This document shows, piece after piece, positions 1 through 64,000 of a DNA stretch of 64,000 nucleotides. Position 1 is the first letter of the stretch, and each line of letters begins with the position of its first letter. Below the pieces are notes generated by a model. That model worked only from the letters and a program-made list of their open reading frames with translations, did no database searches and had not been told where the DNA came from. Source of the DNA: Chromatiales bacterium. GTDB taxonomy: Bacteria > Pseudomonadota > Gammaproteobacteria > Chromatiales > Chromatiaceae. The DNA lies in assembly GCA_028280505.1 (NCBI GenBank), contig JANQLO010000038.1:62001-126000 (forward strand). The letters run 5' to 3'. Both the position numbers and the translations under genes were made by a program.

Positions 1-1050
1 CATGGTCGACTTGAGGGTCGCGAGGCGATTGCGGACCAATACCAACTCGCCGACCATGTTCATGATATCGTCCAGACGTTGGGTATCGACTCTTACCGTG
101 GTCTCACCCTGGGTTGCCTTGGCGACACCACGTGATGCCTCGGCGGTCGGTTTCTTGTCCGCGGCAGGCTTGTCATCGGCCTTGGGTGCCGGAGCCGCTT
201 TGGGTTTCGGTTCGGGTTTGGGCTCGGGCTTTGCTGCCGCCTGTGGCGCCGTCGATGGGGCAGGCGCAGCGGGTGCCGCTGCCGAGGCGGCTTGGTCCGG
301 CACGCCACCGTGTTTGCCCTTGCCATGCAACTGATCCAGCAAGGCCTCGAATTCATCTTCGGAGATTTCGTCACCGGCATTCACACTGGCAGCCGGCGCA
401 CTGGCAGGCGCGGCTTCCTCGGCCGGCTCGTGCGGCACACCGCCATGCTTGCCCTTACCGTGTAGCTGGTCCAGCAATGCCTCGAATTCTTCTTCGGTGA
501 TATCGTCGCCACCCGGCGCTTTGCCACCTTCGGCGGCGGCGACCGGCTCTTGTACCGGCTCGGGCTCAACCTGCGGCTCGGGTTCCGGCTGCGGTTCGGG
601 CTCCGGTGCCGGCGCGGCTTCTGCCACGGGTTGCGTCGCCCCGGTGTCACCACTGCCGTCGTCCGGCTTGGCAAGCCGCTCCAGATTGGCGATCAGTTCC
701 GGATCGGCCGGCTCGGGCATCTCGCCATCACGAATCATGTCCATCATGTCGTTGACGACATCCAAGGCCTGCAGGATGGTGTCCATCAGGTGCGGCGTGA
801 CGCTACGTTGCCCCTGGCGGAGTACGTTGAAAACGTCTTCCGAATTGTGGCAGGTCTCCACCAACGGTGTAATGGCGAGAAAACCGGCGCCGCCCTTCAC
901 CGTATGGAAACCACGAAAAATGGCATTTAACAGATCACTGTCGTCCGGACGCTGTTCCAGATCGACCAGTTGTTCCCCAAGTTGTTCGACGATCTCCGAG
1001 GCCTCTACGAGAAAATCCTGGAGGATTTCGTCATCTGCATCGAGACTCAT
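1..1050 (-). CDS. cheA: Chemotaxis histidine kinase CheA (N-terminal 350 residues; continues past the window edge)
   Basis: CheA phosphorylates itself in response to chemoreceptors and passes the phosphate to CheY. Only the N-terminal part is visible, and the frame is open to base 1. Residues 1 to about 105 form the HPt domain, with the phospho-accepting His49 in FHTVKGGAGF. A long acidic, proline- and alanine-rich linker follows and carries two copies of a 25-residue motif (FEALLDQLHGKGKHGGVP). The last 30 visible residues (NMVGELVLVRNRLATL) begin the P3 dimerisation helices. The ATG lies 2 bases downstream of the cheZ stop, so it is co-transcribed with cheY and cheZ. The kinase and CheW-like domains must lie outside the window. 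Confidence 0.95.
   Translation of the reverse strand, partial: MSLDADDEILQDFLVEASEIVEQLGEQLVDLEQRPDDSDLLNAIFRGFHTVKGGAGFLAITPLVETCHNSEDVFNVLRQGQRSVTPHLMDTILQALDVVNDMMDMIRDGEMPEPADPELIANLERLAKPDDGSGDTGATQPVAEAAPAPEPEPQPEPEPQVEPEPVQEPVAAAEGGKAPGGDDITEEEFEALLDQLHGKGKHGGVPHEPAEEAAPASAPAASVNAGDEISEDEFEALLDQLHGKGKHGGVPDQAASAAAPAAPAPSTAPQAAAKPEPKPEPKPKAAPAPKADDKPAADKKPTAEASRGVAKATQGETTVRVDTQRLDDIMNMVGELVLVRNRLATLKSTM
298..507 (-). repeat. Direct repeat of a 25-codon acidic motif inside the cheA linker
   Basis: Bases 298-372 and 433-507 encode near-identical peptides (ISEDEFEALLDQLHGKGKH and ITEEEFEALLDQLHGKGKH, each followed by GGVP), 135 bp apart. The bases differ at many synonymous positions, so this is an old, selected duplication and not a recent slippage event. 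Both copies lie between HPt and P3, where the P2 CheY-docking region usually is. Confidence 0.9.
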
Positions 1051-1052
1051 TA

Positions 1053-1796
1053 TTAAAACCCTAGGCTTGAAAGCAGATCATCCACGTCGTCCTGGCTGGT
1101 GACCACGTCACCCTTGTCGACACCCGGAACGGCGGGACCCTGTGCGGTGGTATCGGGACCTTCCTGTCTACTCTTTTCCCTTGGCTTGGCGTGAGGGCCT
1201 GACAGGCGCACCAGTTCAACCAACTTGGTTTCGACATCTTTCACCAGATCGATCACCTTTCGGATGATCTGACCGGTGATGTCCTGGTAGCCCTGTGCTA
1301 ACAGCACCTCCGACAGCTTGTCGTGCAGAGCATCGGAATTGGCCTGCGTGATTTCGAGAAAGTGCGACATTTCGCTAGTCAGATCGCGAAAGTCTTCCAC
1401 CGAAAGCTGACGCGAATTGAATTTTTCCCATTGTTCGGATAGACGCCTTGCCTCGGCGCGCAACGAATCGGCAAGCGGCAAGCTGTCTTCGACCGCGCCC
1501 AAAGTCGTATTCGCAGCCTGCTCCGTCGTTGCGATCACATAACGCAAACGTTCAGCAGCGTCCGGTATCTCGTTCTGAGCAATGGAAACCAGATGTGCGT
1601 CGGCGACAAAGCTATTGATGGAGTTGTGTAACTCACGGGTTAAGCGTCCGATCTCCTGAAACAACAGGCTATCGGTGAAACCCGCCAACTCGGCAATCGC
1701 CGAGTCCGCATCGTCTTCATTGCCGGATTCAAGATGGGCGACCAGGCTTTTGGCCAAGGCCAATTTATCGTTCATTTGTTCTGCGGTTTCTGCCAT
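1053..1796 (-). CDS. cheZ: CheY-P phosphatase CheZ
   Basis: CheZ speeds up dephosphorylation of CheY-P. The protein has 247 residues and is mostly helical. The active-site segment is YQDITGQIIRKV, with Asp172 and Gln176 matching the catalytic Asp/Gln pair of E. coli CheZ (known from the family). The C-terminus DDVDDLLSSLGF is the conserved CheY-binding peptide, joined by a charged, proline-containing linker. It sits between cheY and cheA in one operon, 18 bp after the cheY stop. Confidence 0.95.
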   Translation of the reverse strand: MAETAEQMNDKLALAKSLVAHLESGNEDDADSAIAELAGFTDSLLFQEIGRLTRELHNSINSFVADAHLVSIAQNEIPDAAERLRYVIATTEQAANTTLGAVEDSLPLADSLRAEARRLSEQWEKFNSRQLSVEDFRDLTSEMSHFLEITQANSDALHDKLSEVLLAQGYQDITGQIIRKVIDLVKDVETKLVELVRLSGPHAKPREKSRQEGPDTTAQGPAVPGVDKGDVVTSQDDVDDLLSSLGF

Positions 1797-1814
1797 GTCG
1801 AATCCTGTTAAGTC

Positions 1815-2201
1815 CTACGCGGCGACACGTTCGAATATCTTGTTGATCTTTTCTTCCAAGGTACCGGCGGTGAAGGGTTTCACCACATAGCCGTTCACCC
1901 CGGCCTGTGCAGCCTCCACGATCTGTTCACGCTTCGACTCGGCCGTTACCATCAGCACCGGCAACCCTTTGAGTTTGTCATCGGCACGCACGGCCTTGAG
2001 CAAATCGATGCCTTGCATGCCCGGCATGTTCCAATCGGTGACCAGGAAATCGAAATTCCCGGACTGCAGCATCGGCAACGCGGTTACGCCGTCATCGGCT
2101 TCTTGTGTATTAGTGAAACCGAGATCCCGCAGCAGGTTCTTGATAATCCGGCGCATCGTAGAGAAATCATCCACGATGAGGATCTTCATGTTTTTGTCCA
2201 A
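1815..2201 (-). CDS. cheY: Chemotaxis response regulator CheY
   Basis: This single-domain receiver binds FliM at the flagellar switch when phosphorylated. The acidic pair is Asp11/Asp12, the phosphoacceptor is Asp56 (VTDWNMPG), and the conserved Thr (MVTAES) and Lys (VVKPFTAG) are present. The start is interesting: a TTG at 2201 is preceded by GGAGGT at good spacing, whereas the first ATG (2189, fifth codon) is 17 bases from that site. I therefore prefer the TTG start, giving 128 residues. The gene is the first of cheY-cheZ-cheA and follows a sigma-28-type promoter. Confidence 0.95.
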
Positions 2202-2265
2202 AGCGACCTCCGAACTTCAGATACTCAAGTCAATAGATGACCTGATTCAATTTGGTTCTTCCCGA

Positions 2266-2292
2266 ATATCGGCATGTGAGCGAAAAACCGTA
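2266..2292 (-). promoter_or_regulatory. Candidate sigma-28 (FliA) promoter for cheY-cheZ-cheA
   Basis: Read on the minus strand, TACGGTTT (2292-2285), 11 bases, then GCCGATAT (2273-2266) matches the FliA consensus TAAAGTTT-N11-GCCGATAA at 6/8 and 7/8 positions with exact spacing. It lies in the only sizeable gap between fliA and cheY, about 65 bp upstream of the cheY start. This fits the usual class 3 control of chemotaxis genes by FliA. Confidence 0.65.
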
Positions 2293-2319
2293 GGGCGTTT
2301 TTTCCTTTTTTTTCTCGCC

Positions 2320-3075
2320 TCAAAGTCCGTCTTCAGCCAGCCACTCCGATAGACGCGAACGTAGACGCAATGCGGCCTGGCTGTGAATCTGGCATACCCG
2401 GGATTCGCTGACGCCGAGCACCTGGCCGATCTCGCGCAGATTCAGCTCTTCGTCGTAATACAAAGCGATCACAAGGCGCTCCCTTTCGGGCAAACTGGCG
2501 ATTGCATCGCCCAGTGCTTCACGGAAATGGTTTTTTTCCAAACCGCGTGCCGGACCGTCTTCGAGCAGATTACGCGGACGTGCCATGCTGCCCTCGGTCG
2601 GCACCACTTCGCCCACCTCGCTGAGCTCCTCGTAGCTGAAAATCCGCGCACCGGAAGCGTCCTGTAACACCTGGTGATAATCCTCGATCGACATACCGAG
2701 CGACTCGGCGACTTCGACGTCGCGTGCGTCACGTCCTTCGGTATTTTCGATCTCACGCATCGCATCGGCGACCATACGCGCCTTGCGATGAACCGAGCGC
2801 GGCGTCCAGTCGGAGCGACGTATTTCGTCCAGCATCGCGCCGCGTATACGAATACCCGCATAGGTCTCGAAACTGGCCCCCTGACTGGGATCGTAATTGC
2901 GACTGGCCTCGATCAAACCGATCATGCCGGCCTGAATCAGGTCTTCCGCCTGCACCGACGGTGGCAAACGATTCATGAGGTGATAAGCGATACGTTTGAC
3001 CAAGGGCGCATGGCGCGTCACCAAGTCGTCAAACCCCTTCTCCTGTACTGCACCGTAAGTTGCAAGATTGCTCAC
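2320..3075 (-). CDS. fliA: Flagellar sigma factor FliA (sigma-28)
   Basis: This sigma factor transcribes late flagellar and chemotaxis genes. The 251 residues contain region 2 (HAPLVKRIAYHLMNRLPP, LIQAGMIGLIEA, RGAMLDEIRRSDW), region 3, and the region 4 helix-turn-helix (REIGQVLGVSESRVCQIHSQA). The start codon is GTG, overlapping the flhG stop in a GTGA arrangement, with GGGGAG about 8 bases upstream. Its target promoters appear in this window before cheY and before the PAS/chemoreceptor pair. Confidence 0.96.
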   Translation of the reverse strand: MSNLATYGAVQEKGFDDLVTRHAPLVKRIAYHLMNRLPPSVQAEDLIQAGMIGLIEASRNYDPSQGASFETYAGIRIRGAMLDEIRRSDWTPRSVHRKARMVADAMREIENTEGRDARDVEVAESLGMSIEDYHQVLQDASGARIFSYEELSEVGEVVPTEGSMARPRNLLEDGPARGLEKNHFREALGDAIASLPERERLVIALYYDEELNLREIGQVLGVSESRVCQIHSQAALRLRSRLSEWLAEDGL

Positions 3076-3959
3076 AGCACTATCTCCCCGTAATCACTGG
3101 AATACTTGATCAGACGTTCGACGAAGAACTGGACCTGACCGTTAGCTCCCCCTGGTTGGGGCCATGTATCTATCTTTTTTGCCAGGTTGCGGAATACTTG
3201 GGCGATTCGGCTACGCGGAAACGCCTGTACCACCGGTCGTTGCGACCGAACCGCTTTGCGCAGGCTGTCATCGAACGGCACAGCCCCCATGAAACCGAGC
3301 GTTACATCAAGATAACGATCGGTGACTCGACACATTTTGTTATACAACTCTCGTCCCTCCTGAGCACTGCGAACCATATTCGCGAGGATACGAAAGCGCT
3401 GATGACCGTAGTCACGATGCAGCAGTTTGATAATGGCGTAGGCATCGGTGATCGACGCCGGCTCGTCGCATACCACGACGACGATTTCGTGCGAAGCGCG
3501 CGAAAAGCTCAGCACGGTATCCGAAATACCGGCGGCGGTATCGATGATCATCAGTTCGGTATCGCCCGCTACCTCACTGAAAGCACGAATCAGGCCAGTG
3601 TGTTCGGCCGTACTCAATTCGGCCAAGGACTGAACCCCCGACGCACCGGGGATCACCTTCATCCCCGCAGGGCCTTCGACCAATATTTCGCCCAGATTGC
3701 GCTCGCCACGCATCACATGCGACAAGTCGTATTCGGGATGCAATCCGAGCACCACATCGATGTTGGCCAGACCGAGATCGGCATCGAGCAACATCACTTT
3801 CTTGCCCATTTCCGCAGCGGCCACGCCAAGATTGACCGAGACGTTGGTCTTGCCGACACCGCCTTTGCCACCAGTCACCGCGACCGCTCTTATCGGACTG
3901 GGATTAACCATGCTTCTCAGTCCGCTAGCCTGATCAACACTGGAATCAAGCGTTAACAT
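3072..3959 (-). CDS. flhG: Flagellar number regulator FlhG/FleN, MinD-like ATPase
   Basis: This MinD-family ATPase restricts flagellar number and in Pseudomonas antagonises FleQ (known from the family). The deviant Walker A motif GGKGGVGKTNVSVNLG is near residue 30, followed by LLDADLGLANIDVVLGL (switch I/MinD signature) and IDTAAGISDTVLSF (Walker B region). The C-terminus lacks a clear MinD-type amphipathic targeting helix. It overlaps flhF by 14 bp and fliA by 3 bp, indicating translational coupling. An internal ATG at 3911 is an alternative start. Confidence 0.94.
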   Translation of the reverse strand: MLTLDSSVDQASGLRSMVNPSPIRAVAVTGGKGGVGKTNVSVNLGVAAAEMGKKVMLLDADLGLANIDVVLGLHPEYDLSHVMRGERNLGEILVEGPAGMKVIPGASGVQSLAELSTAEHTGLIRAFSEVAGDTELMIIDTAAGISDTVLSFSRASHEIVVVVCDEPASITDAYAIIKLLHRDYGHQRFRILANMVRSAQEGRELYNKMCRVTDRYLDVTLGFMGAVPFDDSLRKAVRSQRPVVQAFPRSRIAQVFRNLAKKIDTWPQPGGANGQVQFFVERLIKYSSDYGEIVL

Positions 3960-5124
3960 GTGCGTTGCTTCCCCCTAAGGCCAAGGCCAGATAGCCGGGA
4001 TCGAGTTCGTTTGGGTTTTGTTGCAGCAATTCGGCCGCGCGTGTCACCAAGGGATGGGCACGTGCCACATGCAGATCCTCCGGCACACGCTGTCCGTCGG
4101 TGGCGAAGGCGATGGGCAAATCGGCTTGGACCAGCGCCGATAGCAAACCGCCGAGACTGGCCGCCTCGTCGAGTTTGGTCAGCACACAGGCATCCGGTTC
4201 GAAATCGGCAAACAGACGCAATGCACGCTGTACCGCGGCATTTTCGGTGGTCGCCGATAAGGTCAGCAGGGTAGTTAAACCGCGTCCCGCCGCGCGCAGG
4301 ACGTCGCATTGGTCGGCGACCCGCTCATGTGCCGCGGCCATGCCGGCCGTATCGATCAGGATCAGACGACGATCACCGAGCAGGTTGAGCGCCTCGTCCA
4401 TTTCTTCCGCATTGGTTGCCGGACGGACCGGCACATTCAGAATGCGGCCGTAGGTTTGCAACTGGTCTCTTGCGCCGATTCGGAAATTGTCGGTTGTGAT
4501 CAGCGCGACGCTGCGATGGCCGTGGCAAAGTGCGAACTTGGCCGCCAGCTTGGCAATCGTCGTCGTTTTGCCGACCCCGGTCGGACCCACGAGCGCAACC
4601 ACACCGCCATGATCGAGCAAATCGCTTTGTTCAACGCGCAATTCGCTGGCCAGAATGAACAAGGCCTTGCGCCATGCATGCTGCAAATCCTCGATATCGG
4701 CTACCCGTTCCGACAAACGGCGCGCCAGTTCCGGTGCCAAACCGAGACTCATCAGACGGCCGAGCAATTCTTGCGAATGGGGAGCACGCTGGCCCAGGTC
4801 GTACCAACTCAAACCGCTGAGTTCGGCCTGCATCCAGCGCCGCAGGCTTTGCATTTCGCGACGCATATCGGCTAGCGGATCGCTGTCGCCACGGCCCGTA
4901 TCCTTGTCCGACGGGGCCCCTTCGCGCGCCGCGCTCTCAGCACCGGGAATACGTTGATCGACGGTGTCCGGGTTGAAATCATCCACCAGATCCACCGCGG
5001 CGGTGATCTCGACCCCGCCTTCCACCGATTTGTTGGACAGGATGACGGCCTCGTCGCCCAGGGCCTCGCGCACCATGCGCAGCGCCTGCCGCATATCTTG
5101 CGCTACGAAACGCTTGATCTTCAT
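3946..5124 (-). CDS. flhF: Flagellar SRP-like GTPase FlhF
   Basis: FlhF recruits the first flagellar components to the cell pole. After an N-terminal variable region (MKIKRFVAQDMRQALRMV) and a spacer, the NG domain contains P-loop GPTGVGKTTTIAKLAAKFA, LILIDTAGMA (G3) and LTKLDEAASLGGLLSAL (G4/G5), the order found in SRP-type GTPases. It has 392 residues, near the family norm. Together with FlhG it suggests polar flagellation (inference). It follows flhA by 44 bp. Confidence 0.95.
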   Translation of the reverse strand: MKIKRFVAQDMRQALRMVREALGDEAVILSNKSVEGGVEITAAVDLVDDFNPDTVDQRIPGAESAAREGAPSDKDTGRGDSDPLADMRREMQSLRRWMQAELSGLSWYDLGQRAPHSQELLGRLMSLGLAPELARRLSERVADIEDLQHAWRKALFILASELRVEQSDLLDHGGVVALVGPTGVGKTTTIAKLAAKFALCHGHRSVALITTDNFRIGARDQLQTYGRILNVPVRPATNAEEMDEALNLLGDRRLILIDTAGMAAAHERVADQCDVLRAAGRGLTTLLTLSATTENAAVQRALRLFADFEPDACVLTKLDEAASLGGLLSALVQADLPIAFATDGQRVPEDLHVARAHPLVTRAAELLQQNPNELDPGYLALALGGSNAHVNA

Positions 5125-5168
5125 ACCCAGCGATCCTCAGTTCACTCCGGGGACCGCGGTGAGGTCCC

Positions 5169-7271
5169 TCAGGCTTCGGTGGCGTTGCGGCCGATCGTGG
5201 CAATCACCTTGATCTGCCGGTTGTCCGGAATCTCGTTGTAGGAGAGAACTCGCATACCGGGGACGCTATGACGTGCAAACTTAGCCATCCAAGGGCGGAT
5301 CACAGCGGCAACCAACAACACGCCTTCTTGTCCGCTCAGTTCCTGTTCCTTGGCCGTCTGCTGCATGGCGTTTTGCAGTTGTTCGAGCATTCCGGGCTCG
5401 ACCCCTGCAGCGTCTTCTCCTGCATTCGCTAGGGTCTGCTGCAAAAGGCGTTCCAATCCTGGATCGAGTACGATAACGGGAATTTCTTCAATAGGGGCAA
5501 CAACTTGCTGAACTATGGCCCGGGAAAGAGCGACCCTGACGGAAGCGGTCAAAGCGCCGGCATCTTGACTTTTGGTCGCTTGCTCCGCCAGGGTTTCGGC
5601 AATGGTCCGCATATCGCGAATCGGCACGCCTTCCTGCAGGAGGTTCTGTAACACCCGCAGAACCACGGCCAAAGGCAACAGTTTCGGCACCAGATCCTCG
5701 ACCAGTTTGGGGGCGACCTCGGCCAGATTGTCGAGTAGCTTCTGCACCTCGTCATGCCCCAACAGTTCATGCGCATGCGTCTGCAACAGCTCGCTCAAAT
5801 GGGTCGCAACCACGGTGCTCGCATCCACCACGGTGTAACCCATGGTCTGCGCCTGATCGCGTTGCGTACCCTCGATCCAGACTGCATCGAGTCCGAACGC
5901 CGGATCCTTGGTCGGGGTGCCGCGCAACTCGCCGAACACCTTGCCGGGATTGATCGCCAGTTCGCGATCGACGAAAACATCCGCTTCGCCGACCGGCACA
6001 CCGTTCAAAGTGATGCGGTAGGCATTCGGTGACAAATCCAGGTTGTCGCGAATATGTACCGACTGCACCAGGAAACCGAGTTCCTGCGACAACTTTTTGC
6101 GCACCCCTTTGATACGGTTCATCAACTGACCGCCCTGCTCGCGGTCGACCAGGGGAATCAGACGATAGCCGACCTCGAGGCCGATAACGTCGACCGGCTG
6201 CACATCATGCCAAGTCAGCTCCCGCACCTCGCTCGGTTCTTCGACAGGCTGTACGGGTGCCGCCGTCGCTTCGGCAACGGCCTCGGCCGGCTGTTCACGG
6301 CGTTTCGCGACCATGTAGGCCAGACCGGCGATCGCCAAGCCGAGCATCATGAACACCATGTTGGGCATTCCGGGAATCATGCCAAGCAGCAGTAGAATGG
6401 CGGCGGTGATACCCAATGCGCGCGGGTTGTCGATCATTTGGTTCGACACCTGGCTGCCAAGATCCTCGGACTTCGACACCCGCGTGACGATGATCGCGGC
6501 CGAAGTGGCCAGCAACAGCGACGGTATCTGCGCAACCAGGCCGTCACCGATGGTCAGCAATGCATAGAAACGCATCGCGGTGCTGAAATCCAGATCGTGT
6601 TGACCCATACCGATCGACAGGCCACCGATGAGATTGATCAGCAGGATCAGAATGCCGGCGACGGCGTCGCCACGAACGAATTTCGAAGCACCGTCCATTG
6701 CGCCGTAGAAATCGGCCTCGCGCGCCACCTCTTCTCGCCGCACACGCGCCTCGTCCTGGTCGATCAGCCCCGAGTTCAGATCGGCGTCGATGGCCATCTG
6801 TTTGCCCGGCATGGCATCCAAGGTGAAACGTGCCGACACTTCGGAGACACGCCCGGCGCCTTTGGTAACGACGACGAAGTTGATGATCACCAGAATCGCG
6901 AACACAACCAAACCGACCGCATAGTTGCCGCCGATCACGAACTCGCCGAAGGCCTCGATCACCTTGCCGGCCGCGTCGCCGCCATTATGGCCTTCGAGCA
7001 ACACGACCCGGGTCGATGCGACATTGAGCGCCAAACGCAACAAGGTTGCGACCAACAGCATCGACGGAAACATCCCGAAGTCCAGCGGACGAAGGGCGTA
7101 CACGGTCACCAGCAATACCACCAGCGACAAAGCGATGTTGAACGTGAAAAACAAATCGAGCAGAAACGGCGGCAACGGAATGACCACCATCGCCAACAGC
7201 ATGAGGATGAGCAACGGTGCACCGAGGCCTCGCGCACCGAACTGACGAAACGCACCCAGTATCTGTTCCAT
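5169..7271 (-). CDS. flhA: Flagellar type III export gate protein FlhA
   Basis: FlhA is the large membrane component of the flagellar export gate. The N-terminal half has about eight hydrophobic segments and the FHIPEP-family signature around residues 140-170 (KGAGRVSEVSARFTLDAMPG). The C-terminal half is the cytoplasmic substrate/chaperone-docking domain. I place the start at the ATG at 7271 (700 residues), because AGAGGA lies 8 bases upstream. The GTG two codons earlier would be only about 2 bases from that site. Confidence 0.96.
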   Translation of the reverse strand: MEQILGAFRQFGARGLGAPLLILMLLAMVVIPLPPFLLDLFFTFNIALSLVVLLVTVYALRPLDFGMFPSMLLVATLLRLALNVASTRVVLLEGHNGGDAAGKVIEAFGEFVIGGNYAVGLVVFAILVIINFVVVTKGAGRVSEVSARFTLDAMPGKQMAIDADLNSGLIDQDEARVRREEVAREADFYGAMDGASKFVRGDAVAGILILLINLIGGLSIGMGQHDLDFSTAMRFYALLTIGDGLVAQIPSLLLATSAAIIVTRVSKSEDLGSQVSNQMIDNPRALGITAAILLLLGMIPGMPNMVFMMLGLAIAGLAYMVAKRREQPAEAVAEATAAPVQPVEEPSEVRELTWHDVQPVDVIGLEVGYRLIPLVDREQGGQLMNRIKGVRKKLSQELGFLVQSVHIRDNLDLSPNAYRITLNGVPVGEADVFVDRELAINPGKVFGELRGTPTKDPAFGLDAVWIEGTQRDQAQTMGYTVVDASTVVATHLSELLQTHAHELLGHDEVQKLLDNLAEVAPKLVEDLVPKLLPLAVVLRVLQNLLQEGVPIRDMRTIAETLAEQATKSQDAGALTASVRVALSRAIVQQVVAPIEEIPVIVLDPGLERLLQQTLANAGEDAAGVEPGMLEQLQNAMQQTAKEQELSGQEGVLLVAAVIRPWMAKFARHSVPGMRVLSYNEIPDNRQIKVIATIGRNATEA

Positions 7272-7304
7272 CAGCACGATCCTCTGTATGCCGCGCTTAC
7301 ATGG

Positions 7305-8438
7305 TCAATCATGTCGGTATTCCTCGGGGACCGGGTACTCCTGCGGCGGCGTCGGGATGTCGCCACCCTCGTCCTTATAGGCACGCAGCTGAAAGACATA
7401 GGCCAACAACTGCGCCACGGCGAGAAACAGCGCCGCCGGTATCTGCTGTTGCAACTCGGTATTGAAATAGATGGCGCGTGCGAGCATTGGAGCCTCGACC
7501 AGCGGCACGTCATTTGCCTCGCCGACCTTGCGGATGTTCGCCGCGACAAGCGCCTTACCCTTGGCCACCACGATCGGCGCCTTCATGACCTCCGGATCGT
7601 AGCGCAGAGCGATCGCATAGTGCGTCGGGTTGGTCACGATAACGTCAGCACGCGGCACCTCTTCCATCATGCGACGCTGTGCCAATTCGCGTTGCATCTG
7701 TCGAATGCGACCCTTCACCTCGGGCTTGCCTTCGGTCTCCTTGAGTTCGTCGCGCACTTCTTGCTGCGTCATCTTGAGTTCGCGCTTGTGCTGCCACAGC
7801 TGGAACGGAATATCGATCAAAGCCATCAGGATCAGCGTCGATGACAAAATCACCGACGACCAGGCGATCATGATCATGCCCTGTTTGATCGCCTGTTGTG
7901 CATTGAGATCACCGAGATGCAGCAGCCTGTCGGACAGGCTGTACAGCAATGCAATGGTTGCTCCGCCGACCAGCAGAAACTTGGCCAGCGATTTGAGCAA
8001 CTCCATCAGGCCTTTTGCCGAAAACACCTTTTTCATGCCCTTGATCGGATCCAACTTCGACAGCTTCGGCTTCATCACCTCCGAGCTGATATTGAACCCA
8101 CCGAGTGCGACGGACGACAGGACGGCGACCACCATCATGGCGCCGAAAAACGGCAGTAACATGAACAGTGCGTCTTCGATGGCCTTGATCAGATGCGCCA
8201 TCATCGCGTTCGTGTCGAACATATCGCGCCGGGTCAACGAGAACTGCTCGGTGAACAGCGTATGCATGCCACTGGTGAAATGTGGCGCCATGGCAATAAG
8301 GGCTCCAAGGCCGAGCAAGGTGATCGCCATGGTGTTCAGTTCACGCGAGCGGGGGACCTGCCCTTTCTTGCGCGCATCCGCCAAGCGCTTGGCTGTCGGT
8401 TCTTGGGATTTTTCCTGGCCGTCCTGATTCTCTGCCAC
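7305..8438 (-). CDS. flhB: Flagellar export switch protein FlhB
   Basis: FlhB switches export specificity from rod/hook to filament substrates by autocleavage. There are four membrane segments in residues about 35-215, then a cytoplasmic domain with the cleavage motif NPTH at Asn270-Pro271. GTG start with GAGGT 8 bases upstream. It starts 6 bp after the fliR stop. Length 377 residues, normal for the family. Confidence 0.96.
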   Translation of the reverse strand: MAENQDGQEKSQEPTAKRLADARKKGQVPRSRELNTMAITLLGLGALIAMAPHFTSGMHTLFTEQFSLTRRDMFDTNAMMAHLIKAIEDALFMLLPFFGAMMVVAVLSSVALGGFNISSEVMKPKLSKLDPIKGMKKVFSAKGLMELLKSLAKFLLVGGATIALLYSLSDRLLHLGDLNAQQAIKQGMIMIAWSSVILSSTLILMALIDIPFQLWQHKRELKMTQQEVRDELKETEGKPEVKGRIRQMQRELAQRRMMEEVPRADVIVTNPTHYAIALRYDPEVMKAPIVVAKGKALVAANIRKVGEANDVPLVEAPMLARAIYFNTELQQQIPAALFLAVAQLLAYVFQLRAYKDEGGDIPTPPQEYPVPEEYRHD

Positions 8439-8444
8439 GTTCGA

Positions 8445-9221
8445 TTACCTCGTGCTCAACACCAGGATCGATTGCTCGAACGTTTGGCTGACCAAGTTAC
8501 CGAAACTATTCATGACCTGCGGCAACGTTACCCAGATCAGCACAAAGCCCGTCAACAAAGTAATGGGGAAGCCGATGGCGAAGATGTTCAGCTGCGGCGC
8601 CGCACGCGACACCACACCCAAGCCGATGTTGATCAACAACAGTGAAATGATCACGGGCAGCGCCATCACCAGACCGGCGGCGAACATATGTGAGGCCCAC
8701 GATAACAACGCCCAGATACCTGCCTGTCCGAGCCCATCGACGGCGATCGGCAGTACCCGAAACGTTTCGACGATCGCCGCGATTAACACCAGATGCCCGT
8801 TCATCATCAGAAACGCCAAGTACGACAGGATCAGCCAAAACTGCGCGACCACCGGCACCTGCACACCGTTCGCCGGATCCATCATGTTGGCGAAACCCAA
8901 ACCCATGCTATAGGCCATGACCTGACCGCCGAAGATCAAGGCCTGGAAGGCCATTTGCATCAAAAAACCCAGCGCGGCACCGATCAGGATTTGCTGGCCT
9001 GCAATGATGAAAGCCTCGGCACTGAGCACGGAGACCACCGGCGACGGGGGTAATACCGGATGGACCAGATAGGTAATGAGCACCGCGAGCAACATACGGA
9101 AGCGCACCGGTATCTGGCGAATACTGAAGATCGGCGCAGCCATCATCATGGCCGCAATGCGGATCAGGGGCCAGAGAAAATCGGCCAGCCATTGACTCAA
9201 TTGCGCCTCTGTGAAGGTCAC
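8445..9221 (-). CDS. fliR: Flagellar export gate protein FliR
   Basis: FliR assembles with FliP and FliQ into the inner-membrane export channel. The 258 residues are almost entirely hydrophobic, with about six predicted membrane helices and family-like segments (PIRIAAMMMAAPIFSIRQIPVRFRM near the N-terminus, APQLNIFAIGFPI towards the end). Start GTG, 8 bp from the fliQ stop. The order fliP-fliQ-fliR-flhB is the standard one. Confidence 0.95.
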   Translation of the reverse strand: MTFTEAQLSQWLADFLWPLIRIAAMMMAAPIFSIRQIPVRFRMLLAVLITYLVHPVLPPSPVVSVLSAEAFIIAGQQILIGAALGFLMQMAFQALIFGGQVMAYSMGLGFANMMDPANGVQVPVVAQFWLILSYLAFLMMNGHLVLIAAIVETFRVLPIAVDGLGQAGIWALLSWASHMFAAGLVMALPVIISLLLINIGLGVVSRAAPQLNIFAIGFPITLLTGFVLIWVTLPQVMNSFGNLVSQTFEQSILVLSTR

Positions 9222-9229
9222 GCCGATGA

Positions 9230-9499
9230 CTATCCGATGAGATAAGGGATATTCTCGGCCAGTTTCAGTGTGAAGCCGGTGATCTGACGTAGCATCCAGG
9301 GCCCGGCCGCCATCATCACGACGGCAACGATCATCAGCTTGGGCACAAAGCTCAGGGTCATCTCATTGATCTGAGTCGCGGCCTGGAACATCGCGATAAT
9401 CAAGCCCACCGCCAGTGACGACAGCAGGATGGGCGCGGCCAACAACATGGTGACTTCCATGGCCTGACGCCCGATGCTTACAACTGAATCTGCGTCCAT
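9230..9499 (-). CDS. fliQ: Flagellar export gate protein FliQ
   Basis: Small two-helix membrane component of the FliPQR export gate, 89 residues, the usual FliQ length. The core (LSSLAVGLIIAMFQAATQINE, then TLSFVPKLMIVAVVM) matches the family. It sits between fliP (12 bp upstream) and fliR. Confidence 0.95.
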   Translation of the reverse strand: MDADSVVSIGRQAMEVTMLLAAPILLSSLAVGLIIAMFQAATQINEMTLSFVPKLMIVAVVMMAAGPWMLRQITGFTLKLAENIPYLIG

Positions 9500-9511
9500 G
9501 GGTGTTCTCCT

Positions 9512-10246
9512 CTAAACGTAGAAACTGGTGGCCAGGGTGCCGAGCACCAGGGCCCAACCGTCCACCAGTACGAACAACATGATTTTGAAGGGCAAAGAGA
9601 TGATCAGCGGCGACAACATCATCATGCCCATCGACATCAGCACGCTGGCCACCACCAGATCGATGATCAGGAACGGAATGAACAACAAAAAGCCGATCTG
9701 AAATGCGGTCTTCAACTCACTGGTCGCGAATGCCGGCATCAGCAACGAAAACGGTACGTCCTGTTCTCGATCAAAACCCTCGATACCCGCAATCCGTGCG
9801 AACAAGGCGAGATCATCGTCGCGTGTCTGCGCCAACATGAACTCGCGCATCGGCACCCTTGCCGCTTCGATCGCGGCACTGGCTGTAATCTCTTCCGCCA
9901 GATAAGGGCCGAGTGCTGTCTGGTAAACCTCACTCAACACGGGAGCCATAATGAAAAAAGTCAAAAAAAGCGCGAGACCGAGCAAAATCTGATTGGACGG
10001 TGTCTGAGCCGTACCCAGGGCCTGACGCAGAATCGACAACACAATGACGATACGGGTGAACGACGTCATCAAAATGAGCATCGCCGGCAGCATGCTCAGT
10101 GCCGTCATCAACAACAGAATCTGTATTGTCAGGCTGTAGGTTTGGGTGCCGTCTTCGCCCGGCGTTACCGTTAACGCATCGATACCGGGTGCCCCCAACA
10201 ACAGGGACGGCGATAACGCCAGGACGATCGCAGCGACAACTCTCAT
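9512..10246 (-). CDS. fliP: Flagellar export gate protein FliP
   Basis: FliP is the main pore-forming subunit of the export gate. It begins with a cleavable signal peptide (residues 1 to about 18), as FliP typically does. The family segments [19 protein letters not shown] and [21 protein letters not shown] are present. The 244-residue product overlaps fliO in an ATGA junction. Confidence 0.96.
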
Positions 10247-10674
10247 GAGACCGCTCCCGAGTCATGCTGCGAGGGCTCGCCACTTGCGTGGGCCAGTTTT
10301 TCGGCAAAATCCTGATCCGCCGGCTCTTCGTTATCGAGAACCATCAAGGTTCTCACTTGGCCGGGCGCGATCCCGACCAAAAGGCGTCGACCTTGTACCG
10401 ATAGCAATACGGCCTTTTCACGCGCACCCAGCGATACACCACCGAGGATTTGCACATGACCCTTGCCGATACCGGGCAACTGGACATACCGCTTCACCAA
10501 CCATGCCAGCCCCAGCATCACCGCCAACACGACGGCCAGACCGGCGGCTGTTTCGATCAAATTCGCCGTGCTCAGCGGCGATTCCGTCAGACGTGCGGGA
10601 ACCTCGCCCGGCGCCGCCCCTGCCGCCGCTGTGATCAGGAGCACGGGCGCAGCGATGAGATATCTTGTTAGCAT
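10243..10674 (-). CDS. fliO: Flagellar biosynthesis protein FliO
   Basis: FliO helps assemble FliP in the inner membrane. The 143-residue protein has a signal-like N-terminus, one central membrane helix (about residues 40-62) and a small cytoplasmic domain with the FliO-like stretch [27 protein letters not shown]. Assignment rests on this domain and the position between fliN and fliP. Confidence 0.9.
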
Positions 10675-10732
10675 GTCCTTTACCTGATGGTGGTGTAAAT
10701 CGCTCCTGTCGAGGCTTGCCGGCGCATCACGA

Positions 10733-11143
10733 CTAATTGCCCAGTTGCTTGATGCGGTCCGACGGGCTGACGATGTCCGTCAATCGAATGCCGAACTTCT
10801 CATTGACGACCACCACCTCACCCTGTGCGATCAAGGTGCCGTTCACCAGTACATCCATCGGTTCGCCGGCCAGTCGATCGAGCTCGACCACCGAACCCTG
10901 ATTCAGTTGCAGCAGGTTGCGAATATTGATGCGCGCTCGACCGATCTCCATCGAGATCGTCACCGGCACGTCCAAAATCGCATCGATCTTTACGTCACCC
11001 TCGACAACGACGCTTTCGGCCTGTAGCTGCTCGAATTGCGCCGTTTCAGCGGCGACATCGCCAGTCTCCGGCCCTTGTTCTTCCAGCGCTGCCGCCCACT
11101 CGTCGGCCAAGGCCTCATCCGCGCTTTGTTCACCGTCGCTCAT
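10733..11143 (-). CDS. fliN: Flagellar motor switch protein FliN
   Basis: FliN forms the lower ring of the switch complex (C-ring). The N-terminus is acidic and variable; residues about 60-136 are the SpoA domain (LDVPVTISMEIGRARI, LLQLNQGSVVELDRLAGEP, VVVVNEKFGIRLTDI). I choose the ATG at 11143 (136 residues), which follows GAGGGCGG and starts 17 bp after the fliM stop. A longer reading from 11203 would overlap fliM by 44 bp and adds unrelated sequence. Confidence 0.93.
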   Translation of the reverse strand: MSDGEQSADEALADEWAAALEEQGPETGDVAAETAQFEQLQAESVVVEGDVKIDAILDVPVTISMEIGRARINIRNLLQLNQGSVVELDRLAGEPMDVLVNGTLIAQGEVVVVNEKFGIRLTDIVSPSDRIKQLGN

Positions 11144-11159
11144 CGCGTTTCCGCCCTCG

Positions 11160-12215
11160 TCAGCTGCGTTTACCCGGTACCAAACCGGTACCTGTCTGTT
11201 CATGTTGCGGATTCAACAGATCGTGAAGACGACCTGCATTGTTGCGCTCGATCCAGTTCGAAATCTTGATTGCGTAGTTCTTGTTATGAACGCCCAGGGT
11301 GCCGCGGAAAACCGGCAGACTCTCCGCGCAAACCTCGACGGTATCATTCACGCTCAACGGGATAACGTCGCCCACACGCAACTCTGCAAGCGTGCGCAAC
11401 GGCAAGGTCGCCTCACCCAGCACGCTGCTGATCTCCACACTCGCGCCCATGACCTCTTCGCGCATTGCCAACTCCCAACGCTCGTCACGCTCACCGCGAT
11501 CGCTCTGTACACCGGCATCGAGCAGATCACGGATAGGCTCCAGCATCGAGTACGGCAGACAGACATAGAAATCCCCGCCACCGGATTCCAGATCGACGCT
11601 GAAGGTCGTCACGACAACCACTTCCGATGGCGATACGATGTTGGCGAACTGAGGATTCACCTCGGAGTTGATGTACTCGAAGGTAATATCGAGCACCGGC
11701 TGCCACGACAACCTGAGATCCTTGTAGGCGATCTCCAACAGCATCTGGATAACGCGAAGCTCCGTCGGAGTGAAATCGCGTCCTTCGATTTTGGTATGAA
11801 AACGACCGGTGCCCCCGAAAAAGCTGTCGACCACGCTGAACACCAGTTTGGGATCGATCACGAACAACGATTTGCCGCGTAGCGGACTGACCTTGGTGAT
11901 ATTCAGACTGGTCGGCACGAAAAGACTGTGCACGAACTCGGAGAACTTCAGCATCTGCACGCCGGATACCGAAATGTCCGCACTACGTCGCAACATGTTA
12001 AACAGACTGGTACGGAGATAGCGCGCAAAACGTTCGTTGATCATCTCCAGCGTCGGCAGCCGTCCACGAACGATCCGGTCCTGGCTGGCGAAATCGTAGT
12101 TTCGCGCCTCATCCGGATCGAGCGTTTCGTCCGATCCGGTCTCGACGTCGCCGCTGTCCACGCCGTGCAGCAGCGCATCGATTTCGTCTTGGGAAAGTAG
12201 ATCGGAACCGGACAT
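11160..12215 (-). CDS. fliM: Flagellar motor switch protein FliM
   Basis: FliM is the switch protein that binds CheY-P. The N-terminal peptide LLSQDEIDALLHGV is the conserved CheY-P docking motif. The middle CheC-like domain contains GGTGRFHTKIEGRDFTPTE and the C-terminal part is the SpoA domain that contacts FliN. Length 351 residues. The gene starts 2 bp after the fliL stop. Confidence 0.96.
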   Translation of the reverse strand: MSGSDLLSQDEIDALLHGVDSGDVETGSDETLDPDEARNYDFASQDRIVRGRLPTLEMINERFARYLRTSLFNMLRRSADISVSGVQMLKFSEFVHSLFVPTSLNITKVSPLRGKSLFVIDPKLVFSVVDSFFGGTGRFHTKIEGRDFTPTELRVIQMLLEIAYKDLRLSWQPVLDITFEYINSEVNPQFANIVSPSEVVVVTTFSVDLESGGGDFYVCLPYSMLEPIRDLLDAGVQSDRGERDERWELAMREEVMGASVEISSVLGEATLPLRTLAELRVGDVIPLSVNDTVEVCAESLPVFRGTLGVHNKNYAIKISNWIERNNAGRLHDLLNPQHEQTGTGLVPGKRS

Positions 12216-12217
12216 GG

Positions 12218-12715
12218 TTATTGCATCACAAATTGGGTGAAGTACACGCCTTTGATTTCGCCGGGCTCGTTCAACTCTTTGAGCTTGCCGGCGAGCATGT
12301 CGTGGATCGACTTTTGCAGCGCCTCACGACCTTTCGCATCCATGATTTCCCCGGACTTCTTGCCCTCGAGCAATACCAGGATGTGATGGCGAATCATCGG
12401 ATCGTTCGCAACCAGCGTATCGATCACGCTCGGGGTGCGTGCCATGATCTCGATAGCCACCTGTAGCATGCGGGAATCGCTGCCGGGTGCCAGGTTAACG
12501 ACGAAGGTCGGTTCGAATTCGTGATACATCGGCTCACCTTCCTCGACGACCCCGTCCTCAGCGGATTCGCCACCGAGCAGGAAAACGGCCGCGCCACCGG
12601 CGATCACCAGCAACAACACCGCTGCACCGATGATGATGAACAGCTTTTTTTTACTGCCGCCACCCTCTTCTTCTTCGCCTTCCTCTTCCGTCGCGATATT
12701 TTTCTCGTCCGCCAT
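12218..12715 (-). CDS. fliL: Flagellar basal-body protein FliL
   Basis: FliL is a single-span inner-membrane protein that supports stator function. It has a short acidic cytoplasmic N-terminus (glutamate run), one membrane helix (LFIIIGAAVLLLVIAGGAAVFLL) and a periplasmic stomatin-like domain ending in the family-like KGVYFTQFVMQ. I use the ATG at 12715 (165 residues). An earlier in-frame start at 12781 overlaps the sigma-54-type promoter and would lie upstream of the transcript. First gene of the fliLMNOPQR-flhB run. Confidence 0.93.
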   Translation of the reverse strand: MADEKNIATEEEGEEEEGGGSKKKLFIIIGAAVLLLVIAGGAAVFLLGGESAEDGVVEEGEPMYHEFEPTFVVNLAPGSDSRMLQVAIEIMARTPSVIDTLVANDPMIRHHILVLLEGKKSGEIMDAKGREALQKSIHDMLAGKLKELNEPGEIKGVYFTQFVMQ

Positions 12716-12776
12716 GGGTTTGAATCCGTCGTAGAACTGATCAACATCGGCACACAAAGCGCCCTGCCAGTCCGAA

Positions 12777-12792
12777 AGCAATCCTTATGCCA
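12777..12792 (-). promoter_or_regulatory. Candidate sigma-54 promoter upstream of fliL
   Basis: On the minus strand TGGCATAAGGATTGCT matches the sigma-54 consensus TGGCAC-N5-TTGCT with one change and the required GG-N10-GC spacing. Transcription would begin near 12766, about 50 bp before the fliL ATG. RpoN control of fliL operons through FleQ/FleR is known in Pseudomonas; here it is an inference. The rest of the 12716-12914 gap shows no gene. Confidence 0.7.
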
Positions 12793-12914
12793 GGCGATAT
12801 AAGGTTTTTTTCTTTATGAATTACAGATATTTACAGAAGGCATCTTACGGCGCGTCAGGTATTTGGCGAATGTAGAAATGTCGTTCAGGCAAAAACCCGG
12901 CGGTATCCACCCGG

Positions 12915-13598
12915 TTAACGACGCAACACCGCCATCCAGCGCCAGAAGTTGAGTAGGCTGGCCAAGGAAGCCGCGACATAGGTCCAGGCCGCCGCACTGA
13001 GAATACGCCGCGCGGCAGGCACCTGCTCGGGTGCCAGATAGCCGTTTCGCAACACCGGCAAGGCCTTGCGAAAGCTGGCGTCGAGTTCAACCGGCAAAGT
13101 CACCAACTGCACGACCACGCCGAAGCCCATGATCAAAAAACCGCCCAAAAGCGATATCAAACCGGGCGACGGCGCCCGTGTTGCCAAAGTGAGCATCGGC
13201 GCGGCGAAGAGCAGAAACGAACCCAGGCGCGCGGCCCATACGGCCGACACGGCCAAGCGGGTACGCCAAAGAAACAGCGGCTCTTGTGCGGCGTGTTGCA
13301 AGGCATGCCCGCACTCATGCGCCGCGACCGTGATCGCGGTGAGGGTCTTGCCGTCGAACTTGTCCGGCGTCAGCCGGACACAGCGTTGCTGCGGATCGTA
13401 GTGATCGCCCGTGTCGGTCCGTTCGACCCCGACGCCGTCGAGGCCGAAACGTTCGAGCAGATGGCGTGCCAACTCACCGCCGGTACCCGGGAAGTTCTCT
13501 TCCGCCTCGCGGTTGTAACGCGCCAGCACACGGGCGACCCAGACCTGCGGCAAGTAGACGACCGCCAGTATCAGCACAATGATCACCAGATACGCCAT
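12915..13598 (-). CDS. Membrane zinc metallopeptidase, YugP family
   Basis: The 227-residue protein has an N-terminal membrane helix, a zinc-binding HECGH motif in VAAHECGHALQHA (about residues 113-125) and three further hydrophobic segments. This order fits the YugP/Zn-peptidase-2 family (PF04298). Substrates are unknown. It starts immediately upstream of the minus-strand flagellar block and directly follows the MFS gene (1 bp gap), so it is probably co-transcribed with the transporters above it. Confidence 0.85.
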   Translation of the reverse strand: MAYLVIIVLILAVVYLPQVWVARVLARYNREAEENFPGTGGELARHLLERFGLDGVGVERTDTGDHYDPQQRCVRLTPDKFDGKTLTAITVAAHECGHALQHAAQEPLFLWRTRLAVSAVWAARLGSFLLFAAPMLTLATRAPSPGLISLLGGFLIMGFGVVVQLVTLPVELDASFRKALPVLRNGYLAPEQVPAARRILSAAAWTYVAASLASLLNFWRWMAVLRR

Positions 13599-14891
13599 TC
13601 ACGCCCTCTCGCGCGCCGCCGCCTCGCGCTCACCGCGTGCCACATCGACCCGCAGCAACAGGAATCCGCCGATCACGAACAACAACAGCACGCTCAATAT
13701 ACCGGTTCTCGGGCTGCCGCTGGCCAACGCGACCCAACCGACCATGATTGGCCCGACCACCGCGGCAAACTTACCCATCATGTTGTACAGACCAAACAGG
13801 CGGCCGGCATGTTCCGTTGGAATCAAACGCGCATACAAGGCCCTACTCATCGCCTGGACACCGCCCTGCACCAGTCCGATGATGACGGCCAGGCCATAGA
13901 ACTCCCAAGTATCGGTCATGCGCCAGGCCCAAAACACCGTCAACATGTAGACCACCAGTGCAATGCCGATCGCCTGCTTGGCCCCGATACGATCGCCGAT
14001 ACGGCCAAACGCCAAGGCCGCGGGAAAGCCCACCAGCTGCGTGATCAACAAGGCCGTCAACAGCCCTTCGGCGGCAAAACCCAAAGACAAACCGTAATCG
14101 ACTGCCATACGCACGATGGTGTCGACACCGTCGATATAGAACCAATAGGCCAGCAGGAACATGAAGGCCATCGGCAGGCTGCGAAGCAACCGCCAGGTCA
14201 TCACCAGTTCGCGCCAGGCGTGAGCAAAACCGACCGATTCGCGGGGCGCTTGTTCACGCGGTGGCTCATGTACGAACAACAGCACAGGCAGGGAAAATAA
14301 GGCCCACCATATCGCGACCGACACGAAGGCATAACGCACGGCCTCGCCCTTGTCCGCCAGACCGAACCAGGTCGGCTCCAGCACCATGGCCACGTTCAGC
14401 GCGAACAACAAACCGCCGCCAAGATAGCCCAAGGCAAAACCGAGTGCGGATACCCGCTCCAACTCGCTGCGCTCGGCGATGTCGAGCAACATGGCATCGT
14501 AGGCGACATTGCCACCGGCAAAACCCAAGATACCGAACACGTAAAGCGCCACCGCAACCAGCCAGTTACCCTCGGCGACCAGAAAAAGACTCCCCGTCAT
14601 CAAAACGCCCAATGTCGCGAGCAACAGCAGCAAGCGCTTTTTATGTCCGCTGCGATCGGCAATCACACCGAGTATCGGCGCCAGCAACACTACCAGCAAC
14701 GAAGCCAGCGCGTTCGCCGTACCCAAACGCGCCGTGCTCTCGGTCACCGACATGCCGGCCGCCCAATAGCTTTTGAAAAACACGGGGAAGAATCCCGCCA
14801 TCACGGTGGTCGCGAAGGCCGAATTGGCCCAGTCGTAAAAGGCCCAGGACCATTGGGCCCGACGCCGCGACACCGGCACGCCGGAAGACAT
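13599..14891 (-). CDS. MFS transporter, UMF1/Atg22-like family
   Basis: A 12-helix transporter of about 430 residues. The N-terminal signature WAFYDWANSAFATTVMAGFF is typical of the UMF1 (Atg22-like) branch of the major facilitator superfamily; the MFS loop DRSGHKKRLLLL lies between helices 2 and 3. The start is the ATG at 14891, overlapping the upstream permease stop as TGATG; a longer reading to 14984 would run into that gene. Substrate unknown. Confidence 0.85.
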   Translation of the reverse strand: MSSGVPVSRRRAQWSWAFYDWANSAFATTVMAGFFPVFFKSYWAAGMSVTESTARLGTANALASLLVVLLAPILGVIADRSGHKKRLLLLLATLGVLMTGSLFLVAEGNWLVAVALYVFGILGFAGGNVAYDAMLLDIAERSELERVSALGFALGYLGGGLLFALNVAMVLEPTWFGLADKGEAVRYAFVSVAIWWALFSLPVLLFVHEPPREQAPRESVGFAHAWRELVMTWRLLRSLPMAFMFLLAYWFYIDGVDTIVRMAVDYGLSLGFAAEGLLTALLITQLVGFPAALAFGRIGDRIGAKQAIGIALVVYMLTVFWAWRMTDTWEFYGLAVIIGLVQGGVQAMSRALYARLIPTEHAGRLFGLYNMMGKFAAVVGPIMVGWVALASGSPRTGILSVLLLFVIGGFLLLRVDVARGEREAAARERA

Positions 14892-15667
14892 CAGCTCTTG
14901 ATCCCGACGCCGCGCGCCAACAACCACATGGCGAAACCACCCAGCGCGAAAATGAAGCCGAAAATGATCGCAAAGGCCTGCCACATGGCGATATCGCTCA
15001 CCCCGAGCAAGCCGAAGCGAAAGGCGTTGACCATGTACAGCACCGGGTTGGCCAGCGACACCTGCTGCCAGAACTCGGGCAACATGCCGATGGAATAAAA
15101 GACGCCGCCCAGGTAGGTCAACGGTATCAACACGAAAGTCGGGACGATCGAGATATCGTCAAAGCTGTTGGCGTAGACCGCGTTGATGAAACCGGCAATC
15201 GAGAACAACACCGAGGTCAATACGAATACGGCCAGCGTAACCAGATAGCTGTGTATGACCAGATCGGTGAAAAACAGCGAAACCCCAGTCACCACGATAC
15301 CGACCACCACACCCCGTGCGACTCCCCCGGTGACATAGCCGGCCAGAATGATGAAATTCGGCAGCGGCGCGATCAGCAACTCGTCAACGTAACGTTGAAA
15401 CTTGCTGCTATAGAAACTCGATACGACGTTGGCGTAGCTGTTCGAGATCACCGACATCAGGATCAGCCCCGGCACGATAAAATCGATGTACCGAAAACCT
15501 TCCATATCGCCGATCTGCGAACCGATCAGCTTACCGAAGATCACGAAATACAAAGCCATGGTGATCGCCGGCGGCAACACCGTCTGCACCCAGATGCGCA
15601 TGAAGCGCAAAATCTCTTTGGTGACGATGGTTCGGAACGCGACCCAATACACAGACATCGCATTCAT
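14891..15667 (-). CDS. ABC-2 type exporter permease, YadH-like
   Basis: 258 residues with six hydrophobic helices and the ABC-2 segment PLTYLGGVFYSIGMLPEFWQ near the C-terminus. Strong resemblance to YadH (VYWVAFRTIVTKEILRFMRIW at the N-terminus). It overlaps the ATPase gene by an ATGA junction, so the two form one exporter. Substrate unknown in the family. Confidence 0.9.
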   Translation of the reverse strand: MNAMSVYWVAFRTIVTKEILRFMRIWVQTVLPPAITMALYFVIFGKLIGSQIGDMEGFRYIDFIVPGLILMSVISNSYANVVSSFYSSKFQRYVDELLIAPLPNFIILAGYVTGGVARGVVVGIVVTGVSLFFTDLVIHSYLVTLAVFVLTSVLFSIAGFINAVYANSFDDISIVPTFVLIPLTYLGGVFYSIGMLPEFWQQVSLANPVLYMVNAFRFGLLGVSDIAMWQAFAIIFGFIFALGGFAMWLLARGVGIKS

Positions 15668-16599
15668 GCAGCACGATCTCCCACATCGACGCCGTTCTTC
15701 ACCATGTCGATAAACAATTGCTCCAGGCGATTCTGTTTGTTACGCAAACTCAGTACATCGATACCGCGATCGTTCAGCGCGGCGAACAGGGCATTCAACC
15801 CGGCCTCACGGGTTACCGACACCTCCAGCGTGGTGCTGTCGAGCAATTCCAGCGTAACGCCGGGGATCTCATCGATATCCTGCAATGCCTGACCGACGTC
15901 GAGCACGAAGGTCTCGGTATGTAAGCGACGCAACAGCTCGTTCATGGCTGCGCGTTCGGCGATCATCCCGTTATTGATAATGGCGATGTGTCGACACAGA
16001 CTCTCGGCCTCTTCAAGATAATGAGTGGTCAATATGATGGTCGTGCCATCACCGTTGATACGACGCAGGAAATCCCACATCGACCGCCTTATCTCGATAT
16101 CGACTCCCGCGGTCGGTTCATCCAAAATCAACAAACGAGGACGATGCACCAAAGCACGTGCGATCATCAGCCGACGTTTCATACCACCCGACAGATCTCT
16201 TGCCTGGCTGCCACGCCTATCCCATAGATCGAGTTGCTTCAGCGAAACCTCGGCACGCCGGTAGGCCTCGCGCCGTGGGATTCCGTAATAGCCGGCCTGG
16301 TTAACCACGATCTCCACCACCGGCTCGAACAGATTGAAATTGAATTCCTGCGGCACCAGGCCGATCGACGATTTGACCGCCTCGGGCTCGCGATCCAGAT
16401 CGTGCCCAAAAACGCTCACGCTGCCACCGCTTTTGTTGACCAGGGAACTGACAATGCCGATCGCCGTCGATTTGCCGGCGCCGTTCGGCCCCAAAAGCGC
16501 GAAGAAATCGCCTTCGTCCACCTCCAGATCGATGCCGCGCAAAGCCTCGTGGCCATTGCGATAGGTTTTGCGCAGCGCGTGCAGCACCAATGCTTTCAT
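15664..16599 (-). CDS. ABC exporter ATPase, YadG-like
   Basis: ATP-binding partner of the adjoining permease. Walker A LLGPNGAGKSTAIG, signature ARDLSGGMKRRLMIARALVH and Walker B LLILDEPTAGVDIEIR are all present, with a C-terminal extension typical of YadG. The ATG at 16599 is preferred because TAGGAG lies upstream; an in-frame start at 16632 adds only 11 atypical residues. About 311 residues. Confidence 0.9.
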   Translation of the reverse strand: MKALVLHALRKTYRNGHEALRGIDLEVDEGDFFALLGPNGAGKSTAIGIVSSLVNKSGGSVSVFGHDLDREPEAVKSSIGLVPQEFNFNLFEPVVEIVVNQAGYYGIPRREAYRRAEVSLKQLDLWDRRGSQARDLSGGMKRRLMIARALVHRPRLLILDEPTAGVDIEIRRSMWDFLRRINGDGTTIILTTHYLEEAESLCRHIAIINNGMIAERAAMNELLRRLHTETFVLDVGQALQDIDEIPGVTLELLDSTTLEVSVTREAGLNALFAALNDRGIDVLSLRNKQNRLEQLFIDMVKNGVDVGDRAA

Positions 16600-16661
16600 T
16601 TTTCGAACGACTCCTACCCCCGGGCGCATCATTCTAAACCAGGCGGCCTGCCGAAAAGCGC

Positions 16662-17501
16662 ATGCTCTTGCCGGTCTTTGTCGCGACGATTGACTACACC
16701 CGTGTTTACCGGCTCGCGGTAGAATGCCGGTTATTTGCCACCCTCGTGGATATCGTCTCCCCCGAAATCCTGATGCTGCTGGTCGCGATTGCGGCGATCG
16801 CCGGTATGATCGACGCCATTGCCGGCGGCGGTGGTCTGCTCGCCCTACCCGCCCTGCTGTGGGCCGGGGTGCCGCCGGTACAGGCCCTGGCCACCAACAA
16901 ACTGCAAGGCACCTTCGGCACCCTGACTTCGTCTTACCACTTCGTGCGCAAGGGCGAAATCGACCTTCGGCGCCTGCGCATCCCCATTGTCATGACCTTC
17001 ATCGGCTCGGTGGCAGGCACGCTGTCGGTGCAACGGCTCGGCTCCGATCTGCTGGAACAGGTAGTGCCGTCACTATTGATTGCGTTTGCACTGTACTTTT
17101 TGTTTTCACCACGCATTGGCGACCAGGACGCCCACCATCGGGTCAGCCATGGGGTTTTCGGGTTGCTGATCGGGTTCAGCGTGGGTTTTTATGACGGTTT
17201 CTTCGGACCGGGTACCGGTAGCTTTTTCGCCGCGGCCTTTGTATTGCTCCTCGGATACAATCTGCGCCGGGCGACCGCCGGCACCAAGGTCTTGAACTTC
17301 ACCAGCAATATCGCCTCACTGATCTTTTTCGCCTTTGCCGGCGAGGTGATCTGGCAGATCGGGCTGCCGATGGGCATGGCCCAGGTCGCCGGGGCCTGGG
17401 TCGGTTCGCACCTGGTGATCCGTCACGGCACCAAACTCATACGACCGTTGTTGGTGATCGTGTCGCTGGCGATATCGATCAGCTTGCTGATCGGCGACTA
17501 G
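16662..17501 (+). CDS. TSUP (TauE/SafE, YfcA-like) membrane permease
   Basis: A small-molecule permease with about eight hydrophobic segments. Family hallmarks are GMIDAIAGGGGLLALPALLW near the N-terminus and GFYDGFFGPGTGSFF in the second half. TSUP proteins move sulfite, sulfoacetate and similar compounds (known of the family); the exact substrate here is unknown. The first ATG at 16662 adds about 28 unusual residues; an in-frame GTG at 16746 is a likelier start. Neither has a clear ribosome binding site. It is convergent with the SQR-like gene. Confidence 0.85.
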   Translation: MLLPVFVATIDYTRVYRLAVECRLFATLVDIVSPEILMLLVAIAAIAGMIDAIAGGGGLLALPALLWAGVPPVQALATNKLQGTFGTLTSSYHFVRKGEIDLRRLRIPIVMTFIGSVAGTLSVQRLGSDLLEQVVPSLLIAFALYFLFSPRIGDQDAHHRVSHGVFGLLIGFSVGFYDGFFGPGTGSFFAAAFVLLLGYNLRRATAGTKVLNFTSNIASLIFFAFAGEVIWQIGLPMGMAQVAGAWVGSHLVIRHGTKLIRPLLVIVSLAISISLLIGD

Positions 17502-17525
17502 CAATACCCCACAAGCTTGAGTAAC

Positions 17526-18653
17526 TCAGCGGTATCGGCGCAGATAGTTCCATTCGAACAGCCGCTTGGCCCAGTGAAACCCGACGAAAGACGGCATCAC
17601 GATGTTCCGTTTCGCCGTTCGCGCGACGAACATACCGCTCGAACGGGTATCGACGATACACATCAGCTCGGCCTTGAAGGTATGGCCGGGTGCCTTGCCG
17701 CCAAATCCGTCCAACAGATTCGCGACCGCGGCCTCGGCCTGCAGGTCGGCCATGTGCGCCTGTTTGGGCATCCACTCGGGCCCGGGAAAGCTGCCGGAGT
17801 CACCCGCCACGTAGACTTTGTCCCAGCCCTCGACCTGGCAATATTGATTGGCCTTGAGCATACCGCCTTCGGAGCGCGGCAGTTCGGTGTTGTCGAACCA
17901 CTGGTTACCGGTCATGCCGGGCATGAACAGAATCATGTCGGCGGCGAACTCCCCACCCTCGGTCATCACCTTGTCAGCGGTGAACCCCTTCAGTTTATGC
18001 CCGAGATGAGTGTCGATATCGCGCTTGGCCATCTCACGCATCAGGCCTTCGACCGCCTTGGGCCCGAGCCGTTGCCCGGGCTTTTCCGCCGGAGTGAAAA
18101 ACACCAGCTTGAACTTGTCACGCTTGCCCTGCTTGCGCAGCCATGAATCGATGCCGAACAGAAACTCGAACACCGGCCCGCCACGCATCGCCGACGGCTC
18201 TTTTGGATTGCCGGCAAAACCAAAAGCCAGGCTACCACCGGAAAGCGCGCCCAGACGGTTACGAATCCGGGCTGCGACCTCGACCCCGCCACAGGGCAGA
18301 TACGAATGTTCGATACCCGGCAGCTTGCGGATGAAACGTCCACCACAGGCGATGATCAGCCCGTCGTTCGCGACCTCGCCCTGATCGGTCAGTACCACAC
18401 GCCCCGCGTCACGCAGGCTTTCGGCGGATGCCTGATGATAGGTCACGCCCAGTCGCTCGAAAAAACCGGTCAATGGGATCACCAAGTCTTCGGGTTGACG
18501 CAAACCCGTCGGGATCCAGATGGTTCCCGGGTAATAGACAAACTCGGGCTTCGGGGCGATCAAATCGATGCCGAGCGCCGGATCGGCAGCCCTGAGCTTG
18601 CGAACGGCGGTTAAGGCGGCAAAACCGGCGCCAATGACGGTGACTCGTGACAT
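17526..18653 (-). CDS. FAD-dependent oxidoreductase, sulfide:quinone oxidoreductase-like
   Basis: The 375-residue flavoprotein begins with the dinucleotide-binding motif VTVIGAGFAALTAVRKL and ends with the second FAD-contact KVYVAGDSGSFPGPEWMPKQ. Cys121 (YLPCGGVE) and Cys332 (ELMCIVDT) sit where sulfide:quinone oxidoreductases carry two catalytic cysteines. The third cysteine position, after the central GFAGNP segment, is not a cysteine. It could therefore be an SQR-like or other NDH-2-family enzyme. The start at 18653 follows a weak GAGAA site; a longer reading to 18764 lacks family similarity. Confidence 0.75.
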   Translation of the reverse strand: MSRVTVIGAGFAALTAVRKLRAADPALGIDLIAPKPEFVYYPGTIWIPTGLRQPEDLVIPLTGFFERLGVTYHQASAESLRDAGRVVLTDQGEVANDGLIIACGGRFIRKLPGIEHSYLPCGGVEVAARIRNRLGALSGGSLAFGFAGNPKEPSAMRGGPVFEFLFGIDSWLRKQGKRDKFKLVFFTPAEKPGQRLGPKAVEGLMREMAKRDIDTHLGHKLKGFTADKVMTEGGEFAADMILFMPGMTGNQWFDNTELPRSEGGMLKANQYCQVEGWDKVYVAGDSGSFPGPEWMPKQAHMADLQAEAAVANLLDGFGGKAPGHTFKAELMCIVDTRSSGMFVARTAKRNIVMPSFVGFHWAKRLFEWNYLRRYR

Positions 18654-19021
18654 CTTTCGGTTTCTCTGATGATGCGGATGAACCATTTTAACAGCCTGCC
18701 GGGCCAGTCTGCGCGATTGTCGAAAATGGCGGCAAAAGCCGAGAATTCCGCGATCAAATGGCAACCATCAGCCGAGTGGCTGAACGATTAACAGAGGCAC
18801 CCACCGCCTAAATATCTTAACGACCAAAGGTTTCCTGGAACACGGCTTTGGCGCCCAACGATCCGGACGAACAACGGTCAATCCGGCATTCGAATCCTAG
18901 CGTCTTGCATATCCAAGCATCCTGTACGATAAATACCCTATTGGTCGCTTGTCCGTGCAAATGGAATGCAAAGCTGTTTTGGACAAAGACACGAGATTCG
19001 CATACTGGATACATAGGGATC
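18654..19021. other. Intergenic region between the SQR-like gene and the GH25 fragment
   Basis: This 368-bp gap separates divergent genes and should hold both promoters. I see no convincing gene in it. AGGGAT just before 19022 serves as the ribosome binding site for the GH25 fragment. Confidence 0.5.
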
Positions 19022-19324
19022 ATGACCAGAAAAATCCTCTCGGCCATCTCACCAACTCACGTCGCAAGACTGCTGTGCATCATGCTGCTCACGGGCCTTA
19101 CCGGCTGTGACGACCACAAGGTCATTGACCAGGAAAAGGCAGCCGCTCCACACAACGTTAAACCGGCGGAGCAAACCGTTCACAACACAAAGACCACCAA
19201 GGTTCGAGGCATCGACGTCTCGAATTACCAGGGCGACGTGCAATGGGACAAGATCAGCGCTGCCGGCATCGGCTTCGCCTATATGCAGGCCACCCAGGGG
19301 TTGCATTTCGTCGATATCGAATGA
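19022..19324 (+). pseudogene. Truncated GH25-type lysozyme lipoprotein
   Basis: The reading frame starts with a lipoprotein signal peptide (lipobox LLTGLTGC), followed by a linker and the first strand of a GH25 muramidase domain (RGIDVSNYQGDVQWDKI, then FAYMQATQG). It ends with a stop after about 100 residues, whereas GH25 domains are near 190 residues. The rest of the domain is not found downstream; a decayed IS110-type element follows within 80 bp. The product, if made, lacks most of the catalytic site. Confidence 0.75.
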
Positions 19325-19401
19325 CATTGCCCACCCCGCCGACGGGCGCATAGCGTCCAACAACAGTGGGGGTGCGAATACACATTGAAACGAGCTGAGC
19401 C

Positions 19402-20174
19402 ATGAACCCTATCATCCGTGTCGATATCGATCTAGCCAAAACACCTTCTCCTTGTACGTTGTCGATGCGCACGAGCACATCGTGCTCGAGAAAACACTCC
19501 GGCGTGCCGAGTCACTGACCTTCTTCAGCAATCTGCCTCCCTGCATTGTAACGATGGGAGCCGGCTCCGATGCGCATCATTTAGCCAGGGCACTGCACGA
19601 TCTCAGCCACGACGCCCGTATCATCGATACTAGCTTTGTTGCACCTTACCGCCAAGTTGGAAGGCACGTAAAGAATTACCGTAATGACACCCGCGTCGTC
19701 TGCGAAGCCGCCAGCCACCCATCGAAGCGTTTCGTCCCGATCAAAGATCTACAGCAGCAGGCCATATTGGTCATGCATCGCTGCCGTCATGCAGCCGTCA
19801 CCCGACACACCCGGCTGGCGAATCAGCTGAGCAGGCTGCTGACCGAGTTCGGCATTATCGTGCCCCGGGGCTTCGCACCACTCAAGCGTCGGTGGCCAGA
19901 ACTTCGCCTGCGCTATGCCGATCGGGTACCTTTGCTGGCCTGGGAAATACTCGATCGCCTATTCAACCAAGTGCAGAAGCAACACCAATTGATCCTGCAT
20001 TACGAGCGCCAAATCACCGCACTCAGTCGTGACAACCCGGCAGTGCGCCGGTTACAAAGCATCAAGGGCGTCGCACCGTGCGTGAAGGTCGACTCACTCA
20101 GGAATGCCTACCCTGCAGACACACTGGCGGCCTCGCTAGTATCGCCAAAGCCACGATGGCCTGCGCGACCTTAA
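19402..20174 (+). pseudogene. Decayed IS110-family transposase
   Basis: The start MNPIIRVDIDLAKT is in one frame and the continuation FSLYVVDAHEHIVLEKTLRR in another, so there is a frameshift near 19445. The IS110/IS1111 pattern is clear: AESLTFFSNLPPCIV, CEAASHPSKRFVPIKDLQQQAIL, LTEFGIIVPRG, and VRRLQSIKGVAP. The usual Glu in the MEACGSAH-type motif is Gly here (VTMGAGSDAHHLAR), and part of the following Asp-rich segment is lost. The C-terminal domain is broken near 20120. It is almost certainly inactive. Clear element ends were not found. Confidence 0.85.
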
Positions 20175-20256
20175 TGGGCTCAATTAAGGTATCTCAGCGG
20201 ATACTGTTCGTTAAAACTACCAACTCAATCACATCTACTCTCGTTTCGTGGCAGAT

Positions 20257-22383
20257 CTAGAAACCCGACTCACGTATCAGGACACCCGCAACTTGCCTCC
20301 ACACCGTTGCCACCGCACTTACCCCGTCGGCTTCCAATGCAGCAACGCCGATCTGCCGATTCGCCAAAGGGGTTTTCGACGGCGCTAGCGGTGAGAGCTC
20401 GACCCGGTAATACGCCCGCTCTGTGCGATAGGTTTCAGCACCCGGCTCTTTGCGCGCGGCCACCGGGCCACCGAAATCTGATACTAGTTCTTTGAACGCT
20501 AGCTCATCGGTCGCGGCCACATCGATGGCGACGATCTTGACGTCAATCACAGACCGATCACCAGAATCGGCGATGAATTGCCCCTGAGCGCCCTCACGCA
20601 AACGTTGCAGATTCGACTCGTCGACGAAAGCCGTAACTGAGGTGCCGGCATTACCAACGACGGTCGCGAGACGATCCCTCGGCGCAATCCACTGTCCGAT
20701 GGACGGCCAGCGATCACGAAACAGGCGACCATCGAACGGTGCCCGGACTACAAGCTGTTCCAGCCTTTTCTCCAGCCCCTCAGCCTCAGCAGTTTTCTCA
20801 GCTAACTGTTGAATCACGATCGAAGCACGGTCACGTTCGAGCAGCGAACCAACACGGCGGTCCAGTTTTAGCTCCAACAAAGCGATCTCGCGTCTCACTG
20901 CCTCCAGTTGGTAACGGACATCCGGAGAGTCCAACCGAGCGATAACCTGGCCCGCGTTCACTCGACCGCCGTCGGTGTCGAGCAACATAGTGACCTGCGC
21001 CGGCTCAGGCGCGAAAAGGCTGCGTTGTTCAGCCTCGTGCGCAACCGCTGGAATTGATATCGTGGTACGCCAAGGCACAAACAACACAGCGAGCAGGCCA
21101 GTCAGCAATACCAGTGTGGTAGCCGTCTGCCGATTCAAGCGTACATTGCCCCGCCGTTGCCACCACTGTGCGATTTCCCTGTGCACGGGTAACAAGATGA
21201 ACCAGGCGATCTCCACGGCGAAAAGCACGATGCCGAGCACTTTGAAGAAGAAATGATAGACCAGCACCGCAATACCAAGAAACAGCACCAGTCGGTAAAG
21301 CCAAGTCGCCCAGGCGTAAAGCACCATCAGACGCACCTGTCGCTGTGGCAGGGGCTCTGGAGCCGGTTCACCGAAACCGAAAAGGCGTTCGCGCAGCGCC
21401 CAGCGCGCCAGTGCGAACGCGCGCGGCTGCAGATTATCGATGCCCCACCAATCGGCCAGTGCATAGTAACCGTCGAAGCGCATGAACGGGCTTAGATTGA
21501 TCAGCAACGAACTGATCCATGCCGTCGATGCGACGAAAAAGGCCGCAGTGCGCACGATCCCTTCAGGCAGAAACACCCATAGCAATGTCGCCAGCAATGC
21601 AAGCGACAGTTCTGTGCGGATCCCAGCCAGCGCAACGGCCAGGCGTTGCCGCCGCTCGGTCAGGCGCCAAACGTCGGTCGTGTCAGTATAGAGCACCGGC
21701 AGCATGACCAGGAAAGCAACCCCCATGGTCGGCACACGGCAACCATGATGTTTTGCGACAAAGGCGTGACCGAGCTCGTGCGCGGACTTGGTGAATACCA
21801 GAGTACACGCGAACAAGACTGCCCCCTGCCAATCGAGGAATGCCTCGAACGTCCCCAGAAAACTCTCCCACTGACGGCTCGCGAGGACGATGCCGAGCAT
21901 ACCGATCGCGACCAACACAGCGGATGTCGTGCGTCTACCCATCCACCGTACCCATGGCAAAGCGCGGGTGAGGAAGCCGTCAGGCCTGACCAGGGGAATG
22001 CGGACGAACAGATAATGATGAACCAACCACCATAGCCAGTGCTGCTGACGTTTGCGATGTTGATCGCGCAAATGTTCGATTGCTTTCGGGCCGTCGGCAA
22101 CGAGCAAATTGTTTGCTCGAAGGAATGCGAGAAACGCTTCAGTCTCTTCGCGAGAGACCTCGATATCGCGCTCCGCCAGCACGCTGAGATAACGCTTCAG
22201 GCCAAGTCCGTCCTGCCAGTGTTCTAGGAGACGAAACGCGGTACGCTGGAGACTGAAGTAAGAATGGCGTAGCGGATCATAGATCAACCAGGTCGGGGAA
22301 CCGTCCTCTGCATTACGCCCCGGCAACAGACGGAGATCGGACCTCAGGATCGGTAACACAGGATCCGATACCGTCGTATTCAT
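20257..22383 (-). CDS. Membrane protein fusing a PqqD-like domain, an M50-type zinc protease and an HlyD-like adaptor
   Basis: The 708-residue product has three parts. Residues 1 to about 100 are soluble and resemble a PqqD-like winged helix (TWLIYDPLRHSYFSLQ). Residues about 150-440 are a multi-span domain with the metalloprotease motifs HELGH (202-206) and NLSPFMRFDGYY (296-307), as in M50 site-2 proteases. Residues about 445-708 form an HlyD-type adaptor with coiled coil and the lipoyl-like halves (VRAPFDGRLFRDRWPSIGQW). The ATG at 22383 is preferred over a TTG at 22413. It is the last gene of the LEPR operon. Family members exist, but a defined role is not known to me. Confidence 0.85.
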   Translation of the reverse strand: MNTTVSDPVLPILRSDLRLLPGRNAEDGSPTWLIYDPLRHSYFSLQRTAFRLLEHWQDGLGLKRYLSVLAERDIEVSREETEAFLAFLRANNLLVADGPKAIEHLRDQHRKRQQHWLWWLVHHYLFVRIPLVRPDGFLTRALPWVRWMGRRTTSAVLVAIGMLGIVLASRQWESFLGTFEAFLDWQGAVLFACTLVFTKSAHELGHAFVAKHHGCRVPTMGVAFLVMLPVLYTDTTDVWRLTERRQRLAVALAGIRTELSLALLATLLWVFLPEGIVRTAAFFVASTAWISSLLINLSPFMRFDGYYALADWWGIDNLQPRAFALARWALRERLFGFGEPAPEPLPQRQVRLMVLYAWATWLYRLVLFLGIAVLVYHFFFKVLGIVLFAVEIAWFILLPVHREIAQWWQRRGNVRLNRQTATTLVLLTGLLAVLFVPWRTTISIPAVAHEAEQRSLFAPEPAQVTMLLDTDGGRVNAGQVIARLDSPDVRYQLEAVRREIALLELKLDRRVGSLLERDRASIVIQQLAEKTAEAEGLEKRLEQLVVRAPFDGRLFRDRWPSIGQWIAPRDRLATVVGNAGTSVTAFVDESNLQRLREGAQGQFIADSGDRSVIDVKIVAIDVAATDELAFKELVSDFGGPVAARKEPGAETYRTERAYYRVELSPLAPSKTPLANRQIGVAALEADGVSAVATVWRQVAGVLIRESGF

Positions 22384-22387
22384 CAGG

Positions 22388-23722
22388 TCACCAACCCAAC
22401 CACTGACGAGCAACCGTGATCGGCCGGCGGAACATCAGGTAGAACAATGAGACTCGCTCTCCGTAGAGCTTTGCGACACCACGCAGGCCGATTCGGTGGT
22501 CGACATCGGGTTGTTCGAAATCAGCCGTCACTTCGAAGGCCATCACACCTTCTGGCGTCAACGCGGGTTCGAAAGCGGCCCGCACCACACGCGCATCGAT
22601 CGGATCGAGCGGTGCAGCATCGAGAAACAACCGCACCTCCGCGCCCAGTTCGATCAACAGTGCATCCTTGACCGGAAGATGGATGGTCACTTCAGTGGAC
22701 GTTGGATCCGCCAACGCGAGGATGCGCTCCCCTACGTCGACAGGCCTGCCGCGCCAGTCGTCCGGTTCGTCGATAATCACGATACCCGCTCGTTCCGCAC
22801 GCACGTCGGCGCGCGATAGCTGTTGCAGCGCGAACTCGCGCTCGGCGCTCCTGAGTTCAGCCTGCGCCTTGAGCTCCGCCAGACGCTCCTTCTCGCGCGG
22901 GTCACGAAAGGCTGCCTGTTGTCCGGTGCGATAGGCCGCAGACGCTACAGCCAGCGCACTGTCGGCGACCTCGAACCGGCTGTTCAGGGTTGTCTTGCTA
23001 TAGCTTACCAGCAATGTGCCGGGCGATACCGCCTGATTGGAGTCAACATGAATCGCTTCAATCACCCCATTCAGTGGGGCGGTTACCAGCTCCGGCGACT
23101 TGGCCGCAACGGCAGCCGGCGCCAACGCAGTCAGACGTACTGGGATTAAAAACGTCACCAACAACGCGCCGAGTAGGCCGTAACCAATCACGCCACTTGG
23201 CAAGACTTTTTTAACCCAACCGCCACGAGTAGACAGAGCCTGTACACGCAGGGCAAGACCGTAGCTATCAGCCAGATGGGCAAGCGCCGGGAATGCCCCT
23301 TGGTCCCATGCAGCCTTGCGCGCAAGCCAAAGCACGCCCGGTTGCTCGCCATTCGGTGCATACAAGGGTATGAGCAACCCTTGTGGCGGCGCCATGTCAC
23401 TCCAAGCGCTCGCGAGGTCCGCCGGTATGTCAGTCGAGGTCAAAGCAAGTGGAGCGTTCAGACCAGAGCGGTGGTGCGCAGCGACTCGCTCAACCCATTG
23501 CACGAACGGCGCGCTACGGTCCACGACCGGTAGGTTTGACAAATTGCGCACACCGTAGTCGCCTCGAGGCCCTTTCAACAGCAACGCGGCCTGAGAATAG
23601 TCCACCAGTTTCTGCGTCTCATTGACGATCGTGAACCCAAGATCAGTCAAGCTCTGCGCAGAATGAGCGGCCTTCTGCAAAGCAAACAGCGCACCCGTCG
23701 CGTCCTGGTTTGGCCGGGTCAT
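22388..23722 (-). CDS. HlyD-type adaptor with a cytoplasmic GAF-like domain
   Basis: The 444 residues divide into an N-terminal GAF-like soluble domain (about 20-165; LTDLGFTIVNETQKLVDYSQ and LIPLYAPNGEQPGVLWLAR), one membrane helix (about 175-200) and a periplasmic HlyD-like part with lipoyl halves (VTAPLNGVIEAIHVDSNQAV and AERAGIVIIDEPDDWRG) and a beta-barrel. It ends 4 bp before the ATG of the M50 gene and follows the smaller adaptor by 15 bp, so the genes are co-transcribed. The GAF-like part would face the cytoplasm, which is unusual for an export adaptor. Confidence 0.8.
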   Translation of the reverse strand: MTRPNQDATGALFALQKAAHSAQSLTDLGFTIVNETQKLVDYSQAALLLKGPRGDYGVRNLSNLPVVDRSAPFVQWVERVAAHHRSGLNAPLALTSTDIPADLASAWSDMAPPQGLLIPLYAPNGEQPGVLWLARKAAWDQGAFPALAHLADSYGLALRVQALSTRGGWVKKVLPSGVIGYGLLGALLVTFLIPVRLTALAPAAVAAKSPELVTAPLNGVIEAIHVDSNQAVSPGTLLVSYSKTTLNSRFEVADSALAVASAAYRTGQQAAFRDPREKERLAELKAQAELRSAEREFALQQLSRADVRAERAGIVIIDEPDDWRGRPVDVGERILALADPTSTEVTIHLPVKDALLIELGAEVRLFLDAAPLDPIDARVVRAAFEPALTPEGVMAFEVTADFEQPDVDHRIGLRGVAKLYGERVSLFYLMFRRPITVARQWLGW

Positions 23723-23737
23723 CGCGTTTTCAAACCA

Positions 23738-24541
23738 TCAAGGTACAGTGTCAGCAACCGTGAAAAGTACGGTCGCGCTCATACCGGGTACCAACTGGCC
23801 ACTGTCGGTATCAAGACGTACGCGCAACGTCATTGACTGGCTCGCGGGATCGACCACCGCACCCGGCACGATCACCTCACCCGAAACCTCCAAGCCGGTC
23901 TCATCAATAAATGCCGTCAGTGGCGTGCCTTTTTCGATCCAGGTCAGCCAGGTCGCCGGCACGATCACTTCCATCTCGCGCACTGCGTCGTCTACAATCT
24001 CAAGCAGTTCCTGACGCTCGCCGACACCTTCATTCTCGCGCACCATTGTACGCACGACCCGACCATCGAAAGGCGCAGCGAGCCGACATCGCTCGACCGC
24101 GAGTTCCGCGATTCGCACGCCTGCTCGTGCCTGCGCCAATTCCGCTTCGCTGATTGCTAGTTCGAGCTTGCCGACTTTGCGCAGCTTGGCCATCTTGCGG
24201 TTGCTCTTAACCGTCTGCGAAGCCGCATTCCGCTCGGCGCGTACTTTGTCGCGCTGCGCCTCGAGGACACGACAGTCGAAAGTGAGCAAGCGATCGTCTT
24301 TGTTAAATGTCTCGCCGGCACGGAACGGCAGACGGGTGACGCGGGCATTGATCTCGCTCGACAATACGACCTGGCGAGGCGCGATCACGACACCGCGAGT
24401 CTCAAAGCGCTGCTCGGCCAATGAAAGCATCGGCATACCCGGCATACTGGCCAGCACCGGCGCCGCAGATAAGAGGACGGAAAATACTAGCACCTTGCGG
24501 CACCGCCCCCATGTGCGCCACGCGCCCGTCCGGATGGTCAT
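23738..24541 (-). CDS. Periplasmic adaptor protein, RND/HlyD type
   Basis: Membrane-fusion protein of about 267 residues: signal peptide (VLVFSVLLSAAPVLA), a lipoyl half (GVVIAPRQVVLSSEINARV), a coiled-coil hairpin rich in Glu/Ala/Arg, the second lipoyl half (RLAAPFDGRVVRTMVRENEG) and a beta-barrel domain. It would connect inner-membrane partners to the TolC-like protein encoded just upstream. The ATG at 24541 gives a clean signal peptide; the longer frame to 24688 overlaps the TolC-like gene by more than 100 bp. Confidence 0.82.
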   Translation of the reverse strand: MTIRTGAWRTWGRCRKVLVFSVLLSAAPVLASMPGMPMLSLAEQRFETRGVVIAPRQVVLSSEINARVTRLPFRAGETFNKDDRLLTFDCRVLEAQRDKVRAERNAASQTVKSNRKMAKLRKVGKLELAISEAELAQARAGVRIAELAVERCRLAAPFDGRVVRTMVRENEGVGERQELLEIVDDAVREMEVIVPATWLTWIEKGTPLTAFIDETGLEVSGEVIVPGAVVDPASQSMTLRVRLDTDSGQLVPGMSATVLFTVADTVP

Positions 24542-24569
24542 CTGAGCGATACCAGACACATCTCGGATT

Positions 24570-26672
24570 CTAGATGACACCATCCTCAGTACCCTGCTTA
24601 ACTTCGCTGGCGATGGCACTGACGTTCCGCACGTAAGGACCGTAACGGCGCATCTTCCACGGAAGTTCAACTGACGCCCGACGCGCATCGTTCAGCGATT
24701 CATAAGCGCCGTAGAGCAGGCCCCAGTGTGGTAGCGACTCGCTGTCCGAACGGTAGACGTAGACGTTGTCCAACAGACCGTTGTCGCGCGACATGCGCAA
24801 GAAGCGCTCGACCTCCTCCTCTGAGCCTCGCGCCGTGCCAAGCTGAACGGTAAAGGGCCTCACCTCTTCACTGACCCATGTCTTGGTAACTGCAATGCGC
24901 TGCTCCAGCAGACTACCGTCAATCGATTCAGCCACTGGAATTTCGGTGATATCGACTTCCGGACCGGCCGCGCCAGGAGTGGAATCTTCGACTACGAAAA
25001 CATTATCCTGAATACTCAGTCCAATCGGCGCATCCGTTTCGATCGGCTCGCCGGCTTCCACTGGCTCCTCGGTAACCGGCGTCGCTTCGTCTTCGGCCGC
25101 AAAGACTCCATCAGTCACGATAGAGTCCTCATACGGAACGAACAGACCCGGCTCCGCGTCGGTCCAGGCCTGCAGCCGCTCCGCGATACCATCTGATAAG
25201 GTAGCAAGATCGTCACTAGCCACCGTATCGGGCAGCGGATCGACACCCATCGACGCGAACACGCGACCATAGCTGTTCTGAACGCTGGCATAGGCTACAT
25301 CGCGTCGCAGTTCAGCCAGAACGGCGTTGAGTTGTTCGCGGATCACCTGCAGTTCGCCAACCTGGCTGGCCTCGCCAGCCGCATCGACATAACCCGTGAT
25401 CTGACGCGCGACGCCAAGATACTCGGCGGCGATCTCAAAATCGTTGACCGCTTGCGCATAGCTGATACGGGCCAGGTGGACCTGACCGAGAACGGCCATC
25501 GAAAGCGCCAGGCGACGTTGCTCGGCAACCTGCTCCTGCACCTCGGCAACTTCCATGGCGACCGGCGCCTTGAACACGTTGAACAGGTTCCACGAGATAA
25601 CCGCGCCAACCTGGTTCCACGTGTTGTTCACGAGGAAATCATTGCTGTCATAGTAGCGACCAAAATCAATCGTGATACCCGGCAGCACGCCAAGAAGAGC
25701 GGCACGCGCCTCTTGGCTGGAGATACGCGTCTCGTAACGGCTCTCCATCAGTTCCGGCCGACGCATCAGCGCCGTGTGTTCCATGTCCTCGATAGAGACG
25801 TTGAGTTCCGGAACCTGCATCCCGGCCTCGGCCACCGCCGCAAGCGTAAACACCTGACCCGGTTTGAGCCCCATCAGCGTCCCGAGTTCGGTCTTCGCAC
25901 CAGCGAGATCTCGCCGCAGGCCCTGCAACGAGCGCAGCATATCAAGCAACTCGCGCTTGTACGTCAATGCCTCAAGCGGTCGTTCAACCTGTTCTTGTTC
26001 AATTGTCTCAGCATCGGCCAAGGCCTGGTCGACACGTACCATCAGCGGGCCAATCTCACGCAACAGCCGATCGGCAGACAAGGCTCTCCAATAAGCGCCT
26101 CGCACTTCTTCAGTGATCGTGTGCAACGCCTTACGCTCTCGCTCACGCGCAATCAGCGCACGATCGGCCTGCTGCCGTGCACGAACATAGGAAAGCCCGA
26201 AGTCGAGGATGTTCCACGAAAACACCAACTCAGCGTTGGTTGACTCCCGCTCAGTCGAGGTGGAGGGCTCCAAGGACTCGTTGCCAGTCAACACCGACGT
26301 GCTGGAACTCGCCTGGAGATTGTTACGATCGCTGTACCCGGCCTCGGCCGTCAGCATCGGCAACATGTCGAATCGCGCCAAATCGAGTTGGCGTTGCTGC
26401 AACGCCGTCTCCATCATTCTAAGGCGCTGCTCCCGGTTATACTTGACCGCGCGCGCGATAGCCTCCGGCAGGGTGATTGGCTGCTCGACCGGGGCTACAT
26501 CCGTTGTTAGCGCGCGCAGATCCTGGCTGATCTGCTTGTTGGTAAACTTATCGTCGAGTGCTTCGGGCGTTACGGCGCAGGCCGTTAGAAAACCAAGCGC
26601 GGCAGCAGCCACCAACACTCGAAAACGCTGCCACACGAGCGCGGTGCGCGCTGATACAGGCCTCATCGCCAT
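24570..26672 (-). CDS. TolC-family outer-membrane lipoprotein with C-terminal SPOR domain
   Basis: The 700-residue protein starts with a lipoprotein signal (AALGFLTAC, lipidated Cys32). Residues about 50-470 are an outer-membrane efflux domain with two repeats of long helices. An acidic linker rich in Glu, Thr and Pro follows (about 480-600). Residues about 604-690 resemble a SPOR domain (PFTVQLGTARGSEEEVERFL, HWGLLYGAYESLNDARRA). SPOR domains bind denuded peptidoglycan (known), so the channel may be tethered to the wall. An AAGGAG ribosome binding site 2 bases before the ATG fixes the start. It lies 64 bp after the giant gene with no terminator between them. Confidence 0.87.
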   Translation of the reverse strand: MAMRPVSARTALVWQRFRVLVAAAALGFLTACAVTPEALDDKFTNKQISQDLRALTTDVAPVEQPITLPEAIARAVKYNREQRLRMMETALQQRQLDLARFDMLPMLTAEAGYSDRNNLQASSSTSVLTGNESLEPSTSTERESTNAELVFSWNILDFGLSYVRARQQADRALIARERERKALHTITEEVRGAYWRALSADRLLREIGPLMVRVDQALADAETIEQEQVERPLEALTYKRELLDMLRSLQGLRRDLAGAKTELGTLMGLKPGQVFTLAAVAEAGMQVPELNVSIEDMEHTALMRRPELMESRYETRISSQEARAALLGVLPGITIDFGRYYDSNDFLVNNTWNQVGAVISWNLFNVFKAPVAMEVAEVQEQVAEQRRLALSMAVLGQVHLARISYAQAVNDFEIAAEYLGVARQITGYVDAAGEASQVGELQVIREQLNAVLAELRRDVAYASVQNSYGRVFASMGVDPLPDTVASDDLATLSDGIAERLQAWTDAEPGLFVPYEDSIVTDGVFAAEDEATPVTEEPVEAGEPIETDAPIGLSIQDNVFVVEDSTPGAAGPEVDITEIPVAESIDGSLLEQRIAVTKTWVSEEVRPFTVQLGTARGSEEEVERFLRMSRDNGLLDNVYVYRSDSESLPHWGLLYGAYESLNDARRASVELPWKMRRYGPYVRNVSAIASEVKQGTEDGVI

Positions 26673-26736
26673 TACTCCTTATTAGCTGTAGTCTAAGTAA
26701 GTAAACGACTGATCCCGATAAATCTTTAGCTTCTTT

Positions 26737-29700
26737 TCATGCGACTTTCGAAAGCGACTCGACCACGACATCACCATGGCGCCCGACCTCTTTCGCCGCA
26801 TCTTCGATCTGCTCGGCGAACGGTTTTAGGCCTTTCAGATCTGCAGCAGGTTCGGTCACCCCTTCACCCTGATCAGCGTCGCTGTAGATAACCTCCAGAA
26901 TGCGCATTTCACCATCGGCGTCGATGGCCATCAGGCGGAAATGGAAATCCCCAAGCCCATCGGGTAGATCGCCATTCACCATACCCGTCATGGGGTCTAC
27001 TTGGATCCATTTCGGTAACGGCGTGCCATCAAGCTGGGTCGCAATGTAGCGGGTCGACGACGTTGCGAGCGTATCGTCGATTTCTACTGCGAGGCGTTCG
27101 TCTTGTACCTCAATTGCTACGACAAGCATGCCGACTCGTTCAGCTGCCTGCTGCCGCTGGCTCTGATCGGAGAAATGCACCGAACCATCCACATCCGCCC
27201 ATACCTCGACTGATGCCACCATTGCATCTCGATTTTGTACGACGGGTGCACGCGGTGTGTCGTTACTGTCGGACACCGGTATGGATTCATCGGTCGCTGT
27301 AGGCGCCGGCTGGGCAGGCGACGCCGGAACAGCGGATTCAGGCGCCACCAAAGACTCGCCAACCGATACCGTTGAGCTCGTGCTGCTGGAAAAACCATCG
27401 CCAGGCTGCGGAATCGTTGTCGTGAAACCGGGTATCCCACCGCCACTGGGCGGCGTCGGCGGGTCGACCAGCACGGGGCCATCACCCATCGGCGGCGCCG
27501 GTGGATCGAGCGGAGTCGTCGGTGAACCGACGGATGGTTCAGTCGCAGGCGGTGGCGGCGGGCTGACGGTCAATGTCGTCGTCGTTGAATAGGTTCCGCC
27601 ATGACCATCATCAACCGTGATCCGGATCTGACCCACGCCGGAGCCACGTGGTACACCGCTCAGCGTGCCGGTCGCCGGATCGATACTGACCCCCTCGGGC
27701 AAGCCGGTGGCGGAGAAGGTCAACGAATCGCCGAGATCGGCATCGGTAAACGCACCGGGCGGAAGCTCGTAAGTGAACGGCATGCCATCGGTAGCACGCA
27801 GGTCCGAATCCAACGGCACCGACAACACCGGCGCATCATTGGTGTTATCCAGAGTGAGGTCGAATACGTGCTCGACGGTGCCACCCTCACCGTCGTCGGC
27901 GATCAGTTTGATTGGCACCGTACCGATGTCATTCGGTGAATTGCCACTGAATGTTCTGGTGTTGGAATCGAAGCTCAACCAGCCGGGCAAAGGCGATCCA
28001 TCACCGAGCGTTGCCGTATAGGCCAGCGTGTCGCTGACATCGCCGTCAGCAAAGGTATCCGCAGTAAACGTGAAGGCCCGAATCCCGGCACCGTCGAACA
28101 ACGGCGACTGGCCGACGACCGATCTGTTGACCGTTGGCGTGTCGTTGGGGTCGACAATCGACAAACGGAAGCTGTCACTGACCGATGCCCCGAGGTCATC
28201 GCGGGCGGTCACCTCGATGTCGATATGGTCCGCGCCACCATTGGGTGGATTGCCGCTGAAGGTCCAGGTCGGGGCATCGAAGGTCAACCATGACGGCAAC
28301 GCCGCACCGCCGACCTGGCGCGCGGTGAACGTCAGCGCATCACCGACGTCCGCATCAGCGAACGCCCGCTCATTGATCGTATAACTGTGATGACCGGCAC
28401 CACTGAACGTGTGGTCGTCGATGCCGGCATCGACGTGCGGCGTATCGTTCATGTTCGATACGGTCAGGGTGAAGTCATCGAAGACGCTGCCACCCTTCCC
28501 GTCGTCGGCCGTCACGCGGATGCTGACGTCCGTCGCATCGTTTGGCGGGTTGCCACTGAAGGTCCGTGTAGCGGCATCGAAGCTCAGCCAATTCGGCAAC
28601 GGTGATCCGTCGACCTGCGTCGCCGAATAGGTCAGCGTGTCATTCTCAACGTCGTTGAACGCGGCGTCACTGAATTGGAAAGACTGGCTACCTGCGCCGT
28701 CAAATGCCTGGTTCGGGATTGGTGCGTCGACTGTCGGCGCATCGTTGACGGGCGCCACGTAGATGGCCACCTGGGCGATCATGCTCTTTTCATTGGTACC
28801 CGAGGTGTACTGATACAGGAACGTCTCGACACCGTTCCAATTTTCGTTCGGGATGAAATCGAACTCGGCATAGTCCTGACCGGCGGCGATGTAGCGACTG
28901 GCGTCACGCAGCATCAACCTGCCGTTGTCGAGTTGGTAGCCGATCACATCGTTTGTGGCGTTCAAATCACCGTTGAGGTCGAACTCGGCGTAGATCTCGT
29001 TGCCGCTGAACGGCGTCAATGAGCCACCGTTGCCGTCCGCATCGTCCGGCGTACCGGTACCGAACACATAGGTACCGCCGTTGTCGTTGATATCGGCGAT
29101 CAATGCGCCTACATCGACAAACCCGATCGAGTCCTCGGCCATCGGCACATTGGTGCTGTCGGCATTCGGCAGGGCGGGCATGACGATGACCGTCTTGGTC
29201 GCGAGCGCGTCACCACCAACACCGTCGGCCACCGAAATCGTCAGGGTATCAGGGCCCGGGGCAACCACGTCGTTACCCACACCCGCTGCGTAAGCCAGCC
29301 CACCGGCATCGGACAGCGTGGCGTTAATCTTGTCGACCGTACTGGTAATGGTGACGGTGCCGGACCCGTTATTACTGACTTCACCGGCGCCTACGCCGCC
29401 ACTGACGGTCGTATCAAAGGTCAGTGTGCCGTACGGCGAACCCGAAACCTCGCTGAGTGAAAACACGACCGTCACGTTGTCGTTATCGACATCGTCTACC
29501 GAGAGACCAGACAGGACAAACCGACCGGTGGGATTGGTATTGATGTCTTTCTGGGTGGTAAACAGCTGACCACCGAGATCGATCGTCGGATCGTCATTGA
29601 CGACCTGGATGTTCACAGTCGCCTGCTTGACGCTGTAGCGGGCGGTTACCGAACCACCGTCGCCGCCGTCATTGACCTGGATCGACACGGTTCGCGCGGC

Positions 29701-32700
29701 ACCAGATGCATTGTCGCTGGCATTGCTGAACGCGATCGAGCGCGCAAGCGCCTGGACCTTGGCGGCATCGGCGTTTGCGTTCAGGTTGATCCGCAGATCG
29801 CGCCCTTCAAGACCGTTGTAGGTACCATCGACCGTACCAATCTCGGTCCCATTGTACCGCACACTACTACCGGACAGCGTGATTCCGCCGACGTCCAGAA
29901 TCGCGAAACTGTCCTCAGCCTCGCCGTTCGCCGTCGTCATCACCGTCAGGCTGCCCTGGTCATAGCTTCCCGGTTCCGGATCGGTGATGGTGATCGTCGG
30001 GTCGATCCGAACACCGGCACCATTCTCGGTGAAGGTCACGGCCGAAGTCGGCCCGCCAAGCAACGGCGCATCATTGACCGAGGCGATCTCGACGGTGAAT
30101 ACCGCGCTATCGCTCGCTCCCTCGGCATCGGTGACGGTCACCGTAAAGGTCTCGGAAACATCTGCGCTCAGCGCATTGATTGCACCAGCGTCCGGGACAT
30201 AGCGGTAAGCACCGGTGGCCGTCGTCACCGTCAGGGTGCCGTAGGTCCCTTGGTACGACACCGTACCATCACCGTTATCGTTGCTGCCGCTAATGTCATA
30301 AGTCAGCACGGCGCCGTCATCGACATCCGAACCCTGCAGGACTCCGGTGGCATCCGAGAAGCTGTCGGCGCCGTCCGTGTCCGTGTAGTACACGGTCGTG
30401 GGGGTCGCGATCACCGGCGGATCGTTGACCTCCGTGACGACCATCGACTGCGTCGCGGACTTCGTGTCGCCACCTTCGGTCGCCGTGGTCAGCGTGAACG
30501 TACGGTTCTGCAGCCCGTTCACGGCCGTCAGGTCCGACGTGCTGCTGTAGGTCACCAGTCGCGCCAGGGCCTGTAGCGCAGCGGCGTCGACGCCGCTTGG
30601 CGGAGAGGCCTGGGTGACAGTGACATCGTCGATGAAAAGTTGTGCGCCGAGTAGACGACCGCCTGTGGCATCGAAGGTGCCGGATACGAACACGAACCGG
30701 TATTCACCGGCCGTGTCGACGATGATCTCTTTCTCCGCCCAGCTGGTGAAATCCCGGGCATGCGCGCCGGTTTCGTCGAGAATGGTTTTGATTTCTCCGG
30801 TGTTGACCTCGACCACATAACCGTAGACGTCGTAGGCATCGCCGCCGCCTTCCGCCTTCCAGTAGAACGAAACCTCGTCACCCGCCTCCAGAGCCACCGT
30901 CCCTTCGCTGTAGATATAGGGACCGCGGATCACCTCGTAGCCGCTGTTCGACCACATTCGGCTGTACATGCGTACCGAGTTACCGCTACCGCCGTTGGCG
31001 GTGCTGCCACTGACCAAGTCGGCGGTGTAGGTCTCCGAACGCAGACTACCGCTGTCATAGAGGCCTCGAGACACCGTCTGTGAGGGATAGGTGGAATCTG
31101 TCGGGGTATCCTGACCCGCGATCTGGTCCTGACCGAAGATCACGCGCTGATTGACCAGACTCCATCCGGTTACCGTGATATCGCCATGTGACCCGGTCTC
31201 GAAATTGCCGTTCTCGAATTCGGTCGTGAACTTGATGCGCAGACTGTTACCGTCCTGGCCGTTTCGCGTACCATCGACGGAACCGATAACCTTGGCCTCG
31301 GTACCGTCTCCGAGATAGACCGCATTGCCAACCACCGTGACCACACCATCAGCGATTGAAGCCGTCTGGGACCGGATCAAACTGATCACATCACCCGATT
31401 GCGGGTTGTCCAGTGAGATATCGATATAGCCACCGCCGTACTGAACGCCCGGTTCCTGTTCGATGACCGCATCCTGCAGCACCGTGATCTCGCTGCCCTG
31501 CTCGGTATAGTCGGCCTGACGTTCAACCTCTGCGGTGATGTTGACGGTCAACGTCACCTCTGCCGTGGTGGTTCCATCGCCCACTTGCAGCGTGAAGGTT
31601 TCGCTGGCATTACTGTCCAGTGCGTTGATCGCGACGCCATTGGGCGCATAGGTATACTCACCCGTCGCCGTATTGATGCGGAGCGTGCCGTAGCTGCCCG
31701 CCAAGGTCGACATGCCGGCACTCACCGAACCGCCATCGATACCGTAGGTCAATGTTGTGCCGGCATCGACGTCCGAAGCCGCGACCGCAGAACCGATCGT
31801 TCCGAATACATCCGCGCCAGCGGAATCGGTCAGATCGATACTCGACGGCGTCGAAACATCAGGCGCATCGTTCGCACCGTTGATCGTCACGGTGAGACTG
31901 ACCGTCGCATCATCCCCTGGATCTACCGGAGAAGCCCTGAAGGTATAGCTCTCTTGCTCCTGGACCCCACCACTCAAGGCTTCGATCACATTGCTGTTTT
32001 TCTCGTAGAGATACTCCCCAGTGCTCGAGTTCAAGTAAAGCGTGCCATGCGTTCCCGCCTTGGAAACATCGTAGGTGACCCCTCCGATCAGATCGCTGCC
32101 ACCGGTGACGCCACCATCGATACCAAAACTGATCGAAGACGGAATCTGTGACTCATTAGCGACCAGCGTGCCGGTGAGATCCTGATCGACGGTCGTCGAA
32201 GCATGTAGATTCTCGGTGATCGTCGCCTCATCGACCGGACCCAATGTGACCTCGACAACATCCAACGTCCGCTGGCCCGACAGCTGCAGTACCGGATCGC
32301 CGCCCATCCCACCGTACTCCACGACATATCCACTCAGGGTATGGGTCGACGAAAGGTCGTTCCAACCATCCACAGTGCTGTAGAACTGGGCGTAGTCCTC
32401 GTTGCTACCGGTGCCGGCGTTGTTCGGCTCGTTCGTGTTCCAGTTCTCGTACATGCCGCCAACGGCATTACCACTCGCATTACCGCTCCAGAACTGAGTA
32501 CCTGCCTCAGGTCCGGTCACCCATCGCCAAACCCCTTCGGCGGCTTCGTCGCTCGCGCCGATCCAGCCGTCACCGGTCAGTTTTGTCGCGATATAGTCGT
32601 TCTCAGCGTCGCTGGTCACCGTAGCCAAGTAGCCTTGGAGACCGAACAATGAACGCGCAGCGGCGGCATCACGCGCTTGAGACCAGGTCAAGGTTGACGC

Positions 32701-35229
32701 CACGTACTCGTAGTAGTGGCCATTGTCGCTGAATGCCACCGCCGGGCCGGCGGTTATGCTGATGTTGCGCTGACCAACCGACGGATCCGCTTGCCCGTTA
32801 GCAAAGGTCACGGAGCGCAATACGGCTTGATATTGGGCCGCCGAAGCATTTCCAGTGAAAGACAAAACGCCGGTAGTGCTGTTGTAACTGCCACTGATGC
32901 CGGCCGCTGTCGCCACGCTCGAATTGAAAGCGAGCACGTCGCCAAGCTGCAGGTTTTCAATGATGACCTGCGCCGAGTTGAGATCGGAGCCCCCAGAGTC
33001 CGCATCGGTCAATTGAAGTGTCGGATCGACGGCGACCGCCGAACCGCCTTTGATGAAGGTGGAACTACCCACGGATACCGTCAGCTCCGGTGGATCGTCT
33101 ACGGGATTGACGGTAATCGAGAAAGTGCCCGATACAGCAGAAGCGCCGTCCTGCCCACCGTCGGCCAGGGAGAAATCGAAGCTGTCGCTGGTGGTCTCTC
33201 CACCATCGTGCGTATAGCTGATGAGGCCGCTATTGATGTCGGCCTGTGTAAACGTGTCGTTTGTCGCCAATGCCACGCCATTTCGATAAAGCGTCCCATT
33301 CACAGGGTCGGTTCCCAGGGTGTAGGTAAGCTCTGCTGCCACATTATCGGGATCGGCAGCCGCCAACATTGTGTTGGTGATCGTCGTGGTCGCACCCTCA
33401 TCCAGCGCAGTACCGGTGTTGGTAGGGACTGACGGTGCATCGTTGATCGCAGCAATGGTAATATTGCTGGTGGTCGAACCGGCGTTCGAATTGGCATCAA
33501 CCGCCGTAACGGTCAGTACGCGGGTCGTGGTACCGGGGTCGTCGGACGTGTTTTCGAACGTCACACGGCGGGCGATGTCGGTCATCGCAGCGTCGTTGAC
33601 CCCGCTGGGCGGATTCGCTTGTGTGACAGTGACGTCGTCGATATAAAGCTGCGCGCCTGCCGCTAGTCCGCCACTGTAATCATAAGTTCCGGAAACAAAG
33701 ACGAATCGGTAAGTACCCGCTTGCGTTACCGTGACAGTCTCAGTCGCCCATGTCGTAGAAGCGCTACTACTCGAGCCGGTTTCGTTGAGTATGGTCTCGA
33801 TATGGCCGTTATCGACATTGACGATGTAGCCATAGACGTCATACGCATCACCACCTCCTTGGGCCTGCCATTCGAATGAAACCTGGTCATTCGCTTCCAA
33901 GGCTACGGTACCATTGCTGTAGATGTACGGCCCACGAACAATGTCGTAGCCACTACTCGTTGTCATCCCCGCGCTTCTCATCTTTACGGAGAAGCCGCTG
34001 CCGTCGTTCTGTGTAGCGTCCAGCTGCGTCGTCAGCGAGCCAAGGGTAGTAGGCGTATTTTGATCCGTATGAGAGCCAACAGGGCCATTGGTAGGCCAAA
34101 CTGTATCGACTGGTGTCGGTAAACCCGCTATCGTATCGGTCCCGAACTTGACCTGTTGGTTGATAGCTGTCCAACCTGTAATGATCGTCGATCCGGCAGA
34201 CCCTTCGTTAAAATCACCGTTCTGGAACTGATTGGAAAAATTGATACGTAGTTTTTCACCGTTCTGACCGTCGTAGGTGCCGTCAACACTGCCGATGACT
34301 TTCGCGGTCGAGCCGTCGCCTTGGTATACAACGCCACTGACGATACTGATCTGACCATTAACGGTTGACGGGCTTCCATCCTCCGCCAAGCCAAGCTGAT
34401 CGGCGGCCTCGGTGTTGGACAAGGTGAACTCGATATAGCCACCGGAGTAGTCACCGCCGTTGGTGATCGTTACATCGCCGTCGATCGTTCGCACACCGTC
34501 ACCTTCGGTGTAACCGAGATCTGACAATCCCGAGACGGAAGGCGTACTGAGAATCCGACCGTAGCCCGCAGGCGCAATCTCGGAGGTTTCTATTCCCCCG
34601 GTGCTAACCTCGAGATTCCAGTCGCCGCCCAGCGCGGACGCGCCGCTCAGGTCATCCGACGCCGAAACATCGGCCCCGGTCGCCGAAGCAAATGCGGCGA
34701 CGAAGTCTCGGCCCTGACCCTCTGCGCCGGTGTAGCAACCATAGAGAAGGATATCGCCTGCGCTATCGAGGGTTTCACCCAGCGCCTTCAGATCGGCTTG
34801 GCGTTCCGAAATGGTGTCGCTATCGAGTAACGTATTACCCAGGGTGACCTGGCCGATGTCGCCATGAGAAAACACGTGAATGGCGTCGATGCCCCCTTCG
34901 CCGGAGAGCACCTGAACCATCTGGTCGAGACCGTCGGCCGTGCGTTCGATGACATGGACTTCGACGTTGTCGGGCAGCCCCGCCAACAACGATTGGAAGT
35001 CGTCGACACCGGCATCGACGAAGGCCACCTCTCGCCGCGCGCCACCGGCCGCCGGCGCGGTTACGGGGGTCTCCGTCGTCTCTTCAGCGGATGGTTCGGT
35101 CGGCTCGGCGTCGGACGCAGCCTCCGCGGCGACTACGTCGGCTACAGCGGCACCGTCGAACATCAAGCGAGGTTCGAGCGTAGTAATCAGTGGAACTTTT
35201 GGCCGGTTTTCTTCCTTGCGACACGTCAT
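26737..35229 (-). CDS. Giant LEPR/DUF4347/cadherin-like repeat surface protein
   Basis: About 2830 residues, acidic and nearly cysteine-free. Residues 18-27 carry the LEPR motif (LEPRLMFDGA). Residues about 65-215 match DUF4347 (HVFSHGDIGQVTLG, ILLYGCYTGAEGQGRDF). Two related modules of about 300 residues follow (around 34500-33540 and 31500-30520), each with GGDAYDVYGY and a YRFVFVSGT strand. Between them are VCBS/cadherin-like repeats and a C-type-lectin-like domain (residues about 828-980; WNTNEPNNAGTGSNEDYAQF). Residues about 2160-2555 are dystroglycan-cadherin-like repeats (SFDAATRTFSGNPP), then a proline-rich hinge. A GAGGT site 8 bases before the ATG at 35229 decides the start. Likely an exported adhesin or matrix protein. 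Confidence 0.88.
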   Translation of the reverse strand: MTCRKEENRPKVPLITTLEPRLMFDGAAVADVVAAEAASDAEPTEPSAEETTETPVTAPAAGGARREVAFVDAGVDDFQSLLAGLPDNVEVHVIERTADGLDQMVQVLSGEGGIDAIHVFSHGDIGQVTLGNTLLDSDTISERQADLKALGETLDSAGDILLYGCYTGAEGQGRDFVAAFASATGADVSASDDLSGASALGGDWNLEVSTGGIETSEIAPAGYGRILSTPSVSGLSDLGYTEGDGVRTIDGDVTITNGGDYSGGYIEFTLSNTEAADQLGLAEDGSPSTVNGQISIVSGVVYQGDGSTAKVIGSVDGTYDGQNGEKLRINFSNQFQNGDFNEGSAGSTIITGWTAINQQVKFGTDTIAGLPTPVDTVWPTNGPVGSHTDQNTPTTLGSLTTQLDATQNDGSGFSVKMRSAGMTTSSGYDIVRGPYIYSNGTVALEANDQVSFEWQAQGGGDAYDVYGYIVNVDNGHIETILNETGSSSSASTTWATETVTVTQAGTYRFVFVSGTYDYSGGLAAGAQLYIDDVTVTQANPPSGVNDAAMTDIARRVTFENTSDDPGTTTRVLTVTAVDANSNAGSTTSNITIAAINDAPSVPTNTGTALDEGATTTITNTMLAAADPDNVAAELTYTLGTDPVNGTLYRNGVALATNDTFTQADINSGLISYTHDGGETTSDSFDFSLADGGQDGASAVSGTFSITVNPVDDPPELTVSVGSSTFIKGGSAVAVDPTLQLTDADSGGSDLNSAQVIIENLQLGDVLAFNSSVATAAGISGSYNSTTGVLSFTGNASAAQYQAVLRSVTFANGQADPSVGQRNISITAGPAVAFSDNGHYYEYVASTLTWSQARDAAAARSLFGLQGYLATVTSDAENDYIATKLTGDGWIGASDEAAEGVWRWVTGPEAGTQFWSGNASGNAVGGMYENWNTNEPNNAGTGSNEDYAQFYSTVDGWNDLSSTHTLSGYVVEYGGMGGDPVLQLSGQRTLDVVEVTLGPVDEATITENLHASTTVDQDLTGTLVANESQIPSSISFGIDGGVTGGSDLIGGVTYDVSKAGTHGTLYLNSSTGEYLYEKNSNVIEALSGGVQEQESYTFRASPVDPGDDATVSLTVTINGANDAPDVSTPSSIDLTDSAGADVFGTIGSAVAASDVDAGTTLTYGIDGGSVSAGMSTLAGSYGTLRINTATGEYTYAPNGVAINALDSNASETFTLQVGDGTTTAEVTLTVNITAEVERQADYTEQGSEITVLQDAVIEQEPGVQYGGGYIDISLDNPQSGDVISLIRSQTASIADGVVTVVGNAVYLGDGTEAKVIGSVDGTRNGQDGNSLRIKFTTEFENGNFETGSHGDITVTGWSLVNQRVIFGQDQIAGQDTPTDSTYPSQTVSRGLYDSGSLRSETYTADLVSGSTANGGSGNSVRMYSRMWSNSGYEVIRGPYIYSEGTVALEAGDEVSFYWKAEGGGDAYDVYGYVVEVNTGEIKTILDETGAHARDFTSWAEKEIIVDTAGEYRFVFVSGTFDATGGRLLGAQLFIDDVTVTQASPPSGVDAAALQALARLVTYSSTSDLTAVNGLQNRTFTLTTATEGGDTKSATQSMVVTEVNDPPVIATPTTVYYTDTDGADSFSDATGVLQGSDVDDGAVLTYDISGSNDNGDGTVSYQGTYGTLTVTTATGAYRYVPDAGAINALSADVSETFTVTVTDAEGASDSAVFTVEIASVNDAPLLGGPTSAVTFTENGAGVRIDPTITITDPEPGSYDQGSLTVMTTANGEAEDSFAILDVGGITLSGSSVRYNGTEIGTVDGTYNGLEGRDLRINLNANADAAKVQALARSIAFSNASDNASGAARTVSIQVNDGGDGGSVTARYSVKQATVNIQVVNDDPTIDLGGQLFTTQKDINTNPTGRFVLSGLSVDDVDNDNVTVVFSLSEVSGSPYGTLTFDTTVSGGVGAGEVSNNGSGTVTITSTVDKINATLSDAGGLAYAAGVGNDVVAPGPDTLTISVADGVGGDALATKTVIVMPALPNADSTNVPMAEDSIGFVDVGALIADINDNGGTYVFGTGTPDDADGNGGSLTPFSGNEIYAEFDLNGDLNATNDVIGYQLDNGRLMLRDASRYIAAGQDYAEFDFIPNENWNGVETFLYQYTSGTNEKSMIAQVAIYVAPVNDAPTVDAPIPNQAFDGAGSQSFQFSDAAFNDVENDTLTYSATQVDGSPLPNWLSFDAATRTFSGNPPNDATDVSIRVTADDGKGGSVFDDFTLTVSNMNDTPHVDAGIDDHTFSGAGHHSYTINERAFADADVGDALTFTARQVGGAALPSWLTFDAPTWTFSGNPPNGGADHIDIEVTARDDLGASVSDSFRLSIVDPNDTPTVNRSVVGQSPLFDGAGIRAFTFTADTFADGDVSDTLAYTATLGDGSPLPGWLSFDSNTRTFSGNSPNDIGTVPIKLIADDGEGGTVEHVFDLTLDNTNDAPVLSVPLDSDLRATDGMPFTYELPPGAFTDADLGDSLTFSATGLPEGVSIDPATGTLSGVPRGSGVGQIRITVDDGHGGTYSTTTTLTVSPPPPPATEPSVGSPTTPLDPPAPPMGDGPVLVDPPTPPSGGGIPGFTTTIPQPGDGFSSSTSSTVSVGESLVAPESAVPASPAQPAPTATDESIPVSDSNDTPRAPVVQNRDAMVASVEVWADVDGSVHFSDQSQRQQAAERVGMLVVAIEVQDERLAVEIDDTLATSSTRYIATQLDGTPLPKWIQVDPMTGMVNGDLPDGLGDFHFRLMAIDADGEMRILEVIYSDADQGEGVTEPAADLKGLKPFAEQIEDAAKEVGRHGDVVVESLSKVA
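30520..34500 (-). repeat. Internal duplication of a ~300-residue module in the giant surface gene
   Basis: The stretches about 34500-33540 and 31500-30520 encode clearly homologous modules in the same order: a VDGTYDGQNG / VDGTRNGQDG strand, FQNGDFNEG / FENGDFETG, VRGPYIYSNGTVALEA / IRGPYIYSEGTVALEA, GGGDAYDVYGY in both, YRFVFVSGT in both and IDDVTVTQA in both. The copies are diverged, so the duplication is old. They flank the C-type-lectin-like and cadherin-like region. Confidence 0.85.
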
Positions 35230-35307
35230 GGCGGTGACCTCTTTGGTTAAGGTCCCATGAGCACACAACGCCTTGGGAGCATCCCTGTTTGTCAGGCACA
35301 CGTCCAA

Positions 35308-35675
35308 AGTCGTAGTACACTCCGGGTACCACGCTACTCTTAGCGACCCGACGCCCCCGGACTGAAGTCGTTTACTTAACTCGGGATTAGCGCATAGCCC
35401 AAAAACTTGATTTAAATCAGAAAGAAATCAGGCACGACCGCTCGGCGGGCATATGCCCGACCATGAGTCGGTAACCACTCAAACGACCAGTTTCTTCCTT
35501 AAGGGCGCTACTATTTTTCGACTATCGGGCATGACAAAGCCCCGCCGACATCCCTATCAGCGAGGCTTTACGGAAATTCGCACCGGATGACGGCTCCGTG
35601 TCGTTCGGCGATCAACATTCCCTGTCGTTTGTAACAATACCGTTTCACCTGTCGGTCGACAAATCACTTTGTTCC
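35308..35675. other. Gene-free upstream region of the giant gene
   Basis: No gene is supported here. The stretch is A/T-richer than its surroundings and should contain the promoter of the LEPR operon. It has an FNR-like site (35407-35420), a perfect 14-bp palindrome CGGGCATATGCCCG (35446-35459) and, near 35535-35570, an imperfect inverted repeat (AAAGCC ... GGCTTT). Confidence 0.5.
35407..35420. promoter_or_regulatory. FNR/ANR-like binding site upstream of the giant gene
   Basis: TTGATTTAAATCAG matches the FNR consensus TTGAT-N4-ATCAA at 9 of 10 defined positions. It is about 180 bp upstream of the giant gene start. Oxygen-dependent control of the LEPR operon is an inference. Confidence 0.4.
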
Positions 35676-35870
35676 TCATGTCGCGGCGGTGTCTAGCCAG
35701 CACCAGCGCCTCATGTTGCACGCCAGATTCGTGAGTGCCACCTTCACGCGCGCGCTCGCCAAGCCAATCGTTCTTACCCGCTTGCCACCCATCGCCTGCA
35801 GTACGGCAAGGGCATGTTCCACCCGGCAACGTTGCCTCAGGCGTCTCCGGCCTGCGGCATCGGCAGCAAT
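35676..35870 (-). pseudogene. IS5-family transposase remnant (C-terminal end)
   Basis: Reading leftward, the frame encodes the C-terminus of an IS5-type DDE transposase: RCRVEHALAVLQAMGGKRV (with the catalytic-site Glu in RVEHAL), then IGLASARVKVALTNLACNMR and a stop at 35676. The N-terminal two thirds are missing. The remnant lies between the LEPR operon and the HerA-like gene. Confidence 0.75.
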
Positions 35871-35964
35871 GAGACACTAAATCCAGAACCCGCCCACCCA
35901 ATTTGGGAAAACCTGGGCATAGGCGCTATTCTTCGATCTCGCCAACGATGAGAACAAGTTTCGC

Positions 35965-37605
35965 ATGATCGATTCCGACCCCACCTATCTCGGCCACCTC
36001 ACCGACATATCCGGCTCGCGCTTCATTGCCCTGCTCGACGACCGTGGCGCAAACTTCGAACCCTATCGCGAACTCGGCACCGAAGAGGTAACCGTTGGCC
36101 AGGTGGGCGCTTATGTCGTCGCACGCGGGCGTCAGGCTCAGGTTTTGTGTCAAGTGGTGAGCGCCTGGCAGGAGGGCGACAACCGGAACATCCGTCGCTT
36201 GTTGCGCCTGCTGCCCCTCGGCGAGGTCACCAGCGACGGACACTTCTATCGCGGCGTCGGACGTTTCCCGCCTCTCGGTACACCGATTTTCATTGCCGAG
36301 AGCGGTCAACTCGAAGCCATGTTCGATGCGGTGCGGCGTTACGGCCTCCATCTCGGCCGGCTGAGCCAACGTGCCGAATTGCGGGTTTATGTCGATCCCA
36401 GCCTGCTGTTCAACCGCCACTTGGCGATATTGGGGCAGTCCGGCGCCGGTAAATCCTGGGCCGTAAGCAGCCTGTTGCAACGCACGGTGAAGCTGATGCC
36501 CAAGGCACATATCGTGCTCCTCGACCTGCACGGCGAATACGGCTGGCGGGATGCCAAAGGCCGGTTTCGCAGCGCCTTCCCGATCGATATGGTGCGTCAC
36601 ATCGACGCCCGTAACCTGGAAATACCCTACTGGTTGCTGACCTATGGTGAACTGGTCGATCTGCTGATCGATCGCACCGACCCCGCCGCATCGGTGCAGA
36701 TTTCGTTCATGCGCGAGGTGCTGCATAGCTTGCGCAAAAAAGGCAATCAGGACCTCGGCATCGATCGCCTCTCGGTAGACTCGCCGGTGTATTTCTCGCT
36801 CAAGGAGCTCTATCAGCACTTCAAGCAAGCCAACGAGCAGCAGTTCGATTTCGGCAAAACCAAGGGCCCGCTGTTCGGTGCCTTCGACGAGTTTCTGGTG
36901 CGCTTTCAGTCGATGTTCAACGACTCGCGCTACGACTTTTTGTTTCGGCCCAAACAGCGCACCCAGTCGCGTCATCTGGAAAACCTCTTGCGCGATTTCA
37001 TTGGTCTCGGCGAACCGAAAAGGCAAATCACCGTCATCGACCTCAGTGCGGTACCGCACGACGTACGCCCGACGGTATCGGCGCAAATCGGTCGTCTGGC
37101 GTTCGAATTCAACTATTGGAATCCCGAACGGCGTGAGTTTCCTATCCTGTTGGTGTGCGAAGAGGCCCACCAATACATCCCGAGCGAGGCGGACAAACGT
37201 CATCAAGGCAGCAGACGTGAAATGGAACGTATTGCCAAGGAGGGACGCAAGTATGGCGTCGGGCTCTGCGTTGTCAGCCAACGTCCCACCGAGTTATCGG
37301 AAACAGTGCTATCACAGTGCAGTAACTACATCTGTCTGCGCACCACCAACCCACAAGACCAGGATTACATCCGCAAGCTGATGCCCGAAGGCGAACAGGA
37401 TTTGGCCGACGTGCTGACCACGCTGCGCCGAGGCGAAGCGCTTGCCGTCGGCGAGGCCATTCCTTTACCGACACGCTTCCGGCTGTATCCGCCCGATCCG
37501 GCACCGGCAAGCAGCGATGCACCGGTTGCCGAAAGCTGGCGTAACGGCCCCGACGATCTCGATGTGGGTGGTATAGTCGATCGCTGGTGGCGCCAACAAC
37601 GTTGA
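35965..37605 (+). CDS. HerA-like ATPase (DUF87 / HAS-barrel)
   Basis: The 546-residue protein has an N-terminal barrel domain (about 1-110) and a RecA-like motor: Walker A ILGQSGAGKSWAVSSLLQ (about 155), Walker B LLVCEEAHQYIP (about 397), and the arginine-finger-like region SQRPTELSETVLSQCSNY. This order fits HerA/FtsK-family hexameric translocases. HerA proteins usually pair with NurA or with effectors in defence systems; no NurA-like gene is adjacent. It is a lone plus-strand gene with a small unknown gene after it. Confidence 0.85.
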   Translation: MIDSDPTYLGHLTDISGSRFIALLDDRGANFEPYRELGTEEVTVGQVGAYVVARGRQAQVLCQVVSAWQEGDNRNIRRLLRLLPLGEVTSDGHFYRGVGRFPPLGTPIFIAESGQLEAMFDAVRRYGLHLGRLSQRAELRVYVDPSLLFNRHLAILGQSGAGKSWAVSSLLQRTVKLMPKAHIVLLDLHGEYGWRDAKGRFRSAFPIDMVRHIDARNLEIPYWLLTYGELVDLLIDRTDPAASVQISFMREVLHSLRKKGNQDLGIDRLSVDSPVYFSLKELYQHFKQANEQQFDFGKTKGPLFGAFDEFLVRFQSMFNDSRYDFLFRPKQRTQSRHLENLLRDFIGLGEPKRQITVIDLSAVPHDVRPTVSAQIGRLAFEFNYWNPERREFPILLVCEEAHQYIPSEADKRHQGSRREMERIAKEGRKYGVGLCVVSQRPTELSETVLSQCSNYICLRTTNPQDQDYIRKLMPEGEQDLADVLTTLRRGEALAVGEAIPLPTRFRLYPPDPAPASSDAPVAESWRNGPDDLDVGGIVDRWWRQQR

Positions 37606-37661
37606 CCGCATTAGCCGCAAGCGGGCGGTCATCGGTCCGCGCAAACGTCGGGCAATCCGCG

Positions 37662-37901
37662 ATGACGGGCGATAACACACTTCACTTGCCCGACCGTCTG
37701 CGCGACGCCATCGACGAAGACGCCCGGCGTGCGCTACAAAGCGAATGCCACCTCGACTGCCATGTCGCCCGGCATGGCAAACCTGCCGACGACCCGGATC
37801 AACTTCGCGCCCGGCTGCATGAAGCGCAACTGTTCGCCGATGTCGAAAACCCGTTTTTTCGCGATTGGCTGATGCGGCGTCTGAGCGAAACGCACGACTG
37901 A
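37662..37901 (+). CDS. Small protein of unknown function
   Basis: A 79-residue charged protein with two histidine/cysteine-containing patches (SECHLDCHVARHG) and a C-terminal FFRDWLMRRLSE. I do not recognise the family. It starts 57 bp after the HerA-like gene on the same strand, so the two may be co-transcribed. The ATG has only a weak ribosome binding site; an in-frame upstream start (37587) would overlap the HerA-like gene. Confidence 0.5.
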   Translation: MTGDNTLHLPDRLRDAIDEDARRALQSECHLDCHVARHGKPADDPDQLRARLHEAQLFADVENPFFRDWLMRRLSETHD

Positions 37902-37919
37902 ACATCGCTGTTAACAGCG

Positions 37920-39437
37920 TTAGAACAAATCGATTTCACCGGCTTCGTCCGCACGCGGCTTCTCGTAACGCCGCTTCTCATCCGCGAGTTTGTCGAGCAG
38001 GCCCATCAAGAATTTGCTTGTGTCTTCGGTCTGCTCGAATTCGGCGACAATCCGATCTTGCAACTCGGGGGCCGATTTCCAGTCTCCATTGGCAATCTCG
38101 AGTACATGGTGAACATGCTCGTGCACCGCGCGATGCGGGCTGTCGATCTCCGTGTAAGACGGCAGGTGGGCAAAATTCAACATGCCGTCCCCCGTACCGT
38201 ACCACTGTCCGAAACGGCATTGATCCGCCGACATTTCGCATTTGCTCCAGAACTCGGAATCCGTGCCGAGCTCGAGTGCACGGTAGGCATTTTGAATGTA
38301 GATCATATGGTCCACCTTGCTCAACGACACATCACTGATTGTTTGAGTAAAGGCCACCGTTGAATGTGTTTCGGTCGCATTATGATAAAAATTCGAAAAA
38401 TCACTCTCGAATTCTTCGACGATGCGTTGTGACTCAGTGGCCATTTCCGCCATGGTACCGGCTTCGTCGGTCATCCTTTCCGCGGATCGATTAAAGCCGC
38501 CGATCACTTCATTAACATTCGCCGTAGCCTCCTTGGTGCGTTGCGCGAGCTTTTTCACTTCATCCGCGACTACCGCGAACCCTCGCCCGTGCTCACCCGC
38601 ACGCGCGGCCTCTATCGCCGCATTCAAGGCCAGAAGATTCGTCTGCTCGGCGATACCCGTAATCATGGCAAGGATCGCACCGACCTCTTCGCTATGACTG
38701 CCGAGCTCTCGGGAGGTATCGTGAATACCCTCCATGCGAGCCGCAAGCTGGCGTAGCGTACCGACTGCCGTGCCAATGGTCTCCTGGCCTCGGGTCGCGA
38801 TCTCGACCGATGCCGCGGTATTTGCGGCGACCGACTTCATCTGACCGGAGATCTGCGATAGATCGTTTTGGGTGCCCTGGAGATTCACCAGCAGGTTACC
38901 GGTTCTCAGTTCGCTGACACGGGCCATGAACTCGTCGAAGTGATGTCTTGCCCGGCCTTCCGACATCGCTGTAAGGCCCGCATTGATACGTTCGATCGCA
39001 TTACGGTATTGACCCTGCAAACCCGCCGGATTTGCCTGCCGGTAGTGCGCCCCCTCCTCGGCATGTCGGAATGCGCTTTCAGTCTCACGGAAAAAGGCTT
39101 CGACCTGATCGCGTCCCTCGTTGATGTTCCACAGTGCGTTGGCGAGCGGATGGGACGAATCGATACCGGTCACACGGAAATTGGCATCGCCTTTTTGAAC
39201 CGCAACGCCGAGCGCGTCGATCTGGTCAATCAGGACCCGTTCACGACGCAATGCACCGAGTCCTGCAAGCGCAAGCGTAATCGCACCAACCGGGGCTATC
39301 AGCAATACCGGGTCCGGTTGAAAACGAACAAGTGCGTAAAGCGCAAGCGTAGTCGTGAGAAAGGCGCCGCCAAGGATGACGCCGCGAAGGCTAAAGCGTG
39401 AGAATAAATTCGTCATATGTCGCGCTACCCGATTCAT
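37920..39437 (-). CDS. Methyl-accepting chemotaxis protein with C-terminal CZB domain
   Basis: About 505 residues. Two closely spaced membrane helices near the N-terminus leave almost no periplasmic loop. The signalling hairpin tip [28 protein letters not shown]-type sequence lies around residue 270. The C-terminus is a chemoreceptor zinc-binding (CZB) domain, with His in [15 protein letters not shown], Cys in [10 protein letters not shown] and His in [12 protein letters not shown]. It overlaps the PAS gene by 47 bp. The start is uncertain: a TTG at 39449 and ATGs at 39437 and 39416 are all possible. Confidence 0.9.
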
Positions 39438-39909
39438 AGCAGTCTTCAAGAATGATGCGCGACGTCTCTATCGCTGCCTTGGTACCGGCTTCCCGTTCCC
39501 TGGCGAGCATGTTGGAATAAATGGGTTCGAGATAGGCGATGGCCTCGGTACGCGGCTTTCGACGCACCGAATAGAACCCTATCGTATTGCCCTGTCGATC
39601 TTTGGTTGGCGTGACATTGGCGAACGTCCAGTAAAAAGACCCGTCACTCGCCATATTCTTTACATAACCGAAAAATTCCTGACCGGCCTGCAAGATTTCC
39701 CACATCATCTTGAATACGGCACGTGGCATATCCGGATGACGCACGATGTTGTGCTGACGGCCAAGCAGCTCTTCTTCCCGATAACCGGCGAACTCCATGA
39801 AGATACGGTTAGCGTAAAGAATGCGCCCTTTGGTATCGGTTTTGGACACGATGAAATCTTCTTCTCGCATGACGCGTTCTCGCGCCAGCGGTGAGATTTT
39901 TCTTTTCAT
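39391..39909 (-). CDS. Aer-like PAS domain protein
   Basis: 172 residues with one PAS domain (about 20-125): [61 protein letters not shown]. These segments are characteristic of the FAD-binding PAS of the aerotaxis receptor Aer. It lacks membrane and signalling domains, which occur in the overlapping downstream gene. A short helical tail follows the PAS domain. Ribosome binding site GAGAAAGA precedes the ATG. Confidence 0.88.
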
Positions 39910-39940
39910 TGTTTATCTTTCTCGGCTTTCTATTTTGCGA

Positions 39941-39968
39941 CTAGCGGCAGAATCGGCTGGATTCTTTA
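39941..39968 (-). promoter_or_regulatory. Candidate sigma-28 promoter for the PAS/chemoreceptor pair
   Basis: On the minus strand TAAAGAAT (39968-39961), 12 bases, then GCCGCTAG (39948-39941) matches the FliA consensus at 6/8 and 6/8 positions, with spacing one base over the ideal. It is about 32 bp upstream of the PAS start. It fits FliA control of receptor genes. Confidence 0.5.
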
Positions 39969-40017
39969 GTCCGAAACAACCGCACGGGCGACGATCGACT
40001 ACCTAAAGTAGTATTAG

Positions 40018-40051
40018 AAAAAAATCCCACGCCCCCATTGGGGAGCGTGGG
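40018..40051 (-). terminator. Rho-independent terminator after metY
   Basis: On the minus strand, CCCACGC-T-CCCC, loop AAT, GGGG-GCGTGGG forms a strong hairpin followed by ATTTTTTT. It lies 45 bp past the metY stop and separates metY from the PAS/receptor pair. Confidence 0.85.
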
Positions 40052-40095
40052 ATCGATACATGCATTGACGGCCTGGAACCGCCGTCCGGACGGGT

Positions 40096-41370
40096 TTACT
40101 TGGCGGCAGTCAAAGCCTGATCGATGTCGGCAATGATATCGTCGATGTGCTCGATACCAATCGACAAACGCACCATGTCTTCCTTCACACCGGCCGCTGC
40201 CAATTCCTCCGGGCCAAGCTGCCGATGGGTCGTCGTTGCCGGATGGCAAGCCAATGACTTCGCATCACCGATATTCACCAGGCGCAGGATCATTTGCAGC
40301 GCATCGATGAAGCGCGCGCCGGCTTCCTTTCCGCCCTTGATACCGAAACTCAGAATGCCCGAAGCGAGACCACCGGTGATCTTCCGACAGAGCCCGTGAT
40401 AAGGGCTATCGGGTAACCCCGCGTAACTCACCCACTCGACCTGAGGATGTTGCTGCAAATATTCGGCAACCCGCTGGGCGTTCTCGCAATGGCGCTCCAT
40501 GCGCAACCCCAACGTCTCCAAACCCTGCATGACCAAAAAGGCGTTCATCGGTGACAGTGCCGCGCCGGTGTTGCGTAAGGGCACCACCCGACAACGACCG
40601 ATATAGGCTGCCGGCCCGAGCGCCTCGGTGTAAACCACGCCATGATAGGACGGGTCGGGTTCGTTCAGCATCGGAAAACGTTTGGCGTTACCCACCCAAT
40701 CGAACTTTCCCGAATCGATGATGGCGCCACCGATGCTGGTGCCATGGCCGCCGATGTATTTGGTCAATGCATGAATGACGATATCCGCGCCGAGCTCGAA
40801 CGGCTTGCACAAAAAAGGCGTCGGTACCGTATTGTCGACAATCAACGGCACGCCGTGACGATGAGCGATCTCGGCCAGCCTGACGATATCCACCACGTTC
40901 CCGGCCGGGTTGCCGATGGATTCGCAGAACACCGCACGCGTGTTTTCGTCGATCAGGGCCTCAAATCCCGCATAGTCGTCATGCGACGCAAATCGTACCT
41001 CGATGCCCTGGCGCGGAAAGGTATGGGCAAACAGATTGTACGTTCCGCCATACAGCTGGCTGGTGCTCACGATGTTGCAACCGACATCGGCGATACACTG
41101 GATCGAATAGGTAATCGCGGCCATGCCGGAAGCCACGCAGAGCGCGCCGATACCACCCTCCATCTCGGTCAGCCGCTGCTCCAGAACGGCCGTGGTCGGA
41201 TTCATGATCCGGGTGTAGATATTGCCGGCGACCTTGAGATCGAACAGGTCCGCACCATGCTGGGTGTCATCGAAAGTATATGAGGTCGTCTGATAGATTG
41301 GTGCCGTAGCTGCACGAGTGGTCGGCTCACTGTCGTAACCGGCATGCAAGGCCAGCGTTTCGAGTTTCAT
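40096..41370 (-). CDS. metY: O-acetylhomoserine sulfhydrylase (MetY-type)
   Basis: PLP enzyme making homocysteine from O-acetylhomoserine and sulfide. 424 residues, with the Cys/Met-metabolism PLP fold. The PLP lysine lies in IVIHALTKYIGGHGTSIGG; the substrate-binding YTRIMNPTTAVLEQRL is near residue 55. The length and the insertion around FDWVGNAKRFPMLNEPDPSYHG are typical of O-acetylhomoserine sulfhydrylases and not of MetB/MetC. Strong ribosome binding site GGAGGAG 7 bases before the ATG. Confidence 0.92.
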   Translation of the reverse strand: MKLETLALHAGYDSEPTTRAATAPIYQTTSYTFDDTQHGADLFDLKVAGNIYTRIMNPTTAVLEQRLTEMEGGIGALCVASGMAAITYSIQCIADVGCNIVSTSQLYGGTYNLFAHTFPRQGIEVRFASHDDYAGFEALIDENTRAVFCESIGNPAGNVVDIVRLAEIAHRHGVPLIVDNTVPTPFLCKPFELGADIVIHALTKYIGGHGTSIGGAIIDSGKFDWVGNAKRFPMLNEPDPSYHGVVYTEALGPAAYIGRCRVVPLRNTGAALSPMNAFLVMQGLETLGLRMERHCENAQRVAEYLQQHPQVEWVSYAGLPDSPYHGLCRKITGGLASGILSFGIKGGKEAGARFIDALQMILRLVNIGDAKSLACHPATTTHRQLGPEELAAAGVKEDMVRLSIGIEHIDDIIADIDQALTAAK

Positions 41371-41631
41371 TCGGGCTCCTCCGGATGGTTCTTATGGGGT
41401 CTTCTAATAACTCTGGACAATTCGGATCGAGAGGCCAAATGGGTCAGATCAAGGTTTAAACCGCACGCAATAGCGCACTATTACGAAAGTCTGCAACGAA
41501 GAGCCGGCACATTTGGCGCCCGGGCTGTTTGGTCACGAGTTATCGGAAGCCCCCTTAGGGTCGTGGCGGGATCGCAACGCACAGATAATAGCGACTGAAC
41601 CCGGGTGTGGGTAGCATGGCCGGCCGAATAC
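41371..41631. other. Gap between the glycosyltransferase and metY
   Basis: No gene seen. The region holds a 10-bp palindrome GGTTTAAACC (near 41453) and should contain the metY promoter. I looked for SAM-responsive riboswitch motifs on the minus strand and saw none that I could support. Confidence 0.45.
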
Positions 41632-42819
41632 TCAGCGCTTCGACGCGGCAACGACCCGCTCGAAGATCTCGAGCTGGCCACGTGAGGTATCGTCCCAGCT
41701 AAAACGCTCGGCATAGTGGCGTGTGGAGTCGCGCGATGGCGAAGCATCGAACAAGCGTCCGACGGCATCGACGATCGCTTTGGCACTGCGATCCGCAGTG
41801 AGCTGACCACCATCCGCCGAAGTCACGACCTCGGGACTACCGCCAACGGGCGTCGCGACAACAGGGGTTCCGCAGGCCATGGATTCCAGCAGTACATTGG
41901 CCCAACCTTCCCGCTTCGACGCAAGTACCAAGACGTCGGCCGCCTGATAGTACCGACGCAATGCCTCTTGCGATAGTCGGCCGACCAAACGCACCCTGTC
42001 CCGCAACGACCACTTGTCCGCCAATTGTCGCAAGAACGACTCTTCCGGCCCTCCGCCGATAACGACCAGATCGAACTCCGGCAACTGTCGCATGGCCTCG
42101 ATGACCAGATGATGGCCTTTGAGCTCGATTAAGTTTCCGACAGACAACAACACTCTTCTATCGTTCAGTCCGAGTTCCCGACGCAGGCTCGTGCGATCGA
42201 CGGCCGGCTGAAAAAACGCCAGGTCAACGCCATTCCTCAGCACCGTTACGTGATCGTTCGCAGCGCCAAGATCGAGCAAACAGTTTTTCAGGGAGTCCGA
42301 GACCGTGATCATGTGCGCGGCAGACCGGGTAACATCGATAATCCTTCGCCTGGGACCGGGAAACTCCTTGGCAATGGAATGAAGATCGGTACCGCGGCCG
42401 GTGACCACGAAAGGCCGTCCGAATTCCTCGGCCAAACGCATGGCGGTCACCCCGTCGGGATAGAAGTAATGCGCGTCGATCAGATCGAAATCGAAACCCT
42501 GCTCGAGCAGGCGCCGCACCGTACCGCGTACCCAACGGTACATGCTCCAGGGAGCGAGCTGCATACCGATCTTCGGCACGACAGGGTACTTGGGATGCAG
42601 TACTTCGACATCATGCCGTGTTTCACCGGCTGCGACACCGGCGTATTGCGCATAGCGCCCAAAGCGCGGATTCCGTGATGGGAACCACGGCACGGGCGCG
42701 ACGACGCGAACATCCAAACCGGGAGCATGGGCCCTGAGATGACGTAGTCGATTCTCGACGAAAATACCGTGCGAGGCCTGCTGCGCATTGGGGAACAAGG
42801 TGCTGAAAAGCAGAACCTT
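41632..42819 (-). CDS. GT4-family glycosyltransferase
   Basis: About 396 residues with a GT-B fold. N-terminal half: MKVLLFSTLFPNAQQASHGIFVENRL. C-terminal half: nucleotide-sugar site LSVGNLIELKGHHLVIEAM, then REGWANVLLESMACGTPVVATPVGG with the family EX7E motif. GTG start at 42822 with GGAG upstream (coordinate 42822 is the first base of the start codon on the minus strand; the reading frame includes it). The acceptor is unknown. It lies 79 bp downstream of secF and is followed by a 261-bp gap before metY. Confidence 0.88.
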   Translation of the reverse strand, partial: KVLLFSTLFPNAQQASHGIFVENRLRHLRAHAPGLDVRVVAPVPWFPSRNPRFGRYAQYAGVAAGETRHDVEVLHPKYPVVPKIGMQLAPWSMYRWVRGTVRRLLEQGFDFDLIDAHYFYPDGVTAMRLAEEFGRPFVVTGRGTDLHSIAKEFPGPRRRIIDVTRSAAHMITVSDSLKNCLLDLGAANDHVTVLRNGVDLAFFQPAVDRTSLRRELGLNDRRVLLSVGNLIELKGHHLVIEAMRQLPEFDLVVIGGGPEESFLRQLADKWSLRDRVRLVGRLSQEALRRYYQAADVLVLASKREGWANVLLESMACGTPVVATPVGGSPEVVTSADGGQLTADRSAKAIVDAVGRLFDASPSRDSTRHYAERFSWDDTSRGQLEIFERVVAASKR

Positions 42820-42901
42820 CACGTGATGCTCCGGGGGGCTGCGTCAGCCCCCGGCATATCGGCCGGCAAAACCAGAGACACCGAACCCGGCGAGCAATCG
42901 A

Positions 42902-43840
42902 TCAAGGGCGATCGTCGACCACGCCTTCCTTTTTCACGGGCATCAAATCGGCCTTGCTCACACCGAGCATCAGGATCGCGGTACTGGCGACGTAGATGGA
43001 CGAGTAGGTACCGATCAGCACACCGATCAACAATGCGAAGGCGAAGCCGTGGATGATTTCGCCACCCAGGAAGAACAGCGCCAACAGTACCAGCATGGTG
43101 GTCGTCGAGGTTACCAGGGTACGCGCCAGCGTCTCGTTCAATGAGCGATTGACGATCTGTTCCGGCGTTCCTTTACGCATCTTTCGGAAATTCTCGCGGA
43201 TGCGGTCGAACACCACGATGGTGTCGTTGAGCGAGTAACCGATCACCGCCAACACCGCAGCCAATACCGGCAGATCGAACTCCACTTGCAACAGCGCGAA
43301 TATACCCACGGTAATCGTTACGTCGTGGACCAACGCAATGACCGAGCCGACGGCGAAACGCCATTCGAAACGCAATGCGACGTACATAAGAATCGCCATC
43401 AGGGCGACCAATACCGCCAGCGCACCGTCTTCGGTCAATTCATCGCCGACCTGCGGACCGACGAACTCGACCCGCCGTAGCTCGACCGCGCCATCGACGG
43501 CCTCGGACAATGCCGCAAACACCTCGTTGCTGAGACGCGCGCTATCGCCCTCCTCACTACCGCTGGCGAGTCGAATCAACACATCACGCGGTGTGCCGAA
43601 CTGCTGTACCGAAGCCTCGCCGTAACCGCCGTTGACCAGAGCGGCACGCACGGACTCCAGTGCCGGCGGCTCTTCGTAACCAACCTCGATCAGCGTACCG
43701 CCGGTGAAATCGATACCCAGATCCAGCCCGCGCGCAATCAATGAACCCACGGCAATCACGATCACAACGAGCGATACGACCATCGCCAGTCGGCGCTTGC
43801 CCATGAAGTCGAACTGTTGACCACTCTTTATAATCTGCAT
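42902..43840 (-). CDS. secF: Protein translocase subunit SecF
   Basis: SecF works with SecD and YajC in proton-driven completion of Sec export. 312 residues, six membrane helices, first helix followed by DLGIDFTGGTLIEVGYEEPP (the SecD/F signature) and a periplasmic domain. The RND-type core includes VIGYSLNDTIVVFDRIREN. Starts 16 bp after the secD stop. Confidence 0.96.
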   Translation of the reverse strand: MQIIKSGQQFDFMGKRRLAMVVSLVVIVIAVGSLIARGLDLGIDFTGGTLIEVGYEEPPALESVRAALVNGGYGEASVQQFGTPRDVLIRLASGSEEGDSARLSNEVFAALSEAVDGAVELRRVEFVGPQVGDELTEDGALAVLVALMAILMYVALRFEWRFAVGSVIALVHDVTITVGIFALLQVEFDLPVLAAVLAVIGYSLNDTIVVFDRIRENFRKMRKGTPEQIVNRSLNETLARTLVTSTTTMLVLLALFFLGGEIIHGFAFALLIGVLIGTYSSIYVASTAILMLGVSKADLMPVKKEGVVDDRP

Positions 43841-43856
43841 GGCGTGTCCCGGGCGA

Positions 43857-45713
43857 CTAGATCGCGAGCTTCTCGACGCGCTTGGCGCCGTAAATCATGT
43901 TGACCACCGCACGCGTACCGATAATCGCGGTGAACATCGAGGTCAGGATACCGATTGCCAATGTCACGGCGAATCCGCGAACCGGCCCGCTACCGATGGA
44001 GAACAACACGACCGCAGCGATAAAGGTGGTGATGTTGGCATCGAGAATGGTGCTGAACGCCTTGGCATAACCGGCATGAATACTGGCCTGTGGCGTACTG
44101 CCGACCCGCAGCTCTTCGCGGATACGCTCGAAGATCAGCACATTGGCATCGACCGCCATACCGACGGTCAAAACGATACCGGCGATACCCGGCAGGGTCA
44201 GGGTCGCCTGCAACATGGACAACACCGCCACGATCAATACCAGGTTGGTTACCAGGGCCAGGTTGGCGACCAACCCGAACTTCCGGTAGTAGACCGCCAT
44301 AAATACCAACACCAAGGCCATGCCGACCATGACGGACGTGAAGCCCTGATCGATATTGTCCTGCCCAAGGCTCGGGCCGATGGTACGTTCTTCGACGATC
44401 TCGATCGGTGCCGCCAGCGCACCGGCTCGCAGCAGCAGCGCAAGCTGATGTGCTTCTTGCGGGCTGTCGAGACCGGTGGTCTGGAAACGGCTGCCGAATG
44501 CCTCGCGGATCGTCGCGACGTTGATCACCTCTTCGACCATTCTGCGAATCGGCTTGCCGTCGGCATCGCGATCGACCGTGCGCTTTTCCTTGAACACCAC
44601 CGCCATCGGTTTGCCGACGTTATCTCGGGTAACGTTCAGCATACGGCGTGCGCCCTTGCTGTCCAGATTGACGAACACCGCCGGCTGCGCCGTCTGCTGA
44701 TCGAAACCGGACGAGGCGCTGGTCATTTCGTCACCCGTCACGATAACCTGGCGTTTGAGCAAAATCGGCTGACCGCTGCGCTCGCGGTACAACGCCGTTC
44801 CCGGGGGGACACGACCGCTACGCTCGGCCTCGAGCGCGTCGGTCAGCTCACCGTGCACCAGGCGGTATTCGAGCGTGGCGGTAGCGCCGAGCAGGTCTTT
44901 CACCTTGGCGGGATCCTGCACACCCGGCAGTTCGACCACGATGCGGCGCTCACCCTGCTGCTGGATCAACGGTTCGGCAACGCCCAAGGCGTTGACCCGG
45001 TTGCGCAGCGTGGTGATGTTTTGTTCCAACGCCAGACGGCGGGCGGCACGCTCTTCCTCCGGCGTCATGTAAAGCCGTACGAAATAATCACTCCCCTCGT
45101 CACGCACATTGACGCCGAGCTCACGGAACTCACCGCCCAGCACCTCTTCGGCACGATCGCGCAACGCCGCATCCTTGAAGCGCACGTCGACGCCGTTACC
45201 CGATTCCTTCACCGTGATGTAACGAATACGCTCATCGCGCAGGGTGCTGCGGATGTTGCCTGCGTGACGTTCGACGGCCTTGTCGAGCGCCGCCTCCATA
45301 TCGACATCGATCAGAACGTGAATACCGCCGCGCAGATCCAGGCCGAGGTTCATCGGTTTACCGCCGATCGCCGCCAACCATGCCGGAACGTCCGGCGACA
45401 AGGTCAAGGCATGCGTGAACTGAGGCGGCAAAGCCTTGGCGACGGCCTCTTGGCCGACGAGCTGATCTTCCGGCGCATTGAAACGAATCTGCAGACGGTC
45501 TTCCAGCAGTTCGGAGGACTTGATCGGGATCTGCGCGCGTTCAAGCGCCGCCACGACGTTCTGGCGCAGGGTCTCTCCGACCTCTTCGCCACGGGTGCCG
45601 CTCACCTCGATGACCGGGTCCTGGGAGAAGATGTTCGGCAGGGCGTAAAGCAAACCCACCAGCAGCACAAAAACTACCAGGAGGTTCTTCCATGTCGGGT
45701 ATTTGTTAAGCAT
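43857..45713 (-). CDS. secD: Protein translocase subunit SecD
   Basis: 618 residues with an N-terminal helix, a large periplasmic domain (GKPMNLGLDLRGGIHVLIDVD near the first repeat, TPEEERAARRLALEQNITTLRNRV) and five C-terminal membrane helices (GIVLTVGMAVDANVLIFERIREE). This is the classic SecD architecture. The operon order yajC-secD-secF is conserved. Confidence 0.96.
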   Translation of the reverse strand: MLNKYPTWKNLLVVFVLLVGLLYALPNIFSQDPVIEVSGTRGEEVGETLRQNVVAALERAQIPIKSSELLEDRLQIRFNAPEDQLVGQEAVAKALPPQFTHALTLSPDVPAWLAAIGGKPMNLGLDLRGGIHVLIDVDMEAALDKAVERHAGNIRSTLRDERIRYITVKESGNGVDVRFKDAALRDRAEEVLGGEFRELGVNVRDEGSDYFVRLYMTPEEERAARRLALEQNITTLRNRVNALGVAEPLIQQQGERRIVVELPGVQDPAKVKDLLGATATLEYRLVHGELTDALEAERSGRVPPGTALYRERSGQPILLKRQVIVTGDEMTSASSGFDQQTAQPAVFVNLDSKGARRMLNVTRDNVGKPMAVVFKEKRTVDRDADGKPIRRMVEEVINVATIREAFGSRFQTTGLDSPQEAHQLALLLRAGALAAPIEIVEERTIGPSLGQDNIDQGFTSVMVGMALVLVFMAVYYRKFGLVANLALVTNLVLIVAVLSMLQATLTLPGIAGIVLTVGMAVDANVLIFERIREELRVGSTPQASIHAGYAKAFSTILDANITTFIAAVVLFSIGSGPVRGFAVTLAIGILTSMFTAIIGTRAVVNMIYGAKRVEKLAI

Positions 45714-45784
45714 GATTCGGGTGCTGCAGAATGTGGCAAGGCTACTTCAGTGACGCGTAGCTCGCGACGGCAGTGATGGGCAAT

Positions 45785-46111
45785 TTACAGTTCGTTAAGG
45801 CTGCCTTTGGGCATGACGGCCTCGACCGAGGTCTTGCGCACGGTTACGACAACATTGTCCGCGACCTCGACTTTCATGAAATTGTCGCCGAGTTCGATGA
45901 TTTTACCCATCATACCGCCCATGGTCTGGATTTCGTCGCCCTTCTTGAGTCCTTCGACCATCGACTTGTGCTCTTTCTGGCGCTTGACCTGGGGCCGAAT
46001 GAGAAAGAAATACATGATGACGAACATGCCGACCAGAAAAAGTAGCGACAAACCGCCGTCGCCCGCAGGGGCTGCGCTTTGCGCCATGGCGTCGGAAACG
46101 AAAAAGCTCAT
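45785..46111 (-). CDS. yajC: Sec translocon accessory protein YajC
   Basis: Small single-span protein of about 108 residues. One helix (LSLLFLVGMFVIMYFFLIRPQ) then the conserved RPQVKRQKEHKSMVEGLKKGDE and a small beta domain. The ATG at 46111 follows GGAG; an upstream in-frame start at 46129 adds only 6 residues. Sits between tgt and secD as usual. Confidence 0.95.
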   Translation of the reverse strand: MSFFVSDAMAQSAAPAGDGGLSLLFLVGMFVIMYFFLIRPQVKRQKEHKSMVEGLKKGDEIQTMGGMMGKIIELGDNFMKVEVADNVVVTVRKTSVEAVMPKGSLNEL

Positions 46112-46183
46112 AGATGGGCTCCAGTACAATTGATGCCGGCCCGCCGGCCGTGCAGATTCAAAGGCGCGTAATTATGCCATAGC

Positions 46184-47311
<1,128 letters not shown>

Positions 47312-47335
47312 TTATTTATTATTGACAGGCCATAA

Positions 47336-47364
47336 ATTATATTAGAAAATTCTCATGTACTGAA
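47336..47364 (-). promoter_or_regulatory. Candidate tgt promoter
   Basis: Minus-strand TTCAGT (47364-47359), 17 bases, TATAAT (47341-47336): a perfect -10 hexamer with a weak -35. It lies about 40 bp upstream of the TTG start and overlaps the divergent candidate small RNA. Confidence 0.4.
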
Positions 47365-47433
47365 TCTTCAGTACACTCCTCCATCCTCCTTTGGTGGAAC
47401 TTGGGCGCGGCACCCTCTGCCGCGCCTTTTTTT
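47355..47433 (+). ncRNA. Candidate small RNA in the queA-tgt gap
   Basis: A compact plus-strand unit: TTGACA at 47322-47327 with a plausible -10 (TAGAAA near 47343), then an 8-bp hairpin (TGTACTGA / TCAGTACA, loop ATCT, 47356-47375), a C-rich single-stranded segment CTCCTCCATCCTCCT (47376-47390) complementary to Shine-Dalgarno sequences, and a strong terminator. No protein-coding gene on the plus strand explains the terminator. This layout is typical of trans-acting sRNAs; it is a prediction. The promoter's -10 is weak. Confidence 0.5.
47404..47433 (+). terminator. Rho-independent terminator, plus strand
   Basis: GGCGCGGCA, 5-nt loop, TGCCGCGCC form a perfect 9-bp stem followed by seven Ts (47427-47433). 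On the minus strand it has no T tract, so it is not a queA terminator. Confidence 0.85.
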
Positions 47434-48451
47434 ATCGGCGTTCGAGAAACATGGCATCGCCATAGCTGAAAAAGCGATAGCGGGCCGCGACCGCATGGCG
47501 ATAGGCGGCCAGGGTTCGCTCGTGACCCGTAAAGGCGCAGACCAACATCAACAGGGTCGACTCGGGCAAATGGAAATTGGTCAACAAGGCGTCGATGACG
47601 CGAAACGCGTAACCCGGCCGGATAAACAAACTGGTATCACCCGTATAAGGCTTTAACTCACCCTCGGCCGCAGCCGTCTCGAGGCTGCGTACGCTGGTCG
47701 TCCCAACGGCGACCACCCTGCCGCCACGCGCCCGGGTACGTACCACCGCCTCGACAGCTTCCTCGGTCACTTCGAGCCACTCGCTGTGCATAGCGTGCTC
47801 ATCCAGGTTCTGCACCCTCACCGGTTGAAAGGTACCGGCGCCGACATGCAAGGTTACCCGGGTCGATTCGACGCCCCGTGCGGCCAAACGATCGAGCATC
47901 ATTTGATCGAAATGAAGGCCGGCGGTCGGGGCGGCCACCGCCCCGGGTCGGCTGCCATAGACCGTTTGATAGCGCTCCTGATCCAACACGGTATCGGCAC
48001 GCTGAATGTAGGGCGGCAACGGCATATGGCCGCATGCCTGCATCAGCTCGGCAAACGTACCTTTCTCCACCCGCAAACGAAACAGCGAATCCTCACGCGC
48101 GATCACTTCTACTTGATGATCGCCGATCGACAAACACGTGCCCTCTTTGGGCGACTTGCTGGCACGCACGTGCGCCAACGCCTCGCTTGCACCAACCAAA
48201 CGCTCGATCAGTACCTCGATCCTGCCACCGGTATCTTTGCTGCCGAAAAGGCGGGCCGGCAGCACCCGGGTATCGTTGAAGACCAGTAAATCACCAGGCT
48301 GGAGCAGATTGGCGAACTCGCTGAAATGGCGATCGACGACATGGTCGACCCCCGGCGGAAGATGTAGCAGGCGACTGTCGCCACGCCGTGTGCTGGGCTG
48401 TTGCGCAATCAGCTCTTCTGGCAGGTCGTAATGGAAATCACTGAGTTGCAT
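47432..48451 (-). CDS. queA: S-adenosylmethionine:tRNA ribosyltransferase-isomerase QueA
   Basis: Forms epoxyqueuosine from preQ1-34 in tRNA, acting after Tgt. 339 residues, with MQLSDFHYDLPEELIAQQPS at the N-terminus and conserved GDLLVFNDTRVLPARLFG, TAGLHFDQ and LTNFHLPESTLLMLVCAF. First gene of the queA-tgt-yajC-secD-secF group. Confidence 0.96.
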   Translation of the reverse strand: MQLSDFHYDLPEELIAQQPSTRRGDSRLLHLPPGVDHVVDRHFSEFANLLQPGDLLVFNDTRVLPARLFGSKDTGGRIEVLIERLVGASEALAHVRASKSPKEGTCLSIGDHQVEVIAREDSLFRLRVEKGTFAELMQACGHMPLPPYIQRADTVLDQERYQTVYGSRPGAVAAPTAGLHFDQMMLDRLAARGVESTRVTLHVGAGTFQPVRVQNLDEHAMHSEWLEVTEEAVEAVVRTRARGGRVVAVGTTSVRSLETAAAEGELKPYTGDTSLFIRPGYAFRVIDALLTNFHLPESTLLMLVCAFTGHERTLAAYRHAVAARYRFFSYGDAMFLERR

Positions 48452-48515
48452 GGGCGCGCAATTTTAACACACCCCTTGCCGAAGCCCACGATGGCGCTAT
48501 ACTGCGCGACTTCCT

Positions 48516-48602
48516 GCCGGGGTGGTGGAATTGGTAGACACAGGGGATTCAAAATCCCCCGCTGGCAACAGCTTGTCGGTTCGAGTCCGACCCTCGGTAC
48601 CA
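48516..48602 (+). tRNA. tRNA-Leu (anticodon CAA)
   Basis: 87 bases with encoded CCA. Acceptor GCCGGGG pairs with CCTCGGT; D-arm GGTGGAATTGGTAGACAC; anticodon stem GGGGA/TCCCC around loop TTCAAAA (CAA); class II variable arm TGGCAACAGCTTGTC region; T-arm GTCGG-TTCGAGT-CCGAC. Reads UUG leucine codons. Confidence 0.96.
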
Positions 48603-48887
48603 TGTTCGCCAAATAAAGTGCTTACCCGACGAGCACTTAGTAAACGAGGAACGTTCTTGAAATCGATGGATACATACATCGATGCCAAGAACACCTTCGT
48701 ACATCGCCAAGAATCGACTTGGTATCTTCCTGTTCCAGGCACGTGTTCCCCGTTCAAGGCGACTGGTCCAACGGTCGTGAACGAAGAACAAATATGAAAG
48801 GCCTAAATTAGCCTGACGTTTCCGGGAAAATGCCCGACACCGATGTGGACGAACTCAAACGTGCTTTCTCGGATACGTGGAATACAC
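48603..48887. other. Non-coding stretch after the tRNA
   Basis: No gene supported. It contains short inverted repeats (GTGCTTACCCGACGAGCAC; ATCGATG ... CATCGAT at about 48662-48683). The region may be a boundary of the surface-protein island. Confidence 0.4.
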
Positions 48888-51800
48888 TTACAGTTCAGAT
48901 CCAACATAATAAGTGCCATTCTCCAAGTTCACGTTAGTATTGATTATGGTGTGATTTTCTTCACCTTCCACGGTGGATTTCGTCATCCAGTATTCAGTGC
49001 TTCCGCCACTGCACTGCTCCGCAGACGCGCCACCAAAGCCGCACGCAACAAACGATGGTACACGGAGCAACTCGTCATTAACGATGCTGGTTGACGTCAG
49101 GTTCGAAGGGATGCTGCCACCGGCGACGGTGATCTCGCCGACCGCACCGGCAATCATGTTTGAGGCCAGCGCATAGTTGACCGCATCCGTGCCAGCGATC
49201 GCAAGACCGGTCACACTGACCGTCTTGCCGGTGCCGACGTTGGCGTTATCGTAGGTGCCAGCGGTGGGGTTGTTCAAGGTCACCGTGTCACCACTGAGCA
49301 CACCGGCAAGGGTATAGTTGCCCGAAGCAAGTGTCGCCGTGGTGTTGCCGTCGAAGACCTTGGTAACGCTGCCCGTCAGGCCCGCCGTGAGGCTCACCGG
49401 GGTGATGTCACCGATGGCGGCGTTGGCGGTGGTCGAGGCCATCTGGTAGCCGAACACCGTCACGGCGCCGTTGGTGGCGCTATCCACCGCGATGCCGGAG
49501 ACGCTCACCGTTTTGCCGGTGCCGACGTTCTTGGTGTCGTAGGTGCCTGAGGTCGGGTCGTTCAGGGTCACCGTGTCGCCGTCGATAGCGCCAGTATTGG
49601 CGTAGTTGCCGCTAGCTAGGGTCGCGGTGGTGGTAGCGTCGTAAGTCCTGGAGATCGTGCCGGTCAGGCTCGGTGTGATGGTCGGTGCGATGGTGTAGAG
49701 AAAGCCGTCCTCGGCCGCGCCACCGGCCACCGAGGTCACACCTTGGGTGGCGTTGTACTGCTTGAAGTCGTGAACGATACCACCGCGATTATCCGCGGAC
49801 GGATCGGCCGACCAGACCAGGAAGCGGCCCGAACCCGAAGTGACAAGGGCGCTCGCGCCGGCATTATTGGTGAAGCCGTCGCCGGCTAGCTCGATCGATG
49901 TGCCGATGGTGGCCGAGGCGGTCAGCACCGCGCCGGAATTAAGCACGATGCCGGAACCCGCAGTCGAGCCGTTGTTGACGGCGGATATGGTGCCGCCCGT
50001 GATATCGTCGAGCGTGATGTCGCCGCTGGCGGTGTTGGTCTTGCCGGCGCCGTCGCGCAGTTCGATAGAGACCGCGGCCGTACCCGCATTGATATGGGTG
50101 CCGGTCGCCATGGTGATCTCGGCGTCGCCGGCATCGCGCTGGCCGTCGATCACCCCATTGGCGAGCGTATCGTTGGCGAACAGCGAAACCGCGCCGCTGA
50201 CGCCGCCGGCCGTGGTGGTGATGTCGGCGTTGATGAGAATCGAGCGGCCCGCCTCCAGGGTCAGCGCGCCGATGGAACCGGGCGAGCCGGTCACGGTGAT
50301 CGCTTCGAGCACCGTTATGTCGTTGGAAGCCTGTAGCGTCACGGCGGTGCCGTCATCCAGAAGGTTGGCGATATCGGTGGCGCCGATCTGAACGCTGTCA
50401 GTCGAACTGCTGGCGTAACTTGCGCCAGTGGAAAGCAGATCGGTGCCGGTGAATAGATAGACCGCACCGGCGCCGCTCGTCCCATTACCAGACCCGTCGT
50501 CAAGAAGAGCACTCGCGGCCAAGCGGTCACCGGCAGCATTGAGCGAAACCGAGCGACCGAGTCCGTCGCCCGCCTCCAGATTGCTCACATCGACATTGTC
50601 GCCACCGGTATAACCGTCGCCGATTGTGGCGGCGAGTGACCCGCCTGAGAAGGAGGTATCGGTGAAGGTGAACAGATACACCGCGCCAGCGTTGCTCACC
50701 CCGTTACCTAACCCATCATCATCGATCGCGCCAACGGCCAGCTGGTTGCCGGCCGCATTGAGCGAAACCCCGTAGCCAAATGCGTCGTCCAACTCCAGAT
50801 TGCTAACATCGACATTGTTGCCGCCGGAATAGCCGTCGCCGATGGTGGCGGCGAGTGAACCGCCGGAGAAGCTGGTGTCGGTGAAGGTGAACAGATAGAC
50901 CGCACCGGCGTTACTCGTCCCGTTGCTCGGTCCGTCATCCTGATTCGCGCCAACCGCCAGTCGATCGCCGTCCGAATCCAGCGAAACACCGATGCCGAAG
51001 CTATCGTTGATCTCCAGCGCGCTCACATTCACATTGTTGCCGCCGGAATAACCGTCGCCGATTGTGGCGGCGAGCGAACCGCCGGAGAAGCTGGTGTCGG
51101 TGAAGGTGAATAGATAGACGGCGCCGGCCTCGCTCGTGCCATTCCCCGATCCATCATCCTTTTGCGCGCTGACGGCCAGGCGATCGCCGGCCGCGTTGAG
51201 CGAAACTCCGGTGCCGAAGCGGTCGTCTGAGTCAAGGGCGCTTACGTCCACATTGTTGCCACCGGAATACCCGTCGCCGAGGGTGGCAACGTGCGACCCG
51301 CCGGAGAAGTCGGTGTCGGTGAACGTGAACAGGTAGACCGCGCCAGAATCCATCAAGGCGTTGCTCGGTCCATCATCGTTCTCCGCGCCGACGGCCAGGC
51401 GGTCACCGGCAGCGTTGAGCGAAACCGTGGTGCCGAACTGATCGGTGGCTGCCAGCGCGCTCACGTCCACATTGTTGCCGCCGCTGTAGCCGTCACCGAG
51501 GGTGGCCGCGAGCGCGCCGCCGGAGAAACTGTTGTCGGTGAACGTAAACAGATAGACCGCACCGGACCTGCTCGACGCGTCACCCGACCCATCATCATGA
51601 TATGCGCCGACGGCCAGGCGGTCGCCGGCAGCGTTGAGCGCTACCCCGCGCCCGAAAAAATCGTCCGTCGCCAGCGCCGTCACGTCGAGGTTCCGACCGC
51701 CCGTGTAGCCGACACCGAGAATACCGGCATAGGCCCAGTCGAAGATCTGAGATGTCGTGCCGACGATAATGTTCTTAGGGTCAAGCAACAGACGGCCGCC

Positions 51801-53498
51801 GGCACCCACGTCGATGTTAGCGAGGTCGGCGCGGCGTAAATCTTCAGCAGAAGATATCTCGACCGAGCCGCCGCCCACACCGCCTGTCGCATCCAACGCA
51901 CCCAAAAACGTTGTTAGTTGATCCGACCAGATCACCGCCGTACCACCAACGCCACCATCGGAACTCACATCGATAAAGCTCCCATCATTAACAAAGGTCT
52001 CTTCCGCATTTGCCAGAAACGGTGCACCAGTCCAGCGGCCCACAAAACCGTCATAATAATCCTGGCTTGTATCGGGTACCTTTCCCCCCTGGAAAGCGCC
52101 ACCAACACGAATAAGCCCGCCTTGAGTCTGCCCACGGGCAATGAGGTCAGCTGACAACAGGCGCACGTCGTCCGCCGTCATGTCGATGCGCCCACCGGCG
52201 CCGCTGCCGCCGCTGGCGCTGTAGCTGCCGGAGGTCGCGATCCAGCTGTCGGCCGTGACCGAGATAGTGCCGCCGTCGGTGGCGCCGCTGGCATCTGTCG
52301 AACCAGTGGTACTCTCCATCATGCGCCCGGCGTTGTAGGTGATGCTACCACCGGCCCCGGTCGTGCCTTTGGCCTCGACCCGTTCGGCCAGGGACAGCAG
52401 TCCCGCCGTCTCGATCCCGATGCTGCCGCCAGTCGTGCCCGTGGCGCTGATCGTTCCGCCCAGGCCAGCTGCGTCCGCTTCGATCGTGATGGTGCCGCCG
52501 CTGCCATCCGTGTTGCGGGCGTTGATATTACCGTCGCTGGTAAAGCCCCCGGCCTCGACCGCAATCTGCCCGGCTTCCACGGTAGCGCCGGTCTCGACCT
52601 TGACTTGCCCCGATCCCGCCAGGGTAATCACACCATTCGCTTCACTCACTGAATTTGCACGCACCACGCCGGCGATGTTCACCGACTGGTTGACCACTTC
52701 CCGCGCGGCCGAGGCGGTCAGTAGAACACGGCCGCCCGCCGCGTGAACTTCGCCATCGTTCTCGACCAGCGCGTTCAGGGAATTGCCCTCGGCGTCGGTC
52801 AGGCTATTCGCGATCTCATCACCGGCGGCAAACGAGATTAGCCCATCGCCATACAGATCGAGGGTAAAGCCTGCGCCCGAGCCCAACGCCACGCGGCCAA
52901 GATCGGCCACGATCACACCGGAGTTGCGTACATGCGGGGCCACGAACGCGGCCATGCCGGCATCGCGAATGGTGATGGTGCCCTCATTGATGACGCCGGC
53001 ATCCGGCAGACCACTCTGATTAAAGCGCAGCGGCCCTCCGGCCATGAAGTCGTCATTATTAAAGTCGTGGGTGGTGGCGATCAGGCCAGCCGCATCCACT
53101 ATGGCGTTCTTGCCAAATAAAATCCCGTTCCGATTGACCAGCACCACCTGACCGTTGGCCTGCAGGGTGCCTAAAATCTCGGAGGGGTTGACGCCGATGA
53201 CCCGGTTGGCAGCAATGGCGTGACTACCCGGCTGGATAAATTGTGTGCGCTCACCGACAGCGATGGAAAACGTGTCCCAGTTAATAATGGTACGGTCGGA
53301 GCTTTGGGTGACGATCACGTTGGCGGTGCCCTCGCCGGTAATCGAGGCACTGCCGCCAACCACCATGCCACCTTCAGGGTTGGCCCTTACCGGCAGCGAG
53401 AAGACTTGACCAATCACGATGATCGCTGCCATCGCTTTACACCGACGAGGGCGATTGAAAGGTTTAACTACTCGCCGTGCTTGTTTGTCGACTACCAT
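48888..53498 (-). CDS. TpsA-type filamentous haemagglutinin-like exoprotein
   Basis: 1536 residues. An extended signal peptide (about 1-38) is followed by the TPS/haemagglutination domain (about 40-150), containing the conserved NRVIGVNPSEILGTLQANGQ and NRNGILFG motifs. A beta-helical glycine-rich region follows, then six FG-GAP-like repeats (about 590-1022), a second helical part, and two YDG modules (about 1270-1463). The C-terminus carries two cysteines (ACGFGGASAEQCSGG), as in HMW-type TpsA proteins. A GAGGGAG ribosome binding site precedes the ATG. Secreted by the TpsB encoded 73 bp upstream. Confidence 0.92.
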   Translation of the reverse strand: MVVDKQARRVVKPFNRPRRCKAMAAIIVIGQVFSLPVRANPEGGMVVGGSASITGEGTANVIVTQSSDRTIINWDTFSIAVGERTQFIQPGSHAIAANRVIGVNPSEILGTLQANGQVVLVNRNGILFGKNAIVDAAGLIATTHDFNNDDFMAGGPLRFNQSGLPDAGVINEGTITIRDAGMAAFVAPHVRNSGVIVADLGRVALGSGAGFTLDLYGDGLISFAAGDEIANSLTDAEGNSLNALVENDGEVHAAGGRVLLTASAAREVVNQSVNIAGVVRANSVSEANGVITLAGSGQVKVETGATVEAGQIAVEAGGFTSDGNINARNTDGSGGTITIEADAAGLGGTISATGTTGGSIGIETAGLLSLAERVEAKGTTGAGGSITYNAGRMMESTTGSTDASGATDGGTISVTADSWIATSGSYSASGGSGAGGRIDMTADDVRLLSADLIARGQTQGGLIRVGGAFQGGKVPDTSQDYYDGFVGRWTGAPFLANAEETFVNDGSFIDVSSDGGVGGTAVIWSDQLTTFLGALDATGGVGGGSVEISSAEDLRRADLANIDVGAGGRLLLDPKNIIVGTTSQIFDWAYAGILGVGYTGGRNLDVTALATDDFFGRGVALNAAGDRLAVGAYHDDGSGDASSRSGAVYLFTFTDNSFSGGALAATLGDGYSGGNNVDVSALAATDQFGTTVSLNAAGDRLAVGAENDDGPSNALMDSGAVYLFTFTDTDFSGGSHVATLGDGYSGGNNVDVSALDSDDRFGTGVSLNAAGDRLAVSAQKDDGSGNGTSEAGAVYLFTFTDTSFSGGSLAATIGDGYSGGNNVNVSALEINDSFGIGVSLDSDGDRLAVGANQDDGPSNGTSNAGAVYLFTFTDTSFSGGSLAATIGDGYSGGNNVDVSNLELDDAFGYGVSLNAAGNQLAVGAIDDDGLGNGVSNAGAVYLFTFTDTSFSGGSLAATIGDGYTGGDNVDVSNLEAGDGLGRSVSLNAAGDRLAASALLDDGSGNGTSGAGAVYLFTGTDLLSTGASYASSSTDSVQIGATDIANLLDDGTAVTLQASNDITVLEAITVTGSPGSIGALTLEAGRSILINADITTTAGGVSGAVSLFANDTLANGVIDGQRDAGDAEITMATGTHINAGTAAVSIELRDGAGKTNTASGDITLDDITGGTISAVNNGSTAGSGIVLNSGAVLTASATIGTSIELAGDGFTNNAGASALVTSGSGRFLVWSADPSADNRGGIVHDFKQYNATQGVTSVAGGAAEDGFLYTIAPTITPSLTGTISRTYDATTTATLASGNYANTGAIDGDTVTLNDPTSGTYDTKNVGTGKTVSVSGIAVDSATNGAVTVFGYQMASTTANAAIGDITPVSLTAGLTGSVTKVFDGNTTATLASGNYTLAGVLSGDTVTLNNPTAGTYDNANVGTGKTVSVTGLAIAGTDAVNYALASNMIAGAVGEITVAGGSIPSNLTSTSIVNDELLRVPSFVACGFGGASAEQCSGGSTEYWMTKSTVEGEENHTIINTNVNLENGTYYVGSEL
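50430..51730 (-). repeat. Six tandem FG-GAP-like repeats in the TpsA gene
   Basis: Six units of about 219 bp (73 residues) each follow the pattern GYSGGNNVDVSAL, a variable DxFG, VSLNAAGDRLAVGA, DDGSGNGTS, GAVYLFTFTDTSFSGGSLAA. DNA identity between units is high in the central codons, so the array can expand or contract by recombination. Confidence 0.9.
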
Positions 53499-53571
53499 GT
53501 GTAGCTCCCTCTTACTTATTTACAAGGTAACCATCCACTCCCGTTGCAACAACGCTACACAAAATCTCGGC

Positions 53572-55365
53572 TTAAAATCCGATGCGCAGGAATGCGTTGA
53601 ATCGGACATCGTCGATATCATCGTTGTCGTTTGTCGGTTCTTTCATTGGCCAAGCAGCTTCCAGCACCCCGGAAATCCGGTCCGCGAAACGCAGACGAAT
53701 TCCGGTGCCCGCAGAAGATGCCGTGCGATCGCGCGCCTCTCCCGCTACCAGCGTACCTTTCTGAAAAGTGATGCCCGCATCTGCAAAGGCGTATATGTCG
53801 AAGACGGAAGCGCCGACAGGTCTGCTCCAACTCAGTTCGGCCAAGCCCAGCACGCAATGGTCTCCGAGCATAATCGAGGGTTCGAAACCACGCCCGAACT
53901 GGCGGCCGCCATAACTGCATTCCGCTGCACTGAAAACGGCGTTGGATCCGACCGTTGCCTGCCCGCGCAACTGCAACCGCATCGCCAGTGTACCGGTCGG
54001 TGTAGCGAGCAGCGGACGATTGGTTTGCGCGTCGAGTGTTGTGGTCGTGTATTCGACATCGCCATTCGCACGACTATTGCCGGAAGCATTCAGCACGTCG
54101 AGTCCTTGCGCTACACTGATGCGAAGATAATTGACGGCCCCCGTGTGGTCGGCGAAGTCGTAGGTCGCGAAAGCTTCAAGCGTGCGCAATTTGTCGCGCG
54201 TGAGGTCGCTGCTGAGGATTTCAGACTCCGTATTCAACAATGCCGCCGAAGCGCCGATAATGAGGTTGCGTGAACGCGTCCGGATTACCGGATAACTGGT
54301 GTGAATGCTGGCAAAGGTCGTCTTGCCCAGATACTCCAGCGACGACAGGAAGTCTTCATCGGGATCACTTTTGGAATAGAACCCGGACAGGCCGACAGAC
54401 AATCCCTCTGACCCGATCATGGTCGAGACATCGCCCGATGCGCTCCAATATTGATCCGAGTCCACGCTGTGCCACCCGCCAAGGCGGATGATATCGGCAC
54501 CCGTGATCAAACCGTTGGCCTGAATCCATCCGCCCGCAGTATCACGACCCAGTGATTCCGGTAAAAAATTATTGTACGCCAACTGCACTTGCGTACGGTG
54601 ACGCTCGGTGACAGCGATACGCAGAGTCGAGCCACCCAGTGCCGTCGGTGCCGGCATCAACGTTGCCGCAACTTCAAGTCCGGGCAGGTCACCTACCAGC
54701 AGAAGATAACGTTCGAGATCGGCCGTGCGTAACGGCCGTGAGTTTAAAATGCCTGCGGCAATGCGCCCGGCCTTGCGCCCCATGGCGGTGCCTTTGAGCG
54801 TATCGGCGTGTTCGCCAAAAAACTCAATACTGTCGACAAAGCCTTCGACCACGCGAACGGTCACAATTCCGTTTTCAATCCGTTGTTCCGGCACCAAACC
54901 GAAGGAAAGGGCATAGCCGGCCTGGGCATAGGCGCGCGTAACGGCATTGGCCAGGCGAAAAACCTCCTTCACGGTGATCACGCTGCCGGGTTCATGTGGC
55001 CAGGCGGCGCGTAACATTTCCTCGGGAATAGTAACCGCACCCTCGATTCGCAGTTCCCGGAATATGAAACTTACTTCCGCTGCGGACTCCGGTGTCATCT
55101 GCTCTTGAATGAGCGGTACGGTGCGTTTGGGGACCGATTTCGGCACCGGCGGTTCTTCCAGTGCCTGCTGCGGCCGAGTAGACCCGGTCGCCGGATCAGT
55201 CTGCGCATGACTATGAGCCACCATTAAGCCCATTACCAATAGCGAGGCAATGCCCGCCTTGAGCCAGCTATGCACTAAGTTCCTTGACTGCCTAGTCGAT
55301 GCTGGCATCAGATACACGATAAGCCAACCCACATCTCTTCCTGAATGCTCCGGCCATTTTTCCAT
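53572..55365 (-). CDS. TpsB-type outer-membrane transporter (ShlB/FhaC/HecB family)
   Basis: 597 residues: N-terminal signal region (SLLVMGLMVAHSHAQ), two POTRA-like domains (about 90-240, including RAAWPHEPGSVITVKEVFRL and VRVVEGFVDSIEFFG), and a 16-strand barrel with the conserved GRQFGRGFEP motif and terminal Phe. Its partner TpsA is the next gene. The start at 55365 has GAGGG upstream; an ATG at 55308 is an alternative. Confidence 0.92.
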   Translation of the reverse strand: MEKWPEHSGRDVGWLIVYLMPASTRQSRNLVHSWLKAGIASLLVMGLMVAHSHAQTDPATGSTRPQQALEEPPVPKSVPKRTVPLIQEQMTPESAAEVSFIFRELRIEGAVTIPEEMLRAAWPHEPGSVITVKEVFRLANAVTRAYAQAGYALSFGLVPEQRIENGIVTVRVVEGFVDSIEFFGEHADTLKGTAMGRKAGRIAAGILNSRPLRTADLERYLLLVGDLPGLEVAATLMPAPTALGGSTLRIAVTERHRTQVQLAYNNFLPESLGRDTAGGWIQANGLITGADIIRLGGWHSVDSDQYWSASGDVSTMIGSEGLSVGLSGFYSKSDPDEDFLSSLEYLGKTTFASIHTSYPVIRTRSRNLIIGASAALLNTESEILSSDLTRDKLRTLEAFATYDFADHTGAVNYLRISVAQGLDVLNASGNSRANGDVEYTTTTLDAQTNRPLLATPTGTLAMRLQLRGQATVGSNAVFSAAECSYGGRQFGRGFEPSIMLGDHCVLGLAELSWSRPVGASVFDIYAFADAGITFQKGTLVAGEARDRTASSAGTGIRLRFADRISGVLEAAWPMKEPTNDNDDIDDVRFNAFLRIGF

Positions 55366-55426
55366 GCCCTGATAACCCTCGCGCCCCGGACTCGTTCTTC
55401 GTCTCGTGTATTAAGCCGGTCGACCT

Positions 55427-55841
55427 AAGTAATATCATGCATATGGCCCAGCATTGTCGTCAGACTGTGAATTAGGCCCAGTGAGTCGTCGGCTACTATA
55501 TGCATTTTCATGCCAAAGTACCACTCACTACACCTTATACTTTAACTTGGCGCATTTCAGGATCGCGCGCTCCCCTCTGGTTTTGGTGGATGATGGCGCG
55601 GCGATAATCATCGCACCAAGATACTGCCTTCCTGTCGCTTCAGGCCCTGTGATTCCAGGTGTAATTGAATACCCTCAAACAGACACCGGCCGGCCTCGTG
55701 CCGCCCAAGGAAGTGACGACAGTTCAGGACAGCTGTCTCATCGGGCAGACTGCCCGACATGCGAAGCCCTGCAAAACGGCGCATCGATTGAATCTCATAC
55801 AATGCATCTTCCATAGCTGGCTCACTCAGGCCGTAGAGCAA
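55427..55841 (-). pseudogene. IS5-family transposase remnant (N-terminal half)
   Basis: Leftward reading gives IS5-type sequence in several frames: LLYGLSEPAMEDALYEIQSM, RRFAGLRMSGSLPDETAVLN, then after a shift IIAAPSSTK, DPEMRQVK, and after another YFGMKMHIVADD and HSLTTM. At least three frameshifts and several stops make it non-functional. It separates the TpsB gene from the toxin-antitoxin pair; it could derive from the same element type as the remnant at 35.7 kb. Confidence 0.8.
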
Positions 55842-55957
55842 CTACATCATGTGAATGCGCGACGTGACCGGCAAAGAGTGCAGTTCGCGCCCTGTCTTGC
55901 CTTTCGAATACTTCTTGGCCAATACGCAGGAGGCCCGCTGATCTATCGCACGCTTAC

Positions 55958-56257
55958 TTAAGCGCTCACATCCCTGGGACGCACAGAGAACGCCAAGCCT
56001 ACCGAATGGAGAACAGCGAACAGACTAGAGACTTTAGGATTTCCCTCTTCGGATAACGCCTTGTAGAGCGCCTCACGCGATATGCCGGTTTCCCGTGATA
56101 CCTCGGACATCCCCTTGATAGCTTTCACTGCATCGCCAAGGGCACGTAGCAGTTGCTTCTCATCACCCTCTTCTAAGACAGCGTTGAGATAGTCGGCCAC
56201 ATCGTCAGGCGACTTCAGATAATCGGTAACATCCCAGATTGCATAGCGCTTAGGCAT
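55958..56257 (-). CDS. HigA-type antitoxin (putative addiction module)
   Basis: 99 residues with a helix-turn-helix (MSEVSRETGISREALYKALSE) typical of the addiction-module antidote family paired with HigB-like toxins. The ATG at 56257 overlaps the toxin stop by 8 bp. A longer frame to 56320 would overlap the toxin substantially. The toxin-first order is the HigBA arrangement. Confidence 0.88.
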   Translation of the reverse strand: MPKRYAIWDVTDYLKSPDDVADYLNAVLEEGDEKQLLRALGDAVKAIKGMSEVSRETGISREALYKALSEEGNPKVSSLFAVLHSVGLAFSVRPRDVSA

Positions 56258-56564
56258 TGTATTCACTCCAATAAGCTTTCGCTGTCTTGATGTCTTCTGA
56301 CTGTGTTGATTTATTCCCACCCACGAGTAACAACACCGCGTCTAAACCATCCCATGCGTAATAAACCCGGTAACCCTTACCCACATGGATACGTAACTCA
56401 AAGACACCCTTGCCTACGGGCTCGTGATCACCTTCGTTACCGTCCTTAAGACGATCGATGCGCTGGTTGATCCTTCTTTTCGCGTGCCGATCCCTGACAT
56501 GCTTGAACCAATCGTCATAAGGGCAGCATCCCTGCTCGTCGATGTACTTCCTTATTTCGACCAT
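56250..56564 (-). CDS. RelE/HigB-type toxin
   Basis: 104 residues of the phage Gp49-like/HigB fold: RRINQRIDRLKDGNEGDHEPV, GVFELRIHVGKGYRVYYAW, LLLVGGNKSTQSEDIKTA. Such toxins cleave mRNA at the ribosome (known of the family). It begins the toxin-antitoxin operon directly downstream of two palindromes; no ribosome binding site is evident. Confidence 0.88.
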   Translation of the reverse strand: MVEIRKYIDEQGCCPYDDWFKHVRDRHAKRRINQRIDRLKDGNEGDHEPVGKGVFELRIHVGKGYRVYYAWDGLDAVLLLVGGNKSTQSEDIKTAKAYWSEYNA

Positions 56565-56611
56565 GTGTCAAGTCTGGTTCACACGTCCCATCTTGTCAAG
56601 TTTAGTTGACA
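56565..56611. promoter_or_regulatory. Tandem palindromic operator upstream of the toxin-antitoxin pair
   Basis: Two 18-bp elements, TGTCAAGTCTGGTTCACA (56566-56583) and TGTCAAGTTTAGTTGACA (56594-56611), share the pattern TGTCAA-N6-TTSACA and are spaced 28 bp apart. The second is a perfect inverted repeat. They probably bind the antitoxin or the toxin-antitoxin complex. Confidence 0.55.
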
Positions 56612-56640
56612 GTACGGTACCACTCGCCCGTTAAACAGGG

Positions 56641-57501
56641 CTACCGCACCCAACCCAACAACACCAGCCCGGCACTGACGACGGCCGCGCCCATCAGACG
56701 TTGTCGCCAGTGTTGGTTCTCGTGAAAAACGAAAATCGACATCAACACCGCCAACACGATACCCGCGTTGGTGAACGACACCGCATGGGCCGCGGGCAGC
56801 TCGCGCATCGCCCGAACGACCAGTGCATAGGCGACCCCGATGAATAATCCGCCGGCAACAATGTAACGCCACTTCGGTCGCACAGCAGGGATCCAGCTAC
56901 CGGATTCGCGCCATTGCACCAGGCTCAAGCCGACGAAAGACACAGTGTAGCCGACGGTGATGAAACCGATCTGCGATGCGAAACCCGGCAGCGAGGCAAC
57001 GGCGAGCTTGTCGCTGATGGAATACACGCTGGTGGCCAAGGCGGCCACACCGGCCCATACCACCGCATGGCGGGCATCCCCTTTGCCGGACGACGCGGCG
57101 AGCAACCACAAGCCGACGACACTGACCAGAATGGCGCCCGCTTCGGCCGGTGTAACGCCATTGTCGAACCACAGCCATGACCACAGCACGATCAACAAGG
57201 GCGAACTGCGCGCCAAGGGGTAAACCAACGCGACCGACGCATAATGATAGGCGCGTCGCAAAGCGATGAAATACACGGTATTGGCCGCAGCACTCACGAG
57301 CAAAGCGACGATCAGCGTCCGGTTCCACAGCGCTTCCGCCCATAGATGCCAGAGCGCATACGGGCCGAGCAGCATCAGGTGCGCCAACAAACCCCACCAG
57401 AGATAGTTGGCACGTGGCTCGACATGCCGGGCCAACAGGTTCCAGGCGACATGCATGAGCACCGACAGCCCGATCAGCAAATAGGCGTTGTCGAACATCA
57501 T
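56641..57501 (-). CDS. EamA-family transporter at the end of the phn operon
   Basis: 286 residues, ten predicted membrane helices in two EamA repeats (LMHVAWNLLARHVEPRANYL; VALVYPLARSSPLLIVLWSWL; SFTNAGIVLAVLMSIFVFHE). Substrate unknown. It overlaps phnP by an ATGA junction, so it is co-transcribed with the C-P lyase genes and may move a phosphonate-related compound (inference). Confidence 0.85.
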   Translation of the reverse strand: MMFDNAYLLIGLSVLMHVAWNLLARHVEPRANYLWWGLLAHLMLLGPYALWHLWAEALWNRTLIVALLVSAAANTVYFIALRRAYHYASVALVYPLARSSPLLIVLWSWLWFDNGVTPAEAGAILVSVVGLWLLAASSGKGDARHAVVWAGVAALATSVYSISDKLAVASLPGFASQIGFITVGYTVSFVGLSLVQWRESGSWIPAVRPKWRYIVAGGLFIGVAYALVVRAMRELPAAHAVSFTNAGIVLAVLMSIFVFHENQHWRQRLMGAAVVSAGLVLLGWVR

Positions 57502-58253
57502 TCGGGAAACGAAAAGACGGCCCCATCCCTACCGACCACCACGCGCGACGGTAGTCGGTCGGCATGTGCTCGCAACCAAACATCCAGGTCGTGACCGATA
57601 TGGGTCAACACGGTCTTTCCCGGTGCAATGGCCTCATCCAGGGCCAATGCCGTATCCAGATCGTTGTGACCCCGGTGCCCACTGCCCGGCACATAGCTGC
57701 TGTCGATCACCATCAGATCGAGACCATGGTCACGCAGGCAATCGAGCGTATCGGGCGGCAGGCCGTCGGTATCGGTGAGATAGGCCAGGCTGCTCTCGGC
57801 ATGTTCGAACAAATAGCCGAAGGTCGGCTTGGAATGAATCAGCGGCAGTGGCGTAACGCCCAGATCTTCGAGCCACAGTTTTTGAAACTTGCGCTGTGGA
57901 TCGAAAGCCAGAATACCCGGGTGTTTATACAGATCGGCACAACCGTTCGAATCCGGCGGGCAATACACCGGGATCGTCAGTCCCCTGCCCCACCGCAGAT
58001 GGAACAGACCTTGGACATGGTCGGGATGAAAATGGGTCAGAAAGATCGCCGTCAGCGAACCCGCGGGGAAAAGCTCGGCCAAATTCGTTTGGCCGGCATC
58101 GATCAGATAACGCCGGTCGCCGATCTCGAGCAATGCGCTACAAGGCGAGCGACGCAAACGAGGCTCGGCACGAACCAGCCGGCAGTCATCGCACTCGCAA
58201 CCGTAAACCGGCATACCCGAGGCACTGCCGGTGCCCAACAGAGTCAGACGCAT
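57498..58253 (-). CDS. phnP: Cyclic ribose phosphate phosphodiesterase PhnP
   Basis: Metallo-beta-lactamase fold, 251 residues. THFHPDH (about residues 73-79) is the metal motif; cysteines in YGCECDDCRL form the extra zinc site of PhnP. It hydrolyses 5-phosphoribosyl 1,2-cyclic phosphate, the C-P lyase product (known of PhnP). Overlaps phnN by 10 bp. Confidence 0.94.
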   Translation of the reverse strand: MRLTLLGTGSASGMPVYGCECDDCRLVRAEPRLRRSPCSALLEIGDRRYLIDAGQTNLAELFPAGSLTAIFLTHFHPDHVQGLFHLRWGRGLTIPVYCPPDSNGCADLYKHPGILAFDPQRKFQKLWLEDLGVTPLPLIHSKPTFGYLFEHAESSLAYLTDTDGLPPDTLDCLRDHGLDLMVIDSSYVPGSGHRGHNDLDTALALDEAIAPGKTVLTHIGHDLDVWLRAHADRLPSRVVVGRDGAVFSFPE

Positions 58254-58813
58254 GGCTGCGGCCGTTCCCCCTGGATCAGCCTCAATAATTCGTCACCCGC
58301 CTCTTCGAGGCGCGCATCGTTGACGATACGAATCAATGCCGGATGCCGGGTCTGCGTATCCTGGACCTCGGCGATGGCCAATCGACCATCAATTTGTTCG
58401 ACGGTCTCGCGACCCCGTTTATAAAGTCGCCGCCGCAAGGTTTCCGTTGCCGCCGTGATCAACACCGGCCTGAGTTCCTGTTGATAACGCTGTGCGGCCT
58501 CGTCCAGATAGGCGCGCGAACCGTTCACGACGACGGTCAGACCCTTGGCCAACCACTGATTGATCTCGATACCGATGCCGTACCAGGTGTCATGGCTGTG
58601 CCAGACCATGGTGAAACAACCCATACGTCGGCGGCAGTCGAATTCCTCCGTCGTCAACGCAACATGGTTTTCACCGCCGGCATCGGCCGGCCGGGTGATA
58701 TAGCGATGCGCAAACACCACGGCGACATTCGCATCGATATGCGATCGCACATAGTCAAGCAAACTGTCCTTGCCGACGCCCGAGGCACCGATGACATAGA
58801 ACAGTTCACCCAT
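58244..58813 (-). CDS. phnN: Ribose 1,5-bisphosphate phosphokinase PhnN
   Basis: 189 residues, guanylate-kinase-like P-loop (YVIGASGVGKDSLLDYVR) near the N-terminus. Converts ribose 1,5-bisphosphate to PRPP, recycling the ribose from C-P lyase. Overlaps phnM by 8 bp. Confidence 0.94.
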   Translation of the reverse strand: MGELFYVIGASGVGKDSLLDYVRSHIDANVAVVFAHRYITRPADAGGENHVALTTEEFDCRRRMGCFTMVWHSHDTWYGIGIEINQWLAKGLTVVVNGSRAYLDEAAQRYQQELRPVLITAATETLRRRLYKRGRETVEQIDGRLAIAEVQDTQTRHPALIRIVNDARLEEAGDELLRLIQGERPQPCV

Positions 58814-59957
58814 GATCGTACTGCGTGCGATAGGCCGGCTTTCCGTGTACCCAAACGTCGGTAACCTGAGGCAAGCCGCCCGGTTCCCCGACGGCGATCA
58901 GGTCCGCACGCTTGTCGACACCGATGCTGCCGCGATCGCCCAGTCGCGCCGCATCGGCCGGATTCGCGGTGACCAATCGGACTGCCGCCGGCAGATCCAA
59001 ATCGGATTGCGTCGGTATGCTCATCACCGCGACGATCAAGGCCGCGGGCGAGTAGTCGGCACACAAACAATCCGCGACCCCGGCCTGGACGGCGTCGATC
59101 GCCCGCATCGAACCCGATTGACTCTTGCCGCGCAGGACATTCGGCGCACCGTAGATGGTCGACATGCCCGCCGCCTTGGCCGCCCGCGCGGCATCGTGCG
59201 TAATGGGGAACTCGGAGATATCCGCACCGATGCCGCGCATGGTCTCGATACGCTCCGGCGAATCGTCGTCATGACTGGCGACCGAGATGCCCGCGGCATG
59301 CGCCGCATCGGCCAATTCGCGAATGCGCGTCATGGCGCCCGAGGCCGCGTCGAGTTTACGTTCGACCAAGGCATCGACCTCATCCGCGGTCTTGCGGTAA
59401 TTACGCGTCAGATAATCGCGATAGGCCGCGAGGTCTTTGAACTGGCCCTGACCCGGTGTGTGATCCATCATCGACACCATATGCATCGCACCCTCTTCCA
59501 GTAGGGTCTTGAGCACCGGTAGACCGGTCTCGTCGGTGATCTCGTAGCGACAATGCACCCGATTGTCGACCAGGCCATGCGGTCGCCAATCGTGCACCGC
59601 ACGCGCCACCTGCGCCGCCATATCGTTACAGCGCACGCCGAGCTCGTCGTTGGCGAACGACAGGGCATGATAAACCGTGGTGATACCGGCGGCCGCATTG
59701 CGCTTGTCGGCCTGCGCACAGGCGAAGTCGAGCGGGAAATGCACGTTCGGACGCGGCTCGACCTCTTTCTCCAAGGCATCGCAATGCAGATCGATCATAC
59801 CCGGCATCAACCATTTACCTTGTAGATCGATCAACTCGGCATCACCGCTGGTGTCCGGATCGATCGCGCGAATCACGCCGTCCTCGATCAACACCGCGGT
59901 ATCGTGCAATACCTCGTCGGTCGTCACCACACGGGCATGGGTCAAACAGGTCTTCAT
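58806..59957 (-). CDS. phnM: Phosphonate triphosphate pyrophosphatase PhnM
   Basis: Amidohydrolase-fold enzyme that releases pyrophosphate from alkylphosphonate ribose triphosphate. 383 residues; metal ligands in MIDLHCDALEKEVEPRP and HDDDSPERI. The ATG at 59957 overlaps the phnL stop as TGATG; an earlier start at 59990 lies within phnL. Confidence 0.94.
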   Translation of the reverse strand: MKTCLTHARVVTTDEVLHDTAVLIEDGVIRAIDPDTSGDAELIDLQGKWLMPGMIDLHCDALEKEVEPRPNVHFPLDFACAQADKRNAAAGITTVYHALSFANDELGVRCNDMAAQVARAVHDWRPHGLVDNRVHCRYEITDETGLPVLKTLLEEGAMHMVSMMDHTPGQGQFKDLAAYRDYLTRNYRKTADEVDALVERKLDAASGAMTRIRELADAAHAAGISVASHDDDSPERIETMRGIGADISEFPITHDAARAAKAAGMSTIYGAPNVLRGKSQSGSMRAIDAVQAGVADCLCADYSPAALIVAVMSIPTQSDLDLPAAVRLVTANPADAARLGDRGSIGVDKRADLIAVGEPGGLPQVTDVWVHGKPAYRTQYDHG

Positions 59958-60685
59958 CAGGCGATTTCCTCTAGAGGTCGTTCGTTCCACGACGGACTCG
60001 GCAGCTCGACCAGATGCTCGGCCAGGCGTTCGACGAGATAGGGCTGGTGGAACACCGCAAGCATGCCGACGCCTTCGCGCTTGAGCGTGGTCAGCAACTC
60101 GATCACCCGCTCGGCGGTCGCCGGATCGAGACTGGCGGTCGGCTCGTCCAACAACAGCAGACGCGGTTTGGCGATCAAACCGCGAGCCAGATTGACACGC
60201 TGCTTTTCACCGCCCGAGAAGGTCGCCGGCGAAATGCCCCAGAGGCGTTCCGGCAGGTCCATCGCGGTCAATAGTTCGCGCGCCTTGTCGAGTGCGTCAT
60301 GCCAATCGACGCCACGCTGGATCAAGGGCTGCGCGACGACGTTCTCGGTGGCCTGACGGGGCAGGCAGCGCAGGAACTGCGTCACGAAACCGATCTCGGT
60401 GCGACGCAAGGCCAACACCCGATGCTCGTCGGCGCAGGCCAGGTCGATCTCCCGACCGTGACGGTCGCGATACAGCAGACGCCCGGCGGTCGGCAGATAG
60501 GTACGATAGATACCCTTGAGCACGGTCGACTTGCCCGCACCGGTCGCGCCGGTCAGCGCGGTCAGTCGACCGACGAACACATCCAGATCGACCGATTGCG
60601 CCGACGGAATCCGTTTGCCCTGCTCGTACAATTCGAAATGCTTCGTATAGTCGCGAACACGCAGTATGGGAGAGTCACTTATCAT
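59957..60685 (-). CDS. phnL: C-P lyase ABC-like subunit PhnL
   Basis: ABC-type ATPase domain (242 residues): Walker A GATGAGKSTVLKGIYRTY, signature FSGGEKQRVNLARGL, Walker B LLLLDEPTASLDPAT. PhnL belongs to the C-P lyase complex and is not a transport ATPase (known). Adjoins phnK. Confidence 0.94.
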   Translation of the reverse strand: MISDSPILRVRDYTKHFELYEQGKRIPSAQSVDLDVFVGRLTALTGATGAGKSTVLKGIYRTYLPTAGRLLYRDRHGREIDLACADEHRVLALRRTEIGFVTQFLRCLPRQATENVVAQPLIQRGVDWHDALDKARELLTAMDLPERLWGISPATFSGGEKQRVNLARGLIAKPRLLLLDEPTASLDPATAERVIELLTTLKREGVGMLAVFHQPYLVERLAEHLVELPSPSWNERPLEEIA

Positions 60686-60691
60686 TTTTTT

Positions 60692-61522
60692 CTACAAGGC
60701 CGACGCGACCAGGCGTTGGGTATAGGCATGTTGTGGATCTTCGAGGATCTGATCGGTCAACCCCGTCTCGACGACTCGCCCATGCTTCATCACCAGCGTG
60801 CGGTCGGCCAGCAGACGTATGACGCCAAGGTCATGGGTCACCACGATCATCGACGTACGTGATTGCTGTTGGATCTCCAGGATCAGATCCAGGATCGCCG
60901 CCTGCACCGACAGATCCAACCCGGTCGTCACCTCGTCGAGCAGCAGCAACGGCGGGTTAATCGCCAGTGCCTTGGCGATCTGTACCCGTTGTTGCATGCC
61001 GCCGGAAAAATTACGCGGCAATTCGTCCATACGCTCCGACATCACCTCGGTGCGCTCGAGTAGCGAGGTCGCCCGTCGGCGGATATCGGCATAATTGTCG
61101 ACCCGTGCCATCAGCAGACGCTCGGCGATGTTGCCACCGGCCGAAATATCGAAATTCAATCCGAGATGAGGATTCTGATAGACCATACCGAAGCAGCGGC
61201 TCGCCAGGCGACGCTGTTGCGCGGCATTCAGTTCGAACAGGCTGAAGGATTCGCCTTGATCGTTGAATACGGCCCGCCCGCCGGTCGGGATCTGATCGAA
61301 ATACAGACATTTGACCGCGGTAGACTTACCCGAGCCCGACTCACCCATGATGCCGAGGATCTCACCCTGATGGAGATCGAAGGACACCTCGTGCGCGGCG
61401 ACCACACTGCCGCATTCGGGACAAATATTGGTATCGAAGGCCGGACCGGTCAGCGCGAAACAATGTTGGCAGCCCTTGCCGTAGCGTTTCGACAAGGCCT
61501 CGACCGACAGCACCTTATCCAT
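60692..61522 (-). CDS. phnK: C-P lyase ABC-like subunit PhnK with a four-cysteine insertion
   Basis: 276 residues. Walker A GIMGESGSGKSTAVKCLY, signature NFSGGMQQRVQIAKAL, Walker B LLLLDEVTTGLDLSVQ. Between the first strand and Walker A there is an insertion with Cys18, Cys21, Cys34 and Cys37 (CX2C-X12-CX2C), zinc-ribbon-like, not found in E. coli PhnK to my knowledge. PhnK stacks on the C-P lyase core. ATG at 61522 overlaps phnJ by 8 bp. Confidence 0.93.
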   Translation of the reverse strand: MDKVLSVEALSKRYGKGCQHCFALTGPAFDTNICPECGSVVAAHEVSFDLHQGEILGIMGESGSGKSTAVKCLYFDQIPTGGRAVFNDQGESFSLFELNAAQQRRLASRCFGMVYQNPHLGLNFDISAGGNIAERLLMARVDNYADIRRRATSLLERTEVMSERMDELPRNFSGGMQQRVQIAKALAINPPLLLLDEVTTGLDLSVQAAILDLILEIQQQSRTSMIVVTHDLGVIRLLADRTLVMKHGRVVETGLTDQILEDPQHAYTQRLVASAL

Positions 61523-62393
61523 GCGCCGCCTCCGGTGCATCGCCGATCAACAACTGTTCGTCACACCAATCGCTGTCCGAACAGCGGTACACCAATTCAC
61601 CGGTGGTCGAATCGACGTATTCGTCGAGAAAGCTGTTACGGCAACCACAACGCGCGCAGGCGCGACGCTGCCCCTTTTGGTCGTAAAAATCCTCGACCCT
61701 GAAGGGCACGTCCTCGAAGGCGATCGGTTCGGCCTTCGTATACGGCGGTACCGCATAGATTTTTTTCTCGCGCCCCGCACCGAGCAGAACAAGCGCCGGC
61801 GACTGATCGAGCTTGGGCACGTCCCAGCGCGGAATCGGCGACGGATCGATCACATAGTGATCCGCGATCCGGGTGGGATAACGGTGCGAAATGGTGATTT
61901 CGTTGAACTTAACGATATCTTCGTAAAGCTTGACCAGCAGGCGCGAGTAATCCGCCTCGCCGTGCAGCATCTTGCGCTTCTCCTCGGACGACTCGACGAT
62001 GACCAAGGGATCGGGATAAGGCACCTGCAACACCAAGAACTGATCCTCGCGCAACGGGCGCTCCGGAATACGGTGACGCGACTGGATCAATTCGGCCTCG
62101 ACCGTCGACGTGGTCGTCTCGATACCGGGACAGGTCATTTCAATAAAGGCCCGCAGATTGACCGCGTTGACCGAATCGTCCGAACCCTGATCGATCACCT
62201 TGAGCATCTCGCCGGGGCCGATCAACGACAGGGTCAGTTGCAAACCGCCGGTACCGAAACCGCGCCCCATCGGCATCTCGCGGCTGGAATACGGCACCTG
62301 GTAGCCGGGTATCGCAACCGCCTTGAGACTGGCCCGGCGGATCTCTCTCTTGGCGTATTCATCCAGAAAACCGAACTGCATCCCCGCACTCAT
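61515..62393 (-). CDS. phnJ: C-P lyase radical SAM subunit PhnJ
   Basis: Cleaves the carbon-phosphorus bond. 292 residues; Cys246, Cys249, Cys271 and Cys277 match E. coli PhnJ Cys241, 244, 266 and 272 at constant offset, and the conserved glycine lies in AIPGYQVP (Gly30). Overlaps phnI by an ATGA junction. Confidence 0.95.
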   Translation of the reverse strand: MSAGMQFGFLDEYAKREIRRASLKAVAIPGYQVPYSSREMPMGRGFGTGGLQLTLSLIGPGEMLKVIDQGSDDSVNAVNLRAFIEMTCPGIETTTSTVEAELIQSRHRIPERPLREDQFLVLQVPYPDPLVIVESSEEKRKMLHGEADYSRLLVKLYEDIVKFNEITISHRYPTRIADHYVIDPSPIPRWDVPKLDQSPALVLLGAGREKKIYAVPPYTKAEPIAFEDVPFRVEDFYDQKGQRRACARCGCRNSFLDEYVDSTTGELVYRCSDSDWCDEQLLIGDAPEAAHG

Positions 62394-63514
62394 GTTCGAT
62401 CCCCCTTACGGTACTCCTTCTGGGTCGCACGCAAGCGGTCCATGTCGGACTGGAAGGTCACATAGTGCGGCATCTTGTAATGGGTGCAGAACCCCATCGA
62501 ATCGATGCCGTCGACATGCAACAACACGAACTCGGGATCTTCGGCCGGATTGGACGGCCCGTCGCGCATACCCTTCTGCAACCCACGGTCGAGGATCGCC
62601 ATACTGATCGCCTTGACCTCGTTGTGGCCGAAACAGGCGCCATAGCCCAGGGTGAACATCGGCTCGCCCTCGCACTCGTCCTGACCTTCATGCGCCTCGT
62701 ACATGGCGACCACCTCGCATTCGGTGATCTCGACCTCGCCGATCTCCATCGGCTCGCCGGTGACCGGATGGGGCAGGGTCACGGGCAGATAACCGACCCG
62801 CAACTCGGCAACCGTCGGGTGAATGTCGCCGTAACCCCGCATGCTCGAATAGGCGATGGCCAACAGCCCGCCTTGTTCGCCGCGCGCCATGGTCGCCAGC
62901 GCGGCCGAACGCGGCACCGGAAAAATCAACGGTTCACGCGTGATGTCGAAGGGTTCGCCACCCCCTTTCGCCGGATCGAGCGCCGGCAACATACCTTCGG
63001 CACGCAACGCATCCAGCACCTTGGGAAAACTGTCCGGCACCTCATCGGGATCGCGCCCTTCGAACCACTCGGCGGCAATCGCACGAAAACGCTCGGGCGA
63101 CTCGTCCAGCAGGTCCATGCGCATCAGACGCAAATGGTAATCCGTGGTCGCACCCAACATCTGACCGCCGGGGATATCCTTGAAGGCCGACGAAATACGC
63201 CGGGTGATCCGCATGCCGTCGCTGTTCAATGCCCCGGTCTCGGCCAGGCGCGGCATGGTCGAGCGATAGGCGCGCAGCGCGAACGCCGCTTCCAGAGAAT
63301 CCCCCTGCGCCTGCTTGATCGCCAGAGACGCGAGGCGCGGATGATAGACGCCGCCCTCGGACATCACCCGGCTGTGCAACAACCGCAGTTGATTCTCGAT
63401 GGTCGCGGTATCCAGGGGTTGGGCATCCCCGCCCTGTCGGGTACGCAGATAATCGAATACCGCCTTGCTGCCCTCGATCGCCTGACCGCCGCCCTTGATC
63501 GCGACATAGCCCAT
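62390..63514 (-). CDS. phnI: C-P lyase core subunit PhnI
   Basis: Nucleosidase subunit of the C-P lyase core, making the ribose-phosphonate bond with PhnG, PhnH and PhnL. 374 residues from the ATG at 63514 (MGYVAIKGGGQAIEGSKA, the conserved N-terminus). An upstream start at 63700 would overlap phnH. TGATG junction with phnH. Confidence 0.94.
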   Translation of the reverse strand: MGYVAIKGGGQAIEGSKAVFDYLRTRQGGDAQPLDTATIENQLRLLHSRVMSEGGVYHPRLASLAIKQAQGDSLEAAFALRAYRSTMPRLAETGALNSDGMRITRRISSAFKDIPGGQMLGATTDYHLRLMRMDLLDESPERFRAIAAEWFEGRDPDEVPDSFPKVLDALRAEGMLPALDPAKGGGEPFDITREPLIFPVPRSAALATMARGEQGGLLAIAYSSMRGYGDIHPTVAELRVGYLPVTLPHPVTGEPMEIGEVEITECEVVAMYEAHEGQDECEGEPMFTLGYGACFGHNEVKAISMAILDRGLQKGMRDGPSNPAEDPEFVLLHVDGIDSMGFCTHYKMPHYVTFQSDMDRLRATQKEYRKGDRT

Positions 63515-64000
63515 CAGTTCATCTCCAGTTTGGTGGTACGCGGTAGCGCGGCAACTCGGGTCGCGTCGGTCAATACCATGTCGACCCCAAGCGGAAAGGC
63601 GTCTACCCAATCCTCGCGCCGGGCGATCCAGTCCGGATTCAAACCGACCGGCCGCAGCTCGACCGCCCCCCGAACGCCGGGTCCACGCAAGGTCAGGCAC
63701 AGGTCGCCGTCATCCAGGGAATCGACCGCCAGCACCAGAGTCGCCGACATCTCCGGGCTCGGCAGACTACCGAGCTTGGGTTCGAAGTCCGGCGGTAGCC
63801 TGCCGACACAGAGCACGTAATCGGCCAGGTCCGGCGCCGCCGATTTGGCCTGTAGCATCGGCCAGTCGGTATCGTGCAACAACGCCAGCGGATCGCTCAG
63901 CGAGACCTCGCCGTCGAGTAATGTGGCCAATGTCGCCAACGCAGCGGAATGCGCCCGGTCCGTGCCGTGCAACGCATGAACGCGACCGGGGCGCGCCATC
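63514..64000 (-). CDS. phnH: C-P lyase core subunit PhnH (C-terminal part; start outside the window)
   Basis: About 162 visible residues, open at the right edge. The visible MARPGRVHALHG aligns with an internal PhnH segment, so the N-terminus lies beyond base 64000. LRGPGVRGAVELRPVGLNPDW is a family segment. phnG is expected further upstream. Confidence 0.9.
   Translation of the reverse strand, partial: MARPGRVHALHGTDRAHSAALATLATLLDGEVSLSDPLALLHDTDWPMLQAKSAAPDLADYVLCVGRLPPDFEPKLGSLPSPEMSATLVLAVDSLDDGDLCLTLRGPGVRGAVELRPVGLNPDWIARREDWVDAFPLGVDMVLTDATRVAALPRTTKLEMN

Follow-up and report, generated by a model that had tools for sequence, protein, structure and literature searches.

How could a giant protein reach the cell surface from a block of channel and adaptor genes that includes no ABC exporter? 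The question is raised by five open frames on the minus strand at 20257-35229 of the window, which is the whole 64,000-nucleotide stretch of Chromatiales DNA analyzed here. As a sequence-only reading had proposed, the frames run from a giant protein through a TolC-family protein, a small adaptor and an HlyD adaptor to an M50-HlyD fusion (Table 1). The widest intergenic gap is the 64 bp between the giant and TolC genes, agreeing with the claimed limit of 64 bp, and terminator-like patterns in 20000-36000 stay at chance (12 vs a shuffle mean of 12.0), as expected from the claim of no visible terminator. The asserted lack of an ABC exporter was borne out, as none was found by Pfam in the window block, or by two single-sequence ABC profiles (E up to 1e-6) inside the block at any of the best 80 related loci out of at least 565, where blocks ending at contig ends were counted for their visible part. 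An ABC gene lay anywhere in the fetched stretch at 23 of these best 80 loci. Separately, an ABC-2 pair at 14891-16632, past an oxidoreductase and a TauE gene, makes up the nearest ABC genes noticed in the window.

Pfam matches in the block comprise DUF4347, Ig, cadherin, C-type lectin, OEP, HlyD and Peptidase_M50, with OEP matched at 106.5 bits and HlyD_3 above cut-off in three proteins. The earlier labels DUF4347, TolC, HlyD and M50 stood, while SPOR, PqqD and GAF were weaker than claimed.

Table 1 Features of the block and of its presumed export substrate.
Feature	Position	Strand	Remark
Giant DUF4347/Ig/cadherin/C-type lectin protein, presumed export substrate	26737..35229	-	ATG 35229; 2,830 aa
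LEPRLMFDGAA motif, N-terminus of giant	35146..35178	-	Part of conserved motif
DUF4347 domain of giant, conserved His (SHG) and Cys (YGC)	34579..35028	-	Pfam
C-terminal tail of giant, FAEQIEDAAKEVGRHGDVVVESLSKVA	26740..26820	-	Fits conserved FxxQ(L/I/V) tail
TolC-family outer membrane protein	24570..26672	-	OEP match
Periplasmic adaptor (MFP)	23738..24541	-	Proposed start 24541; frame reaches 24688
HlyD adaptor, N-terminal domain, one hydrophobic segment and C-terminal HlyD	22388..23722	-	
PqqD-like / M50 intramembrane protease / HlyD fusion	20257..22413	-	ATG 22383 likelier start than TTG 22413
HELGH, zinc-binding motif of M50	21766..21780	-	H212, E213, H216 invariant in 56 aligned proteins
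NLSPFMRFDG, second active-site motif of M50	21469..21498	-	N306, P309, D314 invariant in 56

The giant contains DUF4347, four He_PIG Ig-type stretches, a cadherin-like domain and a C-type lectin domain by Pfam, with no RTX family among the Pfam matches. No hydrophobic segment appears in a Kyte-Doolittle scan, and thus no ordinary signal peptide is visible. Here ‘window branch’ refers to relatives of the block that lack a SecA-like gene, and ‘sister branch’ to those of the same machine that usually carry a SecA-like ATPase of their own. From 43 N-termini of the window branch, the consensus ALEPRimFDGAAaATaae was obtained, and L, E, R and D of the LEPR motif are invariant in eight giants. The motif occurs beyond chance. 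Of 420 frames with 600 aa or more from the collected loci, a set including some duplicates or close relatives, 49 carry it near the N-terminus, against 0.2 per pass among shuffled proteins. The LEPR label from the earlier reading is therefore kept for a conserved motif, not for a match to the curated model, as the window motif scores 13.6 bits against NCBIfam NF012209 (LEPR-8K), below the cut-off of 17.

At the other end, 26 of 32 giants carry an FxxQ(L/I/V) tail, compared with 19 of 301 control frames, with the pattern written from the same giants in which it was counted. Cassette-adjacent frames were taken as giants for this count only if T+S+D+G+N exceeded 30%, and five plasmid giants stand outside it. 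The six giants without a tail match are at L030, L047, L066, L081, L099 and L106. LEPR-tagged giants include some of the largest bacterial proteins, and their open frames in the examined loci span 843 to 12,297 residues.

DUF4347 of the giant is a firm match (165.8 bits to PF14252, cut-off 24.6). The domain follows the LEPR tag in 57 of 61 N-termini, which take in near-duplicates and one unrelated frame (L158), and its Cys and His are present in 100% and 95% of the 57, respectively. Peptidase_C80 matches 9 of 39 DUF4347 members weakly (best E 0.012), so that DUF4347 is possibly a candidate cysteine protease of clan CD (C80-like). A DUF4347 protein has a solved structure (9qpe chain G). A PDB match of the domain to designed TIM barrels was dropped, as it consisted of four short low-score repeats. 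In the accessible parts of two papers, one names a putative T6SS effector of P. aeruginosa with a DUF4347 domain, and the other lists a DUF4347 protein of B. thailandensis as raised in stationary phase.

The M50-HlyD fusion scores 35.7 bits against Peptidase_M50 (cut-off 27.2) and matches the M. jannaschii zinc metalloprotease MJ0392 (3b4r, E 1.2e-4). Both HExxH and NxxPxxxxDG are present in this membrane protein, whose several hydrophobic segments lie ahead of the C-terminal HlyD part. Because 56 proteins all keep the zinc motif and the N, P and D of NxxPxxxxDG, the M50 part likely acts as a protease. Its PqqD label fared less well. PqqD (PF05402) reaches only 13.0 bits (E 0.13) in the window protein, below the cut-off of 23.4, and is detected in 4 of 56 members at E up to 0.01; it is recognizable in two sister-branch proteins, at 28.9 bits (over the cut-off) and 22.8 bits (just under). 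By profile comparison, the link to the sister branch is a weak one, at 33% probability and E 5e-4.

The remaining proteins look like envelope components. The TolC protein has a lipobox-like N-terminus by eye and is of export type by hydropathy; it had been called a TolC-SPOR lipoprotein, of which the TolC (OEP) part was upheld, and the SPOR-like C-terminal domain stays at 19.3 against a cut-off of 21. The soluble adaptor has a signal-peptide-like N-terminus, judged by hydropathy and eye. The HlyD adaptor has one hydrophobic segment before its C-terminal HlyD part, which would set the cytosolic and periplasmic sides of the protein. GAF, which had also been assigned to this adaptor, was not detected in the window protein, and was detected in up to 6 of 20 aligned proteins, sister branch included.

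The block is supported as a conserved unit. One genome per species was scanned, and the best 80 of at least 565 relatives, which lean to close relatives and Pseudomonas, were kept. Hosts among these best 80 include Pelagibacteraceae, other Alphaproteobacteria, Gammaproteobacteria and Nitrospira; over all searches, Pseudomonas, Azospirillum and E. coli plasmids are hosts too. Within the best 80, the HlyD adaptor adjoins M50-HlyD in 75 of 76 loci with room for it, a soluble adaptor accompanies it in 66 of 72, TolC lies within the fetched stretch in 36 of 65, a LEPR frame occurs in 39 of 80, and a SecA-like gene occurs in none of the 80 window-type loci. The TolC count is a lower bound, because in at least four Pseudomonas loci TolC comes after the giant, further downstream and close to where the stretch ends. 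Among plasmids, a relative was found in 78 records, 52 of which cover at least 80% of the protein, and the block was found on plasmids of Azospirillum, Burkholderia, Kosakonia, Niveispirillum, Variovorax, Eleftheria and E. coli.

Not every cassette stands beside a LEPR giant, and two cases count against reading the block as an exporter of giants. On the Magnetospirillum plasmid pMSR-1, genes for TolC, adaptor, HlyD and M50-HlyD neighbor a 492-aa protein without the motif, and in Phyllobacterium the cassette neighbor is a different protein, again without the motif.

Candidates for a hidden exporter near the block were rejected. In a divergent relative (G112, L171), an ABC gene ~45 bp downstream is best matched by the ABC-F protein Uup, not by an exporter, at 776 bits, under that model's cut-off of 900. 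Of the ABC-like matches near Pseudomonas loci, those at two loci were viewed by eye; one belongs to an import-like operon (L078), and the other, a full-length ABC match in a P. fluorescens strain (L100), to a separate type I secretion system (T1SS).

A substrate link can be read from co-occurrence, for which the sequence-only reading had suggested a genome survey. M50-HlyD was found in 20 of 143 genomes of the class; 22 had matched, and two with single-domain matches only (G004, G035) were left out. Strong LEPR-8K matches occur in 11 genomes, and 10 of the 11 carry the fusion (Fisher p 2.7e-9, uncorrected for ancestry), with G076 as the sole exception. The curated cut-off was passed by 19 genomes, of which the 11 used had at least 22 bits. 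Among the weaker ones, G094, G116 and G119 have LEPR giants together with M50-HlyD, and others sit in short frames with M50-HlyD absent. DUF4347 was found in 16 of the 143 genomes, 13 of them with M50-HlyD (Fisher p 3.9e-11, uncorrected for ancestry). Since the other three (G034, G068, G128) lack M50-HlyD, DUF4347 alone was set aside as a marker. Conversely, 15 of the 20 M50-HlyD genomes have a LEPR-type protein, two by the curated model (G077, G090) and 13 by motif in the fetched stretches, two of these divergent (G056, G112); the other five are fragmented assemblies (G008, G038, G060, G100, G123). The survey thus supports the LEPR giant as a substrate linked to the M50-HlyD cassette.

That an efflux operon and a giant gene lie together by chance is hardly credible. 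In its favor, the HlyD and TolC families are common, but the co-occurrence of LEPR and DUF4347 with M50-HlyD (p about 3e-9 and 4e-11 over 143 genomes, uncorrected for ancestry) and the gene order, with adjacency conserved in Proteobacteria and Nitrospira, disfavor it.

The window's own genome has two more M50-HlyD proteins. First, the one on contig C38 adjoins genes for an HlyD adaptor and for a giant that is truncated where the contig ends, and contig C50 starts within a DUF4347 giant that TolC and adaptor genes precede. C38 and C50 are probably one locus split by assembly; Eleftheria terrae has the same gene order unbroken. The C50 copy scores 22.1 bits against LEPR-8K, above the cut-off of 17. 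Second, contig C76 contains a 12,297-aa open frame with FEPRLLLSADL (33.9 bits against LEPR-8K, above 17), a GAF-HlyD-type protein, M50-HlyD, a 715-aa SecA-like ATPase and an adaptor.

The C76 type leads to the sister branch. Its motif is LEPRxLLSAD from nine N-termini, one of them the unrelated frame L158, and the curated LEPR-8K model fits this branch better than the window branch. Between the two branches, M50-HlyD proteins can be aligned along their length, and all 8 sister-branch members placed in the tree fall into one clade (support 1.0) with the window-type proteins outside. Among the matches listed for the 143 genomes, 11 short second SecA frames (573-762 aa) were found, 10 of them directly downstream of M50-HlyD; the eleventh (G081) is on a separate contig of a genome that has M50-HlyD. 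Two of 13 sister-branch genomes (G052, G094) show no second SecA among the matches listed, while G100 and G123, with only partial frames at contig edges, are left out of the classing.

This sister locus is already in print, which corrects the earlier reading, to which no characterized mechanism for the set was known. In the accessible text of Kamneva et al. 2015 (PMC4452313), a secondary SecA_DEAD protein is described beside M50-HlyD, GAF-HlyD and HlyD/biotin_lipoyl proteins, with OEP proteins in some of the loci; SecA is suggested as the ATPase and M50 as the pore, and the broader role of the SecA/M50/HlyD locus is termed completely unknown. That text names no substrate, and LEPR, DUF4347 and a giant protein are absent from it. 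No paper on the SecA-less branch or its N- and C-terminal tags, nor one combining a RiPP recognition element with HlyD and M50, was found in the open-licence literature.

In our best reading, to which we give a probability of about 0.57, the block serves to export a single LEPR-tagged giant surface protein by a pathway of its own that has no ABC exporter. Judged from its sequence, the giant would start out in the cytosol, as it shows no signal peptide. First, its LEPR tag would dock on the PqqD-like domain of M50-HlyD, as a RiPP leader does on a PqqD-type domain; the below-cut-off PqqD score and the weak profile link are points against this step. Second, the giant would cross the inner membrane through the general SecYEG/SecA captured by the docking complex. 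Third, the intact M50 site would cut in or near the LEPR region, releasing the chain. Fourth, the HlyD parts of M50-HlyD, the second HlyD protein and the soluble adaptor would form a periplasmic tunnel to TolC, as their domain families suggest. Finally, DUF4347 as a possible cysteine protease might even process the exported chain itself, which is a weak step.

General SecYEG/SecA is preferred as the motor by analogy with the sister branch, where the machine usually comes with a SecA-like ATPase of its own; the window branch itself has no SecA gene. Against a Sec route count the absence of a visible Sec signal peptide on the giant and, for a Sec-type motor as such, the two sister-branch genomes G052 and G094. 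The motor was surveyed in 32 genomes, consisting of 31 window-type genomes and the sister-type G052, with L103 left out. Only one SecA (E up to 1e-20) was found in 28 of the 32, and more in G000, G160, G162 and G165. An unlinked second SecA was therefore rejected as the general motor of the window branch.

The same genomes bear on the best surviving alternative, which we consider unlikely. In it, the block would provide only adaptors, processing and the outer membrane channel, with an ABC exporter encoded elsewhere taking the giant across the inner membrane, as a type I system in disguise. A T1SS ABC passes the LssB or PrtD cut-off in 19 of the 32 genomes, the window's own included. Two more pass the HlyB model, which was run on 12 of the 13 genomes without LssB or PrtD, G052 being left out; G116 and G147 have full-length matches but stay below the cut-off. 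The LssB model further gives ABC-exporter-type matches in all 32 genomes, which counts against the ABC-less reading, as an ABC exporter of a kind other than T1SS may act. The window's genome has, elsewhere, a T1SS ABC over the cut-off and a PrtD-like one below it; the latter, at 445 of 510 bits, is paired with an HlyD gene and lies ~6 kb from the cassette copy on C38. The C-terminal tag also resembles C-terminal T1SS signals, which stay uncleaved and often follow RTX repeats. Moreover, a Vibrio giant with LEPR-XLL and RTX domains is reported in the accessible text of PMC10868602, and therefore some LEPR giants may use type I export.

On the other hand, no T1SS ABC exceeds the cut-off of the LssB, PrtD or HlyB models in 8 of 31 window-type genomes (G119, G143, G144, G146, G153, G168, G169, G170), where negative means no match or sub-cut-off HlyB matches starting past model position 120. 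G153 (Nitrospira) is a single 4.2 Mb contig named chromosome and G119 is rated 100% complete, while the remaining negative assemblies may be incomplete. A T1SS ABC thus seems not to be required in every host. The unlinked exporter is further opposed by the lack of any detected ABC gene inside the best 80 of at least 565 blocks, and by the SecA-like ATPase at the expected place of the motor in the sister branch. The refuting case named in the sequence-only reading, export by an unlinked ABC system, is thus countered only in part, since an ABC in trans may serve wherever one exists, as in the window's own genome.

Somewhat less probable again is that the transmembrane bundle of M50 itself is the inner-membrane conduit, powered in the sister branch by the SecA-like ATPase and in the window branch by some other source, following the pore proposed for the SecA-bearing locus in the accessible text of Kamneva et al. 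2015 (PMC4452313). The several hydrophobic segments of the protein speak for it. Its active-site motifs are invariant, however, and a mere pore would need none; to our knowledge, known M50 proteins are proteases, not channels.

We regard as quite improbable that the block only processes or matures the giant, in the way of peptide-maturing M50 proteases, with export taking place by another route. PqqD-like domains bind leader peptides in RiPP systems, and both the daptide protease model (164.2 of 300 bits) and YydH/LiaK match the M50 half, though below the cut-offs. Yet most of the block, four genes of five (three HlyD and TolC), codes for envelope-channel types, and the genes are kept together.

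The dedicated ABC-less export of the giant may extend to a more general reading, to which we give somewhat less than even odds. It holds that the two branches form a diderm pathway distinct from type I, with PqqD-like recognition, Sec threading, intramembrane trimming and HlyD-type hand-over to the surface, using the general SecA in one branch and a dedicated SecA in the other. The pathway would span Pelagibacteraceae, other Alpha-, Beta- and Gammaproteobacteria, Nitrospira and enterobacterial plasmids. The block probably exports its giant without an ABC pump and points to a widespread putative secretion route; if true, this would be a way of exporting proteins that relies on no ABC exporter and on no classical signal peptide. 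What we propose as new is the SecA-less second branch, the two short sequence tags, which make the export idea testable, and LEPR-tagged giants as the substrate, also for the SecA/M50/HlyD locus of Kamneva type.

For comparison, we take HlyB/HlyD/TolC, LapB/LapC/LapE and PrtD to represent type I systems. The window block resembles them in its HlyD-type adaptors, TolC-family channel and large, repetitive, adhesin-like substrate with a conserved C-terminal tail and no signal peptide. It differs in having no ABC exporter and in adding an M50 protease, a PqqD-like domain and an N-terminal tag. RiPP M50 proteases (daptide MpaP, NF041824; YydH/LiaK, NF058609) share the M50 core, but the window protein scores far below their cut-offs (164.2 of 300 and 29.9 of 225, respectively), is fused to HlyD, and has a giant protein as its partner instead of a short peptide. 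LEPR-8K proteins (NF012209; elsewhere LEPR-XLL) are likewise very large with an N-terminal LEPR motif, whereas the window motif is the variant LEPRLMFDGAA below that cut-off. Finally, the locus of Kamneva et al. (PMC4452313), as given in the accessible text, also brings M50-HlyD, GAF-HlyD and HlyD adaptor genes together without an ABC gene, GAF being undetected in the window. A SecA-like gene is part of that locus and is lacking in the window block, as in all of the best 80 of at least 565 loci, and TolC is a regular member in the window branch, whereas OEP proteins occur in some of the Kamneva loci.

The complete window-type cassette, the five-gene unit without an ABC gene, is also found on E. 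coli plasmids; on one of them, of type IncHI1B (L023), it lies near lac and fec genes. The M50 gene is present in 24 of 5,426 E. coli genomes, and 21 of its 25 places are plasmids. A relative with the same level of identity is present on Citrobacter plasmids.

Genes with a phage tail collar domain recur near the window-type cassette. They were observed at three loci (L013, L015, and L017) and at 21 of the 80 loci that represent the best 80 of at least 565 relatives; these 21 are in Pseudomonas and Stutzerimonas. At two further loci, L177 (G077:C31) and L179 (G128:C2), DUF4347 frames lacking the LEPR tag adjoin collar genes, and the C-terminus of the L177 frame resembles an outer-membrane barrel by eye.

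In the DUF4347 domains of three Nitrospirota loci (L067, L093, and L094), the conserved His is replaced by Glu but the Cys is retained, and these forms are perhaps inactive. The M50-HlyD protein of L171 (G112:C2) forms a deep branch outside both main groups, and a small 843-aa LEQRVVLDAAA protein is encoded there between TolC and M50-HlyD. Other partners and neighbors are listed in the table. The sulfotransferase likeness of the Pseudomonas frame is presumed from a motif, and the frame adjoining the block in the window is perhaps a transposase remnant.

Features of the window and of other loci, with their coordinates
Feature	Location	Remarks
Two-partner secretion pair	window 48888-55365	exoprotein (TPS domain, FG-GAP and YDG repeats); ShlB-type transporter
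Frame with IS110 transposase match below threshold	window 19452-20174	adjoins 3′ end of the block
HrpK-like domain protein in place of the LEPR giant	L016:8791-13029 (Phyllobacterium plasmid)	upstream of HlyD/M50-HlyD pair
Open frame, sulfotransferase-like by eye	L078:14083-14982 (Pseudomonas)	immediately before giant gene
PrtD-like T1SS ABC and HlyD pair, and second cassette copy	L011:1-2920 and L011:8932-16323 (contig C38, genome of the window)	on opposite strands

On contig C38 of the window's own genome, the ABC protein resembling PrtD, one of the T1SS ABC models, scores under the cut-off of that model. Some 6 kb separate its pair with HlyD from the second copy of the cassette, and the two are encoded on opposite strands.
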